A stretch of DNA of 64,000 nt from Ekhidna lutea (GTDB lineage Bacteria; Bacteroidota; Bacteroidia; Cytophagales; Cyclobacteriaceae): assembly GCF_900188325.1 (NCBI RefSeq), contig NZ_FZPD01000005.1, positions 62,001 to 126,000 on the forward strand, given 5' to 3'. A program made the position numbers and the translations under genes. The notes beneath the pieces were generated by a model. That model did no database searches. It saw nothing but the letters and a program-made list of their open reading frames with translations, and was not told the DNA's origin. Positions 1 to 64,000 of the stretch are shown here, one piece after another. The number at the start of each line of letters is the position of its first letter. Position 1 is the stretch's first letter.

Positions 1-961
1 TGTGATCCAGCGACCATATGGATGTGTTGCTGATCCTACTGATACCCCAAAAGCTATTTTCATTTCCACTTTTGATTCCAGCCCACTTGCGCCAGATTAT
101 GCCTTTGTCCTTCAGGGGCAGGAGCAATATTTTCAAGCCGGTGTTGATATTCTAAAGAAATTTACCGCTGGAACCATTCATATGAATGTGGATGGGAAAG
201 CTGAAGTATCTCAACTGTTCTCTCAGACAAAGAACGTACAGCTAAATAAAGTATCCGGGCCTCATCCGGCTGGCAATGTAGGTGTTCAGATTCACCACCT
301 AGATCCAATTTCAAAGGGCGACATTGTATGGACTGTAAACCCTGTAGGCGTTGCTTTGATTGGTAAACTTTTCATTGAAGGTGTTTACGACACCTCAAGG
401 CTAGTAGCGCTTACCGGATCTCAAATGAAAGAACGGGGTTACGCCAAAATGTATGCAGGTGCTTGCCTGAATAAACTTGCTGAAAATGTGGAGGGAACTG
501 AAAACAGGTTTGTCTCAGGAAATGTGCTGAGTGGTGAAGGTGTTGGAGCAGAGGGTTACCTTGGCTACTACCACAATCAAATCACCGTTATTCCAGAAGG
601 AAAATACGAGGAGTTTATGGGATGGATATTGCCCTCTACTAATAAACTTAGCTTCCATCGTGCATTTGGTATGCTTACTTTCCTTAATGGTAAAAACAAA
701 GAATTTAAGGTAGATACCAACACCCACGGCGAAGAAAGAAACTTTGTGGTGACAGGCACCTTTGAAGAAGTGATGCCGATGGATATTTTACCAACTTACT
801 TATTCAAGGCAATATTGGCAGAAGATTATGATGACATGGAAGCCTTGGGTATTTACGAAGTAATTGAAGAGGACGTAGCACTATGTGAATTTGTAGATGT
901 TTCTAAAAACCCTCTTCAGGAAATACTTAGAGAAGGAATCGAATTAATTAAAGAAGGATAA
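1..961 (+). CDS. nqrA: Na+-translocating NADH:quinone reductase subunit A (5' end cut by window)
   Basis: This is the C-terminal 319 or so residues of NqrA, the cytoplasmic peripheral subunit of the Na+-NQR complex, which oxidises NADH, reduces quinone and pumps Na+. The reading frame is open at the left edge, so the real start lies outside the window; the family is normally about 450 residues. Visible family-like segments include GPHPAGNVGVQIHHLDPI and the WTVNPVGVALIGKLF stretch, followed by a conserved region with SFHRAFGML. It lies 7 bp before nqrB in the same direction, so it is the first visible gene of an nqrABCDE operon. The identification rests on sequence character plus perfect operon context, and I regard it as secure. 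Confidence 0.95.
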   Translation, partial: VIQRPYGCVADPTDTPKAIFISTFDSSPLAPDYAFVLQGQEQYFQAGVDILKKFTAGTIHMNVDGKAEVSQLFSQTKNVQLNKVSGPHPAGNVGVQIHHLDPISKGDIVWTVNPVGVALIGKLFIEGVYDTSRLVALTGSQMKERGYAKMYAGACLNKLAENVEGTENRFVSGNVLSGEGVGAEGYLGYYHNQITVIPEGKYEEFMGWILPSTNKLSFHRAFGMLTFLNGKNKEFKVDTNTHGEERNFVVTGTFEEVMPMDILPTYLFKAILAEDYDDMEALGIYEVIEEDVALCEFVDVSKNPLQEILREGIELIKEG

Positions 962-968
962 GGCACAC

Positions 969-2159
969 ATGAAATTTTTGCAGAAAAAATTTGATCAGTT
1001 AAAACCTCTTTTTGAAAAAGGAGGGAAATTCGAAAAGTTCTATCCTATCTATGAGGGTCACAGAACCATATTTTTTGCTCCCGACATAATTACCGGAAAA
1101 AAAGGAGCTCAAATAAAAGACGCAACTGACCTGAAGCGCTTAATGATGACGGTTATCATTGCCATGATTCCTTGTCTGATTTTCGGAATGTGGAATGTTG
1201 GACATCAACATTTTATTGCAACCGGAGTAGAAGCCACTCTTTTGGACAAGTTTTGGATCGGAATACTTAAAGTAGTTCCAATTATAGCAGTATCATACGG
1301 TGTTGGTCTTTTAACGGAGTTTACATTCTGTGTGATTTACCAAAGACCAGTTGAAGAAGGCTTCTTAGTGACGGGGATGCTGATCCCACTAGTCATGCCT
1401 GCAACCATACCACTATGGCAGGTTGCGATGGCTACAGTTTTTGCTGTGGTAATTGGAAAAGAAGTTTTTGGCGGTACAGGAATGAATATTTTGAATGTGG
1501 CATTGACCGCCAGGGTGTTCCTGTACTTCGCGTATCCATCACAAATCTCAGGAGATGTATGGACGTATTTAGGAGATAAAACTCCGGTAGACGGATTTTC
1601 AGGAGCAACAATCCTTGCATACGGTGCAGAAGCAGCTGCAAACAATACAAATATGATGGAATTGGCTGCAGGCCATTGGTATTCAGGCATGTTCGATTTT
1701 TGGAATATGTTCATGGGTATTATCCCGGGAAGTATCGGTGAAACATCTGTTTTGATGTGTTTGATTGGTGCGATAGTGTTGATAGCAACAGGGGTAGGCA
1801 GCTGGAAAATAATGTTGAGCGTAGTACTTGGAACATTGGCGATGGGCGGACTGTTCAACTTGACAGGAGGTAATAGCTTTATGGAAATGCCAGCTCATTA
1901 TCACTTGGTGATTGGAGGTCTGGCTTTCGGTGCAGTGTTTATGGCCACAGACCCTGTTAGCGCAGCGCATACAGAAACAGGCAAATGGATTTATGGATTC
2001 CTGATAGGTGTAATAACCGTATTGATCCGAGTGATAAACCCTGCATATCCTGAAGGTATTATGTTGGCGATCTTATTCATGAATGTATTTGCGCCACTTA
2101 TTGATTTTTACGTAGTAGAAGCAAACAAAAAAAGGAGATTAAAGCGTGCGACAGTCTAA
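969..2159 (+). CDS. nqrB: Na+-translocating NADH:quinone reductase subunit B
   Basis: NqrB is a multi-spanning inner-membrane subunit of Na+-NQR that carries a covalent FMN and riboflavin and forms part of the Na+ and quinone path. The 396-residue protein has about ten hydrophobic segments after a 55-residue hydrophilic N-terminus. The flavinylation motif DGFSGAT is present, with the acceptor threonine at residue 214 (codon 1608-1610). The C-terminal half contains MATDPVSAAHTETGKWIYG, typical of the NqrB/RnfD family. It follows nqrA by 7 bp and overlaps nqrC by 14 bp, which points to coupled translation. Length and motifs fit the family and nothing suggests damage. Confidence 0.97.
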   Translation: MKFLQKKFDQLKPLFEKGGKFEKFYPIYEGHRTIFFAPDIITGKKGAQIKDATDLKRLMMTVIIAMIPCLIFGMWNVGHQHFIATGVEATLLDKFWIGILKVVPIIAVSYGVGLLTEFTFCVIYQRPVEEGFLVTGMLIPLVMPATIPLWQVAMATVFAVVIGKEVFGGTGMNILNVALTARVFLYFAYPSQISGDVWTYLGDKTPVDGFSGATILAYGAEAAANNTNMMELAAGHWYSGMFDFWNMFMGIIPGSIGETSVLMCLIGAIVLIATGVGSWKIMLSVVLGTLAMGGLFNLTGGNSFMEMPAHYHLVIGGLAFGAVFMATDPVSAAHTETGKWIYGFLIGVITVLIRVINPAYPEGIMLAILFMNVFAPLIDFYVVEANKKRRLKRATV

Positions 2160-2886
2160 TTTATATGTAATCCTATTTGCCATTGGGTTAACAGTGGTAT
2201 TTGGAGGTGCACTTTCCCTTACCTCAGTAGGGTTAAAGCCACTGCAAGACAAGCAGGTAGAATTGGATACCAAAAAGAAGATTTTGGGTGCAGTAATGGA
2301 TATTTCAACCATCGTGGATCCGAATGAAATCCTGAGTATGTACGACGAGAAGGTAAATGCAATCGTGGTAGATATCAATGGGAATATTGTAGAGACCGAT
2401 GATAAGGGAAATCCAATAGTTGCTGAGAAGGTAAACATTCAGAAGAACTACAAGCTTGATCCTCAAGAGCGACTTTATCCTGTTTTTATATTTAGTGGTA
2501 GCGGTGAAGGAGTAGACGCCTACATTTTTCCAACTTTTGGCGCAGGGCTTTGGGATTGGATATCAAGTTATGTAGCCTTTGGCCCAGACTTGAATACAGT
2601 GAAAGGAATTGCATTTGACCATAAAAGTGAAACCCCGGGGCTGGGAGCCAGAATAACTGAAGCAACCGTTCAGAATAGATTTATAGGAAAAGAAATCTAC
2701 AACGATAAAGGAGAGTTGGTAAGTATCACAATGGTGAAAGGAGAAGGAAATACCGGCCTTTCAGAGCATGAGGTGGATGGTCTTTCGGGAGCAACAATGA
2801 CAGCAAAAGGAGTCAACTCCATGCTTGAAAAATATTTGGAATGCTATGGAGCATTCATTGAAAAAACGAAATCTCAAAACAGCTAA
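2146..2886 (+). CDS. nqrC: Na+-translocating NADH:quinone reductase subunit C
   Basis: NqrC is a single-anchor, periplasm-facing Na+-NQR subunit that binds FMN covalently. The 246-residue protein has one N-terminal membrane helix (about residues 5-27) and the flavinylation motif DGLSGATMT near the C-terminus, with the acceptor threonine at residue 217 (codon 2794-2796). The start is GTG at 2146, inside the end of nqrB. An AAGGAG sequence at 2132-2137 lies at good spacing before it, one of the few clear Shine-Dalgarno sites in this window, and it decides the start. Attachment of the flavin would need an ApbE-type flavin transferase, which is not encoded here. Confidence 0.96.
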   Translation: MRQSNLYVILFAIGLTVVFGGALSLTSVGLKPLQDKQVELDTKKKILGAVMDISTIVDPNEILSMYDEKVNAIVVDINGNIVETDDKGNPIVAEKVNIQKNYKLDPQERLYPVFIFSGSGEGVDAYIFPTFGAGLWDWISSYVAFGPDLNTVKGIAFDHKSETPGLGARITEATVQNRFIGKEIYNDKGELVSITMVKGEGNTGLSEHEVDGLSGATMTAKGVNSMLEKYLECYGAFIEKTKSQNS

Positions 2887-2889
2887 AAT

Positions 2890-3603
2890 ATGAGTACTGA
2901 ATTAGCAGAAGTGTCAGAAGAGTCAGCTGTAGCATTAAAGACAAAAGAACCTGCAGAGCCTTTATTTTCAAAGCGAAGGAAACGAATCGTTTCTGATCCT
3001 TTGAATGAAGATAACCCTATTACCGTACAGGTACTGGGTATTTGTTCAGCTTTGGCAGTGACAGTACAGTTTAAGCCGACAATGATTATGTCGATTGCGG
3101 TAATATTCGTAATCGTCTTTGCAAACCTCATCACTTCTTTGATGAGAAATATGATTCCGAATCGAATCAGGATTATCGTACAGCTGGCGATTATAGCTAC
3201 GCTCGTAACTCTGGTAAGTGAAGTGTTGAAAGCATATAGCTATGACATGTACAAGGTACTCGGAGCATATGTAGGGCTGATCATTACAAACTGTATCGTA
3301 ATGGGTCGTTTGGAAGCATTTGCAATGGCCAACAAGCCGTACGATTCCATCCTTGATGGTTTTGGTAGTGGCTTTGGATATGCTTGGATCATCCTCGTAG
3401 TGGCCTTCTTTAGAGAGCTATTTGGAGGAGGAACGGTTTTCGTTGGTACTCCACTAGAGTTTGATGTATATGGATCAATAGGAGGGCTAATGGGTACTTC
3501 ATTGCAAACGAATGGACTGATGGTAGACTCGATTGGAGCGTTTATCCTTTTGGGCGTAATTATTTGGATTCAGAGAACTAAAAACGGTTACGTAGAGCAC
3601 TAA
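2890..3603 (+). CDS. nqrD: Na+-translocating NADH:quinone reductase subunit D
   Basis: NqrD is an integral membrane subunit of Na+-NQR. It is paired with NqrE, and in known structures cysteines from the two subunits hold an intramembrane iron site. The protein has 237 residues with about six membrane segments. The expected cysteines are visible in GICSALAV (Cys52) and TNCIVMGRLEAFA (Cys135). Compared with the usual family length it carries an extra hydrophilic N-terminus of roughly 30-35 residues, rich in Glu, Lys and Arg, before the DPLNEDNP segment. Only 3 bp separate it from nqrC, so it is in the same transcript. Confidence 0.96.
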   Translation: MSTELAEVSEESAVALKTKEPAEPLFSKRRKRIVSDPLNEDNPITVQVLGICSALAVTVQFKPTMIMSIAVIFVIVFANLITSLMRNMIPNRIRIIVQLAIIATLVTLVSEVLKAYSYDMYKVLGAYVGLIITNCIVMGRLEAFAMANKPYDSILDGFGSGFGYAWIILVVAFFRELFGGGTVFVGTPLEFDVYGSIGGLMGTSLQTNGLMVDSIGAFILLGVIIWIQRTKNGYVEH

Positions 3604-3630
3604 CCTGATAGCTAAAAGAGATTAGAAATT

Positions 3631-4242
3631 ATGGAAGCAATTAATATAGCGATAAAGGCAATTTTCATTGACAACATGATCTTTGCTTACTTCTTAGGAA
3701 TGTGTTCGTTCTTGGCGGTATCTAAGAAAGTAAAAACAGCTTTTGGTTTGGGTATGGCAGTGATTTTCGTGTTGACGATTACTGTACCTATCAACTGGTT
3801 GATTCAGGAAAAAGTATTGAAAGAGGGAGCCCTGGCATGGATAGGGACTGATTTTGCAACCATAGATTTAACCTTTCTTCAGTTTATCATTTTTATCGCG
3901 GTAATTGCGGCAATGGTACAGCTGGTAGAGATGATCATTGAGAAGTTTTCTCCGTCTTTATATGGATCACTGGGAATCTTCCTTCCATTGATAGCAGTAA
4001 ACTGCTCAATACTGGGATCGTCACTATTTATGGTTCAGAGAGACTACACAATCGTTGAAGCAACAGCGTTTGGATTCGGTTCCGGTACAGGCTTCTTTTT
4101 GGCAATTATTGCATTGGCAGCTATCCGCGAGCGACTCAAGTATTCACATGTGCCGGATGGTCTCAAAGGTCTTGGAATTACAATGTTGATAACGGGCTTG
4201 ATGGGACTGGCGTTTAAGTCATTTATCGGGGTTGCGCTGTAA
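3631..4242 (+). CDS. nqrE: Na+-translocating NADH:quinone reductase subunit E
   Basis: NqrE is the membrane partner of NqrD in Na+-NQR. It has 203 residues, six predicted membrane helices and the paired cysteines in [11 protein letters not shown] (Cys25) and [12 protein letters not shown] (Cys125), matching the positions that coordinate iron in the known complex. It starts 27 bp after nqrD. The gene is followed within 20 bp by an intrinsic terminator, so it is the last gene of the operon as seen here. The usual next gene, nqrF (the NADH- and FAD-binding 2Fe-2S subunit), is absent at this site. Confidence 0.96.
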
Positions 4243-4261
4243 GATTTTTATGAAATTATTG

Positions 4262-4289
4262 AAAAAGGGGTGGCTTTCACCCTTTTTTT
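4262..4289 (+). terminator. Intrinsic terminator of the nqr operon
   Basis: The sequence AAAAAGGGGTG, a short loop and CACCC followed by a run of seven T residues forms a stem whose A-rich 5' arm also pairs with the T tract. It lies 20 bp after the nqrE stop codon and separates the operon from the outer-membrane protein gene at 4330. Confidence 0.85.
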
Positions 4290-4329
4290 GTGTCTATATT
4301 TAAGTGTTGCACAACAAATTAAAATAACA

Positions 4330-4887
4330 ATGAAAAAGACATTATTAACGCTATCACTTGTATTTATTTCAGCAGTGGCATTTAGCCAGGCGTCAGTTGG
4401 TATTGGCCTTAAGGGCGGAGCTAACTTTGCAAATGCTAGTTCTGATTTTGATACTGATGGAATTACTTCATATCATGTAGGGGCATATGGTTTGATTAAA
4501 TTAACAAATATTGGTATTCAGCCAGAATTATTATTCTCGAAACAAGGTACTAGTATTGATGGTGATGATCTTGATCTCAGCTATGTCAATATTCCTGTTA
4601 TGCTAAAGTTTTATCTTCCTGCTGGAATTAACCTTCAGGCGGGACCCCAATTCGGTATGTTAACAACGGCTGAAAATACCGATGGTGAGGACGTAAAAGA
4701 ATCTTTTAAGAATAGTGATTTAAGTGCTGCATTAGGTGCTGGATGGGATGCGCCGTTTGGTCTTCAATTCACAGCAAGATATGTTATTGGACTATCAGAC
4801 ATCAATGACGAAGGAGTTGGAGGAGAATTCAAGAACAAAACATTCCAAATATCTATAGGATATACGCTTTTTAAGCTAGGAAACTAA
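4330..4887 (+). CDS. Secreted porin-family / outer-membrane beta-barrel protein (copy 1)
   Basis: This is a 185-residue protein with a clear signal peptide (MKKTLLTLSLVFISAVAFS, cleavage before Q). The mature part resembles the small Bacteroidota barrels of the OMP_b-brl_2/porin-family type: a GLKGGANFA opening strand, YLPAGINLQAGPQFG, LGAGWDAPFGLQFTARY, and a final strand ending FQISIGYTLFKLGN. The ATG at 4330 is preferred over an upstream in-frame TTG because the latter lies inside the nqr terminator. Its downstream neighbour at 4966 is a close paralogue separated by its own terminator, so the two are probably separate transcription units that arose by tandem duplication. The transported or bound substrate is unknown. 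Confidence 0.85.
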   Translation: MKKTLLTLSLVFISAVAFSQASVGIGLKGGANFANASSDFDTDGITSYHVGAYGLIKLTNIGIQPELLFSKQGTSIDGDDLDLSYVNIPVMLKFYLPAGINLQAGPQFGMLTTAENTDGEDVKESFKNSDLSAALGAGWDAPFGLQFTARYVIGLSDINDEGVGGEFKNKTFQISIGYTLFKLGN

Positions 4888-4913
4888 GGACAAGAAACCG
4901 AAATTGATTATTG

Positions 4914-4943
4914 GCCAGGGCTATTTTGCTCTGGCTTTTTTTT
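4914..4943 (+). terminator. Intrinsic terminator after the first barrel gene
   Basis: GCCAGGGC and GCTCTGGC form an 8-bp stem with one G-U pair around a TATTTT loop, followed by eight T residues. It lies 26 bp after the stop codon of the gene ending at 4887. Confidence 0.85.
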
Positions 4944-4965
4944 GGAGTTAAAATTGCAGTGCAGC

Positions 4966-5496
4966 ATGAAAAGCTATCTAATACTCATTATTTCGCTGAT
5001 TTTTACAACCAAAGTAATCAGTCAAACCCCCGAAGGCATTGGAATAAGGGCAGGATTAAATTACGCGGAAACTGGAATAACAGATGCAAATAAAGGCATT
5101 CATTTTGGCGCATATGGTTACGTGCGATTGTCCGAAAAAATAGGCTTGCAGCCGGAGATCCTATATTCTAAGGAAGGAAGTTTTGGAATAAATTTAAACT
5201 ATCTAGATATTCCAATATTACTTAAACTTAATTCACAAAGTGGATTTAATATTCACTTAGGACCAGAAGTTGGCTATCTATTAAGTGCTAATGATGAGGA
5301 TGGGTCTGATATTAAAGCATCCTATGAAAAGCTTAAATTATCTTCAGTTCTTGGTGTAGGATGGGATACACCTTCAGGCTTTCAATTCAGTACAAAATAT
5401 ATTTTTGGATTAACAAGAATGCCGGTAGACGATGGTTTTAAGGGCTGGGTCTATCAATTTTCAATTGGCTATACCCTTTTTCGTTTCAGCGATTAA
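4966..5496 (+). CDS. Secreted porin-family / outer-membrane beta-barrel protein (copy 2)
   Basis: This is a 176-residue paralogue of the protein at 4330. It has a signal peptide (MKSYLILIISLIFTTKVIS, cleavage before QTPEG) and the same strand motifs in the same order: IRAGLNYAE, LQPEILYSKEGS, YLDIPILLKLN, HLGPEVGYLLS, LGVGWDTPSGFQFSTKY and a terminal FSIGYTLFRFSD. ATG 4966 was chosen as the start; the longer TTG start at 4942 adds a hydrophilic MELKLQCS that would precede the signal peptide and overlaps the terminator T tract. The protein is probably an 8-stranded outer-membrane barrel of unknown role. Divergence from copy 1 is substantial, so the duplication is not recent. Confidence 0.83.
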   Translation: MKSYLILIISLIFTTKVISQTPEGIGIRAGLNYAETGITDANKGIHFGAYGYVRLSEKIGLQPEILYSKEGSFGINLNYLDIPILLKLNSQSGFNIHLGPEVGYLLSANDEDGSDIKASYEKLKLSSVLGVGWDTPSGFQFSTKYIFGLTRMPVDDGFKGWVYQFSIGYTLFRFSD

Positions 5497-5516
5497 TTCA
5501 GAAATCGACTAAATCA

Positions 5517-5627
5517 TTACAAAGAAATTAGCTGCATCACATTCAGCAGTTTTGGAGTTGATAAAAGAAGCAAAACTGCCACAGCTATACCTCCCAAAAG
5601 GATCCATATTTGTTTCCGGTTTTTCAA
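5517..5627 (-). CDS. Possible 36-residue single-pass membrane peptide
   Basis: A short open frame on the minus strand, downstream of the DUF547 gene, encodes a basic start (KNRKQIW), one strongly hydrophobic helix (ILLGGIAVAVLLLL) and a short tail. The only start codon is TTG at 5625-5627, and there is no clear ribosome-binding site. The composition looks like a real small membrane protein, but it could equally be the decayed end of a longer gene. There is no independent support, so confidence is low. Confidence 0.3.
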   Translation of the reverse strand: MKNRKQIWILLGGIAVAVLLLLSTPKLLNVMQLISL

Positions 5628-5679
5628 GGTTAGGTTTAGTTTTTAGTATAAAAACCCAACCAACAACTACCCTTACTAT

Positions 5680-6402
5680 TTATCGGTCATTAAGCGACCA
5701 ATCGTACTCCTGGAATTCTACTTTGTAATTTTCCGGTACCTTATAGAATCGATATTTATTGACGTAGTTTATCAACGAACCGGCATTGCTGATAAATTGG
5801 TCTCCATACCAATCAAATATTTTGTTTAGGATAACTTTTTCATTCTTTTGATCCACATGTACATAGTTTGGTCGATCTATGATAAGGCCCGCTCTGAAAT
5901 CCAGTTGCTCCTGAAGCTTATCAGGAAAGAATGCATTGTCATTTAAGAATGGGCAGCTCCTGGCCCCACAGCCTAAAGCAAAGTGTATTCTGGGATCGAT
6001 GGTCGGACCAATAAGCTTAGTGAATTCAATTGCATCTAGCGTGAGAAGCTCACCGGCTACATTGAAGGTTTTCACTTTAAAGAAGCCGGCAATATCCATT
6101 GGACTTTTTACAGGGTAATTATCTGTGATCTGCTTAATCACCATAATGTTGTATGCATTGATATAAAAAGCTGTTTTGTGATCTTGTGATTTATTAATTA
6201 AGTCATAACTAGCAATCTGATTCACCAGATTATTTAGTTTTTGAGGATTATCACTAAGCTTTCCATAGTCCACCAAACCAAATACAATTTCGTCCAATAA
6301 AAATTGATTGAACTCATCAAAAATGGTGGTAGTATCTGCGACCTGACTGAATGTAGGTATAGCAAACGTAAGGCTCATAAGGAATAGTGCTTTTTTGATC
6401 AT
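5680..6402 (-). CDS. Secreted DUF547-family protein
   Basis: This 240-residue protein has an N-terminal signal peptide (MIKKALFLMSLTFAIPTFS, cleavage before Q) and a DUF547 domain filling the rest. Family hallmarks are FYINAYNIMVIKQI, and HFALGCGARSCPFL with its two cysteines and the SCP motif. DUF547 proteins are widespread in Bacteroidota and plant proteins; the biochemical role is not established, though the fold is thought to be related to papain-like or transglutaminase-like enzymes. It appears to be monocistronic, with a possible small ORF behind it. The start ATG is preceded by a TACCTATG box about 20 bp upstream that partly resembles a Bacteroidota -7 element. Confidence 0.85.
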   Translation of the reverse strand: MIKKALFLMSLTFAIPTFSQVADTTTIFDEFNQFLLDEIVFGLVDYGKLSDNPQKLNNLVNQIASYDLINKSQDHKTAFYINAYNIMVIKQITDNYPVKSPMDIAGFFKVKTFNVAGELLTLDAIEFTKLIGPTIDPRIHFALGCGARSCPFLNDNAFFPDKLQEQLDFRAGLIIDRPNYVHVDQKNEKVILNKIFDWYGDQFISNAGSLINYVNKYRFYKVPENYKVEFQEYDWSLNDR

Positions 6403-6509
6403 GGCACGTGGGTTACTACATAGGTAGTACGGTTGAGACGAATTTTGTTACTGCATAAATGGAAATATGCAGTGGTTTGTATTTCACATGACAATTATAC
6501 TTTATCGAT

Positions 6510-7145
6510 CTATTGCCTAATCAACCAGCCAAAAACTTCAATGAAAGGATCTTTTTCAACAACCGTGTAGTAAAAGATTGCTCCAAGCCAACCGTGAAAG
6601 ACGCCAAGCACGTAAAGGTTTCTTTCTCTTAAATAAATAATTGAATAGAGGATAGCTAAAAGAAATGTTCCAACCACCAGCCACCAATATGGGTAGTGCA
6701 GTAATCCAAACAAGGTTGAAGTAATAATTATAATAAACACCTTACTAAACCTACCTGTGCTTTCCAGGTTGCCTGCAAATAAAGCCATCAATAGAAACTG
6801 TTGTAGGGTGCCGAAAATAGGGTAGAGGAGAAGGATCGGTATAATATGCCAATGTATATTTATGGTATCCCTGATCATCCCGATACTGACGCAGGCGACT
6901 ATCGCAACAATTCCATACGGAAGCACAGTTTTTAAAACTCTTGTGAAATTATCTATTCGAAAGCCCCATTCTCTTAAACTTTCGGGTGATTGTTTGATAC
7001 GTTTTGTGATATAGACTCCCCAAAAGATAAACATGATAAGGATGAAGATCAATTGTTGATTCAGCACATCATAAAAAAGAAATTTACCAAGCGCGGTAAG
7101 ACCTACTGCAATGATTTCAAGCCTCCGCAAATTGATTGACCTCAT
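6510..7145 (-). CDS. CPBP-like integral membrane protein lacking the usual catalytic glutamates
   Basis: This 211-residue protein has about six or seven hydrophobic segments. The last third resembles CPBP/Abi intramembrane metalloproteases: LFGLLHYPYWW matches the second motif (F-x-x-x-H) and GVFHGWLGAIFYY matches the third. The first motif, normally EExxxR, reads LQQFLLMALF here, so both glutamates are glutamines and the arginine is absent. That makes proteolytic activity doubtful; it may be a non-catalytic CPBP relative. It lies alone between the DUF547 gene and an oppositely oriented small gene. Family assignment is moderate because only the histidine motifs support it. Confidence 0.6.
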   Translation of the reverse strand: MRSINLRRLEIIAVGLTALGKFLFYDVLNQQLIFILIMFIFWGVYITKRIKQSPESLREWGFRIDNFTRVLKTVLPYGIVAIVACVSIGMIRDTINIHWHIIPILLLYPIFGTLQQFLLMALFAGNLESTGRFSKVFIIIITSTLFGLLHYPYWWLVVGTFLLAILYSIIYLRERNLYVLGVFHGWLGAIFYYTVVEKDPFIEVFGWLIRQ

Positions 7146-7235
7146 TATACAAATGTAATGAGATGATAAAAGGGATAACTGCTTATTGGTGATTCAAATT
7201 GGTTTGTGAAAACCTGCTTTTCGTCGAAATCGAAT

Positions 7236-7260
7236 AAAAATACCCGAAAGCGGGTATTTC
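7236..7260. other. Perfect hairpin between divergent genes
   Basis: AAATACCCG, loop AAAG and CGGGTATTT form a 9-bp perfect stem. On the minus strand it is followed by a T run (TTTTTATTC), like an intrinsic terminator, although no minus-strand gene ends just before it. On the plus strand it would fold in the leader of the gene at 7338. Role unknown. Confidence 0.5.
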
Positions 7261-7337
7261 AAATAGCGGAATCGCATGTTAACTTCCTTACAATAAAATC
7301 GTTATGTAATAAAAACTCACTATCACAATCACTCATT

Positions 7338-7619
7338 ATGGATGCCCAGCAAGTACTAAATAAGTTCCTTGTTCAAATTATTCTTCAAGATGCTCTGAAA
7401 GATCGGGAAGAAACGAAGATTTTTATTCCGACATCATTCGCACGGGAGTTGGAAAGAAATTTAAAACTTAAGACATACAAGGATCTTGGGTATGGTGGTT
7501 ACCGGGTGATTTGCGGGCCTTTTCACAATATCTCAGCTTATAATAAGATAAAAAACGTACAAATGGTGATTAACACCAGAGGGGAAGTAGTTGAAAGTGA
7601 AGCAAATAAAATGTTTTGA
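7338..7619 (+). CDS. Small hypothetical protein (93 aa)
   Basis: I do not recognise this protein. It is a soluble, mixed-charge 93-residue polypeptide without signal peptide or membrane segment. A helical N-terminal half (DAQQVLNKFLVQIILQDAL) is followed by a compact region with GYGGYRVICGPFHNISAY. ATG 7338 was chosen as the start; an upstream in-frame GTG at 7206 would add 44 residues of poor coding character that run through a strong hairpin at 7236-7260. It stands alone between two minus-strand genes. That it is a gene at all rests on frame length and plausible composition. Confidence 0.5.
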   Translation: MDAQQVLNKFLVQIILQDALKDREETKIFIPTSFARELERNLKLKTYKDLGYGGYRVICGPFHNISAYNKIKNVQMVINTRGEVVESEANKMF

Positions 7620-7633
7620 TTTGGTGTAAGGTA

Positions 7634-8155
7634 TTAAAAGTGAAGAACCATCTGATCTTCTCTAAAGTATTGCCCTTTCCATTTAATCGCATTGACTTCT
7701 GAAGCGTAGGTTTTAAAACCAAATTGCTCATAGAGTTTTTTTGCCTGTTCATTTGTTGGTATGACAGTTAAGTTAATTTGCTCAATGCCTTCAATCTTTC
7801 TGGCACGGAGAATGACTTCAGCAACCAGTTGTTTTCCAACTCCTTTTTTTCTGTATTCTTGAGAAACAATTAGTCTTGAAAGTAAACCTTTGTGCCGCAG
7901 TTTCTCTCGATTCTCACCTAACCTCTTGAAAGTGACAACACCAATTAATTTAGCGTCATCAAAAGCACCTAAAGTAAAATTATCAGGTGTGTTTGATTGA
8001 ACAAAAGGAAGGTCCAGATCATCATTCGGTGATATTCGAAAGCACTCATGATCACACTCAAGTGCGCTCAATACCAGGTTCCGGTAGTTTCTAGCTTCTG
8101 AAACTAGTAATTCTTTTATTTGGATGCTATCCATACTCTTTGATGGGGAGTTCAT
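7634..8155 (-). CDS. GNAT-family N-acetyltransferase
   Basis: This 173-residue protein has a GNAT fold. The acetyl-CoA-binding region is visible as LSRLIVSQEYRKKGVGKQLV (motif A, with the R/Q-x-x-G-x-G/A pattern in RKKGVGKQL), followed by NLTVIPTNEQAKKLYEQFGF (motif B), which ends in the common YEQFGFK pattern. The acceptor substrate cannot be read from the sequence. It lies 6 bp downstream of the sigma-factor partner gene on the same strand and could share its transcript. An internal ATG eight codons in is an alternative start. Confidence 0.85.
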   Translation of the reverse strand: MNSPSKSMDSIQIKELLVSEARNYRNLVLSALECDHECFRISPNDDLDLPFVQSNTPDNFTLGAFDDAKLIGVVTFKRLGENREKLRHKGLLSRLIVSQEYRKKGVGKQLVAEVILRARKIEGIEQINLTVIPTNEQAKKLYEQFGFKTYASEVNAIKWKGQYFREDQMVLHF

Positions 8156-8161
8156 GTTAAA

Positions 8162-8734
8162 TTAATCTTCCAAAAGTTTCCTTTTTAATGCTAATAGGTT
8201 TCTCTGGCGAGGAACGTGACAAGCTTTTCTCTCCCATCTTACCAAAAAGAAGGCAAGTGCAAACATACCAATCATAAACAACCATTTTTCCATTGATGCG
8301 CCGAAGTAAAGCATTTTACCAAGTACGAAAACTCCAATAGGAATCAGGTAGTAATAGATCATCATGGTTGCTATCTGTATCATTGAATGACTATTGGCAA
8401 TTGCGTGATCCAACTCACCCATTAATGATCGGTCAAACGTGTCTTCTTTTTTCTTTCTTCTGATGCGGAAGAAGGCAAGGAATGCGACAGTTAGGGCCAT
8501 AATCCCTGCACCGGCATAGTCCCACAATCCTTCTTTGTCCGTAATGGCATCCACGAGCAAAATCACAGCAACGATGCTATTGATAGCCATAAGTGCTATC
8601 TCTACGGTGTTAATTCTTCTGCTGGCTGCATCTTTCTTACGCCCGATGCTGTTGTGCAGTGCTTGTTGATCTATTGCGTACATCGTTTCTCCTTTTTGTT
8701 CGTTCCAGATTTTTTGCATTTTCTCAAACTCCAT
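8162..8734 (-). CDS. Membrane protein paired with ECF sigma factor (putative anti-sigma/regulator)
   Basis: This is a 190-residue protein with a soluble N-terminus (MEFEKMQKIWNEQKGE, about 40 residues) followed by two pairs of membrane helices, around residues 45-62, 73-90, 123-140 and 148-163, and a basic tail. It has no recognised enzymatic motif. Its start overlaps the end of the ECF sigma factor gene by 11 bp, an arrangement typical of sigma factor and anti-sigma pairs, so I infer a regulatory role at the membrane. It lacks an obvious zinc-binding HxxxCxxC motif. The N-terminal start resembles other Bacteroidota sigma-linked membrane proteins, but the function is inference. Confidence 0.6.
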   Translation of the reverse strand: MEFEKMQKIWNEQKGETMYAIDQQALHNSIGRKKDAASRRINTVEIALMAINSIVAVILLVDAITDKEGLWDYAGAGIMALTVAFLAFFRIRRKKKEDTFDRSLMGELDHAIANSHSMIQIATMMIYYYLIPIGVFVLGKMLYFGASMEKWLFMIGMFALAFFLVRWERKACHVPRQRNLLALKRKLLED

Positions 8735-9233
8735 ATTCGTACTGTTTTGAGTTTTCTGTCAATTGTTTTTTGATTCGGTGAATTTTCACCCCGATGTTGC
8801 TCTCAGTGATGCCCATCATATCGGACATTTCTTTGTAGCTAAAACCATCGAGAAGAAGGAGCGTGAGTGAGCGATCAATTTCATTGAACTTTTTGATTTC
8901 ATCATAGAGCCAGCCTATCCGCTCATCGGATGATTCATTCTGAGCCATAAGCAGGTTACCCATTTTCTCCACTTCCTGATGACCGTCCGTATGCTTACGT
9001 TCCTTTGTACTCCATTTGATTGCTGTGTTTAAAGCAATGCGATAAAGCCAGGTGGAAACAGCTGAAGCTGCTTTAAAATTGGGTACAGACCGGTACACCT
9101 GCATGCATACATCCTGGAAAAGATCATTCTGATCCTCAGTAGTAAAGGCGTATGATCGTATCACTTTGAAAAGTAATGCTCGATGTTCATCAAGCCATTC
9201 ATTGAAAATCTTACGTTGTTCGCTTTCCTTCAT
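8724..9233 (-). CDS. ECF-type RNA polymerase sigma factor
   Basis: This 169-residue sigma-70 family protein has just the two regions of ECF factors. Region 2 spans roughly residues 15-85, with the DLFQDVCMQVYRS stretch and STWLYRIALNTAI. Region 4 spans roughly residues 105-160, with LTLLLLDGFSYKEMSDMMG and a recognition helix in ITESNIGVKIHRIKKQL. It overlaps the downstream membrane protein gene by 11 bp, which suggests that the two are co-translated and that the partner controls it. The target promoters are not known. Confidence 0.92.
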   Translation of the reverse strand: MKESEQRKIFNEWLDEHRALLFKVIRSYAFTTEDQNDLFQDVCMQVYRSVPNFKAASAVSTWLYRIALNTAIKWSTKERKHTDGHQEVEKMGNLLMAQNESSDERIGWLYDEIKKFNEIDRSLTLLLLDGFSYKEMSDMMGITESNIGVKIHRIKKQLTENSKQYEYGV

Positions 9234-9353
9234 TTTCGAATCGTTACCCCATTAGTATCGGAAGTGCCGGGTTTCTTACATTTCAGAGAATATTTTTTTT
9301 CATCAGCGAAATCTACCCGATTAACCTATCTTGGAAGCATCTAACATAAACTG

Positions 9354-10322
9354 ATGAAAACGAAAATTACGGAACTATTCAATATTGAGCACCCAATTAT
9401 TCAGGGAGGTATGCATTATGTTGGCTATGCGGAACTGGCAGCTGCCGTCTCTAATGCCGGTGGTCTGGGAATAATTACTGGCCTGACACAAAGAAGCCCG
9501 GAAGATCTGGCTGCAGAAATAAAAAAATGCCATTCAATGACCGACAAGCCTTTCGGGGTAAACCTAACGATTCTGCCAATGGTAAACTCCCCGGATTATC
9601 CAGGTTATGTAAAGGCGATAGTAGAAGGTGGTGTTAAAATTGTAGAGACGGCTGGCAGGAGCCCCGAGAAATTTATGCCGGCGTTGAAGGAAGCTGGGAT
9701 TAAAGTAATACATAAATGCACAAGTGTAAGACATGCATTAAAAGCAGAGAAAATAGGGTGTGATGCGGTGAGCGCTGATGGATTTGAGTGCGGCGGTCAC
9801 CCTGGTGAGGATGATATTCCCAACTTCATCCTCTTGCCGCGGGTATTGGAGGAGTTATCTATTCCCTTTGTTGCGTCCGGAGGTATCGGTACAGGTTCAC
9901 AACTTGTCGCCTCGCTGGCATTAGGTGCAGAGGGCATAAACATGGGAACGCGCTTTTTGGCTACCAAGGAAGCACCGGTGCATGAAAATGTGAAACAAGC
10001 CATTTTAGATGCTTCGGAACTGGATACCCGGTTGATCATGCGTAACCTCACAAACACCGAGCGGGTTTTGAGAAATAGCGCGGTGGATGAGCTCGTGGAA
10101 TTAGAAAAAGCGAAAGGAGAGGAGATTACCTTTGATGAAGTTGCTCCTTTTGTGGTGAGTAAATACAGAGATATTATGAAAAATGGCAACATGGATGCAG
10201 GCGCATGGAGCTGCGGCATGGTAGCAGGCTTGATTCATGATATCCCTTCTTGTAAGGAATTGATTGATCGGATGATGAAAGAAGCCAATGCAATCATCCA
10301 CGATCGCCTGGCTAAATTGTAG
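9354..10322 (+). CDS. Nitronate monooxygenase / 2-nitropropane dioxygenase-family FMN enzyme
   Basis: This 322-residue TIM-barrel flavoprotein belongs to the NMO/IMPDH-like family. The N-terminus FNIEHPIIQGGMHYVGYAEL is the hallmark opening of the family, with the QGGM variant. FMN phosphate-binding segments are visible as IPFVASGGIGTGSQL and LGAEGINMGTRFLATKE, and the histidine-containing segment reads ADGFECGGHPGEDD. Members oxidise alkyl nitronates or act as enoyl reductases in fatty-acid-like pathways, and the exact substrate cannot be assigned. It is monocistronic, convergent with the cupin gene and divergent from the sigma factor gene. Confidence 0.87.
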   Translation: MKTKITELFNIEHPIIQGGMHYVGYAELAAAVSNAGGLGIITGLTQRSPEDLAAEIKKCHSMTDKPFGVNLTILPMVNSPDYPGYVKAIVEGGVKIVETAGRSPEKFMPALKEAGIKVIHKCTSVRHALKAEKIGCDAVSADGFECGGHPGEDDIPNFILLPRVLEELSIPFVASGGIGTGSQLVASLALGAEGINMGTRFLATKEAPVHENVKQAILDASELDTRLIMRNLTNTERVLRNSAVDELVELEKAKGEEITFDEVAPFVVSKYRDIMKNGNMDAGAWSCGMVAGLIHDIPSCKELIDRMMKEANAIIHDRLAKL

Positions 10323-10327
10323 TTTAC

Positions 10328-10687
10328 TTATCCCAGCTGCTCCTCAATACTCTTTGTAACATGAGATTCCACTTCACCTGTATGTGCTGTGGATTTATTT
10401 TCAATGAGCATAATCTGACATTCTTCAGTAGAGGAGACACGGTGGTTAACAGCCTTTTTAACGACATAGAAGTCTCCCTTTTTCATCGTAAAGGGAGCTT
10501 TTCCTTCTTCTTCAAATAGCAGCTCACCATCCAGGATAAAGAATGCTTCATCCTCATTGGCATGATTGTGCCAGGGGATATCCTCGCCTTTGATCTTGGC
10601 TACTTTCACATAAACGTCGTTCACTTCACCAATGACTTTGGGTGAGAAGTAGTCGGTAACTTTTGATAAATGATCCTGAATATTCAT
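10328..10687 (-). CDS. Cupin-domain protein
   Basis: This 119-residue single-domain cupin has a metal-binding motif 1 reading HNHANEDEAFFILDGE (two His, Glu and Gly in the expected spacing) and motif 2 reading KGDFYVVKKAVNHRV, with the second-shell His. Small cupins of this type bind a metal ion and may be isomerases, dioxygenases or sensors, and no substrate can be inferred. The gene is convergent with the nitronate monooxygenase-like gene, with only 5 bp between the stops. Confidence 0.85.
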   Translation of the reverse strand: MNIQDHLSKVTDYFSPKVIGEVNDVYVKVAKIKGEDIPWHNHANEDEAFFILDGELLFEEEGKAPFTMKKGDFYVVKKAVNHRVSSTEECQIMLIENKSTAHTGEVESHVTKSIEEQLG

Positions 10688-10717
10688 GGTTTAAAGATAG
10701 CTGGAGTTCTTTTTAGA

Positions 10718-10780
10718 CCCTGAAATAAATTCAGGGTGACTTAAGTTTTATATTCTGTCATTCTGAACTTGTTTCAGAAT
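10718..10780. repeat. Intergenic palindromic repeat pair
   Basis: Two hairpins lie side by side: CCCTGAA-ATAAA-TTCAGGG at 10718-10736, and ATTCTGAA-CTTGT-TTCAGAAT at 10760-10780. The second belongs to the GTCATTCTGAAC...GTTTCAGAATCT type of palindrome, which I recall as a frequent dispersed intergenic element in Bacteroidota genomes. A copy-number search of the genome would settle this. Confidence 0.55.
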
Positions 10781-10806
10781 CTATCAAATTCAATCGACTT
10801 CAAGAC

Positions 10807-10814
10807 TACTTTTG
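10807..10814 (+). promoter_or_regulatory. Bacteroidota -7 promoter box (TACTTTTG)
   Basis: TACTTTTG matches the TAnnTTTG consensus exactly and lies only 4 bp before the ATG at 10819, which implies a leaderless or nearly leaderless transcript. No convincing TTG -33 element is seen at the usual distance. Confidence 0.45.
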
Positions 10815-10818
10815 CACC

Positions 10819-12387
10819 ATGCCTATTCACGATCTGGTTGTACCCCCCGAAGTTGGGTTTAGTTCTGCAGCACTTGAAAATCATTTAAAATCTTCGGGTC
10901 AGTTCAAAGAAGGACAGTATGTGGACATTCTTCGTCGATCTGTAGATGCTCGTCAAAAAACCATCAAGGTAAACCTACGGGTAGAAGTAAGGGACACTCC
11001 TCCTGAAGTGGAGTATGTGGAATATGAAAAGAAAGCGCATAATGTTCGCAATGCTGATCCTGTCATCATTGTGGGTGCGGGTCCTGCCGGACTTTTCGCG
11101 GCACTTAGAGCGATAGAAGGGGGGTTAAAGCCAATTGTGCTGGAAAGAGGGAAGGATGTTCAGTCCAGACGAAGAGATCTGGCCGCTATCAATAAAGAAC
11201 ATATAGTGAATCCAGAGAGTAACTATTGCTTTGGAGAAGGAGGAGCAGGCACCTATTCGGATGGTAAATTGTATACCCGATCAAAAAAGCGGGGTAGTAT
11301 CCGACGCGTTTTTGAAATTCTGGTAGCGCATGGTGCTACATCTGAGATTTTGTTTGAATCACATCCACATATTGGCACCAATAAATTACCAAAGTTGGTC
11401 ACGGCTCTTCGAGAATCCATCGAAGTAGCCGGAGGAGAAGTCCACTTCAATACGAAGGTGACAGATTTTATTATAGAAAATGGAGAAATGAAGGGCGTTG
11501 TAACTGAAAATGGAGGAGCCCTAAATGGGATTGCCGTTGTTCTTGCTACAGGTCATTCAGCGAGGGATATTTTTCGCTTGTGTAAAGAGCGATCAGTAAA
11601 AATTGAAGCCAAACCATTTGCCCTAGGTGTCCGCATCGAACACCCTCAGCAACTCATTGATAAGATTCAATATAAATGTGAAGATCGGGGAGAGTATCTT
11701 CCTGCTTCTGCTTATTCACTCGTTTCACAAACTACGCTTAAGGGTGCGAAACGTGGCGTTTTTTCCTTTTGCATGTGCCCTGGCGGATTCATTGTTCCCG
11801 CAGCTACGGCACCTGGTGAATTGGTGGTTAATGGCATGAGTCCATCTCGCCGAGATAGTAAATATTCAAACTCAGGTATGGTCGCCGCTGTAGAAGTTGA
11901 AGATCTGGTTTCATACAGAAAATATGACAATTTGGCCGCAATGGAATTTCAGGCTGATGTGGAAAAGCAGGCCTGGAAAATGGGTGGGGAAACACAAGTG
12001 GCTCCTGCACAAAGAATGGTTGATTTTGTGAATGGAAAAGTATCTTCTGACTTGCTGGAAACTTCTTATCAGCCGGGGCTCCATTCGGTGGATATGATGG
12101 AGGTACTCCCGGATTTTATTGGGAAGCGATTACGACAAGGCTTTCAATATTTTGGACAAAAAATGAGAGGCTACCTAACCAATGAAGCTCAAATCGTTGG
12201 AGTGGAAAGCAGAACATCATCACCTGTGCGAATTCCACGTGATAAAGAAACCTGCGAACATGTAGAGGTGAAAAGATTGTTCCCATGTGCTGAGGGAGCA
12301 GGTTATGCAGGCGGTATTGTCTCTGCAGCTATGGATGGAGAACGGTGTATGGAAGGTGTATTTCGATTGTATGTATCTACTTCATGA
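10819..12387 (+). CDS. FAD-dependent dehydrogenase (COG2509-type NAD(P)/FAD oxidoreductase)
   Basis: This 522-residue protein has an N-terminal roughly 85-residue extension followed by a Rossmann FAD-binding motif, PVIIVGAGPAGLFAALRA (GxGxxG at about residues 88-93). Further conserved segments are NYCFGEGGAGTYSDGKLYTR, VLATGHSARDIF, GVFSFCMCPGGFIVPAAT and, near the C-terminus, PCAEGAGYAGGIVSAAMDG, the last closing the FAD site. These match the uncharacterised FAD-dependent dehydrogenase family found across bacteria. The physiological substrate is unknown. A perfect -7-like box lies 4 bp before its ATG, and a hairpin-containing intergenic region follows. Confidence 0.88.
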   Translation: MPIHDLVVPPEVGFSSAALENHLKSSGQFKEGQYVDILRRSVDARQKTIKVNLRVEVRDTPPEVEYVEYEKKAHNVRNADPVIIVGAGPAGLFAALRAIEGGLKPIVLERGKDVQSRRRDLAAINKEHIVNPESNYCFGEGGAGTYSDGKLYTRSKKRGSIRRVFEILVAHGATSEILFESHPHIGTNKLPKLVTALRESIEVAGGEVHFNTKVTDFIIENGEMKGVVTENGGALNGIAVVLATGHSARDIFRLCKERSVKIEAKPFALGVRIEHPQQLIDKIQYKCEDRGEYLPASAYSLVSQTTLKGAKRGVFSFCMCPGGFIVPAATAPGELVVNGMSPSRRDSKYSNSGMVAAVEVEDLVSYRKYDNLAAMEFQADVEKQAWKMGGETQVAPAQRMVDFVNGKVSSDLLETSYQPGLHSVDMMEVLPDFIGKRLRQGFQYFGQKMRGYLTNEAQIVGVESRTSSPVRIPRDKETCEHVEVKRLFPCAEGAGYAGGIVSAAMDGERCMEGVFRLYVSTS

Positions 12388-12407
12388 ATCCGATTTTTGA
12401 CAAAAAT

Positions 12408-12426
12408 CCCAATGAATTTCATTGGG
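12408..12426 (+). other. Hairpin after the FAD dehydrogenase gene
   Basis: CCCAATGAA and TTCATTGGG, separated by one T, form a perfect short hairpin 21 bp after the stop at 12387. No T run follows, so its role as a terminator is uncertain. Confidence 0.4.
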
Positions 12427-12466
12427 TAGAAATAGCACCCTGTCTATCAAATCATATCCTATATCG

Positions 12467-12513
12467 AATAGCCAAAAAATGAGGGATTTAGGGTGGTCGA
12501 ATTGGCTATTTTT
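12467..12513 (+). terminator. Possible long-loop terminator upstream of the fibre gene
   Basis: AATAGCCAA and TTGGCTATT form a 9-bp perfect stem around a 26-nt loop, followed by TTTA. It could end transcription from the FAD dehydrogenase gene or act in the leader of the next gene. The large loop and short T run keep confidence low. Confidence 0.4.
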
Positions 12514-12538
12514 ATGGATTCAAAAAAGCCTATAGTCT

Positions 12539-15500
12539 ATGAAATTCTCAGCTTTCCTAAAAGTCACCATAATCACTTTTGGCCTTGTCATTCTTTCTTA
12601 TTCCGGACATTCGCAGGATTTTTCTGCCGGGATCAATGTGGATAAAACAGATATTAATCCAAATGCAGTATTACATCTAAAGTCAGGTGAAGATGGCAGG
12701 GCTCGTGGATTATTAATTCCTTCAATCAGCACATCGCAGCGGACCGGGATGAATCTTACAGCTGCAGACAATGGCTTATTGGTTTTTGATAGTGATGAAA
12801 ATGCTTTCTACTTCTGGGTAAATGGTACAGGCTGGATACTCACATCTAATACAGATGAACAGGATCTGGCCAATGTGCTGGGTCAAGGGAATAATGCAGG
12901 AGGCCTGGTCATTGAAAATGTGGGTGAACCTGTTAACCCTCAGGATGTGGCCACCAAAAATTATGTAGATAGCCAAACCACTCCTGATGAACAGGATTTG
13001 GAACTCTCCGGAAATACATTAACGCTGACAAATGATCCAACTTCAGTAGACCTGTCGCCTTATTTGGATAACACGGACAATCAAAACCTTTCTAGTGTAT
13101 TGGCTTCAGGCAATGACGCTGGAGCGATCACCATTACGAATTTACCTACTCCTGTCAATCCAGCAGATGTTGCAACGAAAGGGTATGTGGATAGTAATAT
13201 CGGTATTACTGATGTGACAAGTGCTGATATCCTGGATGGAGAAATTGCCAATGAAGACATCAATGCAGGAGCAAATATCGCATGGAGCAAGATTGATAAA
13301 ACGGGTGCTAATGTCAGTGATTTCACGAATGATTTAGGCTTCATTGATAATAATGTGAATCCTGCTACGGGTGATGTTTCAGGAAATTTTGCAACTGGTC
13401 TTTTTGTTGATTTGGTTGGCGGAACTACTGCAGGTGATGTGGCTACTGCTACAGGAATTGTTCTGGGGGCTACAGCTCTCGATACAGATGCGTCAGATGA
13501 TTTAACTACTGCCGACGTTGGTTTAGCACCAAATCAATTGATTTCACTTGATGGTTCGGGAATTTTACCAGCAGTGGATGGAAGTGCCTTGACTAATTTA
13601 TCTGCTTCTGCTATAAATACAGTAACCGCTCCTCTAGATGGTGATGTGTTAACATGGGATAATACCAATGGCCGGTGGGATGCCGGTCCTGGTGGATCAG
13701 GGTTAACACTTCCATTTTTCGCTTCGCAGGCTGATGCAGGTTATTTGTTTGATGTTTCGCAAACGGGCGCTGGTGGAGCTGGAAGTTTTTCAGTAATCAG
13801 CACAACAAATACCTCAGCAGCTTTAGACGTAAATACCAACGCAGATGCAGGGATTGGTCTGAGGGTAAATGCATTCGGAAATACAAGTAGCTCTGTTACG
13901 GGAGAGTTCAATGCAAGTGGTCCACAAGGGACTGCAGGTATTTTCCGAATAAACGATGGATCTAATCCATTTTCAGTAATCGAAGCTGTTACTGTTGGAA
14001 TGGGCGATGGGATTCTAATCGACCACTCAGGAACCAGCGGTAGCGGAATTTTCATAAACATGAGCAATGCTAGTGTTGATCCTGCGTTAGAAATTATTAA
14101 TTCAAACGGGCCGTCTATTGTAACTGATGGGGATCTAAATGTGGGAGGTGTGATTTTTGGAGATGGGAGTGGGATAACAAACTTGCCTGGATCAACTGAT
14201 TCTACAGCTATATACTCGAAGATGCAGTCAGATTCTATCCATTTTGAGGGAGAGCTCGGATTTTTGGATTTTGAGTTAGATACTGATTCTACTTTCTTAA
14301 GAGGACTGATCGATGGAAATACTTCATCAATTAGCGCACTAAACTCTGTAGATTCAGCGACTATTTACTCAAAGGTGCAGTCAGATTCGATATACTTTGA
14401 GGGCGAGCTGGATGCCGACTCACTCCATTTTGAATCAAAATTACTCGGCTTTGCAGATTCTACGGCCATCTTTTCTAAGGTCCAATTAGACTCGATATAC
14501 TTTGAGGGCGAGTTGGATGCCGACTCACTCCATTTTGAATCAAAGTTATTTGGCTTTGCAGATTCTACGGCCATCTTCTCTAAGGTCCAATTAGACTCGA
14601 TATACTTTGAGGGCGAGTTGGATGCCGACTCACTCCATTTTGAATCAAAGTTATTTGGCTTTGCAGATTCTACGGCCATCTTCTCCAAGGTCCAATTAGA
14701 CTCGATATACTTTGAGGGTGAGCTGGATGCCGACTCACTCCATTTTGAATCAAAGTTATTTGGTTTTGCAGATTCTACGGCCATCTTCTCTAAGGTCCAA
14801 TTAGACTCGATATACTTTGAGGGCGAACTGGATGCCGACTCACTCTATTTTGAATCAAAGTTATTTGGCTTTGCAGATTCTACGGCCATCTTCTCTAAGG
14901 TCCAATTAGACTCGATATACTTTGAGGGTGAATTAGACATTGATTCAGCATATTTTGAATCAAGACTGGTTGTCACTGAGCCCAATACATCATCAATTAT
15001 AGGAGGAAGTGGAGTTTCAGGAACTATTACCGGTATCAATAACTCCATATATGGGGTAGATGCAGGGGCAAGTTTAACCACCGGTCAAAACAACACATTT
15101 ATTGGTAGAGAAGCTGGGAACGGCTCAAATGCTTCCTCCAACACACTAGTTGGTTATCGTACCGGACTTACAACAACCGGGGGACAAAACGTTTTCGTAG
15201 GTTTTAATGCTGGTTCAGCAAATACGGGCGGTGCTAACAATGTTTTCATTGGGAGCCAGTCTGGACTTGGAAATAATACCGGAAACTTTAATGTTCTCAT
15301 TGGGCAAAATGCAGACGTTGGCGCTGCAGGTTTACAAAACGCCATAGCCATTGGCTATAATGCAACAGTTAATTTGAGTAACTCTCTCGTACTTGGTGGT
15401 ACGGGTGCTGATGCTGTCAATGTTGGAATTGGAACAACTACTCCATTGGTTAGTCTTGATGTAACTGCAACTGATGCTCTGAAACTTCCAGTAGGATTGG

Positions 15501-16474
15501 ATGGGCAAAGGCCATCATTTACAGCAGCTCAGATGAAAGGAATGATCCGTTTTAATGACACCCAAACTTTGTTCGAAGGTTATGATGGGTCAGCATGGAT
15601 AAAATTAGGTTTTGACTTGCCTTTTACGGCATCACTAGGCAATGCTGCTACACTCTTGGATATTGCCCAGACAGGTACAGGTGCCGCAGGGCGGTTTCAG
15701 GTAAATAATGGTACCAGTTCAGTGCCTGCGCTGGAGGCTTCTTCAAACGGAGCGCCTGGTTCTGTGGCTTTCAAAGCAGTGGGTAATGTTACAGCAAGTG
15801 CTGGTGAGTTTGTGGTGGATGGGTCAGCCACTGCACTTCAGGTAAACAACACTGCAACATCAACAGGAGCACTCGTGTCCTTCCAAAATATTAACGGTAC
15901 AAATACAAGCAACATCGTGGACATCAATACCATTGGTACGGGAAGTGCTTTAAACATTTCTCACAATGCTACCAATGGAAGTGGAATTCGAATAGATATG
16001 AACTCAAGCAGTGCCAACCCTGCTATAGAGATCGTAAATAGTGCAGGTGCTTCATTGACTACTGATGGCTTTGTTGGAATTGGTACATCTTCACCAGCCT
16101 CTACCCTCGATGTAAACGGTAACGCCAATATTCAAGTGGATTTGAATGTGACTGGTAATACAAGCATAGGAGGTGATTTTGTGAGCGCAGTAACAGGGCC
16201 GATTGCTGAAGGAGGAAATACAGCATCTAGAATTGTAACGCTTTCTCCAGGAGGAGCTATTGATAACCTAAATGGGGGCGTAGTTGGAAAAGAGGTGATT
16301 TTGATCGCCACAGCTGGAGCGGCAGTTACCATTCGACATAATACCGGTGCGCCAGCCACCAAAATCATGCTTAATGCTGCAATAGATTATGTAATGAATC
16401 CAAATAGCACACTACATCTTGTATATGTATCTAATACTATTGGATGGCTGGAAGTAGGAAGGGGAGCTCAATAA
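12539..16474 (+). CDS. Large secreted fibre-like protein with 35-aa tandem repeats and YadA-head-like motifs
   Basis: This 1311-residue protein has a signal peptide ending in YSGHS before QDFSAG. The N-terminal part contains two phage-tail-fibre-like modules ending in NPQDVATKNYVDS (about residue 131) and NPADVATKGYVDS (about 206). A central array (about residues 605-814) carries six 35-residue repeats with DSIYFEGELDADSLHFESKL as core. Around residues 853-957 follows a ladder of NTFIG, NVFVG, NVFIG, NVLIG and AIAIG motifs like the YadA/trimeric-autotransporter head or TMF-type fibres. Later segments (VGIGTSSPASTLDVNGN) are typical of Bacteroidota fibre proteins. No T9SS sorting domain or S74 chaperone domain is seen. 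It is followed after 3 bp by a T9SS type B protein, so it is probably a surface adhesin or fibre. Confidence 0.75.
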   Translation: MKFSAFLKVTIITFGLVILSYSGHSQDFSAGINVDKTDINPNAVLHLKSGEDGRARGLLIPSISTSQRTGMNLTAADNGLLVFDSDENAFYFWVNGTGWILTSNTDEQDLANVLGQGNNAGGLVIENVGEPVNPQDVATKNYVDSQTTPDEQDLELSGNTLTLTNDPTSVDLSPYLDNTDNQNLSSVLASGNDAGAITITNLPTPVNPADVATKGYVDSNIGITDVTSADILDGEIANEDINAGANIAWSKIDKTGANVSDFTNDLGFIDNNVNPATGDVSGNFATGLFVDLVGGTTAGDVATATGIVLGATALDTDASDDLTTADVGLAPNQLISLDGSGILPAVDGSALTNLSASAINTVTAPLDGDVLTWDNTNGRWDAGPGGSGLTLPFFASQADAGYLFDVSQTGAGGAGSFSVISTTNTSAALDVNTNADAGIGLRVNAFGNTSSSVTGEFNASGPQGTAGIFRINDGSNPFSVIEAVTVGMGDGILIDHSGTSGSGIFINMSNASVDPALEIINSNGPSIVTDGDLNVGGVIFGDGSGITNLPGSTDSTAIYSKMQSDSIHFEGELGFLDFELDTDSTFLRGLIDGNTSSISALNSVDSATIYSKVQSDSIYFEGELDADSLHFESKLLGFADSTAIFSKVQLDSIYFEGELDADSLHFESKLFGFADSTAIFSKVQLDSIYFEGELDADSLHFESKLFGFADSTAIFSKVQLDSIYFEGELDADSLHFESKLFGFADSTAIFSKVQLDSIYFEGELDADSLYFESKLFGFADSTAIFSKVQLDSIYFEGELDIDSAYFESRLVVTEPNTSSIIGGSGVSGTITGINNSIYGVDAGASLTTGQNNTFIGREAGNGSNASSNTLVGYRTGLTTTGGQNVFVGFNAGSANTGGANNVFIGSQSGLGNNTGNFNVLIGQNADVGAAGLQNAIAIGYNATVNLSNSLVLGGTGADAVNVGIGTTTPLVSLDVTATDALKLPVGLDGQRPSFTAAQMKGMIRFNDTQTLFEGYDGSAWIKLGFDLPFTASLGNAATLLDIAQTGTGAAGRFQVNNGTSSVPALEASSNGAPGSVAFKAVGNVTASAGEFVVDGSATALQVNNTATSTGALVSFQNINGTNTSNIVDINTIGTGSALNISHNATNGSGIRIDMNSSSANPAIEIVNSAGASLTTDGFVGIGTSSPASTLDVNGNANIQVDLNVTGNTSIGGDFVSAVTGPIAEGGNTASRIVTLSPGGAIDNLNGGVVGKEVILIATAGAAVTIRHNTGAPATKIMLNAAIDYVMNPNSTLHLVYVSNTIGWLEVGRGAQ
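14351..14980 (+). repeat. Tandem array of six 105-bp units inside the fibre gene
   Basis: Units begin at 14351, 14456, 14561, 14666, 14771 and 14876, each exactly 105 bp (35 codons). Units 2-5 are almost identical in DNA, differing by single synonymous changes such as GAGTTG/GAGCTG/GAACTG, while unit 1 and the end of unit 6 are diverged. A further degenerate partial unit precedes the array near 14200. The frame is kept throughout, so copy-number change would lengthen or shorten the protein without breaking it. Confidence 0.95.
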
Positions 16475-16477
16475 ACT

Positions 16478-17692
16478 GTGAATATGAGTAAGATAGCGTT
16501 TGTATTTATTGTTCTATTGAGTCATTTTGGTCACTCCCAATCCATCAATTTTGGAGACTCAACCACCTTGTTTGTAGGGGAAGGTACCAACTTCTTTTTT
16601 GGTGGGAGTACCACGCTAGGTGGTTCACTCGACAATGAAGGGACTTTGGATAGCTACGATAGCATCAACCTGGGCTCAAACACGTCCATTGGAAACATAA
16701 CATTTAGTGGAGTTGAAGATCAAGCGATATTTGGCACCACACTGATGGTAATTGATTTTGTTGTAGATAAGGATGATACTCTTTTTCTAAATACGAATGA
16801 AATTGAAGTTACAGGAGAACTAAGAGCAAATAACGGAATAATTAAAACACAAAAAGAGGATGATATTCTGGTTTCAGGATCCAGTCAGACGAACGGAGCA
16901 GGATATGTTCAAGGAAAGCTTTTTGGTAAATCTAAAGGCGGCCCTGTCACATTCCCAATGGGTGTGAATGGAGCACCGAATTATGTGACTATTTCAAATC
17001 TTCCAGATCAGACGGTGGTAAGTGTTGAGTGTAAGTTGCCTAATTCCAGCACATTAATCCGGGATCAAGATATTATTGGAATAAGTGACGATGTAGAGTG
17101 GATTATTTCTTCAGAAGATTCTGTTGAAATACAATTAACAATTGACTATTCGGGCATTGATTGGACGAGCCTTGTGGGCGATACAACCATTAACTCGGAT
17201 TTGTATTCACCGGCTATCGTTCTTTTTTCAAAAGATGACTCACTTTATCACGCATTAAATGGTACCATAATAGATGTAGATAGAGGATTTTTACCGCCAA
17301 CTGAAGAGAGTATAACAATCAATGAGTCTTTTTGGATCGGAAGCTCAGGTAGGAAATTAGCGCTCGCGTTTATCCCATTAATAAAGGAGCCGGAAAACTT
17401 TATTCCAACCGCATTTTCACCCGGCGCTACTATTGAAGATAATAAGGTGTTCAGAGCATTTTATTCTGGTGCCATCGTAACGGAAATATCCATCGCTGTG
17501 TACGACTCATTTAACAAACTAATATTCAGCGCGAATGATGGTGGTGATAACCTGGATTTATCCCAATACACCTGGGATGGAACATTAAAATCTGGTTTAG
17601 AAGCTCCTGAGGGCGTCTATTATTATAAGATTCGCATAGTGTCAGAAGCAGAGGTAATTAATAAAACTGGTGCAGTCCTCCTGGTAAAATGA
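16478..17692 (+). CDS. Secreted protein with T9SS type B (gliding-motility-associated) C-terminal domain
   Basis: This 404-residue protein has a signal peptide (IAFVFIVLLSHFGHS, cleavage before QSINFG), a central beta-rich region and a C-terminal domain of about 95 residues that fits the gliding motility-associated/type B sorting pattern: ENFIPTAFSPG, EISIAVYDSFNKLIF, WDGTLKSG, EAPEGVYYYKIRI and a final GAVLLVK. Such proteins are exported by T9SS and typically depend on a PorP/SprF-family protein, which is exactly the next gene (ATGA overlap). Start is GTG 16478 or ATG 16484; GGGGAG at 16461-16466 is better spaced for the GTG. The central region is not recognised. Confidence 0.8.
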   Translation: MNMSKIAFVFIVLLSHFGHSQSINFGDSTTLFVGEGTNFFFGGSTTLGGSLDNEGTLDSYDSINLGSNTSIGNITFSGVEDQAIFGTTLMVIDFVVDKDDTLFLNTNEIEVTGELRANNGIIKTQKEDDILVSGSSQTNGAGYVQGKLFGKSKGGPVTFPMGVNGAPNYVTISNLPDQTVVSVECKLPNSSTLIRDQDIIGISDDVEWIISSEDSVEIQLTIDYSGIDWTSLVGDTTINSDLYSPAIVLFSKDDSLYHALNGTIIDVDRGFLPPTEESITINESFWIGSSGRKLALAFIPLIKEPENFIPTAFSPGATIEDNKVFRAFYSGAIVTEISIAVYDSFNKLIFSANDGGDNLDLSQYTWDGTLKSGLEAPEGVYYYKIRIVSEAEVINKTGAVLLVK

Positions 17693-18729
17693 GAAGAAAT
17701 TACATAGTCATTGCGTTTCTTTTGATTGGCTCGTTTTCCTTTGGACAAGAGGGGCAGTTTTCTCAATATTTTGCAAGCTCTTCGATTTTAAATCCGGCCT
17801 TCACGGGGACTATTCCAAACCTTTCTTTTAATACGAACTATAAAAGAGGAGGAGATAAAAGTCAGGAATCTTTTCTTGAATTGATGCAAGTGACTTTCAC
17901 GTATCCTTTTAAGAAAACAACGAGTAAAGACTTTCAGACCGGGGGTGCAGGAATCACCTTCTTTCAGGAGAAAAGAGGATTTCAGGGTATATATAACTCC
18001 AAGAAGGTATTATTGACCGGAGCTTATGCCATGCGTTTAAGCCGATTGAAGAATGAATCCATCATCTTTGGCTTGCAGGGTGGAATAGTGGAACACCGAA
18101 TTGACGGATCAAGCTTAACATGGGGTTCCCAATGGAACAAGTACATTGGTCATGACAATGCCCTGACTGGGGAGGAAGTTGGCTCAAATCCAATCGTATA
18201 TCCCACATTCAATTTTGGCGTGATATATACGATCTATGACAATGAAAACAGGTATGTAAGAGACAGAAGTTTGATTGTTGGATTGAGCGCTGATAACCTA
18301 AACAGACCTAAAGTTTCATTTGATGGATTTGAAGGGGCGAGGAAAAGCCTATTGCTTAAAGGATTTGTATCATCAAAGCTACCATTAACTGCTAGATGGT
18401 ATATGCATCCTTCCGCTTATGTGCTTTACTCTCAGGGTAATACCCAGATAAATGGAGGGCTCTATGTCTCAACCTTCATCAATTCTGCAAAATCAAAGAC
18501 TGCCGTGCAGTTGCAGTTAGGCTCTTGGTATAGACTGGAAGACTCCATTATTGTATTGGCCGGATTCGAGATCGAAAACCTGAAGATTGGTTTTAGCTTT
18601 GATCTCAATACACAATCATTCGATATCAACCAGGAATTGGGCGGCAACCTTCCCACTTATGAAGTTTCGTTAACTTATAACCTGGACTTAACCAGTCCAC
18701 TCAGAAATATTTCAAGTCCTATATTCTGA
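17689..18729 (+). CDS. PorP/SprF-family type IX secretion membrane protein
   Basis: This 346-residue outer-membrane protein has a signal peptide (cleavage before QEGQFS) and then the family opening GQFSQYFASSSILNPAFTGT. The rest is amphipathic beta-strand pattern, consistent with the 14-strand barrel of the PorP/SprF family, which works with type B sorting-domain proteins such as SprB at the cell surface. It overlaps the type B protein gene by 4 bp (ATGA) and is followed 8 bp later by a PorE-like gene, so the three are one operon. I infer that it is a dedicated exporter or anchor partner for the upstream protein. Confidence 0.9.
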   Translation: MRRNYIVIAFLLIGSFSFGQEGQFSQYFASSSILNPAFTGTIPNLSFNTNYKRGGDKSQESFLELMQVTFTYPFKKTTSKDFQTGGAGITFFQEKRGFQGIYNSKKVLLTGAYAMRLSRLKNESIIFGLQGGIVEHRIDGSSLTWGSQWNKYIGHDNALTGEEVGSNPIVYPTFNFGVIYTIYDNENRYVRDRSLIVGLSADNLNRPKVSFDGFEGARKSLLLKGFVSSKLPLTARWYMHPSAYVLYSQGNTQINGGLYVSTFINSAKSKTAVQLQLGSWYRLEDSIIVLAGFEIENLKIGFSFDLNTQSFDINQELGGNLPTYEVSLTYNLDLTSPLRNISSPIF

Positions 18730-18737
18730 TTTTTAAA

Positions 18738-20792
18738 ATGAAGAAAGTACTCAACGTTTTGATCATGTTAATGAGCTTGTTTGCTTATGCCCAATCTGTG
18801 CCTAAACTACTCGGAATGGCTGATGAGCTGTATCAAAATGACCGGTACCTGGATGCGATCGAATTTTATGAGAAGGTTGTGGGCATGGACAAAACAAATC
18901 AGCAGGCGCGCTTTCGTCTGGCACAATGCTATAATAGAACACTACAGTATGATAAGGCTAAATCAACTTTTCTGAACCTGAGCAATACGCTCAATCATGA
19001 GTATCGCGCAAGATCGCTTTATAGCTACGCTAATCTGCTAAAGCAGGAGAGCAGGTTCGAAGAGGCTGATTCCATTTACTTTTTTCTGATTTCTGTTCCT
19101 GATGCCGAGCCGTATCTGGTTGAGCTGTCCAGAAAGCAGCGTGAAGGATGTCAGCTTGCCTTACGTCAAGAAAAAGCCGATAGAGGATTCTCAATTTCGT
19201 TTATGGAGGATATCAACTCCGACTTTCATGATTTTGGTGCGGTGCTAAATCCGTCCAGCGATCATTTGGTTTTGGCCACAACCAGAAATCTCCCCGGCGT
19301 TCAGTATGAAGGAAGCCAATACGAAGGACTTCTTCCGGATTTGGCTTCTTTTGAACGTAGAAATAACAATCGATGGCGAATGTCATCATCTGAGCAGCGA
19401 TTTTCCGATCTCAACACGCAATGGGCAGAGGGATCGGGATCATTCACAGGGGATGGACGTACATTTTACTTCTCTTCATGCAGGGGTGAATCAGGTGCAG
19501 ACTGTGGCATCATGGTAAGCTACCTGGAAGGTGAAAACTGGAGTGAGCCTGTACTACTGAATGACTATATCAACGAGCCTAACTCTGAGAATAAGCATCC
19601 GTCAATTTCAGTTACAGGTGATACCTTGTTTTTCGTTTCAAATCGTATCGGAGGGAATGGGGGTAGCGATATTTGGATGAGTCTAAAGGGATTGGAAAAA
19701 GAATCGTGGACCCCAGCGATAAACATGGGAGCGGTAATCAATTCTCCTGAAAATGAAATCACTCCATACTATTCGTCCGCTTATGAATGCTTATTGTTCG
19801 CAAGTGATGGGCATGTTGGGTATGGCGGTTTTGACCTCTATGCTGCAAAAGGTGAATCATTTTTTGAACCTGAAATTTATAATCTTGGCGATCCATTCAA
19901 CTCTACATGGGACGACACTTATTTTGCTATTTCTGATACGGTAGGCTTCCTTTCTTCCAATAGAGTAGATCATGAATTGCTTAACATATACAGTTTCTCT
20001 GTAAATAATGAAAAGCTCTTTTTGTCCTTGTTGATTTCAGGAGAATCACTCATAGATTCAAGGCTGGTGTCTAAGTTCAGAGACATACAATCTCTCGATT
20101 TGGTCACTTTTAGGGTAGAGGATTATGCAGGTTATGACCTCTTTGAGCCAATAAGACCTTCAAAGCCAAAACCGAAGATATTGGAGGATGTCGTATCAGG
20201 TGAATTAGGTGAAATTAAGTTTGAGCATCTATATTTTGATTACGCATCTGCAACCTTACGTCCAGAGTCTCAGGTAGCGTTGCAGGAATTAGGACTCCAG
20301 TTAGGAGATAGATCATTTGAGTCAATAGATATTCTTGCTTATACTGACAGTATTGGTTCAGACTCTGCGAATCTCTTGTTGAGTAACAATCGCGGAAATT
20401 CCGCAAAAGATTTCCTGGTTTCATTAGGAATTGATTCTAGTCGGATCAATGTACTTCCACGTGGTGAAATACCTTCTAAGGATAGTGATCATTGGTATAA
20501 ACGCATTCTTAAACGCCGTGTAGAAGTTATTATCAAATCAAGCGAATCAATTGATTTACCATTAGCCAAAACATATATCCTAAGACAAAGTATGTCACTT
20601 CAGGAGTTGGCTGGTAAGATTGGAGTTGATTTTAACGAATTGAAAAAATGGAATGGTAATCAGGAAGGAAAACTAGCTGCCGGCAGTACCATTCGTCTGG
20701 TTGAATCAGGAGATGCTGAAAGACCAATTAAATTATTAGTTGATGAAACGGATTTAAGCTTGTTCGAAAAACAAGCGAAAGACCAAGGCTAA
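18738..20792 (+). CDS. PorE-like TPR / PD40 beta-propeller / OmpA protein with C-terminal LysM-like domain
   Basis: This 684-residue periplasm/outer-membrane protein has a signal peptide (cleavage near YAQS), TPR repeats at about residues 25-130, WD40-like PD40 propeller repeats at about 150-430 (FYFSSCRGESGADCG, LFFVSNRIGGNGGSDIW, LLFASDGHVGYGGFDLY), an OmpA peptidoglycan-binding domain at about 494-602 (LYFDYASATLRPES, NNRGNSAKDFL, RRVEVII) and a LysM-like segment at about 613-660 (SLQELAGKIGVDFNELKKWN). TPR-propeller-OmpA order matches PorE, the T9SS component that ties the machine to peptidoglycan. The added LysM-like domain would be a second cell-wall contact. Its 3' end overlaps the convergent CHAT gene by 4 bp. 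Confidence 0.85.
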   Translation: MKKVLNVLIMLMSLFAYAQSVPKLLGMADELYQNDRYLDAIEFYEKVVGMDKTNQQARFRLAQCYNRTLQYDKAKSTFLNLSNTLNHEYRARSLYSYANLLKQESRFEEADSIYFFLISVPDAEPYLVELSRKQREGCQLALRQEKADRGFSISFMEDINSDFHDFGAVLNPSSDHLVLATTRNLPGVQYEGSQYEGLLPDLASFERRNNNRWRMSSSEQRFSDLNTQWAEGSGSFTGDGRTFYFSSCRGESGADCGIMVSYLEGENWSEPVLLNDYINEPNSENKHPSISVTGDTLFFVSNRIGGNGGSDIWMSLKGLEKESWTPAINMGAVINSPENEITPYYSSAYECLLFASDGHVGYGGFDLYAAKGESFFEPEIYNLGDPFNSTWDDTYFAISDTVGFLSSNRVDHELLNIYSFSVNNEKLFLSLLISGESLIDSRLVSKFRDIQSLDLVTFRVEDYAGYDLFEPIRPSKPKPKILEDVVSGELGEIKFEHLYFDYASATLRPESQVALQELGLQLGDRSFESIDILAYTDSIGSDSANLLLSNNRGNSAKDFLVSLGIDSSRINVLPRGEIPSKDSDHWYKRILKRRVEVIIKSSESIDLPLAKTYILRQSMSLQELAGKIGVDFNELKKWNGNQEGKLAAGSTIRLVESGDAERPIKLLVDETDLSLFEKQAKDQG

Positions 20793-23683
20793 CCCTTTGA
20801 GACTAGTATATAAGCTCCCCAGTTATACGGATTCTTATCCACTTTTCTGAATTGAGCTCGGGCATTAAAAAATGCCTGTTGTGGATCACTTTCTTCCAGA
20901 AGCGCTTTATAGAATAAATTCATAAAATTCCTAGCTGCCTGGTCATTGATCTTTACTAGAGAAAGCAAAACGTTTTGAGCACCGGCAACAAGAAATGCTC
21001 TTTGTAAACCAAAGACTCCCTCGCCATTTTGCACTTTTCCGAGACCTGTCTCACATGCCGCTAATACCACAAGATTTGTTTGATCAAGTACCAGGTTCAT
21101 AGCTTCATATGCCGAAAGCAAGCCATCATTCTCGCTACCATCTCCACGACTTAAAAACAAGCCCGAGCTATGTAAGGGATCAGCGTGATTTGGATCATCA
21201 ATAAAATATCCGTGCGTAGCTATGTGAATGATTCCGGGATTCGAGAAACTTTTGATCTGATCTTCTGTGGCGTCTTTAAAATAGAAGGTTTCAGTCTTCC
21301 ATCGCCTTACATTTAGGATTTCGGTAATGTCGTTGGCTTCTCGTTCAGCTCCTGGCAGCTGCTTCATGGTAAAACCCTCAATCTTAGAAAAATCTGGATT
21401 ACCAAAGATTTTAGCTTCCCTTAACAGATTGGTGGGCTCCCTGTATAGCAGATCCTTTCCACTTGTGATGTTGATAATGTCATACTTATCTGACATATAG
21501 GTATCGGCAACAGCATCATAGAATACCACAGGGTTCAGTTTGTGGTAAATTCCGTCTGGAGACAAGTAAATCTTATTCACGTCTGACAAAGTACTATCTA
21601 TAGGTTGCCAGAAAATCTGATAGCTATTCTTATCCTTTACACCGTATTTTAGTGCATTTCTGTAAGTGGCAAAACCTTTAGTGAAGTCCATAGCTGCCAG
21701 CTTTACAGGTTTCAGCACACTGTCTTTCTTAACGACAAACGCCACATAATGAGATTCATCCTCAAAAGCCTGATCTATTCGCTCATCTATTACATCAACC
21801 TTATAATCACGATATTGGATGATATCTACCATTGCTGTGCTATCTTCTAAGGCATTACTAATCTCAGCCCAATGGTGATAGGTTGTTTTTTCCTGATCGG
21901 CAAAAACTTTGAATTTTCTGGATAGGTCTTTTTCAAGAGCAGCACACTCCTCTTCCAATTCGGTAATGGATATGCCTTTCTTTCTTCGATCTTCTTCTGT
22001 CAACAAATAGGCCTGTGCCAAGCTGTATTTTTTCTCCCGCCAGGTATTGTAATCTCTTTTTATTTTGTTGTCGTCACTGTTTTGGATAAGCTTTCTCATT
22101 TTCTCAGAAGCATAAAAAAGGATACCCCTGGTGTTTAAGAAGTGATTTAAGGCGTTTTCAGCGTATGGTCCGGATATGTTTTCATCCTTAAATGCAAGAG
22201 AACAAAACCGCTCAATATTGTAGCGGGTTTCGTCGAAATAAAGCTTGCGCTGATTATCTGTAAGTACAGGAAAAATATCCTGCATGTGTTTGATCTCGGC
22301 ATCAAGTGCATGGTCAAACGATTCCATTGCAGATTGGTAATCCTTAACAATCATATAGTACAGTCCGAGATCGTTGACAGTCTTGATGTATAGTGGATGA
22401 TAATTTCCTAGTGTATTTGCGCGTATTCTCTTTGCATCCTGGAGTAGTTTTCCGGCCAGAGAGTAGTTGCCGAATTGGAGATACAATAAGGCTACATTGT
22501 TAAGAGAAGTGGCATAGTTCGCATGCTCGGTTCCGTATATCACTTTATCCATGTCTAGCACTTTCATATACAAATCCAGTGCTTTCGGTAGCTCGCCTTT
22601 TTCTTTATAAATGCTTGCAAGATTATTCAGACTACTGGCATAGTCTGGGTTCATAGACCCAAACAGTTCAAGAAAACCTTCTGCACTTTCTTTAAAGCAT
22701 TCTTCGGCTTTCTCGATGTTTCCCTGGCGCATGTAGATGGTACCAAGGTTATTGATCATATATGGGCGCACGTTGCGGATATCACCGGCTGTGTTGATTG
22801 CCCGATCAATGTATTCGTTTGCCGTCTTCAGGTCATTCAAACGATAATAGAGAACACTTAAACCATTGAGTGTTTCCAGCATCATGATTTGGTTATCCTG
22901 GTAGCCACTGGTTTTCTTTTCCAGGTTATGGAGTAGGTAATTTTCAGAGTCTGAATATTCACCCTGTTCTATTTTTAGTGCTGATAGTCTGTCGATCGCC
23001 CGGAAGTATTGAATCTCATCTTTTCCTTTGGCCATTTCTACTGCTCGTAGCAGCTCAGATTCACTTTTTTGGAGGTCTCCAAAGTGTCGGTATGTCGTTC
23101 CTAATTCTATCTGTAGAGCAATAGTAACAGAATCTTTATACCCTCTTCCAATGGTTAAAGCTTGATTAAGCGCATCCAGACTTTCCTGGAAATTACCTAC
23201 TTCTCGGTGATAGACACCATTACGATAAAGAAAACGGATCCTGGCATCTCTGTTGCCGCCGTATGCTGCTTCTGTTACCCTTCCCGCAAGGTTTAAATAA
23301 TCTCCTGCCTCATCAAACCGACCCAACTCCTGATAGAGGGCAGATAGGTTGTAGTACAGACCTAAAAGATCTGCATGTATGGAGTCTTTCTGCTGAACCT
23401 CCTGTTGAATTCCGCTTTTAAATGCATTGAGACTTTTCTGCTTATCGTTTACTTCCCACAGGATCAGGCCAACATTATTATACATTCCGGCAATCCCAAT
23501 TTCAGTCACACAATTAGCAGAATCCAGGTCTGTGAGCAAGGAATTTGCGTAGAATTTAGCCTTTAATGGGTAGTTGTATTTAAAGTAGTTGGCACTGTCA
23601 AGTTTTTGAAGACAAGACTGTCCAAAAAGGATGGCACCAAGAAGGGAAAATGTAATAGCTAGTCCTAAACGCATAAACAACAA
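20789..23683 (-). CDS. Secreted TPR-CHAT (caspase-like) protein
   Basis: This 964-residue protein has an N-terminal signal peptide (LGLAITFSLLGAILFG, cleavage before QSCLQ), about a dozen TPR units at roughly residues 40-460 (for example ASSLNNLASIYKEKGELPKAL), a helical linker, and a CHAT peptidase domain at about 650-964. The caspase-type dyad is visible: His824 in HIATHGYF and Cys877 in VLAACETGLG. The predicted location is the periplasm or cell surface. CHAT proteases can be executioners in defence systems or housekeeping regulators; the signal peptide argues against a cytoplasmic gasdermin- or CRISPR-type role. It is convergent with the PorE-like gene, overlapping by 4 bp. Confidence 0.9.
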   Translation of the reverse strand: MLFMRLGLAITFSLLGAILFGQSCLQKLDSANYFKYNYPLKAKFYANSLLTDLDSANCVTEIGIAGMYNNVGLILWEVNDKQKSLNAFKSGIQQEVQQKDSIHADLLGLYYNLSALYQELGRFDEAGDYLNLAGRVTEAAYGGNRDARIRFLYRNGVYHREVGNFQESLDALNQALTIGRGYKDSVTIALQIELGTTYRHFGDLQKSESELLRAVEMAKGKDEIQYFRAIDRLSALKIEQGEYSDSENYLLHNLEKKTSGYQDNQIMMLETLNGLSVLYYRLNDLKTANEYIDRAINTAGDIRNVRPYMINNLGTIYMRQGNIEKAEECFKESAEGFLELFGSMNPDYASSLNNLASIYKEKGELPKALDLYMKVLDMDKVIYGTEHANYATSLNNVALLYLQFGNYSLAGKLLQDAKRIRANTLGNYHPLYIKTVNDLGLYYMIVKDYQSAMESFDHALDAEIKHMQDIFPVLTDNQRKLYFDETRYNIERFCSLAFKDENISGPYAENALNHFLNTRGILFYASEKMRKLIQNSDDNKIKRDYNTWREKKYSLAQAYLLTEEDRRKKGISITELEEECAALEKDLSRKFKVFADQEKTTYHHWAEISNALEDSTAMVDIIQYRDYKVDVIDERIDQAFEDESHYVAFVVKKDSVLKPVKLAAMDFTKGFATYRNALKYGVKDKNSYQIFWQPIDSTLSDVNKIYLSPDGIYHKLNPVVFYDAVADTYMSDKYDIINITSGKDLLYREPTNLLREAKIFGNPDFSKIEGFTMKQLPGAEREANDITEILNVRRWKTETFYFKDATEDQIKSFSNPGIIHIATHGYFIDDPNHADPLHSSGLFLSRGDGSENDGLLSAYEAMNLVLDQTNLVVLAACETGLGKVQNGEGVFGLQRAFLVAGAQNVLLSLVKINDQAARNFMNLFYKALLEESDPQQAFFNARAQFRKVDKNPYNWGAYILVSKG

Positions 23684-23779
23684 TCTTCGCTAAGTTTAAG
23701 ATAGCAAGGATATTACATTCTGGTGGTTATCCATTCTCTTTTCCTACAAACACAGGTGCTTTAACGATGAAGCTACTAA

Positions 23780-24304
23780 CTAGAAACTAATAATAGCTTT
23801 TGCCTGATCTTTCAATCTTTTCGTATACGATTCATCTGTGATTTTGCCAGCTTCCATCTTTCCATTGATTCGCATCAATTTTGGTTTATTGGCAAGGACG
23901 TGCATGCCTAAATAGTTGAATATATCCGTCAAATGGCTCATCGCCATCACAGCACCCTGCATTCCGGAAGACAAGCCCACAATCGCACACTTCTTACCTT
24001 TTAGGGTGCCAGGAAATTCAAGTGCGTCCAAAAAAGTCTTAAGGATTCCAGGAAAGGACCCATTGTATTCAGGTACAATGAAAACAAACTTCTGTGCTTC
24101 CTTCATATGATCCCTTATGGGATTAAAATCCACATTCGTGCCCTGATTTTCATATAAAGCAGAAGAGATGAAATCGTTAGGTAGCTTTTCCAGGTCGATG
24201 ATCGTGGAGTCAGCACCTTCGCTTTTCAGAATCTCCTGATATTGTAAGGCTACCTGCATAGAAATAGAATTTTTACGATTTGTACCGCTGATGATTGTAA
24301 TCAT
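23780..24304 (-). CDS. NAD(P)H-dependent FMN reductase family protein
   Basis: This 174-residue flavodoxin-fold protein belongs to the NADPH-dependent FMN reductase family. The phosphate-binding loop is ISGTNRKNSISMQVAL near the N-terminus. The conserved VPEYNGSFPGILKTFLDAL follows, then GLSSGMQGAVMAMSHL in the second half. Such enzymes reduce FMN, quinones or azo compounds with NAD(P)H in the cytoplasm. It is divergent from gldA with 133 bp between the starts, and no partner gene is evident. Confidence 0.88.
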   Translation of the reverse strand: MITIISGTNRKNSISMQVALQYQEILKSEGADSTIIDLEKLPNDFISSALYENQGTNVDFNPIRDHMKEAQKFVFIVPEYNGSFPGILKTFLDALEFPGTLKGKKCAIVGLSSGMQGAVMAMSHLTDIFNYLGMHVLANKPKLMRINGKMEAGKITDESYTKRLKDQAKAIISF

Positions 24305-24437
24305 ATAGGAATTTCTAAATCAAAATTGTAGTTGTGGACACATATAGAAATATTTGTCCGATAATTGCGTTTCTGGTCTGTCTAGATCGCAAAGAAACAA
24401 TAAACCTGTAAACCACAAGAACGTCTTTTAGTTCAAC

Positions 24438-25337
24438 ATGTCCATCGTAGTAGATAATCTTACAAAAGTTTACGGTTCCCAAAAAGCACTAGATAGTATT
24501 TCATTTGAAGCTTCTGAGGGGAGAATCACCGGTTTTTTAGGCCCAAATGGAGCGGGTAAATCCACCACAATGAAAATTGCTACAGGGTTTATTGGATTAA
24601 CCTCAGGTTCTGTTTCTGTAAATGGGATTGACGTTACAAAAGAACCACTTCAGGTAAAACGTATAACCGGGTACTTGCCCGAGCATAACCCACTCTACCT
24701 GGAAATGTATGTAAAAGAATACCTTGGATTTATTGCCTCTTCTTATGGCTTGAAGGATAAAAAAAATCGAGTAGAATCAATGATTGAGATGTGTGGGTTG
24801 GGGCAGGAGCAACATAAGAAGATTGGTGCACTTTCAAAAGGTTTTCGTCAGCGAGTGGGGCTTGCTCAGGCGCTCATCCATGATCCAAAAGTGCTGATTC
24901 TGGATGAACCTACAAGTGGATTAGATCCCAACCAGCTCGTAGAGATTCGAAAGGTTATCAAAGAGGCAAGCAAGGATAAGACTGTCATTCTTTCAACGCA
25001 TATCATGCAGGAAGTGGAAGCACTCTGCGACAAGGTGGTGATAGTCAATAAAGGTAAGATTGTGGCAGACGATGAGGTCGGGAATTTAAAGGCTATGAAG
25101 TCAGATCAAATCAGCTATCAGGTTGAATTTGAAGAGGGTATAGATCAGAAGCTGTTCGAAAAGGAAGGGTTAACGATTACCAATTTGGAGAATTTTGTAT
25201 ATCAGATTTCTGCTGATGAAGACCCAAGGAAAGTCATCATGAAGGTAACAGGAGATCATGCATTGCCTTTGATTAATATTTCGAAGGTGGAACAATCTCT
25301 TGAAGGTGTATTTCAGGAATTAACAAAAGGGGCATGA
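24438..25337 (+). CDS. gldA: Gliding motility-type ABC transporter ATP-binding protein
   Basis: This 299-residue ABC ATPase has Walker A GPNGAGKST (residues 35-43), signature region LSKGFRQRVGLAQ, Walker B VLILDEP and the H-loop in STHIMQE. A roughly 80-residue C-terminal extension follows the nucleotide domain. It is the first gene of gldA-gldF-gldG and overlaps gldF by 4 bp. In Flavobacterium johnsoniae GldA, GldF and GldG form an ABC transporter needed for gliding, though Cytophagales homologues are also found in non-gliders. The symbol is given because the sequence and the three-gene order agree. Confidence 0.9.
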   Translation: MSIVVDNLTKVYGSQKALDSISFEASEGRITGFLGPNGAGKSTTMKIATGFIGLTSGSVSVNGIDVTKEPLQVKRITGYLPEHNPLYLEMYVKEYLGFIASSYGLKDKKNRVESMIEMCGLGQEQHKKIGALSKGFRQRVGLAQALIHDPKVLILDEPTSGLDPNQLVEIRKVIKEASKDKTVILSTHIMQEVEALCDKVVIVNKGKIVADDEVGNLKAMKSDQISYQVEFEEGIDQKLFEKEGLTITNLENFVYQISADEDPRKVIMKVTGDHALPLINISKVEQSLEGVFQELTKGA

Positions 25338-26062
25338 TCACAATCCTAAAAAAAGAAATAAACGAATTTCTAGATTCACTCATTGCCTATGTAGCGATCG
25401 GAATTTTCCTTACGGGAATAGGGCTTTTGATGTGGGTCTTCCCTGATACGAATGTATTGGACTATGGGTATGCGAGCATGGAAACGCTCTTTTCGTTGGC
25501 ACCCTATGTTTTTATGTTTTTGATTCCTGCCATTACCATGAAAGCATTCGCGGAAGAGAAAAGAAGCGGCACAATAGAGCTGCTTTACACCCTCCCTTTT
25601 CGGGACATTGAAATCGTAATAGGAAAGTTTCTGGCAGGGTTTCTACTGGTTGTTTTCTCGGTGCTGCCAACTCTGATCTACTACTTTTCGCTTTCCTATT
25701 TGGGAAATCCGGTTGGCAACATTGACACAGCAGGGATTACGGGCTCTTACATTGGGCTGATCCTGCTCGGAGGCATTTTTACTGCTATTGGTATTCTATC
25801 ATCTGCTCTTACAGGGAATCAGATTGTTTCATTCATTTTGGCGGCCTTCTTATGTTTTGCTTTCTATGCAGGCTTTGATTCCATTGCTTCTATAAATGTC
25901 TGGTTAGAGACCTCTTTTATCATCGAACAAATTGGCATTCTCTCACATTATGAGACGCTCAGTAAGGGTCTCATAGATTTAAGCGATGTGATTTATTTTT
26001 TAAGCATGATCGTGCTGTTTTTGTACTTAACTAAAATCATCTTAAATGTGCAAAAGGGATGA
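25334..26062 (+). CDS. gldF: Gliding motility-type ABC transporter permease
   Basis: This 242-residue membrane protein has six predicted helices in the ABC-2 permease style. Visible features are an N-terminal MITILKKEINEFLDSLIAY and the cytoplasmic loop AFAEEKRSGTIELLYTLPF, followed by IVIGKFLAGFLLV, typical of ABC-2 permeases fed by a GldA-like ATPase. The ATG overlaps the gldA stop (ATGA) and its own stop overlaps gldG, indicating tight co-translation. The transported substrate is not known for the family. Confidence 0.9.
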   Translation: MITILKKEINEFLDSLIAYVAIGIFLTGIGLLMWVFPDTNVLDYGYASMETLFSLAPYVFMFLIPAITMKAFAEEKRSGTIELLYTLPFRDIEIVIGKFLAGFLLVVFSVLPTLIYYFSLSYLGNPVGNIDTAGITGSYIGLILLGGIFTAIGILSSALTGNQIVSFILAAFLCFAFYAGFDSIASINVWLETSFIIEQIGILSHYETLSKGLIDLSDVIYFLSMIVLFLYLTKIILNVQKG

Positions 26063-27735
26063 GTGAAGGAAAGAGAATAGTACTTCTTCAAACGATAGTA
26101 ATTGTCCTATCTGTTTGGTTAATAAACCAACTGGCTGACCGGTATCGTGTACAGTTTGACCTGACTGAAGAAAAGAGATACACCATTTCTGATGCCACAA
26201 AAAGACTTTTACAATCTTTGGATGAAGAGGTTTATTTTGAGGTTTATCTGGATGGTGATTTACCTTCCAATTTTGAACGATTTCAAAAATCGATTGGTGA
26301 GATGCTGGATCAGTTTGCAGTAGAAAGCAACAATCGAGTTCAGTATAAATTCACTGACCCGGCTCAGGCTACAAATCTGCAGGCGCGAAATCAATTCTAT
26401 CAATCACTGATTGATAAGGGCGTACAGGTGACCAACCTAAATTACAAGAATGCAGACGGTGACAAAATGGAAAAGCTCATTTTCCCCGGAGCATTGGTGT
26501 CAAAGGGAATACGGGAAGTTCCTGCTAATCTTCTCAAAGGAAATAGTGCTGCCGGGCCTGAGGGTATGTTGAATCAAAGCATTGAAGGATTGGAATATGA
26601 GCTGGCCACAGCAATAACACAGCTAATAGATGGAGGTACTAAAAAGATCGCTTATATCACTGGACATGGCTCTCCGGACTCCTTAGATATCGCAGGGTTT
26701 AGAAGGACAGTACTTTCCAAATTTGATTTGTTTAATGTTTCCTTGGCCGGTAGAAATGAGCTGAGTGGATATGATGCTGTTATTATTGGTAAGCCAACAC
26801 AACCATTTACAGAAAAGGAAAAATACCTTGTAGATCAGTACCTGATGCGTGGAGGTAATTTGATCTTTTTCATTGACGCATTAAGTGTGAATATGGACAG
26901 TGCTTCTGGCGAAGGCACAGTGGCTATTCCGTATGAGACCAACCTTACCGACCAACTGTTTAGATACGGCGTTCGAGTCAACCAAAACTATGTGCTGGAT
27001 GTGAACAGCGGGCAGTTTCCTGTAGTAGCGGGAAACATGGGTAATCAGCCGCAAATTCAAATGATCCCATGGCCGTTCTTCCCAGTATTGACCAACTTCA
27101 GTAAGCACCCTTCAGTCAGAAACCTCGATGCGATACTTGGACGGTTCGTTTCTGAAATAGACACAGTAAAAGCTGAAGGGATCAGTAAAACACCATTAAT
27201 CAACACCAGTCAGTATACAAAGCTTTTGGGCCCTCCTGTTCGTGTAGCTTTCAATGATTTGCGAGATGAACTTAGGCCGGAAAAATTCACTGATGGGCCA
27301 AAGACTGTAGGCTATTTGCTGGAAGGAAGCTTTACTTCTTTGTATGCAAACAGACTTGTTCCAAAAGGAATGAACAAAGGTTCCTTTATTGAGCGAGGTG
27401 AACCTGGAAAGGTAATCGTAATAGGAGATGGAGATATTATCAGAAATGATCTGGATCCGGAGACAGGTGAGCCACTGGGACTTGGAGTGGAGCCATTCAC
27501 AAAGACCACATATGCCAATGAAGAATTTATTTTGAATATTCTTGATTACATGGTGGATGAATCTGGATTGATAGAGACACGTTCCAGAGAAGTGAAAATA
27601 AGACCCTTGGATCGGGTCAAAGTAACAGAACAGCGCACAAAATGGCAGCTGATTAATTTAGTTGTTCCTGTGATTTTAATCTTGATTATTGGTGTGGCAA
27701 AGTGGTATATGAGAAAGCAGAAATATTCTAAGTAA
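26059..27735 (+). CDS. gldG: Gliding motility-type ABC transporter substrate-binding-like protein
   Basis: This 558-residue protein has an N-terminal membrane helix (about 8-25), then a large periplasmic region, and a C-terminal membrane helix (WQLINLVVPVILILIIGVA, about 530-550). The segments YRVQFDLTEEKRYTISDAT and KKIAYITGHGSPDSLD are characteristic of GldG and the related ABC_transp_aux family. It overlaps gldF by 4 bp and shares one nucleotide with the next gene, so all four genes are translationally linked. It is probably the extracytoplasmic component of the GldAFG transporter. Confidence 0.9.
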   Translation: MSEGKRIVLLQTIVIVLSVWLINQLADRYRVQFDLTEEKRYTISDATKRLLQSLDEEVYFEVYLDGDLPSNFERFQKSIGEMLDQFAVESNNRVQYKFTDPAQATNLQARNQFYQSLIDKGVQVTNLNYKNADGDKMEKLIFPGALVSKGIREVPANLLKGNSAAGPEGMLNQSIEGLEYELATAITQLIDGGTKKIAYITGHGSPDSLDIAGFRRTVLSKFDLFNVSLAGRNELSGYDAVIIGKPTQPFTEKEKYLVDQYLMRGGNLIFFIDALSVNMDSASGEGTVAIPYETNLTDQLFRYGVRVNQNYVLDVNSGQFPVVAGNMGNQPQIQMIPWPFFPVLTNFSKHPSVRNLDAILGRFVSEIDTVKAEGISKTPLINTSQYTKLLGPPVRVAFNDLRDELRPEKFTDGPKTVGYLLEGSFTSLYANRLVPKGMNKGSFIERGEPGKVIVIGDGDIIRNDLDPETGEPLGLGVEPFTKTTYANEEFILNILDYMVDESGLIETRSREVKIRPLDRVKVTEQRTKWQLINLVVPVILILIIGVAKWYMRKQKYSK

Positions 27736-28628
27736 TGAGTAAGACAGTAAAATATATCCTAGCAATCACCGCTCTTTTAGGAGTTAACCTATGGTTGTTT
27801 TTATCTGACCCTACTGATCAAACAGCTACTTCTGAAAAATACTTTCAAGAAGAAGATATGGAAGCTGTTAGTAGATTTTTGTTTGTATTAAATGGCGACA
27901 CAACCCAAATAGAACGATCAGAACAAGGCTGGACACTGAATGATGAGTATAAAGCTGATGAAGGTTTTGTTAATACCTTAATTTCTATTTTAGAAAGAGT
28001 GGAGGCAGGAAGAACAATTGAAGAATGGGATCAGGATATTATGGGTAGCGTAGAAGTTGAGTTTGATTTTAATTCCAGATACAGATTTCAATTTGCTTCC
28101 AATCCAATGAAAACAAAGTCTTATTTCATAGCGGATGGCAAGGCCAGAGAAGTGGCCGTCCCGGGTTATAAAGACAATGTAGTGGACATATTTACTTTAC
28201 ACTCTGATCAATGGAGAGATCGGGTAGTAGTAGACGGCAACTGGCGTACGATTCAAAAAATTGAAGTTGTCAATAAACGAGGAGAGGATTTTGAGATCAC
28301 TTTTGTAGATAATTTTTTCCTTGTAGATGAAAAGCAGCCTACTGATAGCTCATCGGTCGTAAATTACCTGAATCAGTTTGAGGGCTTTCAGGCCAATGAA
28401 ATGCTTTCAAAAGGGCGATTCGAAAACATGGATAGTCTGGCAGGGACCGAACCCTATGCAAGTGTGGTCATAGATGATATCAAATTAGAACAGCCTGTTC
28501 GATTGAATTTTTATCCAAATTTGAATGGTCAGCCCTATCATTTGGTCGTAGATCAGAACAATCAGCAAATGGTGATTGATTCACGAAGGGTGCAGCAAAT
28601 TTTGACAAATCCGAATAACACTAACTAG
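27735..28628 (+). CDS. DUF4340-like membrane-anchored protein of the gld operon
   Basis: This 297-residue protein has one N-terminal membrane anchor (YILAITALLGVNLWLFL) and a mostly beta extracytoplasmic region containing FVLNGDTTQIERSEQGWTLN and YHLVVDQNNQQMVID. The pattern resembles DUF4340, a family often encoded behind GldG-like ABC transporter auxiliary proteins. Its start codon overlaps the gldG stop in a TAATG junction. I infer an accessory role in the same transporter. The domain call is by pattern and position, so it is moderate. Confidence 0.65.
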   Translation: MSKTVKYILAITALLGVNLWLFLSDPTDQTATSEKYFQEEDMEAVSRFLFVLNGDTTQIERSEQGWTLNDEYKADEGFVNTLISILERVEAGRTIEEWDQDIMGSVEVEFDFNSRYRFQFASNPMKTKSYFIADGKAREVAVPGYKDNVVDIFTLHSDQWRDRVVVDGNWRTIQKIEVVNKRGEDFEITFVDNFFLVDEKQPTDSSSVVNYLNQFEGFQANEMLSKGRFENMDSLAGTEPYASVVIDDIKLEQPVRLNFYPNLNGQPYHLVVDQNNQQMVIDSRRVQQILTNPNNTN

Positions 28629-28680
28629 CAGACAGTTTTTCTGTTGTAGGTAGAAATTCCTCCCTTGAGGAAGGTTAGGA

Positions 28681-28713
28681 GGGTGTTAACTATTTTTTTG
28701 CCAAACAACACCC
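28681..28713. repeat. Intergenic hairpin in a repeat-like mosaic upstream of dnaN
   Basis: GGGTGTT and AACACCC pair across a 19-nt T-rich loop. The flanking bases (CCTCCCTTGAGGAAGG before, and CCTGTCTGCCGACAAAGG after) have the look of non-coding dispersed-repeat debris. The gap 28629-28859 holds no gene that I can support. Confidence 0.4.
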
Positions 28714-28859
28714 CTATGGTCCACTCAAGCCTGTCTGCCGACAAAGGTAGAGGGACATTTCTGATGTGAAACCAGCACTGATTATCTCATAATTTGTGTT
28801 TAAATTAGCCACCCGAAAATCAGGGACTCAGTCCTAAATCACTAAGCTTTTACATACAT

Positions 28860-29984
28860 ATGAAATTCATCGTATCATCATCTTATCTTTTAAAGCAACT
28901 TTCAGCCATCAATGGTGTGATTACAACGAATCCTGTTGTGCCAATCCTTGAAAATTTCCTGTTTGAAATAAACGATGGCAATCTAACAGTAACAGCATCT
29001 GATCTACAGACAAGCATGATTACCGAGTTGCAGGTAGAAGCAAAAGAGGATGGAAGCATTGCAATCCCTGCAAAGATTTTGTTGGAGACTTTGAGGAATT
29101 TACCCGAGCAGCCGGTTACGTTTTCGATCGATAGCAACACATATAGCATTGAGATCAATTCTGACAATGGGCGATACAAGCTTGCCGGTGAGAATGCAAC
29201 AGACTTTCCTAAAATCCCTACAGTGTCTGACGGGTACGCTGTAAACATGTCTTCAGAAGTTCTGAGTAGAGCAATCAATAATACCATTTTTGCTACATCC
29301 AATGATGAGCTTAGACCTGCAATGACCGGTGTATTTGTGAAGCTTGATGAGACCAACACAACTTTCGTTGCAACTGATAGTCACAGACTGATACGATATA
29401 GGAGGGTAGACGTGGCAGCTGATATGGCGCACAGCATGATCATCCCTCGTAAAGCATTGACGTTGCTGAAAGCGACTCTTCCACAGGAGTTAACGAATGT
29501 AAATGTGGAGTTTAATGCGTCAAACGCATTTTTCAATTTCAATCAAGTGAAGATGATCTGTCGCTTGATCGATGAGCGCTTCCCGGATTACGATAACGTG
29601 ATTCCATTGGATAACAACAACAATGTGGTCGTGAAAAAAGGTGAGCTTTTAAGCTCATTGAAACGAATTGCTATATACGCTAATAAAACCACTCATCAGG
29701 TTAGATTGAAAATCACTGGAAGTGAATTAATGATCTCAGCAGAAGATCTGGACTTCTCTAATGAAGCAAACGAACGACTTACATGTGAGCACGATGGTGA
29801 AGATCTGGAAATAGGATTCAATGCCAAGTTCCTTGTAGAGATGCTAGGAAACATAGATTCAGATGAAATTACAATCAAACTTAGTGCGCCAAATAAGGCC
29901 GGTATTATTACACCAAATGATAAAGATGAAGAGGAAGACATCCTGATGCTGGTAATGCCTGTAATGTTGAATAATCAAGTGTAA
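28860..29984 (+). CDS. dnaN: DNA polymerase III beta subunit (sliding clamp)
   Basis: The 374-residue beta clamp encircles DNA and tethers the replicative polymerase. The N-terminus MKFIVSSSYLLKQLSAINGVI, the middle segment VFVKLDETNTTFVATDSHRLIRYR, and the C-terminal LMLVMPVMLNNQV are all diagnostic; the MPM(L/R) end is the conserved peptide-binding region. Length is normal. It lies 231 bp after the gld operon and is closed by its own terminator. dnaA is not in the window, so this is not evidence of a replication origin here. Confidence 0.97.
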   Translation: MKFIVSSSYLLKQLSAINGVITTNPVVPILENFLFEINDGNLTVTASDLQTSMITELQVEAKEDGSIAIPAKILLETLRNLPEQPVTFSIDSNTYSIEINSDNGRYKLAGENATDFPKIPTVSDGYAVNMSSEVLSRAINNTIFATSNDELRPAMTGVFVKLDETNTTFVATDSHRLIRYRRVDVAADMAHSMIIPRKALTLLKATLPQELTNVNVEFNASNAFFNFNQVKMICRLIDERFPDYDNVIPLDNNNNVVVKKGELLSSLKRIAIYANKTTHQVRLKITGSELMISAEDLDFSNEANERLTCEHDGEDLEIGFNAKFLVEMLGNIDSDEITIKLSAPNKAGIITPNDKDEEEDILMLVMPVMLNNQV

Positions 29985-30005
29985 TCTATAGGTAACTTAA
30001 GATCT

Positions 30006-30035
30006 AAAGTGATGCTGGGAAGTATCACTTTTTTT
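30006..30035 (+). terminator. Intrinsic terminator of dnaN
   Basis: AAAGTGAT and ATCACTTT form an 8-bp stem around a GCTGGGAAGT loop, followed by several T residues. It lies 21 bp after the dnaN stop. Confidence 0.85.
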
Positions 30036-30053
30036 GTTTAAAGCCTCTTCCAT

Positions 30054-30092
30054 ATCCCCTTGCGAAGCGACGGAGGAGCCAGACTTGGGGAT
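30054..30092. repeat. Repeat-like intergenic element bounded by ATCCCC/GGGGAT
   Basis: A 39-bp segment begins ATCCCC and ends GGGGAT, with an interior that reads GCGAAGCGACGGAGGAGCC. I recall similar strings as dispersed intergenic repeats in Cytophagales genomes. The 356-bp gap 29985-30341 otherwise holds the dnaN terminator and the GNAT remnant at 30114. Confidence 0.4.
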
Positions 30093-30113
30093 CTCAAAAC
30101 CTAAATCATTATC

Positions 30114-30187
30114 TAGAAATTCATCAGACGGCTTTTAATTTCTCATACAAGACCACTTCTTCTCCTTAAGGATTTTTAATTAGCCTC
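30114..30187 (-). pseudogene. Remnant of a GNAT gene 3' end (direct repeat copy A)
   Basis: These 74 bp match 31206-31279, the last part of the intact GNAT gene, at 71 of 74 positions and in the same orientation. Read on the minus strand, the fragment keeps the C-terminal coding frame up to the stop, but the Pro-Glu codons read CCT TAA, which creates an in-frame stop. Sequence similarity ends abruptly at both sides. It is a broken partial copy, separated from the intact copy by a lipoprotein gene. Confidence 0.85.
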
Positions 30188-30341
30188 TGGGCTATTCCAT
30201 CGTTGGTCTTAACCAATAATACTAGCTTCTTCTTAGAGACTTTTCGACTGTTTTCTTTGTGATATATACTCAGGCTGGCCTTAGGTAAGTTGCACCAACC
30301 TGTTGATTGATAATTGTGTCATACAATCAAATACTAATTCG

Positions 30342-31133
30342 ATGAGATATAAGCTTTTGCTTTCAGTTATTTTATATCTAATACTTACCGCATGTGAAAA
30401 TGAACAAGATATTTACGATGAAATCACATCGGATTTAATATTGAGTGTAGCAGAAACATATCCAAACAATGAAATCACCAGACCGACGCTAACCTTAAAA
30501 ATTGAAACTGAAGAGCTATACCCGTGCATCAATTATCAGATAGTAACTCAGAAAAGTGTAACCAGCGATGAACTGAAAATTCAAATATTAGGTACAGAAA
30601 TTGGCGATTTATGCTTAACAGCCATTGGCCCGGCGACTACCACCTTTGAACTTGACGAAGGCATAAGAAAGATTGTATTATTTAACAATATCATGGAGGG
30701 TGAGCATTTGATTTCAATAAGCGAATCATCCGTGACAATCGATAATAGCATTTCAAGTTTTTCATCCTTTACATACTCCAGCTATCACAGATATCCTGAA
30801 AACTCCTTCGCATTTCTTTGTGGAACCTTAGAAGAAGATTCAATAGTTTGCAAAGAATTTGAGCAAATACTGCTTAATAATCTATCCCTGGAAGAATTCT
30901 CGTTTCCTTCAATTGGCAAAAAGCCTTACCCTGATAATTCGTCAGGATATTGGTTTAATGCACCTGCAAAATACTATGAATATAAGAATGCAGACGACTT
31001 GACAAAGGCAGGAGAGTTACTTAACACTTATTACAGTTCCGAACTTTCAAATAAAGAAGGATTGGGGTTGAGCATAATAGGCTGGAACAACACTTATTTT
31101 AGAAATGACCAGCGTTTAGATGATAGTAATTAA
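30342..31133 (+). CDS. Hypothetical lipoprotein in a GNAT-tail-flanked segment
   Basis: This 263-residue protein has a lipoprotein signal (MRYKLLLSVILYLILTAC, Cys18 in an LTAC lipobox), so it is likely anchored in a membrane facing the periplasm or cell surface. The mature part is acidic and contains no domain I recognise. It has four further cysteines, in YPCINY, LCLTAIG, LCGTL and VCKEF, which could form disulfides. ATG 30342 was chosen over TTG 30303 because only the former begins with the signal. The gene sits between two 74-bp direct repeats derived from the end of a GNAT gene, suggesting that it arrived by insertion or local duplication. Confidence 0.7.
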   Translation: MRYKLLLSVILYLILTACENEQDIYDEITSDLILSVAETYPNNEITRPTLTLKIETEELYPCINYQIVTQKSVTSDELKIQILGTEIGDLCLTAIGPATTTFELDEGIRKIVLFNNIMEGEHLISISESSVTIDNSISSFSSFTYSSYHRYPENSFAFLCGTLEEDSIVCKEFEQILLNNLSLEEFSFPSIGKKPYPDNSSGYWFNAPAKYYEYKNADDLTKAGELLNTYYSSELSNKEGLGLSIIGWNNTYFRNDQRLDDSN

Positions 31134-31205
31134 ACGTAACTGACAGCTGTCAGAGGATTCAATTGTTTGCAATTAAGTAGCCATATGCATTTCAGGTTTT
31201 TCAAT

Positions 31206-31279
31206 TAGAAATTCATCAGACGACTTTTAATTTCTCATACAAGAGCACTTCTTCTCCTTCAGGATTTTTAATTAGCCTC
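31206..31279. repeat. Direct repeat copy B (end of intact GNAT gene)
   Basis: This 74-bp segment is the intact counterpart of 30114-30187, with three mismatches and the same orientation; the copies start 1092 bp apart. It includes the stop codon and about 21 C-terminal codons of the acetyltransferase gene. Confidence 0.85.
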
Positions 31280-31716
31280 ACTTTTTCAAATCCAAGCTTT
31301 TCCAAAGTTGATTGTGAAGCAAAATTCTCTTTTGAAGTGATAGCTAGCACTTTTGATAATTGGAGCTTTTTAAAAGCCATGTTTAACACAGCAGCGCCAG
31401 CCTCCTGAATATATCCCTTGCCGGTATATTCTGGAAGAAGAGCAAAGCCTAGATCTGGATGATCCAGGTAAGTCCTTTTAAGGAGACCGCAGACACCAAC
31501 CGGTACCCCATCTGCTGTTAAAACATAAAGTCCAAATCCATTGCTTTTATATCCTTCAATTAAACCATTCACATAAGTTTTGGCGTCATCCCGTGATTTA
31601 ATTCCTCGATCACCGATATACTTGATCCATTCGGCCGAATTCATAAGTTCAAAGAAGAATGAAGCATCTCCCAAAGTGGCTTCTCTGAGGTAAAGACGTT
31701 CTGTTTTAATCTGCAT
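31216..31716 (-). CDS. GNAT-family N-acetyltransferase (RimJ/RimL-like)
   Basis: This 166-residue acetyltransferase is of the ribosomal-protein-acetyltransferase-like type. The opening MQIKTERLYLREATLGDASFF is typical, GVCGLLKRTYLDHPDLGFALLPEYTGKGYIQEAG contains the acetyl-CoA loop, and STLEKLGFEKVRLI is the usual C-terminal motif. The acceptor is not known. ATG at 31714-31716 was chosen because a longer frame would run back through the topA terminator into the lysine-rich topA tail. A partial broken copy of its 3' end lies about 1.1 kb downstream, at 30114-30187. Confidence 0.88.
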   Translation of the reverse strand: MQIKTERLYLREATLGDASFFFELMNSAEWIKYIGDRGIKSRDDAKTYVNGLIEGYKSNGFGLYVLTADGVPVGVCGLLKRTYLDHPDLGFALLPEYTGKGYIQEAGAAVLNMAFKKLQLSKVLAITSKENFASQSTLEKLGFEKVRLIKNPEGEEVLLYEKLKVV

Positions 31717-31728
31717 GGAACGAGCAAT

Positions 31729-31756
31729 AAAAAAAGACCCAATTCCTTGGGCCTTT
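31729..31756 (-). terminator. Intrinsic terminator of topA
   Basis: On the minus strand AAAGGCCCAA, loop GGAA and TTGGGTCTTT form a 10-bp stem with one G-U pair, followed by further T residues. It begins 3 bp beyond the topA stop codon and separates topA from the downstream GNAT gene. Confidence 0.85.
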
Positions 31757-31759
31757 AAT

Positions 31760-34111
31760 TTACTTTTTCTTTTTGGCTGCCGGTTTTTTAGTAGCAGCCT
31801 TTTTTCCACCCCTACCTTTTTTCTCAGGTGCTTTATCAGCGAGTTCTTTGCACTGCTCAAATGTAAGCTCCTCCGGTACTACATCTTTCGGAATCTTCAC
31901 ATTCTTCTTGCCAAACTTAATGTAAGGGCCCCATCGTCCGTTTAATACGGCCACATTCTCATCTTCATCAAAGGTCTTGATGTATTTGTTTGCATCTGCC
32001 TCTCGCTTGTCAAGGATCAATTGAACAGCCTCATCCTCCGTGATAGTTAAAGGATCTTGCTCTTTCTTGATTGATACAAACTTTCCGTCGTGACGGATGT
32101 ATGGCCCAAATCTACCCACAGCAGCAACCATTGGTTTGTCTTCAAAAGTTCCAACTTCACGTGGTAACTTGAAGAGCTCAAGGGCTTCCTCCAGGTTAAT
32201 GGTATCCATGAACTGACCATGCTTCAAACTAGCATATTGCGGTTTCTCTTCACCTTCAACCAACTCACCCTTTTGTACATACGCTCCATACTTACCGTGA
32301 CGAGCATATATTTTTTCCCCACTTTTTGGATCTTCCCCAATTTCTCGCACCTGGTTTACAGATGCTCTATCAAGGTCCGCTGATTTTTCTACAGTAGAAT
32401 GAAAGCCGCCATAAAAGTTGTCAATCATTTTATTCCAAACCGTCTTGCCTTGAGCGATATCATCAAACTGCTGCTCTACATCCGCAGTAAAGCTGTAATC
32501 AATAACATTTGGAAAATGATCTACCAGGAAGTCATTAACCACCATTGCGGTGTTGGTTGGGAAAAGCTTGTTCTTTTCCGCACCAGTAATTTCGGTAGCT
32601 TCCACGCGCTTGATGTCACCATCTTTCAGCCGGCACTCGATGGAAATTCGCTCTTTGCCCTCTCGAGCATCTTTTTCTACATAGTTTCTTTTCTGCACAG
32701 TAGAGATTGTCGGTGCATATGTAGATGGACGACCGATTCCCATTTCTTCGAGTTTTTTCACAAGACTTGCTTCCGTATAGCGAGGTGGATGTCTGGTGAA
32801 TCCTTGCTTGGCAAGAATCTCTTTCAAATCCAGCACTTGGCCCACGGTCAATGGCGGTAGCATATTGGTGTTTTCTTCTTCACCATTTTCATCGTCTGTG
32901 GATTCAATGTAGACTTTAAGGAAGCCATCAAACTTCACAACTTCCCCTTTTGCTACTAATTTTTCATCAGCGGTTGATACACCAATGGTAGCAGTCGTTT
33001 TTTCCAATTGAGCCTCAGACATCTGAGAGGCAATGGCTCGTTTCCAGATCAGATCATACAGCCGTTTTTCAGCATCATCTTTTCCTGCGGTTTGTGTTCC
33101 AAAGTTAGTTGGGCGAATTGCTTCGTGAGCTTCCTGCGCACCAGCTTTTTTGGTTTTAAAAACTCTCCTGTGTGCATATTTCTCGCCATAGTTTGAGTTA
33201 ATAGCCGCCGCGGCACCATTCAATGCTTCGTCAGAAAGGTTTAGCGAGTCTGTCCTCATATATGAGATTTTACCAGCTTCATATAGTTTCTGAGCAACTG
33301 ACATAGTTCGCGCTACAGAAAAACCTAACTTTCTACTTGCTTCCTGTTGAAGGGTTGAAGTTGTAAATGGAGGAGCCGGAGACTTCTTTGCTGGCTTGGT
33401 TTCAAGATTCTCTATAGAAAAATCAGCACCGTTGCATTTCTGAAGGAAGCTCATGGCTTCATCTTCCGTTTTAAATTTCTTGGGTAGTTCAGCTTTTAGG
33501 ATTTTGCCACCTTCAAGGTTAAACTCAGCAGTTATTCTAAAGGAAGATTCAGGAGTGAAGTTGGCGATCTCACGCTCTCGTTCAACAACAAGCCTTACTG
33601 CAACAGACTGAACCCGTCCGGCGGATAGGCCTCCTTTAATTTTTTTCCAAAGAATAGGAGAAAGCTCAAAACCCACAAGCCTGTCAAGAATTCTCCTTGC
33701 TTGCTGGGCGTTCACCAAATCTATATCAATTCCTCTTGGATTTTGGATAGCATTTTGAATGGCATTTTTGGTAATCTCTCTAAATACAATCCTTCTGGTT
33801 TTAGCATCATCAAGATCCAATGCTTCAGACAGATGCCAACTGATCGCTTCTCCTTCACGGTCATCATCCGATGCGAGGTAGATTGTTTCTGCTGCTTTAG
33901 CAAGCTTTTTAAGCTCTTTTACAACGTCTTTTTTGTCCTTAGATATCTCATATGTGGGTTGAAATCCATTTTCTATATCAATGGCGGAATCATCCTTTGG
34001 CAAATCCCTCACATGACCGTAAGAAGATTTAACCTCAAAATCTTTACCCAAATACCCTTCAATTGTTTTAGCCTTTGCTGGCGACTCTACGATGACAAGA
34101 TTTTTTCCCAT
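31760..34111 (-). CDS. topA: DNA topoisomerase I (type IA)
   Basis: This 783-residue type IA topoisomerase relaxes negatively supercoiled DNA. It opens with the TOPRIM domain (KNLVIVESPAKAKTI, and the acidic triad region SDDDREGEAISWH), followed by the catalytic core with active-site Tyr284 in ISYMRTDS. The C-terminus has no zinc fingers but repeats of the FGPYIRHDGK / WGPYIKFGKK type, and it ends in a lysine-rich tail (KKAATKKPAAKKKK), a common Bacteroidota layout. ATG at 34109-34111 gives the family N-terminus; a GTG- or ATG-type extension upstream adds 13 unrelated residues. A terminator lies just behind the stop. Confidence 0.97.
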   Translation of the reverse strand: MGKNLVIVESPAKAKTIEGYLGKDFEVKSSYGHVRDLPKDDSAIDIENGFQPTYEISKDKKDVVKELKKLAKAAETIYLASDDDREGEAISWHLSEALDLDDAKTRRIVFREITKNAIQNAIQNPRGIDIDLVNAQQARRILDRLVGFELSPILWKKIKGGLSAGRVQSVAVRLVVEREREIANFTPESSFRITAEFNLEGGKILKAELPKKFKTEDEAMSFLQKCNGADFSIENLETKPAKKSPAPPFTTSTLQQEASRKLGFSVARTMSVAQKLYEAGKISYMRTDSLNLSDEALNGAAAAINSNYGEKYAHRRVFKTKKAGAQEAHEAIRPTNFGTQTAGKDDAEKRLYDLIWKRAIASQMSEAQLEKTTATIGVSTADEKLVAKGEVVKFDGFLKVYIESTDDENGEEENTNMLPPLTVGQVLDLKEILAKQGFTRHPPRYTEASLVKKLEEMGIGRPSTYAPTISTVQKRNYVEKDAREGKERISIECRLKDGDIKRVEATEITGAEKNKLFPTNTAMVVNDFLVDHFPNVIDYSFTADVEQQFDDIAQGKTVWNKMIDNFYGGFHSTVEKSADLDRASVNQVREIGEDPKSGEKIYARHGKYGAYVQKGELVEGEEKPQYASLKHGQFMDTINLEEALELFKLPREVGTFEDKPMVAAVGRFGPYIRHDGKFVSIKKEQDPLTITEDEAVQLILDKREADANKYIKTFDEDENVAVLNGRWGPYIKFGKKNVKIPKDVVPEELTFEQCKELADKAPEKKGRGGKKAATKKPAAKKKK

Positions 34112-34223
34112 GTTATTTTTTCGAACCTTTTTGCTAGTTGAAACTGTCAATTAGCGCGTAAACATAACACGAGTATTTAAATCCTGTTCACAACAGAAAT
34201 GAAAAAACTTAAAATTGATAGAA

Positions 34224-34255
34224 TTGGGTGACCTATAAACAATGACTTATCTTTA
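34224..34255 (+). promoter_or_regulatory. Candidate Bacteroidota promoter (TTG - 21 bp - TATCTTTA)
   Basis: TTG at 34224-34226 and TATCTTTA at 34248-34255 are spaced 21 bp apart. The second differs from the TAnnTTTG consensus only in its last base, and it lies 19 bp before the ATG at 34275. The placement fits transcription of the phosphatase-arginase pair. Confidence 0.45.
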
Positions 34256-34274
34256 AGACAAACCATCCTAATCG

Positions 34275-34763
34275 ATGAGAAGAAAACTCTATCTTATCAG
34301 ACACTCCTATGCAGAAAATTCGGGAGGTAAACCAGATGAAAAACGCGAATTGACTCATGAAGGTCAAAGCACTGTTCGCTCATTGGGCAGACATTTAATA
34401 AACGTAGACTTTAATCCTGATATAATTTTTTGTAGCACGTCTGTACGTACTAAAGAAACAGCTATGAATCTGGTTGAAGAGTTGGAAATGAGTGAGCAGG
34501 TTGTCGAATATATGGAAGTTATCTATAATGCATCCGTTCGGGAGTTGCTACAGGTTGTTAATGCTGTTTCTGCTGACTATCCTGAAATTGCAATCATTGG
34601 TCATAACCCTACTATTTCCTATTTTGGAGAGTTTTTAACCAACTCAGGGATTGGAAACATGGAACCGTGTAGTGTAGTCACCATTAATTTTGATGATTTA
34701 AATTGGGTAGAGATCTCCCAGGGAACCGGTAATTTTGAAAGCTACTATCATCCGAACCATTAG
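34275..34763 (+). CDS. SixA-like phosphohistidine phosphatase (histidine phosphatase family)
   Basis: This 162-residue protein of the phosphoglycerate-mutase-like histidine phosphatase superfamily has the catalytic RH motif LYLIRHSYAE (Arg9-His10) and the second histidine at 110 in IIGHNPTISYF. Length and the LYLIRH.. opening fit the SixA subgroup, which removes phosphate from phosphohistidine proteins. The target here is unknown. Its stop codon directly abuts the ATG of the arginase-family gene with no gap, so the two are co-transcribed. Confidence 0.85.
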   Translation: MRRKLYLIRHSYAENSGGKPDEKRELTHEGQSTVRSLGRHLINVDFNPDIIFCSTSVRTKETAMNLVEELEMSEQVVEYMEVIYNASVRELLQVVNAVSADYPEIAIIGHNPTISYFGEFLTNSGIGNMEPCSVVTINFDDLNWVEISQGTGNFESYYHPNH

Positions 34764-35777
34764 ATGTATAACCCAAGTGATGTAGGAAAGAAGGGGAGCA
34801 TTTTTGGCTTGCCATATAACCTGGAGGAATCTAGCCTCGTATTGCTACCTGTTCATTTAGATGTGACAGTGTCTTATGGACAAGGCACTTCTAAAGCTCC
34901 GGATTTAATCCTTGAAGAGTCTTCCCAATTAGATTTATCCTTATTTAGTATTGGTCAACCTTGGTTACTTAAAATGGCTATGTATGACCGTATAGTGGTT
35001 GCTAGTCAAAATGAGATACACCGAGGACGCGCATATAATGTTATTCAGGCCCTTGAGGCTGGCAGAGAGCCTGAAAAAGATCAATTAGCATTTGTGAATG
35101 AGTTTTGCGAGAAGACTCATGAAAAAGTGGAAGAGATATCATCCTCCTTTCTTTCGCTAAATAAAATGGTAGCTGTAATCGGTGGGGATCATTCATCACC
35201 TTTAGGTCTGATGAAGGCTCTGGCAAAAAATAACGAATTTGGAATTTTACAGGTAGACGCCCATATGGATCTTCGTTCTGCATATGAAGGGTTTACTTAT
35301 TCTCACGCAAGCATAATGCACAATGCCTTGAAAGAAGGTAACATCACTTCCTTAACTCAGGTTGGAATTAGGGATTTTTGTGAGGAGGAAGAGCATTTTA
35401 TCAAACAGTCTGAAAAGCCAATTCATGTCTTTTATGATGAGCAGTTATTTCTAAATCGTTTAAGTGGCATTTTATGGAAAGATCAGGTTGATAAAATCAT
35501 AGATACTCTTCCTGCTAATGTTTACATCAGCTTCGATGTGGATGGATTAGACCCATCGCTTTGTCCTAAGACAGGAACTCCAGTCGCTGGTGGAATGCAA
35601 TTCAACGATGCGGTTTATCTTATAGAGCAGGTAGTTAGATCAGGTAGAAAGATTATTGGCTTTGATGTGTGTGAGACAGGAAATGATTCCTGGGATGCAA
35701 ATGTAGCTGCAAGGATTATTTACCGAATTGCGGTAATGACCGGCACATCTCAAGGGTTACTTCAATTCAAAAATTGA
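34764..35777 (+). CDS. Arginase/agmatinase/formiminoglutamase-family hydrolase
   Basis: This 337-residue ureohydrolase carries the full Mn2+ ligand set: His143 in GGDHSSPLG, Asp165-His167-Asp169 in DAHMDLR, and Asp258-Asp260 in SFDVDGLDPS. Such enzymes hydrolyse a guanidino or formimino group from arginine, agmatine or formiminoglutamate. The sequence does not tell which, though a polyamine (agmatinase) or histidine-degradation role is plausible. It follows the SixA-like gene with no intergenic base. Metal-site completeness supports an active enzyme. Confidence 0.88.
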   Translation: MYNPSDVGKKGSIFGLPYNLEESSLVLLPVHLDVTVSYGQGTSKAPDLILEESSQLDLSLFSIGQPWLLKMAMYDRIVVASQNEIHRGRAYNVIQALEAGREPEKDQLAFVNEFCEKTHEKVEEISSSFLSLNKMVAVIGGDHSSPLGLMKALAKNNEFGILQVDAHMDLRSAYEGFTYSHASIMHNALKEGNITSLTQVGIRDFCEEEEHFIKQSEKPIHVFYDEQLFLNRLSGILWKDQVDKIIDTLPANVYISFDVDGLDPSLCPKTGTPVAGGMQFNDAVYLIEQVVRSGRKIIGFDVCETGNDSWDANVAARIIYRIAVMTGTSQGLLQFKN

Positions 35778-35838
35778 AAAATCTCTTCTTGATTTCTTAT
35801 TAAATCTTATTTTTATCGCTTATCAATTTAAAATCAAT

Positions 35839-36282
35839 ATGCTTCAAAAGGTGCTATTACTATCAGTTTTCATTTCGTTTTCCTCCATTACAGTGGGTCA
35901 AAAAATCAAGTACAAGGATGTTTATCCCTATTTGGTGGAAAAAAATTACGTCATTGGCATTCCGCAGTTAAAGAAATTCCTCAGCATTTCCGGAAATGAA
36001 AATGAAGCTAATCCAAATTTACAAATGGGGATTTGGTTACATGAGCGATATATTAATGCAAAGTCTGCAAATTCGACACCATCAAAAGAGCTGAGTGACT
36101 CAGCCGTTTTTTATTTGGAAAAGGCTAGGGGTTTGATTGATGAAAAAGAGCTAAAGAAGAATAAGCAGTATTATCAGGATTTTGTCAGAAGAGATTTGCG
36201 AAGCGGCAAATTCCTCATCAAAGTTTCTGATGTTCATTTAGACATTGAAAATAAAATAGCTGCTATTAAACAGGAAGATTAA
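35839..36282 (+). CDS. Secreted hypothetical protein, short paralogue of the gene at 37006
   Basis: This 147-residue protein has a signal peptide (MLQKVLLLSVFISFSSITVG, cleavage before QKIKYK). The mature sequence is homologous over its whole length to the N-terminal domain of the 601-aa protein at 37006: KIKYKDVYPYLVEKNY, EANPNLQMGIWLHERY, FYLEKARGLIDEKELKK and LIKVSDVHLDIENKI. It stops exactly where the long paralogue passes into coiled coil. Many TPR-like helices are likely, but I do not recognise a named family. A TTG and TATTTTTA pair at 35789-35815 could be its promoter. It is either a functional short version or a truncated duplicate. Confidence 0.75.
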   Translation: MLQKVLLLSVFISFSSITVGQKIKYKDVYPYLVEKNYVIGIPQLKKFLSISGNENEANPNLQMGIWLHERYINAKSANSTPSKELSDSAVFYLEKARGLIDEKELKKNKQYYQDFVRRDLRSGKFLIKVSDVHLDIENKIAAIKQED

Positions 36283-36285
36283 TTG

Positions 36286-36873
36286 CTATTTAAATGCCTC
36301 TTGAGCAGCTTCTAATTCTTTCAAGAGGTTTTTAAATTTTTCAGTATTGTATTTAGCCATACCATGATTTTCAACCCTAATAATACCTTTTGAATCAACT
36401 ACATAAGTTGTTGGGATCGAATGGGTATCATAAACAGAAGGAAGTCTGGATCTAAGAAAGTATACGGGAAAATCGAATCCCTTTTTTTCAATAAAGGAAC
36501 GTGCTTTCTGTTCATTCTCATCCAGTGAGACCATCACGAATTGAATAGACTTTTCCTTTTTATTATATAAATTTTGTATATCAGGCATCTCAGCGATGCA
36601 AGGGGGACACCAGGTGGCCCAAAAATTAAGGAATACGATCTCGCCTTTCATTTGATTGAATGGAATCTGTTTTCCATTTTTATCTTCAAGCCAGAAATCA
36701 TAAGAAGCTTTTTTTTCTTCCGTTAAAATAGTTGGAGATATGATTCCGGTAGATAAAACAACTTGCTGAACCCTTCCAATAACTTCTGTATGCCAGCCAG
36801 TTAAATATATAGCCCCAACTATGGTTAGAAGCAATATCCATTCAATGACCTCTCTTCTGATTTTCGTTTTCAT
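36286..36873 (-). CDS. TlpA-family thiol-disulfide oxidoreductase
   Basis: This 195-residue membrane-anchored thioredoxin-fold protein has an N-terminal helix (WILLLTIVGAIYLTGW, residues about 12-28) and a periplasmic TlpA/ResA domain. The catalytic motif is WCPPC (Cys89, Cys92) in FLNFWATWCPPCIAEM, and the cis-proline region is THSIPTTYVVD. It probably reduces disulfides in the periplasm, for example during cytochrome c or secreted-protein maturation. It lies antisense between the two paralogous secreted genes, 3 bp from the stop of the first. Confidence 0.9.
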   Translation of the reverse strand: MKTKIRREVIEWILLLTIVGAIYLTGWHTEVIGRVQQVVLSTGIISPTILTEEKKASYDFWLEDKNGKQIPFNQMKGEIVFLNFWATWCPPCIAEMPDIQNLYNKKEKSIQFVMVSLDENEQKARSFIEKKGFDFPVYFLRSRLPSVYDTHSIPTTYVVDSKGIIRVENHGMAKYNTEKFKNLLKELEAAQEAFK

Positions 36874-37005
36874 TATTAGGGGTTTCGCACCATACTACAC
36901 CCAAAGAGAGTAAATGATTCCCTATTTTACTCACACAAATGGATCATTAGATTAATTATAAATCCACTTAGTATTTTTATAAATTAGCATCTGAAAAATC
37001 TCACC

Positions 37006-38811
37006 ATGCGCATGAAATTTAAGTCAACAGCTACAATTGTCCTTTTATTAATTACTATTGGAGCAAGTGCCCAAAAGATTAAGTATAAAGATCTTTATCC
37101 CATTTTGGCAGCAAAGAATTATGAAGAGGGAGGACCACAGCTTAAGCAATACTTGTCTGATGAGAAGAATCAGGATGAGGCTAACCCAAATCTACAAATG
37201 GGCCTTTGGCTGGAAGATCGGTTTCTTAAGTATGATGTAGTTGTAGATTCGTCAAAAGTTTATATGGTAGGCGATTCGGCAATCTTCTATTTGGAAAAGG
37301 CCAAAACGCTAATAGATGAAAAAGAACTAAAGAAGCGCGATGAATATTATCAATCGTTTTTCAGACGTGATTTAAGAACCGGGGAGTTTGGCATTAAGGT
37401 ATCTGACGTTCATTTGGATATTGAAAATAAAATTAAGGCGATAGAGGGTAGAATAGCTGACGTGAAAGAACTTCATAGAAGTGTAGCCCGGGTTGAGAAA
37501 AATCAAAAGGCTGCAATGGAAGCATATAGAGAATTAACTCAGCAGTTTTCACAATATAACAATCTGCTTATTGGAGCTGGACAGGAAGAGCAGGAGAAGC
37601 TTGCATTCATTGAGGAGAATGGTCAGAAAGGTGTTGAGAACGCAGAAACTGTGAAGGAGTTGGCGGAAAAACTGGATTCATACGATTACAGGGAAGAACC
37701 GGTGATGAAATCCATCGACCAGTATGGTGTTGATGGAATGAACCAGGCCAACATTAGGAAGGGTAAAATTGAAATTTGGAACTTTGAAGAATGGGCAAGG
37801 GACACGCAATCCGAAATTATGGGTGGAGTTGCTTTGTTTAAGACAATGGTGAAAAACTATGCGGATGAAATCAGAGAAAAGAAGCAAAAAGTAAAAAATA
37901 GTCAAGATGCTGACATAGGATATTTTCCAACGAATTTATTGAACCAATTTAAAGAATATGATCCTGAGTCAACAGTGGAAAAGCTACTGAAGGTAGAAAT
38001 GTATGAGGCGCGTATCATTAAGCAGGTTGACCTACAGCTCAATCCGGCATTAATGGATTCATCACTAATTGGAGCTCAACTCGAAATATACGAAGGGGCT
38101 TACGAGGATGCTAAAAACATGAATACACTGGTTCAGTCAATCACAACTGATGACCTGGAGATTGCAAAGAAAAAATACACCGATTACATTGATAGTTTTT
38201 TCCAGAAGTATGTAACAGCTTCTAAGTATGTCACTGACATGCAAATATGGGCAGGTAGACATGTTGAATGGTTAGGCAACTCGGTGGAGTTTTGGGAAGA
38301 GCGAAATAGATGGGGTTTAGATGCTGAAAATGAAGAAGTTAGATATCCACTTTTTGTGCAGGATGCGCCTGAAAGTGGCTTCATGACAATGGGGGTGCCG
38401 GTTAAAACCCCAAATGAGATAGTGGTATATGGAGCAAATTTGACAGATGGTAAAGGTTATGTGGCCTCTTTCGGTCCTGACAGACTTTCTCAATGGAAAC
38501 TTGAATTTGAATTGCCCGGGACTGATGTGGTGCAATATGAAAGTGATTCCATACCTACAATTGAAGGCTCTGAAAGTTTTTATATATACAATACCTCAGC
38601 CGAGGAAAACAACTTTGTGGTGGTAAGCTATACACCACAAGGACAGCTCAATTGGGGAACTACTGTCACTATACCTAAGAAGCCTGTCGATTTTAAGTTT
38701 GATGATCTCACACAGGAACTGACGATTTTGATGTATCCTGAGGAGCAGTTGCCACTGGATTCTGATGAATTGGGCTATGTGGTGATCGATCGGACTGGTA
38801 ATGCGAGGTAA
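37006..38811 (+). CDS. Secreted hypothetical protein with N-terminal paralogous domain and coiled coil (601 aa)
   Basis: I do not recognise this family by name. After a signal peptide (cleavage near ASAQ, before KIKYKD) comes a domain of about 130 residues shared with the gene at 35839. An extended charged helical region at about residues 150-430 has coiled-coil character (RIADVKELHRSVARVEKNQ, AMEAYRELTQQF). A C-terminal region of about 150 residues looks beta-rich (EIVVYGANLTDGKGYV, FVVVSYTPQGQLNWG), like part of a propeller. It overlaps a downstream lipoprotein gene by 11 bp, so the two are probably one operon. The layout suggests a periplasmic scaffold or sensor, which is inference. Confidence 0.75.
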   Translation: MRMKFKSTATIVLLLITIGASAQKIKYKDLYPILAAKNYEEGGPQLKQYLSDEKNQDEANPNLQMGLWLEDRFLKYDVVVDSSKVYMVGDSAIFYLEKAKTLIDEKELKKRDEYYQSFFRRDLRTGEFGIKVSDVHLDIENKIKAIEGRIADVKELHRSVARVEKNQKAAMEAYRELTQQFSQYNNLLIGAGQEEQEKLAFIEENGQKGVENAETVKELAEKLDSYDYREEPVMKSIDQYGVDGMNQANIRKGKIEIWNFEEWARDTQSEIMGGVALFKTMVKNYADEIREKKQKVKNSQDADIGYFPTNLLNQFKEYDPESTVEKLLKVEMYEARIIKQVDLQLNPALMDSSLIGAQLEIYEGAYEDAKNMNTLVQSITTDDLEIAKKKYTDYIDSFFQKYVTASKYVTDMQIWAGRHVEWLGNSVEFWEERNRWGLDAENEEVRYPLFVQDAPESGFMTMGVPVKTPNEIVVYGANLTDGKGYVASFGPDRLSQWKLEFELPGTDVVQYESDSIPTIEGSESFYIYNTSAEENNFVVVSYTPQGQLNWGTTVTIPKKPVDFKFDDLTQELTILMYPEEQLPLDSDELGYVVIDRTGNAR

Positions 38812-39214
38812 ATTATTATCAGTTATTGTATTTTTCTTTGTTCTTGCATGCTCGGAAGAGGATCTTCCCGGTGGAATCTATCATTATCAGGTTGAAAGGC
38901 TGCTATCAGGAGAATCAGGTACTAAAGTTTGGTCTGAGGTGGTAAACTCATCAGATTGCGCAGATTCTGTCAAGCTTTACTTTGAACTGGTCAATGATTC
39001 CATTGATATCTCTCAAATAAATCCTGGAGCTACTTGCGTTTTCTTAGATACAATCTATCTGGGGAGAGCAAATGCTTCAAAATTTTCGGAAAGTGACCTT
39101 TTTACCGACTCACTCATTTTTTCAAATGGTGATTTTTGGATAGTGAAAGGAATCACTTCTAAAATGCTCTCGATTTTTCGGGATGAAAGTAAAATTGACT
39201 ATTTAGCTGATTAA
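38801..39214 (+). CDS. Small hypothetical lipoprotein
   Basis: This 137-residue protein has a lipoprotein signal (MRGKLLSVIVFFFVLAC, Cys17 in a VLAC lipobox). The mature part is acidic, with cysteines in SSDCADSV and GATCVFLD that could pair. Its ATG lies inside the end of the 601-aa gene (11-bp overlap), so it is very likely co-translated with it and may act with it at the outer membrane. No known domain was recognised. Confidence 0.7.
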   Translation: MRGKLLSVIVFFFVLACSEEDLPGGIYHYQVERLLSGESGTKVWSEVVNSSDCADSVKLYFELVNDSIDISQINPGATCVFLDTIYLGRANASKFSESDLFTDSLIFSNGDFWIVKGITSKMLSIFRDESKIDYLAD

Positions 39215-39352
39215 TTTAATCGAAGAAATAGCCTTTTTTATCTGAATAAGGGTACTTTTATTTTGAAAAACGGTCAGTTGATCGAAGAATTCCTCCAGTG
39301 ATAATTACCTTTCATAGGTATATTGTATTAATACAAGTCCCTTTGAGTCATT

Positions 39353-42300
39353 ATGCGTACCCATTTAGCCATATTTATTCTTACATTATTTATCTCATCT
39401 TCATTGGCCTATTCTCAAGGTCCAGGGGGGGTAAGGGATAATTCCACCAATCTTTTCTGGCTTAGAGGAGATGTTGGTTTATTCGAATCAGGCGGATTGG
39501 TTAGCTTATGGGAAGATCAGGCTGCATCCAATAACGCTAGCCCTCCTTCCACTCAAGAACCGGCATTCACTGATCCGGCAATCAATGGTATTGAGGGAGT
39601 TACTTTTTCTTCCGGAAAGGAGCTGACGATTGCCAATTCAGGGAGCATCAATACTTCCAACTTTTCTACCAGAACAATTTTTCTTGTTTTCACAACCCCA
39701 TCTACTTTTTCCGGAAGCCAGGTTCTTTATGAGCAGGGAAATAGTTCTGATGGTTTAATTATTTATTTAGATGGGTCTGGACAGCTGAATGCCGGGGTTT
39801 ACAACTCTACAAATGACTATTTTATTACGTCCGGAGTACTCACTACAAGCACTGATTATATAATGGCATTCACTTTTGATGGTGGAGTTACGACTATTGA
39901 GGCATTCATTGATAATACTTCTTTAGGTACGAATACTTCAACATTAGCTTCTGTTACAGGAACAACAGGTGACATAACATTCGGAGATAGCGGAGATGGA
40001 AATCAAATTAGTGGGGGTTCAACAATCACGAATGGAGGTGCAGGGTTTACCGGAACAATTACCGAAGCGATATATTATAATGTTGCTTTAAATGACGCGG
40101 AAATCACAATTATCAACAATTATTTAGGTGAAAAGTACGGAATCACCCTTACATCCAATGACGAGTACGCTCAGGCTGGATACGAAAACGAACTTGTTGG
40201 AATTGGTAGGCAAACCGCTGGTAATACAGACACTTCCATTTCAGGTTCCGGAGGTGAAATTTATTTTGATGAAAGTGGTGGAACCCTGGACTCAGATGAT
40301 GAATGGGTTTTTACCGGACATAATGGAACGAGTCATGGCACTACTAAAAGCGATGTAGATGCAGGCCTTACAGGCTTTAGCAGGTGGGCAAGAGTTTGGT
40401 ATTTAGAGAAAACAGGAACAGTAGATATAACACTTTCATTCGATACGGATGAAGCTGGTTTTGGCCCTGCAGATGATATTGGCACAACTGGAGATTTTAA
40501 GCTCCTTTATTCTACAGACCCTTCGTCAGTTGATTTCACTGAAGCTTCAGGCACTCCTGCAGCATCATTTACTGATGGCAATAATAAAGTGACTTTTACT
40601 GTCACTGATGCTAACCTAGCAGATGGGTATTATACACTGGGGGTAACCGAAATAGTCAATTTCTATTCATATAAATCTGGTGATTGGGATGATCCTCTCA
40701 ACTGGACCACTGATCCGTCCGGATCAATTCGTGTGAACCCTGACAGCCGGTACCCGAATCAAACCACCGATAATGTCACGATACTTAATGGTGATGAAAT
40801 AGATATTGATGCTGATGCAGTTACATCAAATGGCGGATCCTATACGATAGGAGATGTTATTATCAACGCAGGTGGGATTTTAGATATTGAAGGAACTTCC
40901 GGTCATACTTTTGAGAATTTTTCTGGGAAGGGTACACTTGTAATGGAGGGTGATAACTTTCCAAGTATAAACACTACCAATAATTTCGTCTCTACTTCAG
41001 GAGGAACCGTGCAATTATCTGGCTCCTCTGATTATACGTTCAATGCAGCAGGAAAAGCAACATTTAATAACCTTGATATTGCAGTCACCAGTGCTACAGT
41101 AACTTTGATGGATAGCCTAATCTTAAATGGTAACCTGGAATTAAGCAGCGGTACTTTTCGCATAAACGATGATTCGGGAACCGATTTAATCAGACTCGAA
41201 GTGGCCGGCGATGTAACTGTAAGTAGCGGCGCTTCATTCACCGTTGGTTTGGGTGATGCATCCAACGATCGAACTGGGGAAACCAATGTACGAGGCGTAT
41301 TTGATTTTCACCAAATTGATCTGAAAGGAGATTTCACAAATGAAGGTACCATCACTTTCACAAACATAAATGCCACTAGTGTTACAAATGAAGAGTTTTA
41401 TGAAGCATATCCTACCGCTGGTGACCAGGATAATGATAATGGAGCAGGACCTTTAGATGCAACCGAGTATGGGGTAGTTGAACTTCTCATGACCAATGAT
41501 TCTGAAAATCAAGACATTACCTGTAATGGTGCTTGTACGTTTTATAGAATAGAGATTGATAAAGGGACTGATGATACATACATCTGTGAGATCAATGCAA
41601 ATTCACAAGCTAATTTTAATTTATACGGAAGGGTAGCCTTTCAGCAGCATTTTGGAACTGATGAGACACTCTATGAGAATCCCAGAGCACTCGGATTAGA
41701 AAAAGGCACACTCAAACTAGGTGACAATATTAACCTTCCGGAAATCTGTCGAAATGATCCTAGTACTTATGGCGGAAATTCAGCAAGAGTTTGTACAGGT
41801 AGCTGCAACAGTGATTATGTCATTTTCCCAGATGCCAGATTTTGGGTGGCTGGAACTTCTGTGGTCAACTCAGAGGATCAAAATGGCTTTCATGTGATGG
41901 GTAAATTGAAAGTCAGTGATAATGGAGAAATTTCCAAAACAGGAGACGGGAAATGTCAAATTATTTTCGATGATAATGCGGTTGTAGAAATTACTGGTGG
42001 AACAGTTACTGTGAATCAGGTAAGAACAAAAAGTAATGGTATTGATCCTCAGGGTGCCTGGATTCACACAGGCGGAACTGTTACCGTTAATTCACTATCG
42101 ACAAATGCAGGAACGAATGGTGATCATGCATTATTTAGTATGCCATTCAGTACAATGAACTTCACCATGACAGAGGAGGATCCATCAAATCCGACCATTC
42201 TAAATATAGAAATGGAAGATCAGGGTGATAATGACAGGCCAAAGCAGACCAGCGGTGAAGATGTGTTGATTCAAATTGGAATTGAAGAAGGCAATTACAT

Positions 42301-45300
42301 AGTTAATGGAGGAACTGTTACTGTGAATATTCTCGAAAGTAGTGTGGATCAAGATCATGGTATTATAAATTCAACTATTCCTTTTTGGAATTTGACTCTT
42401 GATAAGATTTCTACAAATAATCAAGAACATAAACTGAGGGCCGTAAATGCAGGAGGTACTGCAACTCCAGCAGCATCAATTCAAGATTTGGTGGTCTTGA
42501 ATGACTTTAGGATGTTGGATAATGGATGTGGTTGTACCAATAATAACAGGGTAAGATTCGATACGAATGGTGCTAATATGACTATTGGCAATGGATTTTT
42601 TATTGAATCCAACACTTTCATTGATACTGATGAAAACACTATGACTTTTGATGGTACGTCTTCAGTTCAGAGAATTTCTGTAGAAGGAGTAATGGAATAT
42701 GGTCCGGGGGGTTCTAAATCCAGTGGTCTCTATCAAATGGTGTTGAGTGGCTCTGGGACAAAACGTATTGAGGGAACACTTGATCCTTTTGAAATTGGGG
42801 ATTCTTTAGCAATTGGATCTGGTGTTACATTTGACGATAATGGATTTACTGTAGAAGTAAATGGTGATATTTATAATGCGGGGACACATACCGGTCAGGG
42901 TAAGATTGAACTGACAGGCGGAGGTGCTAGTCATTCTATTAACGGAGACGGTAATGGGACGTTTGCAAACTTGGAATTAGATGATGCCAATGGTGCCCTG
43001 TTTATCAACGATTTTAATATTGTAGATACACTTACACTCACTACAGGTATTCTGGATATTGATATTCATGGGCTCATACTCAATAGTGATTCTGCAGGAA
43101 TATCGATCTCAAGCCCGGGCACAACGAAATATATTCGAACGGCGGGAAATGCTTCGGATGAAGGTATTTCGATGTATTTAGCCAACGATAGAGATGATTA
43201 TTTATTTCCAATTGGTACAGACCAGGAATCCGGAACAGATAAGTATACACCTTTAGAGCTATCTATTTCCGGGTCAAGCAGTTCAAATGATGGATACATC
43301 AAAGTAAGTGTTGCAGATGCAATTCTTCCAACTATGGATCCGACGGAGACAGCTCGATTGACATATTACTGGAGGATAAATCATTCAGGATTTACTACAA
43401 AACCAGATATTTCACTTCGCATGAACTACGATGATGAAGACATTACTGGAAATGAGAATACTTACAACGGAGGGTATGTACTAGATGAACTTCCATTTAC
43501 AAGAACAGAGGAAGATGCGAATGATGATGATAGGAACAATAACGAATTAGTATTTAATGGGACTTCTAACAACGGCGCTTTCCCTGGAAATAGGTTTGAA
43601 ATTATTAATGCAAACTTCAGTAGTGCGGGTAGCAATGCATGGAATGGTTTACCTGAGATTTATTACACTGCTTATGATGTTGGAACAGGATTTACTGCTG
43701 ACTGGGATCAAAACAGCACATGGTCTACTGAAGGTCACTGGAATGGGGCAGCTGCAGCTTCTGACTATCCACAGGCGGGAGATATTGCTGTAATTGGCTG
43801 GGATCCGGATGAAGCTTCTGGCACTGATTCACACTGGATTACAGCTGATGATGATGTCACCGTTGCTCAAATTGTTTTTGCCGATTCCGTTGATGATGGG
43901 ACAGGTACATGGTCTCAACGTTCTGTTGCATTTGGACCACAAGTTCGTTTTGAGGAATTAACTTCCGGAGGAGGAGTGCTGGATTTAACTACAGGTTTGA
44001 TCAGCGGCCCTGGAAGGTTGAGATTTCTAGTGGACTGCAGCACATGTGATACTGACGCGAGCGCAAGCGTTATTGAAATCGCTACTTTCTCAGCGGATGT
44101 AGGAGATTTTGTGGAAATTGATGGTAACGAGTTCTATTTCGATGCACAGGGAACTCTTGATGGATCTAGTTTCGGTGTGGAAATACCAACTTCATTTCCA
44201 GATGAATATCCGGATCTTGTAATTAGAGATGGTGGATATTTTGTATTTACAGAGGATATTCAGGTCAATTATGACTTGATAATTAGAAGTGGTGGTACAC
44301 TCCGTTTGAATAGTGGTGCCAATGGAGATATTACTGTATTGGATGATGTCCGAATGGTGGTAAATGCCGAGGCTGATTTTATAGAGTTTCCATCAACTGG
44401 AACAGCCAGGACGCTTACAATTGGAGATGACTTAGCAATGGATACGGGGGCAGAAGATGAATCAGATGGTGATCAAATAACTGTTCTTAACACAACTCCA
44501 TCCTCATTGGAACACAGATTAATTGTAGGGGGAGATATTATTCAGGGACCTATTGATGTCATCGATTTGTACAACGGTGCAGGCACCAACAACAATGCAA
44601 TCTTAGAATTGAATGGAACTGGAAGTCATTCATACAGCATCACATCAGGTACCAGCAATCCTGATTTATATCGCATTGTATTGAATATGGGTACGGACCA
44701 ATCTAATTCCTTCTCATTTGATGATGATTTTGATCTAAACGGGCCAACCAACACAACTACAAAAGCCCTTGAAATTCAAAATGGAACATTTATTCTGAAT
44801 GATGCTGCGATTGATATAGAGCTAAATACAGGTGGCGGAGACTTCACTATCCCATCTTCAGGAGGTTTAACTTTAACAGCTGGGACAGCTCGTATTTCCG
44901 CTACAGGGACTGGTTCAGGCAATGGGGTCAGACTAAATGGTAAACTAACCATTGATGGTGGTGATGCCGTTTTTACTGATGGAGCGAATGGCGACAACTA
45001 TATTGAATATGGTAGTGGGGGATCTTCAGAAATAGAATTATCGTCTGGAAACCTTATCGTTGGCTCGCAACTTAGACGGTCGACACTTTCTTCTACTGGT
45101 ACACTCACCTACAATCAAACAGGCGGTATAGCTTTATTTGGAGTGAATACAGGCGCGACCTTCGTGAATGATCGAGGTGTATTTGAATTGACTGATGGGT
45201 CATTCACACTAGATATCACAAGTGGAACGGATGCTTTTGCCCTAGTTGATGCACAAGCCAATCCAACTAATGGATCATTTATCCTTGGTTCATCAATCAC

Positions 45301-48300
45301 AACTCCAACAGTTAGTATTAGCGATGTATCGTTCATAGATTTTGGATATAATGATGGAACTTATACCACAGCAGGATCTCCAAGATTTGATCTTAATACT
45401 TACGTAGGTCTTTCGAATATAAGAATCGACAGCTTAAATGCCGGATCACCTTCTGCTAGACTGGTGGTAAATGACCTGGATGTCTCTGGTGATATTAAAA
45501 TACATAATAGCGGATCACTTGATGCGAATGGTTTTCAGATAAATCTAGCCGGCAACCTGGAAAATGACGGTACTTATACTCCGAATAATAACTTGTTTGT
45601 ATTTGATGGATCTACACAGGAAATATCAGGAACAACAGCTACCTCATTTTATGACCTAACTGTGAATTCATCGGGAACATTGTCTATTGATAATGCAACG
45701 GTACCGGCTTCAGGAATTATTGTAACAAACGACTTCAATGTTAACTCTGGAACCTTTGATGATCAAGGTGTCCCAACAAATGCCCAGGGTAATGTAGATA
45801 TTGTAACAACATATGACGGTTCAGGTGGTCTTACGATGAATAGTCCTTCTGTTTCTCAGGAGATCACATCATCCGATCGGGCAGGAACAATTAGTAAGCT
45901 GATTATTGATAACTCCAACGGAGTTACACTGGCTCAAACCGGTGGAGGAGAAGTAGTCACTCTTACAGTAGACGATGAAATTGCGGTGAATGATGGTGTG
46001 TTTAATATATCAGATAATAGACTTTTCATAGATGGAGATGCTTCGATAACAACCACAGGTTCATTTGATGAAAATACCATGATATCTGTGAATGGAGTTA
46101 AGAAAAGTGATGGAATAGAAAAGGAATTCAATTCAAGCACCAGCTTTACCATTCCGCTTGGAGTACCTGGTAAGTATACTCCAATAGATGTGGTGATCAA
46201 TAGCAGCGAAACCGCCACAATACTCTTCAAAGTAATTAACTCAGCCCATCCTTCAGCCACCGGAACAGATGTGTTGGATTATTATTGGGTTGTTACTACT
46301 TCTGATAGTGATATAACAGGTTTTGCGGGAAGCTCCATTACATTTCATTATATAGGAAGTGATGTGAATGGAAACATTAACAATTATGCAAATGCAAGAC
46401 TGGAAACTCCTAATTGGACCAAATTGCAACCACCAATTTCCGGAAATGGAATAAGTTCTGCAGCCAAAACGATTACATGGGATGATACAGATTTAGGTAA
46501 TAATAATTTTACTGGGGAGTATACCATTGGAGACCCGGATGATATCCCGGATGAATTACTGATTTACAGAACGGTGACTTCTGCTAATGGAAATTGGTCC
46601 AGTACAGCTCTTTGGGAAGTTAGCAATGATGGGGGAATGTCTTTCAGTGCAGCAGGTGAAGTACCAAGAGCTGGTTCTATAGTTGAGATTAGAAGTGATG
46701 CTGATATCACAATGTCATCAGCGTCTGACAATGATCAAAATATATTTAGTGTAGATATTGAAGGTACACTTAACATCGCAGATTCTGATGGTCATAATTT
46801 TGGTGATGTGACAGGTACAGGTACAATGAAATTAGAATCAGGTACGCTACCTGGTGGAAACCTGGATGATTTCTTTACTACAACCGGTGGAACCATCAAT
46901 TTTGGTGGTTCGGGGAGTTTTACTATACCGGCAGATTTCACGGATGTAAGAGGCTTAGTCATTAGTGATGGTGGTACTAAAAACATTCCTGCAATAGCTT
47001 ACACTATTGGGGCAGGAGGAATTACCATTCAGGATGGATCCACACTTTCAAATACAAATAATGTTGGATTTAGCAGTACAGGCCCAATCACAATTTCAAA
47101 TGGCACACTAAACGCCGGAAATAGCTCTACTTCCATAACAGCAGATGATTTGATTTTAACTTCTGGAACCTACAATGGAAATGGAGTTAATGCTACTTTA
47201 TCTGGTGATCTTAATATCAGCGGAGGCACATTCAATGCTGGGAGTGGTGATTTAAGCTTAAATGGTGATGTTGATTATACAGGAGGAATTTTTAACAACG
47301 GAAGCGGTAAAGTGGTTTTTGAAGGTACAAACAACCAGGTTGTAAATGGAGACTTTAAGCCTGATAAAATGTATGATGTTGAAATTAATAAAGCATCAGG
47401 GCAGGTTTATATTGGGAATATGGACACTATTGCAATTGCTAACACTCTGACACTTACAGCAGGTAGGTTTAATACTTTAGACTCAACAAGTGCAGCCATT
47501 CTGTTATGTGATGTGGGAACGGGATCTGGTAATTACACCAGGACAAGCGGTCATATTAATGGCCCTCTTTTAGTTGAATTGGGGAATAGTCAGTCATTTA
47601 CGTTTCCTGTAGGAAAAAATAACCTTTACAGACCATTTCAGGTCAACTCAACCAGTGGTCAATCGGGTGTGCAGGTGTGGGAGGTTGAATTTTATAATGT
47701 ATCGCCTGTAAGTAATGAAGCTGCCGTCGATAATTTCGACGTTGAAGCCTCAAGTAATGTGCAATCAATAATTGAGGAGGAATATTGGCGGGTAAATACT
47801 GCTTCTCCAGCCAATGGAGCAACATTTAGAGTGAGCGAAATTGTCACAACCATTTCACAGGATGAAATTGATGACCAAGAGCTCAGGGTCTTAATTTGGG
47901 ATGATGCAGGCACTGAGTGGGACGACCTTGGTGGAGTTGCTTCAGGGACACCATCAAGTGCATCTATAGTATCAACAATAGGAGCTGCATTTAGTGAAAA
48001 CTATTTTTCATATGGCTCAGAAAATTCTATGAGCGTTTTACCTGTCGAATTGACGTACTTTAAAGGAGTGGCAGAAAATAATCAGGTAAAGCTAATTTGG
48101 GAAACTGCATCCGAAATAAATAACGACTTCTTCGAAGTTCAGCGCTCTGCGGATGGAAATTCATTTGAAGCCATTGGCGTTGTGAAGGGAAATGGAAACA
48201 GCAATGAACCGATTCAGTATACCTTCAGAGATTCGAAACCATATTTGGGGCTTAGCTATTATCGATTAAGACAAGTGGACTTTGATGGTGCAGAAGAGTA

Positions 48301-48598
48301 TCTTCCAATCATTCAGGTTGACAATAACTTCAAACAGAAGGGGATAAATATTTCCACCTATCCCAATCCTACCTCCCCTGAAAACCTGAATGTCCGAATC
48401 CTTTCAGGAGATGATCATTCTGGTATTACACTAGAAATTGTTGATATGGCGGGCAGGTCGTATGTTCAAAACCATTTTAATGGCTCCTTAATCATTGATC
48501 AAAAATTGGAGATCAAAAGAAAAATGATTCCGGGTATCTACTTTATGATCGTTCAGCAAGGAAGAAATACGCAACGTCATAAGATTATCATTAGATAA
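39353..48598 (+). CDS. Giant T9SS-secreted repetitive surface protein (3081 aa)
   Basis: This is a 3081-residue secreted protein. A signal peptide (cleavage near AYSQ) is followed by a LamG/concanavalin-like domain at about residues 25-265 (LFWLRGDVG, FTGTITEAIYYNVALNDAEI, NYLGEKYG). A long Gly/Thr/Ser/Asn/Asp-rich beta region of about 2600 residues has recurring motifs: GGTVTVN three times near 42.0-42.3 kb, and related modules near 40.7-41.1 and 46.6-47.0 kb that begin with a W-rich segment and continue with a GHxF...GTGTM/LVMEG pattern. A cysteine-rich stretch lies around residues 720-870. The end is a module starting LPVELTYFKG (about 2894), then a T9SS type A sorting domain (about 2999-3081, TYPNPTSPENLNV... 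GIYFMIVQQG). It is a probable adhesin or matrix protein. Confidence 0.88.
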   Translation: MRTHLAIFILTLFISSSLAYSQGPGGVRDNSTNLFWLRGDVGLFESGGLVSLWEDQAASNNASPPSTQEPAFTDPAINGIEGVTFSSGKELTIANSGSINTSNFSTRTIFLVFTTPSTFSGSQVLYEQGNSSDGLIIYLDGSGQLNAGVYNSTNDYFITSGVLTTSTDYIMAFTFDGGVTTIEAFIDNTSLGTNTSTLASVTGTTGDITFGDSGDGNQISGGSTITNGGAGFTGTITEAIYYNVALNDAEITIINNYLGEKYGITLTSNDEYAQAGYENELVGIGRQTAGNTDTSISGSGGEIYFDESGGTLDSDDEWVFTGHNGTSHGTTKSDVDAGLTGFSRWARVWYLEKTGTVDITLSFDTDEAGFGPADDIGTTGDFKLLYSTDPSSVDFTEASGTPAASFTDGNNKVTFTVTDANLADGYYTLGVTEIVNFYSYKSGDWDDPLNWTTDPSGSIRVNPDSRYPNQTTDNVTILNGDEIDIDADAVTSNGGSYTIGDVIINAGGILDIEGTSGHTFENFSGKGTLVMEGDNFPSINTTNNFVSTSGGTVQLSGSSDYTFNAAGKATFNNLDIAVTSATVTLMDSLILNGNLELSSGTFRINDDSGTDLIRLEVAGDVTVSSGASFTVGLGDASNDRTGETNVRGVFDFHQIDLKGDFTNEGTITFTNINATSVTNEEFYEAYPTAGDQDNDNGAGPLDATEYGVVELLMTNDSENQDITCNGACTFYRIEIDKGTDDTYICEINANSQANFNLYGRVAFQQHFGTDETLYENPRALGLEKGTLKLGDNINLPEICRNDPSTYGGNSARVCTGSCNSDYVIFPDARFWVAGTSVVNSEDQNGFHVMGKLKVSDNGEISKTGDGKCQIIFDDNAVVEITGGTVTVNQVRTKSNGIDPQGAWIHTGGTVTVNSLSTNAGTNGDHALFSMPFSTMNFTMTEEDPSNPTILNIEMEDQGDNDRPKQTSGEDVLIQIGIEEGNYIVNGGTVTVNILESSVDQDHGIINSTIPFWNLTLDKISTNNQEHKLRAVNAGGTATPAASIQDLVVLNDFRMLDNGCGCTNNNRVRFDTNGANMTIGNGFFIESNTFIDTDENTMTFDGTSSVQRISVEGVMEYGPGGSKSSGLYQMVLSGSGTKRIEGTLDPFEIGDSLAIGSGVTFDDNGFTVEVNGDIYNAGTHTGQGKIELTGGGASHSINGDGNGTFANLELDDANGALFINDFNIVDTLTLTTGILDIDIHGLILNSDSAGISISSPGTTKYIRTAGNASDEGISMYLANDRDDYLFPIGTDQESGTDKYTPLELSISGSSSSNDGYIKVSVADAILPTMDPTETARLTYYWRINHSGFTTKPDISLRMNYDDEDITGNENTYNGGYVLDELPFTRTEEDANDDDRNNNELVFNGTSNNGAFPGNRFEIINANFSSAGSNAWNGLPEIYYTAYDVGTGFTADWDQNSTWSTEGHWNGAAAASDYPQAGDIAVIGWDPDEASGTDSHWITADDDVTVAQIVFADSVDDGTGTWSQRSVAFGPQVRFEELTSGGGVLDLTTGLISGPGRLRFLVDCSTCDTDASASVIEIATFSADVGDFVEIDGNEFYFDAQGTLDGSSFGVEIPTSFPDEYPDLVIRDGGYFVFTEDIQVNYDLIIRSGGTLRLNSGANGDITVLDDVRMVVNAEADFIEFPSTGTARTLTIGDDLAMDTGAEDESDGDQITVLNTTPSSLEHRLIVGGDIIQGPIDVIDLYNGAGTNNNAILELNGTGSHSYSITSGTSNPDLYRIVLNMGTDQSNSFSFDDDFDLNGPTNTTTKALEIQNGTFILNDAAIDIELNTGGGDFTIPSSGGLTLTAGTARISATGTGSGNGVRLNGKLTIDGGDAVFTDGANGDNYIEYGSGGSSEIELSSGNLIVGSQLRRSTLSSTGTLTYNQTGGIALFGVNTGATFVNDRGVFELTDGSFTLDITSGTDAFALVDAQANPTNGSFILGSSITTPTVSISDVSFIDFGYNDGTYTTAGSPRFDLNTYVGLSNIRIDSLNAGSPSARLVVNDLDVSGDIKIHNSGSLDANGFQINLAGNLENDGTYTPNNNLFVFDGSTQEISGTTATSFYDLTVNSSGTLSIDNATVPASGIIVTNDFNVNSGTFDDQGVPTNAQGNVDIVTTYDGSGGLTMNSPSVSQEITSSDRAGTISKLIIDNSNGVTLAQTGGGEVVTLTVDDEIAVNDGVFNISDNRLFIDGDASITTTGSFDENTMISVNGVKKSDGIEKEFNSSTSFTIPLGVPGKYTPIDVVINSSETATILFKVINSAHPSATGTDVLDYYWVVTTSDSDITGFAGSSITFHYIGSDVNGNINNYANARLETPNWTKLQPPISGNGISSAAKTITWDDTDLGNNNFTGEYTIGDPDDIPDELLIYRTVTSANGNWSSTALWEVSNDGGMSFSAAGEVPRAGSIVEIRSDADITMSSASDNDQNIFSVDIEGTLNIADSDGHNFGDVTGTGTMKLESGTLPGGNLDDFFTTTGGTINFGGSGSFTIPADFTDVRGLVISDGGTKNIPAIAYTIGAGGITIQDGSTLSNTNNVGFSSTGPITISNGTLNAGNSSTSITADDLILTSGTYNGNGVNATLSGDLNISGGTFNAGSGDLSLNGDVDYTGGIFNNGSGKVVFEGTNNQVVNGDFKPDKMYDVEINKASGQVYIGNMDTIAIANTLTLTAGRFNTLDSTSAAILLCDVGTGSGNYTRTSGHINGPLLVELGNSQSFTFPVGKNNLYRPFQVNSTSGQSGVQVWEVEFYNVSPVSNEAAVDNFDVEASSNVQSIIEEEYWRVNTASPANGATFRVSEIVTTISQDEIDDQELRVLIWDDAGTEWDDLGGVASGTPSSASIVSTIGAAFSENYFSYGSENSMSVLPVELTYFKGVAENNQVKLIWETASEINNDFFEVQRSADGNSFEAIGVVKGNGNSNEPIQYTFRDSKPYLGLSYYRLRQVDFDGAEEYLPIIQVDNNFKQKGINISTYPNPTSPENLNVRILSGDDHSGITLEIVDMAGRSYVQNHFNGSLIIDQKLEIKRKMIPGIYFMIVQQGRNTQRHKIIIR

Positions 48599-48889
48599 GC
48601 CTTATTCATTCAAGCAATGAGAGAAGACACTGAATTTCTATACATGTAAATAATGTAATTCTACCGCAGTTTTATATCACTTCAAGGATATTTCGATTCC
48701 AAATAACGACTAACCATACTTGTCTAGTATAAAAATAGATTCGATTTATCACATCTATTATTGATTTATTATCGATATTATTGTATAATGTTTATTATCA
48801 TTTGATAATATTTTATGAAATTATTTTCAGGCGTGTACTGAAGTGTGTTTTGTAAAGCTTAGATAATTGACATTACCACAACCATCATC
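48599..48889. other. AT-rich intergenic region between the giant genes
   Basis: I see no gene in this 291-bp gap. It is strongly AT-rich, especially from 48720 to 48840, with short inverted repeats such as TTATCATTTGATAA. There is no clear terminator after the first giant gene and no clear consensus promoter, although the AT-rich part is the likely place for one. Confidence 0.6.
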
Positions 48890-51800
48890 ATGAAGAGATT
48901 TCTTTGTTCTCTGCTAATACTTCTCTGTACATATGTTTATGCAGGTGACCCTAATATTTTCTATTATGTAAATGATGAGGACAACACCCTTTGGCAATTA
49001 AATGTCAGTACCGGTGTGAGTTCTGAAATAGGAACAATTAGTGTAGGCGGAATTGAGGCAATAGCATTTTGGCCAATTCCCAATAATAATATTTTGTATG
49101 CCGCAAATGGAGATGATCTTGGAACCCTGGATACTTCTGATGGAACCTATACTTTAATTTCAGAAATTGATGGAGGAGGCACCTTAAATGGGGCTCTCGG
49201 TGCAATTGGAATTACAGATGTAGATGGACTGTCCTTTGACCCGTTTACGGGCGTATTGTGGGCTTCTGAACGACGTGGAACTAATGGAGATTATGATGTC
49301 ATATTTCAGATTGATGAAACTACCGGGCAATATGTGCCTGATGCCTTCGGCCCAAACATAGATTATATTGTCATAGATGGAGACGGGATTTATGATGATG
49401 TTGATGATATAGCTATTAGCCCTACAACAGGATTGATGTTCGCTGTTAGTAACAATGGAGCAGTAGATCAGCTGATTAATATCAATAAATGGACAGGAGC
49501 AATTACCGTAATAGGCAATCTTACATTTCAGGATGTAGAAGGAATGGCATTTGCCAATAATGGAAATCTTTATGGATCCCTGGGTGCAGGAAACAATCCG
49601 AATTTTTATGAGATTGATCCATCGGATGCCAGCATGACTAGTGGAGTAGATTTAGGAGATAATGGAGGCAATCCGGATACAGAAGCTCTCTCTGCTCTTG
49701 TGGCGGACGCTAATACTGTTTCAGGAACACTCTTCGATGATCAAAATCTAAATGGAATTCGAGACGGGGAGCCTGGTCTGGCGAACGTGACTATTAATCT
49801 TTATTTGGATAATAATAGTAATGGATCGTTAGATGGTGGAGATAATTTGTTGCAAAGAGTGACCACTAATTCCTTAGGCCAGTTTTCTATCTACATCGCC
49901 ACTACCGCAGAGTTGCTAATCACAGTAGATGAAAGCACACTTCCAAGCAATTATACCTTAACCACTACAAATCTTCAGACAGCAACATTTGCAGACAATG
50001 TAAATTTCTCAGAAACAAACTCCGGAAACAACTTCGGAGCGGGAGCATCTACAGACACGGATGGAGATGGCATCATGGACTTTACAGAAGGAACGGGTGA
50101 TAGTGATGGTGATGGAGTGTTAGATAGAAATGATCTCGATTCAGATAATGATGGAATACTGGATGCAGATGAAGGAACTGAGGATTTAGATTACGATGGA
50201 GTGCCAAAGTATCTCGATTTGGATTCAGATAATGATGGAATCACTGATGCAATAGAGGCAAATGGTGGAGCAGAACCTACAAATTATTCCAGTTCATCGG
50301 CTACTATCACTGGCTCGGTTGGTACCAATGGAATTCCTGATGCAGCGGAAACTTCAGCAGATTCCGGTGTTTCGATACTTGCTGTTGGCGATCAGGATAC
50401 CGATGGTATTGAGGACTATTGGGATCCGGATTCAGACAATGACGGAATCCTGGATGTAATTGAAGCAGGCGGAACTGATGCCAATGGAGATGGCATCCTC
50501 GATTCATTCTCTGATGCCAATGGAGATGGAATTTCAGATGCCCTACTTAGCAGCCCACTTACTATTTTAAATACAGATCAGGCATACGAATCAGCAAACG
50601 CCTTAACTGAGCTACCCAATTATTTGGATTTGGATAGCGATAACGACGGGATTGATGATACCAATGAAGGATATAGCACTTCACAAACAGATCGGCCGGG
50701 TTTAATCACAGATGGTGACGATGATGGAATAATCGACTTTTGGGACATCTCACTTGGCGGAACACCAATTACTCCGAACGATCATGATTCAGATGGTACA
50801 CCTGATTATTACGATACAGATTCAGATAATGATTCCATTTTAGACCTGATTGAGGCTAATGATGCCGATAATGATGGTACAGAAGATGATGCGGTAACTG
50901 GTAATGATGACAATGGTAACGGAATTGATAATGTATTTGATAATGATTGCTCATCTGTATCTTATTTAAATGAAGTTTCATCGGATTATGGTGAAGAAGT
51001 AGTTGCGACTGGCGTCATGGACATAGGAAGTAGTGATTTAGAATTAATGTACGATGATCCAGATGAGCAACTGGTGGGTATTAAATTTTCAAACTTACCG
51101 ATACCAAATGGTGCTGATATTTTAAGTGCTTATATACAGTTTGAGGTTGATGAAAACACACATACAGGTACTGTTATAGTTGATATTTTCGGAGAACTAG
51201 TCGATGATGCATCGAATTACACGGGCACGAATAATGATATCAGTAACAGAACTCCAACTTCCGCAAGTGAGGCGTGGACAATTAATACAACATGGGATAC
51301 CAATGGTGAGCGAGGTGTAAATCAACGATCACCTGATCTTTCCTTGGTAATTGAAGAAATTATAGGACAAGGAACATGGACATCTGGTAATGATCTTAGC
51401 TTTATTCTTCAGCGAAATGCAGGTGATGCGTCTAACAATAATAGAACAGTTGAAAATGATCCAATACTTGTGGTTGTCTATGAGGGTGGATTGAGTTATG
51501 GCTGTGGAACCAGCGTTGCTTTACAAGATACTGACTCAGATCTTTTGCCGGACTTCAGGGATAATGACGATGATAATGACGGAATCCTCACTTCTGTAGA
51601 ACCAACCGATTCAGAACCGAATGGCACACCAAACTACCTGGAAACGAATACCACATGTTCAGCTACCGGACCACTAATTTCTGGAAATGCAGATGCTGTA
51701 GTCTCAACGTTTAATGAAGATGCCGGGGAGCCAGGTTCAAATGCACTAGGTGCTGCTGACGGCACAGGTGCTCGTATGGGAGACGAGTCAGATGCAATTC

Positions 51801-54800
51801 TCGTTTTGGATATGACCGATGAGGTAAGGTTTGGAGAAGATGTTACTGTTAGGTTAAGAAGCTCAGGGGCTGGAAGTGCGGATATTCGCGTCCAATTTTC
51901 TAATGATAATGTGAGTTACGGATCTGCGATAGATCTTAATTTCAATAACGGTGGTACGTATACCGATTATGCATTTACTGTAAATGTATCACCAGGAGCA
52001 CGGTATATTAAGCTGACCGAAATCCTGGATTCTGAGCAAACTTTACGTATAGATGCAGTTAGTTATAGTTTCAATGATTGTGCCACTGATACTGATTTGG
52101 ATGGTGTACTAGATGCTTCTGACGCAGATTCTGATAATGACGGAATACCAGATGCCACCGAAGGAACGGGCGATACGGATGGGGATGGTGTAACGGATGA
52201 CTTGGATTTGGATTCTGATAATGACGGAATCCCTGACGCTGTAGAAGCAAATGGAGGAACTCTTCCAGCCAATATGACCGCCGATGGTCAATTTAATATT
52301 CCTTATGCTCAGGCAAATGACTCAGATGACGATGGTCTGGTTGATGATATTGACGATACGGGAGGAACATATACTTCTGGCACCCCTTTAACCAACCCTG
52401 ATACAGATGGCGATGGCCTTGATGATAGAATTGATGTAGATGCAGATGGAGATGGTATTCCTGATGTTGTTGAGGCAGGTGGTGTCGATGTAGACGGGGA
52501 TGGAAGAGCTGATAGTTCCACAGATACAGACAATGATGGATTGATTGATACCTTTGACTCAAGTGAGGATGGAACGGCTCTTGCAATAACTTCTAGCGAT
52601 GCGGATTCATTTCCGGATTATTTAGATATCGATTCGGATAATGACGGGATAACAGACCATCGCGAAGGACAAAATTCAGCTTCCTATACCGCTTCAGCCA
52701 ATGTAGATACTGATGGTGACGGTCTTGATAATAACTATGATACCGATAATGCTGGAATCGCAAGCGGAACCTTTGATATCGATTCCGATGGTACTCCAGA
52801 TTACCTCGATACAGATTCAGATAATGATGGAATCACTGATCTAATCGAAGGAAACGATGCGGATGCTGATGGAGTAGCTGATGCAGTTGTTTCAGGTACA
52901 GATACAGATAATGATGGTTTAGATGATAATTTCGATAATGTAGCAGGTCCTGCTGCAGGAAATGAAGCGGGCTCCAATGTAGCTCGTCAAAATACAGATG
53001 GTGATTCACAAGCAGATCACAGAGATGCAGACGATGATGCGGACGGTATTTTAACCACCAATGAAGACTTCAATGGAAATGCTGACTTTTCTGATGACTT
53101 TACACAAGGAGGCTCTCCGGTACCTGATTACATCTATTTAGGAGATACGGATGGAGATGGAACCAATAACGACCTGGACTTGGATAAAGACAATGACGGT
53201 ATCACAGATATCAACGAGGGTGGGGGAACAGACCCTAACGCTGATGCAGATTCCGATGGTATTCCAAACTATGCTGATTCAGATATAGCAGGCTTCATAG
53301 ATGGAAATGGAGACGGGATCAATGACAATTTCGACAATGATCAGGATGGCGTGCCAAATCATTTTGATTTGGATTCTGATAACGATGGAGTACCGGATGC
53401 GGTAGAAGCAAATGGAGGCGTGCTTCCAACGGATATGGATGCCGATGGCTCGTATCCGCCAGGAATTGTTTTTGCGAATGATACTGACAATGACGGGCTT
53501 CATGATACATATGATCCGGATTTCGCAACAGAATTAGCAAATGCAGATTCAGACGGTGATGGCATTCCAAACAGCAGTGATCTGGATTCTGACAATGATG
53601 GTCTACCCGATGCTTTGGAAAATGGGGGAGGAACACTCCCGGTCAATATGACTGCAAATGGACAGTTCTCTGCAGCTTATGTTGCTGCAAATGACACGGA
53701 TAATGATGGAATAGCTGACGATGTAGATCCTGATAATAGTGGAACTGCTATTACGCCAAGGTCAACAGATAATGATGGATTAATTGATGCATTTGATAGA
53801 GATTCAGATAATGATGGCCTCACAGATACTATTGAAGCAAACGGAACGGATGCAGATGGAGATGGAGCCCTTGATAGCTTCACAGATACCAATGCTAATG
53901 GATTAAATGATGCTGTAGATGTCAATGCATCCGGCACAGCCCTATCCTTAGTTTACACTGATTTTGGTGGTAGTCCAGATCACCTGGATATTGATTCGGA
54001 TAACGATGGGATTGTGGATAATATTGAAGGCCAACCTACAATCGGATATAACGCTCCTCAAGACCTTGATACCGACGGTGATGGTATCGATGATCAGTAC
54101 GATGCAAATAATGGCGGAACAGCAATAACTCTACAGGATACAGATGGTGACGGAACTTACGATTACCGAGACCTGGACTCGGACGGAGATGGAGTTTATG
54201 ATGTTATAGAGGGTTCTGATGCGAATCAGGATGGCGCACAAGATTTCAACGGATTTGGTGATTCTGATGGAGATGGCCTTACAAATCCATTTGATAATGT
54301 AAGTGGACCTGCATCTGGTAATGCTACCGGAAGCCAGGCTGGTTTACAAAACTCAGATTCGGACGCTATTCTGGATTGGCGTGATAATGATGACGATGGT
54401 GATGGTATTCCAACAGCTAATGAAGATAATAATGCAAACGGAAACTGGAGTGATGATTTCACACAAGGAGGTAGCAGCCCTGATTACCTGCATGTAGACA
54501 CAGATTTTGATGGTGATGGGGTGTTAGATAGCAATGATCCGGACGCTGATAATGATGGAGTTCCGGATATTGATGAAGGATTTGGAGAAGACCCGAGTGC
54601 AGATGCTGATTCAGACGGTGTTCCAAACTATCTAGATCCGGATTTTGTGCATGGTACACTTGGGGTATTTGTTGACTCAAATGGTGATGGTATCAACGAT
54701 ATTTTTGATACTGATCTGGATGGTATTCCAAATCAAAAAGACAGAGATTCAGATAACGATGGAATGTCTGATCTAATAGAAGCAGGAGGAACAGATGTAG

Positions 54801-57496
54801 ATGGGAATGGAATTGCGGATGACCTTACAGACTCAGATGGTGATGGAATTGTTGACTTGTTTGATGGTACTCCACTTGCTTTACCGGACACGGATGGGGA
54901 TGGACTCGCAAACGTGTTTGATGCTGATGCAGATGGAGACGGAGTAGTTGATGCAATTGAAAATGGCCAGGCAGATGCAGATGGAAATGGTCGTTTAGAT
55001 GGATTTACAGATACAGACGGAGATGGATTTGATGATCGTTACAATCCGGATTCAGGAGGCTCTGCTATTACGATTGCTGACACGGATGGAGATGGATTTG
55101 ATGATTACCTGGAGGCCGATAGTGACAATGATGGAATCAGTGATAATATAGAAGCCCAAACCACAGCGGGTTTCACGGCCCCAGCAGGAGCTGATGCAGA
55201 TAGAGATGGAATCGATGATAATTACGATTCAGATTCGGCAGGAACGCCTATTTCTGAGGTAGATACCGATGGTGATGGCACGCCGGACTTTCAAGATACA
55301 GACAGTGATGGAGATTCGGTTCTGGATGTCATAGAAGGAAGTGATGCTAATAGCGATGGAATTGCTGATTGGGACGGTAATTCAGATGATGTTTTTGATC
55401 CGGGTGAGGGTAATGTTGATACAGATAATGATGGTATACTTGATGCATTCGATCCGGACAATGGTGGATCAGCACCAGGATTACAAAATACTGACTCAGC
55501 AGATGAAGCGGATTATCGGGATGCTGATGATGACAATGACACTATAAACACAATTGATGAGACTAATGATGCTGATACCAACGGTACAGATGATTACCTG
55601 GAAACTGACACACCAGTAGCAGGCGATACTGACGGTGACGGAGTAGCTGATGGAGCCGATGAGGATGATGATAATGACGGTATCCCGGATGTGACAGAAG
55701 GAACGGGTGATACAGATGGTGATGGGATTACTGATGATTTAGACCTGGATTCTGATAATGATGGAATCCCGGATGCTATAGAAGCCAATGGGGGCACACT
55801 TCCTCCAAATATGACTCCAGAAGGGCGTTTTATCATTTCATATGCTGTCGCAAATGATGGGGATAATGACGGACTAATCGATGATGTGGACGGAACACCA
55901 TTGTCAGATCCTGATTTTGACTCTGACGGACTTGAGGATCGGATAGATAAAGATGCAGATAACGATGGAATTCCTGACATTATTGAGGCTGGCGGGGCAG
56001 ATAGTGATGGCGATGGAGAAGTAGACGATGCGGCAGATGTCGATGGGGATGGACTCGCAGATATTGTGGATTACTCCGAAAACCCGGGTGACCATTTAAT
56101 ACCAGGTGATAAGGATGGAGATGGCAATGAAAACTACATTGATTTAGATAGTGATGGTGATACCATATATGATTTAGTAGAAGAACAACGTGCTCCATCA
56201 GACATAGATACGGATGATAATGGCATTGTTGACGGAGCAACCGATGCTGACAATGACGGAGTACTTGACTCAGTAGATCCAGATGAAGGTGGATTTGCAA
56301 GCTTACCGGATGATTTTGATGGCGATGGACTAGCAGATTACCTGGATTTAGATAGTGATGGCGATGGACTGCCTGATGCGACCGAAGGAACAGTAGATAC
56401 GGACGGTGATGGGTATGAAAATTACATTGATATCGATAGCGATGGGGATGGAATCACAGATAATAGAGAAGGACAGGCATCATCTGCATATAGAGCGCCC
56501 AACCTTCTGGATGATGACAATGATGGTCTGGATAATAGATACGATACGGATAATGGAGGAACAGTAATAACCATTGTCAATACCGATTCTAACGGATCAC
56601 CTGACTACCTGGATACTGATTCAGACGATGACGGAATACCGGATAGTATAGAAGGACATGATGCTGATCAGGATGGAGTTGCAGATCGCACAGCTATTGG
56701 ATCAGATCTGGATCAGGATGGTTTGGATGATTCTTTTGATACTGTCACTTCAGGAAACTCAGGAAATTCCACCGGATCAAATGCAGCAGTTATAAACACC
56801 GATGGAGGGGACCAAAGAAACTGGCAGGATACCGATGATGATAATGATGGTGCACTCACCAGCGCAGAAGATGATAATTCCAATGGAGACTGGTCTGATG
56901 ATTTTACCCAAGGGCAGAGCACAAACACCATTCCTGACTACCTGTACAATGAATCGACCAATCCATTACCAGTTGAGTTGCTTTATTTTAATTCAACATT
57001 AAATAACAGCAGTGTTGTGGTGAGTTGGGCTACTGCTTCAGAAACCAACAATGATCATTTTAGTCTCCACCGATCATTCGATGGAAAGTCCTGGGAGCAG
57101 GTTGTTGTTAAAAATGGTGCAGGCGATAGCAATGAACTGATCGAATATGAATGGGTAGATAGTAATTATACTGCCGGTATCCGTTTCTATCAATTGAAGC
57201 AAACAGATTTTGATGGACATTCCGAAACGTTTGAGATCATAGATATCGAAGTGCCTTTTACGAATTTGACTGTAACCATATACCCAAATCCCGCTGAAGA
57301 TTATTTAATAATTGAAAACAGCGCTAAAGGAACTGTGAAATATCGCTTGGTTGATCTAAAGGGCAAAGTGATTATAGCTGATCAATATGATTTTCAGACA
57401 AGAATTGACATCACGAAATTAACGTCAGGACTTTACCTGCTTTACCTGGATAGTGTTGAACAAAGTACTGTTCAAAAGATTGTCATTAAAAGGTGA
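48890..57496 (+). CDS. Giant T9SS-secreted thrombospondin type 3 repeat protein (2868 aa)
   Basis: This 2868-residue, very acidic secreted protein has a signal peptide, then a propeller-like N-terminal region (about 20-275), an SdrD-B/Cna-B-like domain (about 276-385, GTLFDDQNLNGIRDGEPGL), and a vast array of Ca2+-binding thrombospondin type 3 repeats (about 388-2680) of the DSDNDGIPD / DTDGDGxxD type. Two beta-sandwich-like inserts interrupt it, at about 684-872 and 922-1066, each bounded by cysteines. A recurrent submodule EANGGTLPxNM appears about five times. The end is a LPVELLYF module (about 2692) and a T9SS type A sorting domain (about 2795-2868, IYPNPAEDYLIIEN). Calcium would rigidify it; a stalk or adhesin role is inferred. 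Confidence 0.9.
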   Translation: MKRFLCSLLILLCTYVYAGDPNIFYYVNDEDNTLWQLNVSTGVSSEIGTISVGGIEAIAFWPIPNNNILYAANGDDLGTLDTSDGTYTLISEIDGGGTLNGALGAIGITDVDGLSFDPFTGVLWASERRGTNGDYDVIFQIDETTGQYVPDAFGPNIDYIVIDGDGIYDDVDDIAISPTTGLMFAVSNNGAVDQLININKWTGAITVIGNLTFQDVEGMAFANNGNLYGSLGAGNNPNFYEIDPSDASMTSGVDLGDNGGNPDTEALSALVADANTVSGTLFDDQNLNGIRDGEPGLANVTINLYLDNNSNGSLDGGDNLLQRVTTNSLGQFSIYIATTAELLITVDESTLPSNYTLTTTNLQTATFADNVNFSETNSGNNFGAGASTDTDGDGIMDFTEGTGDSDGDGVLDRNDLDSDNDGILDADEGTEDLDYDGVPKYLDLDSDNDGITDAIEANGGAEPTNYSSSSATITGSVGTNGIPDAAETSADSGVSILAVGDQDTDGIEDYWDPDSDNDGILDVIEAGGTDANGDGILDSFSDANGDGISDALLSSPLTILNTDQAYESANALTELPNYLDLDSDNDGIDDTNEGYSTSQTDRPGLITDGDDDGIIDFWDISLGGTPITPNDHDSDGTPDYYDTDSDNDSILDLIEANDADNDGTEDDAVTGNDDNGNGIDNVFDNDCSSVSYLNEVSSDYGEEVVATGVMDIGSSDLELMYDDPDEQLVGIKFSNLPIPNGADILSAYIQFEVDENTHTGTVIVDIFGELVDDASNYTGTNNDISNRTPTSASEAWTINTTWDTNGERGVNQRSPDLSLVIEEIIGQGTWTSGNDLSFILQRNAGDASNNNRTVENDPILVVVYEGGLSYGCGTSVALQDTDSDLLPDFRDNDDDNDGILTSVEPTDSEPNGTPNYLETNTTCSATGPLISGNADAVVSTFNEDAGEPGSNALGAADGTGARMGDESDAILVLDMTDEVRFGEDVTVRLRSSGAGSADIRVQFSNDNVSYGSAIDLNFNNGGTYTDYAFTVNVSPGARYIKLTEILDSEQTLRIDAVSYSFNDCATDTDLDGVLDASDADSDNDGIPDATEGTGDTDGDGVTDDLDLDSDNDGIPDAVEANGGTLPANMTADGQFNIPYAQANDSDDDGLVDDIDDTGGTYTSGTPLTNPDTDGDGLDDRIDVDADGDGIPDVVEAGGVDVDGDGRADSSTDTDNDGLIDTFDSSEDGTALAITSSDADSFPDYLDIDSDNDGITDHREGQNSASYTASANVDTDGDGLDNNYDTDNAGIASGTFDIDSDGTPDYLDTDSDNDGITDLIEGNDADADGVADAVVSGTDTDNDGLDDNFDNVAGPAAGNEAGSNVARQNTDGDSQADHRDADDDADGILTTNEDFNGNADFSDDFTQGGSPVPDYIYLGDTDGDGTNNDLDLDKDNDGITDINEGGGTDPNADADSDGIPNYADSDIAGFIDGNGDGINDNFDNDQDGVPNHFDLDSDNDGVPDAVEANGGVLPTDMDADGSYPPGIVFANDTDNDGLHDTYDPDFATELANADSDGDGIPNSSDLDSDNDGLPDALENGGGTLPVNMTANGQFSAAYVAANDTDNDGIADDVDPDNSGTAITPRSTDNDGLIDAFDRDSDNDGLTDTIEANGTDADGDGALDSFTDTNANGLNDAVDVNASGTALSLVYTDFGGSPDHLDIDSDNDGIVDNIEGQPTIGYNAPQDLDTDGDGIDDQYDANNGGTAITLQDTDGDGTYDYRDLDSDGDGVYDVIEGSDANQDGAQDFNGFGDSDGDGLTNPFDNVSGPASGNATGSQAGLQNSDSDAILDWRDNDDDGDGIPTANEDNNANGNWSDDFTQGGSSPDYLHVDTDFDGDGVLDSNDPDADNDGVPDIDEGFGEDPSADADSDGVPNYLDPDFVHGTLGVFVDSNGDGINDIFDTDLDGIPNQKDRDSDNDGMSDLIEAGGTDVDGNGIADDLTDSDGDGIVDLFDGTPLALPDTDGDGLANVFDADADGDGVVDAIENGQADADGNGRLDGFTDTDGDGFDDRYNPDSGGSAITIADTDGDGFDDYLEADSDNDGISDNIEAQTTAGFTAPAGADADRDGIDDNYDSDSAGTPISEVDTDGDGTPDFQDTDSDGDSVLDVIEGSDANSDGIADWDGNSDDVFDPGEGNVDTDNDGILDAFDPDNGGSAPGLQNTDSADEADYRDADDDNDTINTIDETNDADTNGTDDYLETDTPVAGDTDGDGVADGADEDDDNDGIPDVTEGTGDTDGDGITDDLDLDSDNDGIPDAIEANGGTLPPNMTPEGRFIISYAVANDGDNDGLIDDVDGTPLSDPDFDSDGLEDRIDKDADNDGIPDIIEAGGADSDGDGEVDDAADVDGDGLADIVDYSENPGDHLIPGDKDGDGNENYIDLDSDGDTIYDLVEEQRAPSDIDTDDNGIVDGATDADNDGVLDSVDPDEGGFASLPDDFDGDGLADYLDLDSDGDGLPDATEGTVDTDGDGYENYIDIDSDGDGITDNREGQASSAYRAPNLLDDDNDGLDNRYDTDNGGTVITIVNTDSNGSPDYLDTDSDDDGIPDSIEGHDADQDGVADRTAIGSDLDQDGLDDSFDTVTSGNSGNSTGSNAAVINTDGGDQRNWQDTDDDNDGALTSAEDDNSNGDWSDDFTQGQSTNTIPDYLYNESTNPLPVELLYFNSTLNNSSVVVSWATASETNNDHFSLHRSFDGKSWEQVVVKNGAGDSNELIEYEWVDSNYTAGIRFYQLKQTDFDGHSETFEIIDIEVPFTNLTVTIYPNPAEDYLIIENSAKGTVKYRLVDLKGKVIIADQYDFQTRIDITKLTSGLYLLYLDSVEQSTVQKIVIKR

Positions 57497-57498
57497 GT

Positions 57499-58197
57499 TC
57501 AAAACTTATTAATCAAATTCACAGCGCAGCAGGCCACAAAGCCTGCTGTTTCTGTTCGAAGGGTATTTTCCCCTAGTGATGTGGCTTGAAATCCTGCTTT
57601 TTTCGCTTGCTCAATTTCATTTAGACTGAAATCTCCTTCAGGACCAATTAGAATGGTTGTTGATTTCTTTGGAATCAGAATGTCTTGGATATATTTATAA
57701 CTATGATCCACATGTGCAATCAGCTTCAAATTGTTATTTTCAGCATCAATCAATTGATCAAATGGAGTGAGATCGTTTAGTTTCAAAAGGAACGGATTGC
57801 CTGATTGCTTCATTGCACTAATCGCTTTCTTCTCCAATCGGTCTATTCGTAGTTTCTTTCGTTCACTATTCTGCGTCTGAATAAATGTCACTTCATCGAC
57901 TCCAGTTTCTGACAGTTTTTCAACGAGCCATTCCATTCGATCCATATTTTTGGTGGGAGCTATCGCCAAATGAATGCTAAATGGCTTCTTTGTGCTTGTT
58001 TCAGACCTGATTATTTCAAATTCGCAGGCTTTTTTGTGAATTTGAGTCAAAACAGCAACGTGTTTATTCCCTTTTCCATCAAAAACCTGTATTTCATCTC
58101 CTTTTTTATGTCGTAAAACCAAAGCGCAATGCTTTGATTCTTCTTCTGATAGCGCATTTGGACCCTCGATTATGTCATTTTTGTAAAAAATGGTCAT
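57499..58197 (-). CDS. rsmE: 16S rRNA (uracil(1498)-N3)-methyltransferase
   Basis: RsmE methylates N3 of U1498 in 16S rRNA using S-adenosylmethionine. The 232-residue protein has the N-terminal PUA-like part (HCALVLRHKKGDEIQVFDGKGN) and a SPOUT trefoil-knot domain whose SAM-binding loops are visible: TTILIGPEGDFSLNEIEQA and SLGENTLRTETAGFVACCAVN. Length is normal. It is convergent with the giant gene, 2 bp from its stop, and divergent from the glutamine synthetase gene. Confidence 0.95.
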   Translation of the reverse strand: MTIFYKNDIIEGPNALSEEESKHCALVLRHKKGDEIQVFDGKGNKHVAVLTQIHKKACEFEIIRSETSTKKPFSIHLAIAPTKNMDRMEWLVEKLSETGVDEVTFIQTQNSERKKLRIDRLEKKAISAMKQSGNPFLLKLNDLTPFDQLIDAENNNLKLIAHVDHSYKYIQDILIPKKSTTILIGPEGDFSLNEIEQAKKAGFQATSLGENTLRTETAGFVACCAVNLINKF

Positions 58198-58297
58198 TTG
58201 TAGATCTATTTTTATTTAAATAGCATTAAAATTTTGCAAATTGGATGTTTTTTGGATTAAAAATCACCCAGCTACACACGTTTTTGCATAAAATAGC

Positions 58298-58305
58298 TAA
58301 TTTTG
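58298..58305 (+). promoter_or_regulatory. Bacteroidota -7 promoter box (TAATTTTG) of the glutamine synthetase gene
   Basis: TAATTTTG matches TAnnTTTG exactly and ends 31 bp before the ATG at 58337. A TTTTTG lies 11 bp upstream, closer than the usual -33 spacing, so only the -7 element is convincing. Confidence 0.45.
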
Positions 58306-58336
58306 TCATGTAAAAGTATTCCGAAAACTATAAACC

Positions 58337-60499
58337 ATGGCACAACTAAGACACCAAGCGCTTAATTTAGTTCAAACACGAGAGAAGGTAGAGGTACAGG
58401 CTCCTTCCAAACGCATCTCCGAGTATTTTGGAGAAATGGCCTTCACCAAGGCTCAGATGCAGACCACTCTGTCACCTGAAGTATACAAACGAGTTACCGA
58501 CAGCATTAAAAATCGCAAGAAAGTCGATATCGAAACGGCAGATGCGGTTGCAGCAGCGGTAAAGAACTGGGCGCTTGAGCGAGGGGTTACGCACTACACC
58601 CACTGGTTTCAGCCATTGACAGGTGCTACAGCTGAGAAGCACGATTCATTCTTTGATCCGAGCAAAGGGATTGAAAACTTCCGTGCAGAAGCATTGGTTC
58701 AGCAAGAGCCGGATGCTTCATCCTTTCCGAATGGTGGAATTCGAAGCACGTTCGAGGCAAGAGGCTACACAGCATGGGATCCTTCCTCTCCAATCTTTAT
58801 TTATGGAAAAACGCTATGTATCCCTACCATTTTTGTAGCCTATACGGGTGAAGCGCTCGATCATAAAGCGCCATTGTTGAAGGCATTGGAAGCGGTGGAT
58901 AAAGCAGCAGTCAAGGTTTGTAGACTATTTGATAGGAATGTGTCTAAAGTAAATGCTTCGCTAGGGTGGGAGCAGGAATACTTTGTGGTAGATAAGGCAT
59001 TATATAATGCAAGACCTGATTTGGTTATGGGGGGTAGAACCCTGTACGGACATAACCCGGCAAGAGGCCAGCAGCTTGATGATCACTATTTTGGTTCTAT
59101 TCCTTCGCGTATCTATGATTTCATGAAAGACTATGAAATTGAGTCGCATAAGTTAGGTATACCCTTGATGACTCGTCACAATGAAGTAGCTCCGGCACAG
59201 TATGAAGCTGCACCAATGTACGGGCCGGTAAATGAAGCAACCGATCAAAATCAGCTACTCAAAGATGTGATGGAGAAGGTAGCCAACAAGCATAACTTGC
59301 GCGTGCTATTCCATGAAAAGCCATTCGCTGAACTCAACGGTAGCGGTAAACACAACAACTGGTCTTTAGTTACTGATACAGGCGTCAATCTATTTCAACC
59401 AAGTTCCAGCGCAAAGGATAATTTACTGTTCCTTACGTTCTTCGTTACGACAATCAAAGCAGTTCATGAATATGCTGATCTAATTCGATCAAGTATTGCA
59501 TCGGCTGGAAATGACTTCCGATTGGGTGCAAATGAAGCACCTCCGGCTATTATTTCGGTTTTCATCGGATCTACGCTTACCAAAGTGTTGGATAAGCTCG
59601 AAAAGTCTGGTGATATCATGGTAGAGAAAGGGGAGAACTTATACATGAAGCTGGGAATCGATCAGATTCCTCCAATTATTCTGGATAACACGGATAGAAA
59701 CAGAACATCCCCATTTGCATTCACTGGTAATAAATTTGAATTCAGAGCAGTTGGATCTGATGCGAATGTTTCTGACCCAATGATGGTACTTAACACAATC
59801 ATGGCTGATCAGCTTGCAGATTTCTATAAGAAGGTAAACAAGAAAATAGATGGAGGACGAGAAAAGCGACTCGCAATCATCGACATTCTGAGAGATTATA
59901 TCAAAGAGTCTAAGCCAATTAGGTTTGAGGGAGATGGCTACTCAGATGATTGGGTAAAGGAAGCCGCGAAACGAAAACTTTCGAACGAAAGAGAGACACC
60001 AAGAGCGCTGGATTTTTCAGTCACCGACAAGGTTGTTAAGCTTTATGAAAAGCATAAAGTGATGACCAAGGTAGAGATTGAGGCTCGCCATGAGATCCGT
60101 TTGGAAAATTATATCATGAAAGTGCAGATTGAGTCCAGGATGATGGGAGATATTGCCAGTAACATGATCATCCCAACTGCGACTAAATATCAATCTCAAT
60201 TGATAGAAAATGCAAAAGGGCTAAATGAACTTGGGCTTGACGCAACAGAAATCAAGAAGACAATTGAGCAGGTATCTACCCATATCAATAATGTGAGGAG
60301 GTTATCTCACGAAATGACGGAGGAGCGAAAGCGAATCAACAAAATAGAAGATATCAGAGAAAGAGCCATTGAGTACTGTGACAGTGTGAAAGGGAAATAC
60401 TTTGAGCCGCTAAGATACGCGGTGGACAAACTGGAGTTGCTGGTGGATGATGAAGATTGGCCACTTCCTAAGTACAGAGAATTGTTATTTTTAAGGTAA
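58337..60499 (+). CDS. glnN: Glutamine synthetase type III
   Basis: This 720-residue ATP-dependent glutamine synthetase is of the large type III class common in Bacteroidota; it makes glutamine from glutamate and ammonia in the cytoplasm. Type III hallmarks are the N-terminal region (RISEYFGEMAFTKAQM, about residues 26-41), THWFQPLTGATAEKHDSF, the catalytic segments GWEQEYFVVD and NGSGKHNNWSL, RLGANEAPPAI, and a long C-terminal helical domain. Length is within the type III range and much longer than type I (about 470). It appears monocistronic, with a -7 promoter box upstream and a strong terminator behind it. Confidence 0.96.
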   Translation: MAQLRHQALNLVQTREKVEVQAPSKRISEYFGEMAFTKAQMQTTLSPEVYKRVTDSIKNRKKVDIETADAVAAAVKNWALERGVTHYTHWFQPLTGATAEKHDSFFDPSKGIENFRAEALVQQEPDASSFPNGGIRSTFEARGYTAWDPSSPIFIYGKTLCIPTIFVAYTGEALDHKAPLLKALEAVDKAAVKVCRLFDRNVSKVNASLGWEQEYFVVDKALYNARPDLVMGGRTLYGHNPARGQQLDDHYFGSIPSRIYDFMKDYEIESHKLGIPLMTRHNEVAPAQYEAAPMYGPVNEATDQNQLLKDVMEKVANKHNLRVLFHEKPFAELNGSGKHNNWSLVTDTGVNLFQPSSSAKDNLLFLTFFVTTIKAVHEYADLIRSSIASAGNDFRLGANEAPPAIISVFIGSTLTKVLDKLEKSGDIMVEKGENLYMKLGIDQIPPIILDNTDRNRTSPFAFTGNKFEFRAVGSDANVSDPMMVLNTIMADQLADFYKKVNKKIDGGREKRLAIIDILRDYIKESKPIRFEGDGYSDDWVKEAAKRKLSNERETPRALDFSVTDKVVKLYEKHKVMTKVEIEARHEIRLENYIMKVQIESRMMGDIASNMIIPTATKYQSQLIENAKGLNELGLDATEIKKTIEQVSTHINNVRRLSHEMTEERKRINKIEDIRERAIEYCDSVKGKYFEPLRYAVDKLELLVDDEDWPLPKYRELLFLR

Positions 60500-60516
60500 T
60501 TGATAAAGTTGTAATT

Positions 60517-60547
60517 AAGCCCCTGTTGATATCAACAGGGGCTTTTT
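60517..60547. terminator. Perfect palindromic terminator between convergent genes
   Basis: AAGCCCCTGTTGAT is directly followed by its exact reverse complement and then T residues. It lies 17 bp after the glutamine synthetase stop and 2 bp from the stop of the convergent permease gene, so it may serve both. Confidence 0.9.
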
Positions 60548-60549
60548 AT

Positions 60550-62931
60550 TTACTCGTATTTTAAATTGTCAGCAGGGTTAACGGAGGCTGCCTTGTATGC
60601 CTGAAAGCCTGTTGTAAGCATCACAAATGCTGTAACAATTAATAGTACAACTACAAAAATCACCAGATTAATTTCGGTGTGATATTCAAAATCCCCTAGC
60701 CAATTATTCATGATTTTATACCCAATAATGAACGCAGGTAGTGCACCCACCAAAACCAACCAGATAAAGTCTTTAACTAATAGAAGAACGAGACCTTTCA
60801 CATCTGCACCAAGCACTTTTCTAACACTAATTTCCTTGGTTCGCTGTTCAGCAGTAAAGGAAGCCAGACCCAACAATCCAAGACCGGAAATGATGATCAT
60901 CATCAACGCAAATCCAAGGAACAGCTGACCCCTTAGTTGATCGCTTTCATAATCACGCATGAAATTTTGATCCAGAAATTGGTATTCGAATGGTGCGTTC
61001 GGAAATAACTCTTCCCAGGATGCCTGAATATGATCAATGCCCTCTTCCAGATCACCGGAAATTTTCACCATCGCCTGTCTGTTGTTAAGGTTCGGATAAA
61101 TCATAAAAGACTCTATAGGATTATACATTGATTGATGATGAAAATCCTTGATTACTCCTATTACTTTATGAAATACCGTACTATCCCGATCAAACTGGAA
61201 TCGCTTTCCAATCGGATCATCCCAATCGAATCGTGCTACCATCGCCTCGTTCACCAGTACTGCTGTAGCTGTATCACTCAGATGATCTCTTGAAAAGTTC
61301 CTGCCTTTTACCAACTCAATGTCTAGTACCTCAACATAGTCATAGTCTACACCAAACCAATCCACTCCATATTCTTCCATTACACCTTCTTTGGTTTCAA
61401 CCTGCATTACATTTTTGCCAAAACCATTACCCGGAACAGTGGTAGATGTTGAGGCATTTTCAATATTGGGATTAGCTAAAAGCTTGGTTCTTAAAGTTTC
61501 CCACCGTTCGCTGGTAGCTCGGTTTAGGCTAAAATTAATCACCTGGTCTTTGTTGAAACCAAGGTCAGCATTTCGTACATATTGCATTTGCTGATAGATC
61601 ACAAGTGTGCCAATTAGCATAAAAATGGAAACGGCGAATTGTATACCTACAAGCACTCTTCGCAACCATACATTCCCGGTTCTTTTGCTTCCAGCGCCCC
61701 CTTTGATTGCTTTAATAGGACTGAACCCTGAGAGGTAGAATGCAGGGTAGGAGCCACTCACCAATCCTGTGAAAATCAAAATACCTACCAAAGTCATGAT
61801 GATTTCTTTGGAAGTAAGATCACTCAACATCAGCGAGGTGCCAAGCTGATCATTTATCAAAGGCACAGCCACCAGCAACACTAAAATGCTTATTGCCATA
61901 GAAACCAAAGCAATAAGCACAGACTCCATAATGAACTGACGAATTAGCGATGTGCGTACCGCACCCATCACTTTCCTGATCCCCACTTCCAACGATCTTC
62001 TCATTGACCGGGCTGTAGCCAGGTTCATGTAGTTGATACAAGCAATCAGAACAAGGAAGATGGCCACCGCAAGAAATATGTAGATATAGTCAATGTTTCC
62101 GAGAGCAGATGGTTCATTCTGAAAATCAGAGTAGAGGTGAATGTCAAGGATATTGATCATTTCATATTTGACCTTGATATCAAACTGATCAAATATGGTA
62201 GCGACATACTTCGGTATGATTTCATCATTGAGTCGCTTTTCCACATATGCAGGATCTACACCTTCGTTTAATACGACATAGGTATATAAGCCAAAGCCTC
62301 CCCAGCTTTGGGAATTCGCATAGCGCTCGTTTGTACTAAATGACGCCATGGCATCTGGTCGGATATGAGAAGTGACCGGAATATCTTCGTAGACTCCCGT
62401 TACTTTGTAGGAAAATCGCTCAGTCTCCAGCAATTTTCCCATCGGGTTTTCTCCTTTAAAGACTTTATCTGCCAGTGTTTTGCTAATTGCTACACTGTTG
62501 GGAGCATCGAGGGCTGTGACAGGATCGCCTTGTAAGAAGTTCACAGCAAAAACTTCAAATACAGTAGAGTCCACCAGGTACCAGTTTTCTGCCTCATAAT
62601 TACGATCATCATACCGGAATCGTGAATTGCCGCCACCCGCAAACCGTGTGAATTGTTTGATTTCCTGAAATTCTTCATTGACAGTTTTTCCGAGAGGTGG
62701 CTGGCTTACCGCCCACCGGAAGGCATTGTCAGGCTCAGTGATATCTGCAGAGATGCGGTAAATATTTTCAGCATTCGGATGATGTTTATCAAAGCTGGTT
62801 TCCTGATTGAGGTATAAAACGATAAGCAATGCGGAGGCAATGCCAATAGTTAATCCCAAAATGTTAAGAAGGGCATAGCCAGGTTGGCGTTTGAGGTGAC
62901 GTATGGCCACCAGAAAGTAATTCTTTAGCAT
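60550..62931 (-). CDS. FtsX/MacB-type ABC transporter permease
   Basis: This 793-residue permease has the double-module layout of Bacteroidota MacB_PCD/FtsX proteins. It has an N-terminal helix ([24 protein letters not shown]), a large periplasmic domain (about 45-270), three helices with [22 protein letters not shown] between them, a second periplasmic domain (about 430-660), and a final set with [26 protein letters not shown]. The duplicated E-I-x-V/I-R-K-V-x-G-A motif is diagnostic. No ATPase gene is adjacent, so its partner is elsewhere. Export of a lipid, peptide or drug, or mechanotransmission, is possible. Confidence 0.92.
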
Positions 62932-63022
62932 GAGTTTGAGTTTTGTGACGTATCTAAGATACTCGGCTCAATGCCAATAGTTTCAGCCATTCATCATAAT
63001 TATGATTTTTTAACAGATGAAC

Positions 63023-63030
63023 TACCTTTG
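63023..63030 (+). promoter_or_regulatory. Bacteroidota -7 promoter box (TACCTTTG) of the cyclophilin gene
   Basis: TACCTTTG matches TAnnTTTG exactly and ends 9 bp before the ATG at 63040, implying a very short leader. Its position inside the longer upstream frame supports the downstream start. Confidence 0.5.
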
Positions 63031-63039
63031 TCTATAGAT

Positions 63040-63474
63040 ATGAAAACAGCAGAAATACACACGAAAAGGGGAGTGATGAAAGTCGAATTCTTTGAGAAAG
63101 ATGCTCCTAACACAGTGAAAAATTTTATTGATCTCGCAAATGATGGTTACTACGACGGGCTAACCTTCCATCGCGTGATCCCTAACTTCGTTATTCAGGG
63201 AGGCTGTCCCAAAGGAGACGGGACCGGTGGGCCCGGCTACCAGATCGATTGCGAGCTGGATGGTGGGAATCAGTACCATGATAAAGGAGTTTTATCAATG
63301 GCGCATGCTGGAAGAAATACCGGTGGATCACAGTTCTTCATTTGCCACAATCGTGATAATGTAGCTCACCTGGATAGAAACCACACCGTATTCGGGAAAG
63401 TGGTGGAAGGCCTGGATGTGATCGACCAGATCAAAGAAGACGATGTGATGGAAAAAGTGGTTGTTTCAGGATAA
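63040..63474 (+). CDS. Cyclophilin-type peptidyl-prolyl cis-trans isomerase
   Basis: This 144-residue cyclophilin catalyses proline isomerisation during protein folding. The hallmark segments are present: [22 protein letters not shown] (active-site Arg, Phe and Gln region), [17 protein letters not shown] (with the QFFI motif) and [13 protein letters not shown]. It has no signal peptide, so it should be cytoplasmic and PpiB-like. ATG 63040 gives the family start; an in-frame ATG at 62971 would add 23 residues and lies upstream of the -7 box. A terminator follows 22 bp after the stop. Confidence 0.93.
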
Positions 63475-63496
63475 AATTAAATTGAACAAATGGAGA

Positions 63497-63522
63497 GGCT
63501 TACAGAAATGTGAGCCTTTTTT
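63497..63522 (+). terminator. Intrinsic terminator after the cyclophilin gene
   Basis: GGCTTACA, loop GAAA and TGTGAGCC form an 8-bp stem with one U-G pair, followed by six T residues. Confidence 0.88.
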
Positions 63523-63570
63523 GTTTCACTCCAATCCGTTTAACTTCATTGTATTAAAATGTTTAAGACT

Positions 63571-64000
63571 ATGAAGAAAATACTCACCTTGATATTAGCC
63601 TGCTTATATGTCTCATGGCTAATTGCTCAGCAAAGGACAGAAGCTGATACAATTGCCACCAACGATGGAGAAGTGATCATTCAACCCATCTTACATGGAA
63701 CATTGGTTCTTTCATGGAATGATCAGACTATATATATAGATCCTTATGGTGGAGCTGAACGATTTGAAGGATTAGCAGACCCAACGCTCATCTTAATTAC
63801 AGATATTCATGGGGATCATTTAAATCAAAAGACGCTCGATGCTTTGGATACGGAAAGAGCGCAGTTTATTACTCCTCTGGCAGTAAAGGAGAAATTACCT
63901 GAAGAAATGAAACGAAGAACTGCTGCGATCGAAAATGGCCAGACAATTGTTTTTGAGGGAATTGAAATATTAGCAATCCCCATGTACAATTTACCAGAAA
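63571..64000 (+). CDS. Secreted metallo-beta-lactamase-fold hydrolase (3' end cut by window)
   Basis: About 143 N-terminal residues are visible, and the frame is open at the right edge. A signal peptide (MKKILTLILACLYVSWLIA, cleavage before QQRTEA) is followed by an MBL-fold start: GTLVLSWNDQTIYIDPYGG, then LILITDIHGDHLNQKTLD, which contains the D-x-H-x-D-H type zinc motif (HGDH) with the first His replaced by Asp. It resembles the small YtnP/UPF0173-like MBL hydrolases found secreted in Bacteroidota. Substrate unknown. An in-frame ATG at 63559 is an alternative start. Confidence 0.8.
   Translation, partial: MKKILTLILACLYVSWLIAQQRTEADTIATNDGEVIIQPILHGTLVLSWNDQTIYIDPYGGAERFEGLADPTLILITDIHGDHLNQKTLDALDTERAQFITPLAVKEKLPEEMKRRTAAIENGQTIVFEGIEILAIPMYNLPE

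Follow-up and report, generated by a model that had tools for sequence, protein, structure and literature searches.

What is a long, fibre-like protein with no sorting domain of its own doing directly upstream of genes for a T9SS cargo protein, its carrier and its anchor? The question is raised by a cassette in a 64,000-nucleotide stretch of Ekhidna lutea DNA, hereafter the window. The presence of a conserved fibre gene beside a trio for secretion and anchoring suggests that variable, tail-fibre-like adhesins are mounted on a base that is anchored to the cell wall.

Gene content of the cassette

Four open reading frames lie tightly packed on one strand (Table 1), as a sequence-only reading of the window had described them. 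They encode the fibre, a short cargo that we call the adaptor, a PorP/SprF family carrier and a PorE-like protein. The 4-bp overlap between adaptor and PorP was correctly given, while the 3-bp gap between fibre and adaptor holds for the GTG start of the adaptor and becomes 9 bp with the in-frame ATG. Four genes proved too narrow a boundary: a convergent gene for a caspase-like TPR-CHAT protein shares 4 bp with the PorE-like gene, and in the window's clade it is the fifth gene of the conserved unit. A scan for promoters and terminators was uninformative (31 promoter-like sites for 21.0 expected, standard deviation 4.8).

Table 1. Coordinates of the cassette genes and of their domains in the window.
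Feature	Position	Strand	Remarks
Fibre gene, 1311 aa	12539..16474	+	Sec signal-like N-terminus; sorting domain not found
fibN, fibre N-terminal base domain, conserved across fibres	12617..12853	+	alignment of 13 fibres
Fibre shaft tandem repeat, 105 bp, 5.3 copies, 95% matches	14368..14928	+
CTF, C-terminal 100 aa of fibre, tip module	16172..16471	+	common to several related fibres; alignment included the window sequence itself
Adaptor, short type B-like cargo, 404 aa	16478..17692	+	GTG start, or ATG at 16484
adN, adaptor N-domain	16535..17359	+	alignment of 22 sequences
Adaptor C-terminal sorting domain, residues 302-404	17381..17689	+	below sequence cut-offs
PorP/SprF family outer-membrane carrier, 346 aa	17689..18729	+	TIGR03519
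PorE-like protein, 684 aa	18738..20792	+	TPR, PD40, OmpA
OmpA domain of PorE-like protein, residues 499-577	20232..20468	+	43 bits, cut-off 27.2
TPR-CHAT protein, 964 aa	20789..23683	-	convergent; signal-peptide-like N-terminus
CHAT domain with His824 and Cys877	20801..21622	-	PF12770

The PorP/SprF assignment was confirmed (TIGR03519, 147.7 bits for a cut-off of 90.55; PF11751, 108.5 for 22.3), and a PDB sequence search with this protein gave no match. The proposed PorE-like anchor has the expected domains, TPR_19 (33.7 bits), PD40 (36.5) and OmpA all scoring above cut-off; it falls short of the curated PorE model of NCBIfam (215.9 bits for 600). Its LysM match is weak and under cut-off, and no Cys, as a lipoprotein signal would have, is found at the end of its signal region. 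In the TPR-CHAT protein, the CHAT domain reaches 181.7 bits (cut-off 24), and the window protein has both residues of the His/Cys pair, which we take to be catalytic, as do 25 of the 27 proteins compared.

The adaptor had been read as carrying a type B sorting domain. By sequence it misses both curated cut-offs (CHU_C, 24 for 27; TIGR04131, 17.1 for 35), and is therefore named type B-like, whereas two of its relatives pass the type B cut-off (L182, 43.3; L184, 47.7). A PDB search with the adaptor profile gave a best E of 0.33. In a predicted model with a pLDDT of 91.1, structural matches fall mainly on residues 302-404, and the fold of these resembles the C-terminal domains (CTDs) of T9SS proteins, namely PorZ (Z 7.2), PorU (Z 7.6) and, with 74 residues aligned at an rmsd of 2.3, chain D in the NucA-bound T9SS complex (Z 7.8), yet unrelated Ig-like domains score up to Z 9.8.

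An untagged fibre with a conserved base

That the fibre has no sorting domain was borne out: the NCBIfam scan found no T9SS CTD family in nine out of nine fibres, that of the window included. The fibres have the N-terminal base in common, and shaft and tip are variable. The window fibre had also been called YadA-head-like, for which Pfam gave no match up to E 0.1; a YadA_head match is present in a related fibre (L040, 50.9 bits, cut-off 25). Nor did the same Pfam search find a YadA C-terminal membrane anchor in the window fibre, and a YadA-type autotransporter was rejected on this ground. The label of tail fibre received modest support, from a match to a PHROGs tail spike protein (29 bits, E 7.3e-7). 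Relatives contribute a Peptidase_S74 module (L051, 57 bits) and collagen with Phage_depo_C modules (L063).

The core of the fibN model (residues 41-80) has a pLDDT of about 90. Among its first 19 structural rows, 16 are phage fibres or tailspikes, or trimerisation domains of collagen XV/XVIII, all of them weak (Z up to 4.6), and Foldseek gave no match at E ≤ 0.001. PDB sequence searches yielded, at best, a single chain at E 0.46 for the fibre, and an unrelated protein at E 0.046 for the fibN profile. Like phage tailspikes and tail fibres, the cassette fibres combine a conserved N-terminal base with a variable shaft, and the relatives of the window fibre can have ends of the S74 or Phage_depo_C type. 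Unlike them, they have an export-type N-terminus and chromosomal T9SS neighbours, and their base is unmatched in phage records (105 aa, no tblastn match at E ≤ 0.01 in 50,697 records). Parts outside the base have weak PHROG matches. The export-type N-terminus was found in 61 of 62 intact fibres, by a crude test that 747 of 1167 other open reading frames also pass.

Linkage of fibre and adaptor across genomes

Throughout the phylum, a profile of the whole adaptor drew so many generic CTD matches (in 72 of 296 genomes) that it was replaced by an adN profile. Because the latter also finds parts of numerous very long proteins, its matches were followed up only in open frames the size of an adaptor. 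The fibre gene was found immediately upstream of 45 out of 50 distinct adaptor genes, and downstream, after PorE, of two more, whereas only one in 82 PorP genes without adaptor had a fibre neighbour; the fibre is thus no chance neighbour. Its absence beside the other three genes in relatives, named beforehand as evidence against the proposal, was not the pattern seen, and the single operon-like unit of fibre, cargo, carrier and anchor is borne out by this linkage.

With the 17 loci from which the fibre profiles were built left out, the fibre was immediately upstream of 28 of 33 adaptors. In regions chosen on the adaptor alone, the frequencies were 12/18 immediately upstream and 14/18 within three genes, for a background of 12 in 876 open reading frames. 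An estimate from coordinates only placed fibN directly upstream of 17 of 33 adaptors; later checks showed several of the other 16 to be at contig ends or to have a fibre elsewhere. In 51 of 57 pairs the two genes were separated by -60 to +40 bp. Of 59 genomes, 16 had strong matches to both adaptor and fibN, one had the adaptor without fibN and none had fibN without adaptor, with thresholds fixed after the lists had been inspected. Strains of Reichenbachiella, Imperialibacter and Marinoscillum are among the carriers of the cassette. The fibre was missing at L168 (559 aa) and L169 (546 aa), and at L188 was present on the opposite strand only.

These figures bear on whether a phage-derived fibre gene lies beside the cassette by accident, as the phage-like look of the fibre modules might suggest, together with the three-gene part standing alone in published operons, going by the accessible text (PMC12618676). 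The linkage and the lack of phage matches to the base led us to reject this explanation, which we hold to be very improbable; recurrence of the fibre-adaptor pair in other orders of the class and the export-type N-termini, within the limits of the crude test, also speak against it.

The TPR-CHAT gene was beside 26 of 44 adaptor-linked PorP genes and none of the 82 others, and it is absent from many fibre cassettes (23/50). In distance correlations, fibN and adN covaried beyond PorP (0.375, p 0.0005; the positive control, CTD with PorP, gave 0.70), a hint that the fibre base may pair with the adaptor N-domain. In a subset of 20 loci this signal was gone (fibN with adN, 0.106, p 0.14), while fibN with PorP gave 0.387 (p 0.001).

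A putative fibre on an anchored base

The best reading, to which we give an even chance, is that the adaptor, exported by the T9SS and held by PorP and PorE, carries a docked trimeric fibre. The fibre would be an exported protein of the phage tailspike type, judging from its hydrophobic N-terminus, the sorting domain not found and the tailspike-type modules of its relatives; Sec export and a trimeric state are presumed. Its base is predicted to dock onto the adaptor N-domain, as the distance correlations hint. By analogy with other, published type B cargo, the adaptor CTD would direct passage through SprA, which the same genome encodes, and onto its own PorP. The PorE-like protein would tether PorP to the peptidoglycan, and the fibre would thereby be held still rather than carried on a gliding track. 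Shaft and tip may point away from the cell, change rapidly and attach to a surface or partner. Between the window and a related locus (L039), identity drops from inside to outside: 84% for CHAT, 76% for PorP, 71% for the PorE-like protein, 66% for the fibre base, 48% for the adaptor and 36% for the shaft.

The least certain step is a joint passage of fibre and adaptor across the outer membrane. Tentatively, and at somewhat below even probability, the untagged, pre-folded trimer would hitch-hike through the T9SS on the CTD of the adaptor, and in one clade a periplasmic TPR-CHAT protease would license, trim or sense it. The TPR-CHAT protein is probably periplasmic; that it processes or monitors the complex is suggested by its linkage and the kept His/Cys pair. 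To our knowledge, known T9SS cargo each have their own CTD, which agrees with the accessible text of PMC9143113 and PMC12618676. This, and the lack of a T9SS signal in the nine scanned fibres, would fit a fibre that surfaces by another route and binds the PorP-held adaptor from outside, never being handled by the T9SS. We consider this unlikely: no other outer-membrane exporter gene recurs in the cassettes as profiled, in a search that was not systematic.

Could the fibre instead remain beneath the outer membrane and serve adaptor, PorP and PorE as scaffold or chaperone? Its export-type N-terminus comes without an outer-membrane signal, and the PorE-like anchor and CHAT protein are likewise probably periplasmic, but fast-changing shafts and swapped tips suit an exposed part. 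Moreover, open frames reach 6484 aa, and by an estimate based on the lengths of phage fibres such a fibre would be too long to stand in the periplasm. A periplasmic role thus appears improbable.

Equally improbable is a moving adhesin, in which the cassette serves the gliding machinery as SprB-SprF does, rather than a static anchor. The genes gldA, gldF and gldG are found 755 bp past the CHAT gene, and among type B cargo SprB-SprF is the most familiar example (PMC12635249, accessible text). We did not favour it since cassette PorPs have no Cys in their last 45 residues, where SprF has a Cys-X-Cys tail; this argument is weak because the 41 PorPs without tail Cys include some from outside cassettes. 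The linked PorE-like gene also points away from gliding, such proteins being tied to static complexes in what is accessible of PMC9143113 and PMC12618676.

An adhesive part without a CTD, in a conserved pair of genes, would be a new use of the T9SS, and would explain some of the chromosomal tail-fibre-like genes in Bacteroidota. Were hitch-hiker export true, a single secretion tag would serve an adhesin that is a separate protein and free to vary. Through the linked CHAT protein, caspase-like proteins would be tied to the way in which a surface appendage is assembled or monitored.

Comparison with known systems

The cassette had been proposed as a candidate for an undescribed apparatus, which does not apply to its cargo-PorP-PorE part. 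According to the accessible text of PMC9143113 and PMC12618676, P. gingivalis has a PorE-PorP-PG1035 complex and F. johnsoniae five operons of PorE-like, type B and SprF-like genes. Type B-like cargo, PorP/SprF and PorE-like genes in one run are common to these and the window; from the operons as described there, the window differs by the untagged fibre gene before the cargo and, in its clade, the TPR-CHAT gene after the cassette. With SprB-SprF, again as accessible (PMC12635249), it has in common that the cargo, type B or here type B-like, has an SprF-like carrier of its own; its adhesive part, in contrast, is a separate polypeptide, its carrier tail has no Cys, and a PorE-like gene is linked. 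A literature search covering sources other than preprints and most subscription journals listed no further related paper, and 'tail fibre' was absent among the matches listed.

Ata/TpgA is a trimeric autotransporter adhesin with a peptidoglycan-binding OmpA-like partner. The cassette, with its presumed trimeric fibre, resembles it in having such a partner, and differs in that no YadA-type membrane anchor was found and that the carrier is PorP, with a separate adaptor. In the NCBIfam scan of the cassette proteins, the TpgA model gave a weak match.

A fibre cassette and its recurrence among relatives

The four forward-strand ORFs claimed in the sequence-only reading, encoding a fibre protein, an adaptor (a short type B-like cargo), a PorP and a PorE-like protein, were all present as described, and a convergent TPR-CHAT gene follows them. 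This five-gene module is real and conserved in the window's clade, and a wider fibre-adaptor-PorP module exists in Bacteroidota. The PorE-like protein scored far under the PorE cut-off and had no lipobox Cys. Thirteen PorP genes, three of them in fibre cassettes, and one SprA above cut-off were found in the window genome.

Features of the cassette and of other genes in the window
Feature	Coordinates	Strand	Length	Remarks
Fibre	12539-16474	+	1311 aa	
Adaptor	16478-17692	+	404 aa	start GTG 16478 or ATG 16484
PorP	17689-18729	+	346 aa	family assignment secure
PorE-like	18738-20792	+	684 aa	TPR, PD40, OmpA domains
TPR-CHAT	20789-23683	-	964 aa	convergent with cassette; TPR repeats and CHAT domain (181.7 bits)
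gldA, gldF, gldG	24438-27735	+		gliding-associated ABC transporter; all above NCBIfam cut-offs
Giant protein 1	39353-48598	+	3081 aa	T9SS type A sorting domain above cut-off
Giant protein 2	48890-57496	+	2868 aa	T9SS type A sorting domain above cut-off

Homologues of the window PorP were detected in 34 of 98 relatives (E <= 1e-20). Neighbourhoods were compared at 40 loci and at the best 80 of 475 loci from named genomes; in this survey, proposed with the earlier reading, the order fibre, adaptor, PorP, PorE-like recurred across both sets. Among the best 80 of 475, the adaptor was present in 18, including Imperialibacter, Reichenbachiella, Marinoscillum, Ekhidna, Flammeovirgaceae and Cyclobacteriaceae records, and the gene upstream carried the fibre domain in 17; at L098 the adaptor itself was truncated by the contig end. 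A census of 50 distinct adaptors placed a fibre-type gene directly upstream in 45 (28 of 33 without the 17 loci that built the fibre profiles). The fibre was positioned after PorE in L162 and L166, L060 had a 159-aa fragment at a contig edge, and L168 and L169 (559 and 546 aa) had no fibre. Adaptor-PorP linkage (47/50) is partly by design, because most loci were fetched around PorP. A fibre accompanied 41 of 44 PorP genes with a nearby adaptor and 1 of 82 without (L144).

In a less biased test, regions were chosen by their match to the adaptor N-domain. The fibre lay directly upstream in 12/18 and within three genes in 14/18, for a background of 12 fibre matches in 876 ORFs; for the 13 regions chosen without any fibre row in view, the counts were 8 and 10. 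Among the misses, the upstream ORF was truncated by the contig end in L180 and L185, the adaptor locus itself was truncated in L187, and the fibre was on the opposite strand in L188. Loci L181-L184 and L186 belong to other orders of the class and L195 to another class. The four-gene order was kept in L181, L182, L184 and L186; in L181 and L186 one additional gene separates the fibre from the adaptor. A PorP/SprF family gene directly followed the adaptor in L189, L192 and L194.

At the genome level, using thresholds chosen after the lists had been inspected, 17 of 59 relatives had a strong adaptor, 16 a strong fibre base and 16 both (Fisher p 1.5e-13); in the exception, G018, which has the adaptor, the fibre base was slightly under threshold. 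The congeners G008 and G009 gave no match to the PorP orthologue, adaptor, fibre base or CHAT yet have SprA, so that the cassette looks accessory.

CHAT was the most conserved cassette member. Of the 50 adaptor loci, 27 had a CHAT relative no more than four genes downstream; counted from PorP, one was nearby in 26/44 cases with an adaptor and 0/82 without. In G016 the CHAT relative is located elsewhere. In a second cassette version (9/50 loci), an opposite-strand PorE-like gene follows CHAT and converges on fibre-adaptor-PorP; in L051 its product is 1355 aa long and contains OmpA plus two LysM domains. His824 was conserved in 27/27 compared CHAT proteins and Cys877 in 25/27. In L055 and L056, CHAT proteins of the second version, Pro replaces this conserved Cys, and they may therefore be inactive. 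In L079, L080 and L082, CHAT is followed by another PorE-like gene, of 643 aa. In the window, gldA, gldF and gldG sit just past CHAT and a reductase-like gene.

Fibre and adaptor proteins

The window fibre had no Pfam match and modest PHROG matches. A base of roughly 79 aa is common to the fibres, which diverge over the remainder. Among the shaft and tip modules of relatives are Peptidase_S74 in L051 (57 bits), collagen repeats with Phage_depo_C in L063 (29.9 bits, cut-off 25) and YadA_head in L040. Tips can differ between related cassettes. The window shaft contains a 105-bp repeat in 5.3 copies. None of nine scanned fibres matched a T9SS sorting family. The base model had a mean pLDDT of 69, its core alone being good (about 90 across residues 41-80). 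It gave no Foldseek match at E <= 0.001, and structural matches were weak (Z up to 4.6). Of the 19 first structural rows, 16 were phage fibre/tailspike entries or collagen XV/XVIII trimerisation domains, as would fit a trimer.

Unusual fibre regions were also seen. Upstream of L052, a 6484-aa fibre-type open frame (G005:C1:1775469) ends about at the adaptor of the second cassette. At L172 (G068:C1:2096000-2115900), large fibre proteins that carry several base copies and S74 ends follow one another, with no adaptor within the stretch examined. In L083 the fibre region is divided between an 807-aa ORF that holds the base and a 780-aa ORF that holds the tip, either a split gene or a frameshift.

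The adaptor sorting domain fell under both curated sequence cut-offs. In a model built from 46 sequences (mean pLDDT 91.1), residues 302-404 resemble solved T9SS C-terminal sorting domains (CTDs): chain D of the NucA-bound T9SS complex (Z 7.8), PorU (Z 7.6; also the top Foldseek row for the adaptor, E 5.9e-5) and PorZ (Z 7.2). Because other Ig-like domains match equally or better, up to Z 9.8, the modelled C-terminus would be CTD-like at fold level only. In L189, L190, L192, L193 and L194 the C-terminus of the adaptor (about 350-380 aa) scores poorly as type B (L189: 19.3 bits), and the next gene encodes a PorP family protein whose tail is long and basic. The 3081-aa window protein (G000:C11:109171) gave a weak match to the adaptor N-domain profile, at E 2.8e-15.

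Known T9SS anchors and possible pairing of fibre with adaptor

In the available text of PMC9143113, PMC12618676 and PMC12635249, PorE, PorP and PG1035 are in one complex in P. gingivalis, five F. johnsoniae operons with PorE-like, type B and SprF-like genes are proposed to be static, and the SprF Cys-X-Cys tail connects the gliding adhesin with GldK; that text mentions neither an untagged tail-fibre partner nor CHAT. Unlike SprF, the cassette PorPs lack a tail Cys: none was found in their last 45 residues, nor in those of other PorPs among 41 compared. Among eight further PorPs of the window genome, L004, L005 and L007 each carry one Cys close to the end. A static anchor is, weakly, the better guess for the cassette, which is best read as a trimeric adhesin that docks on a T9SS adaptor.

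In a comparison of 32 cassettes, fibre-base distances correlated with adaptor N-domain distances beyond PorP (0.375, p 0.0005); the correlation of base with PorP beyond the adaptor was 0.097 (p 0.17). The positive control, CTD with PorP, gave 0.70, a contact published for other type B cargo in the available part of PMC9143113. With only one close relative of the window group kept, base-adaptor correlation was 0.468 (n 24). In the subset of 20 without L16x-L19x loci it fails (0.106, p 0.14), and base-PorP climbs to 0.387 (p 0.001). We regard this pairing signal as a lead, not proof. Between the window and L039, a related cassette, identity declines from inside to outside: 84% for CHAT, 76% for PorP, 71% for PorE-like, 66% for the fibre base, 48% for the adaptor and 36% for the shaft.
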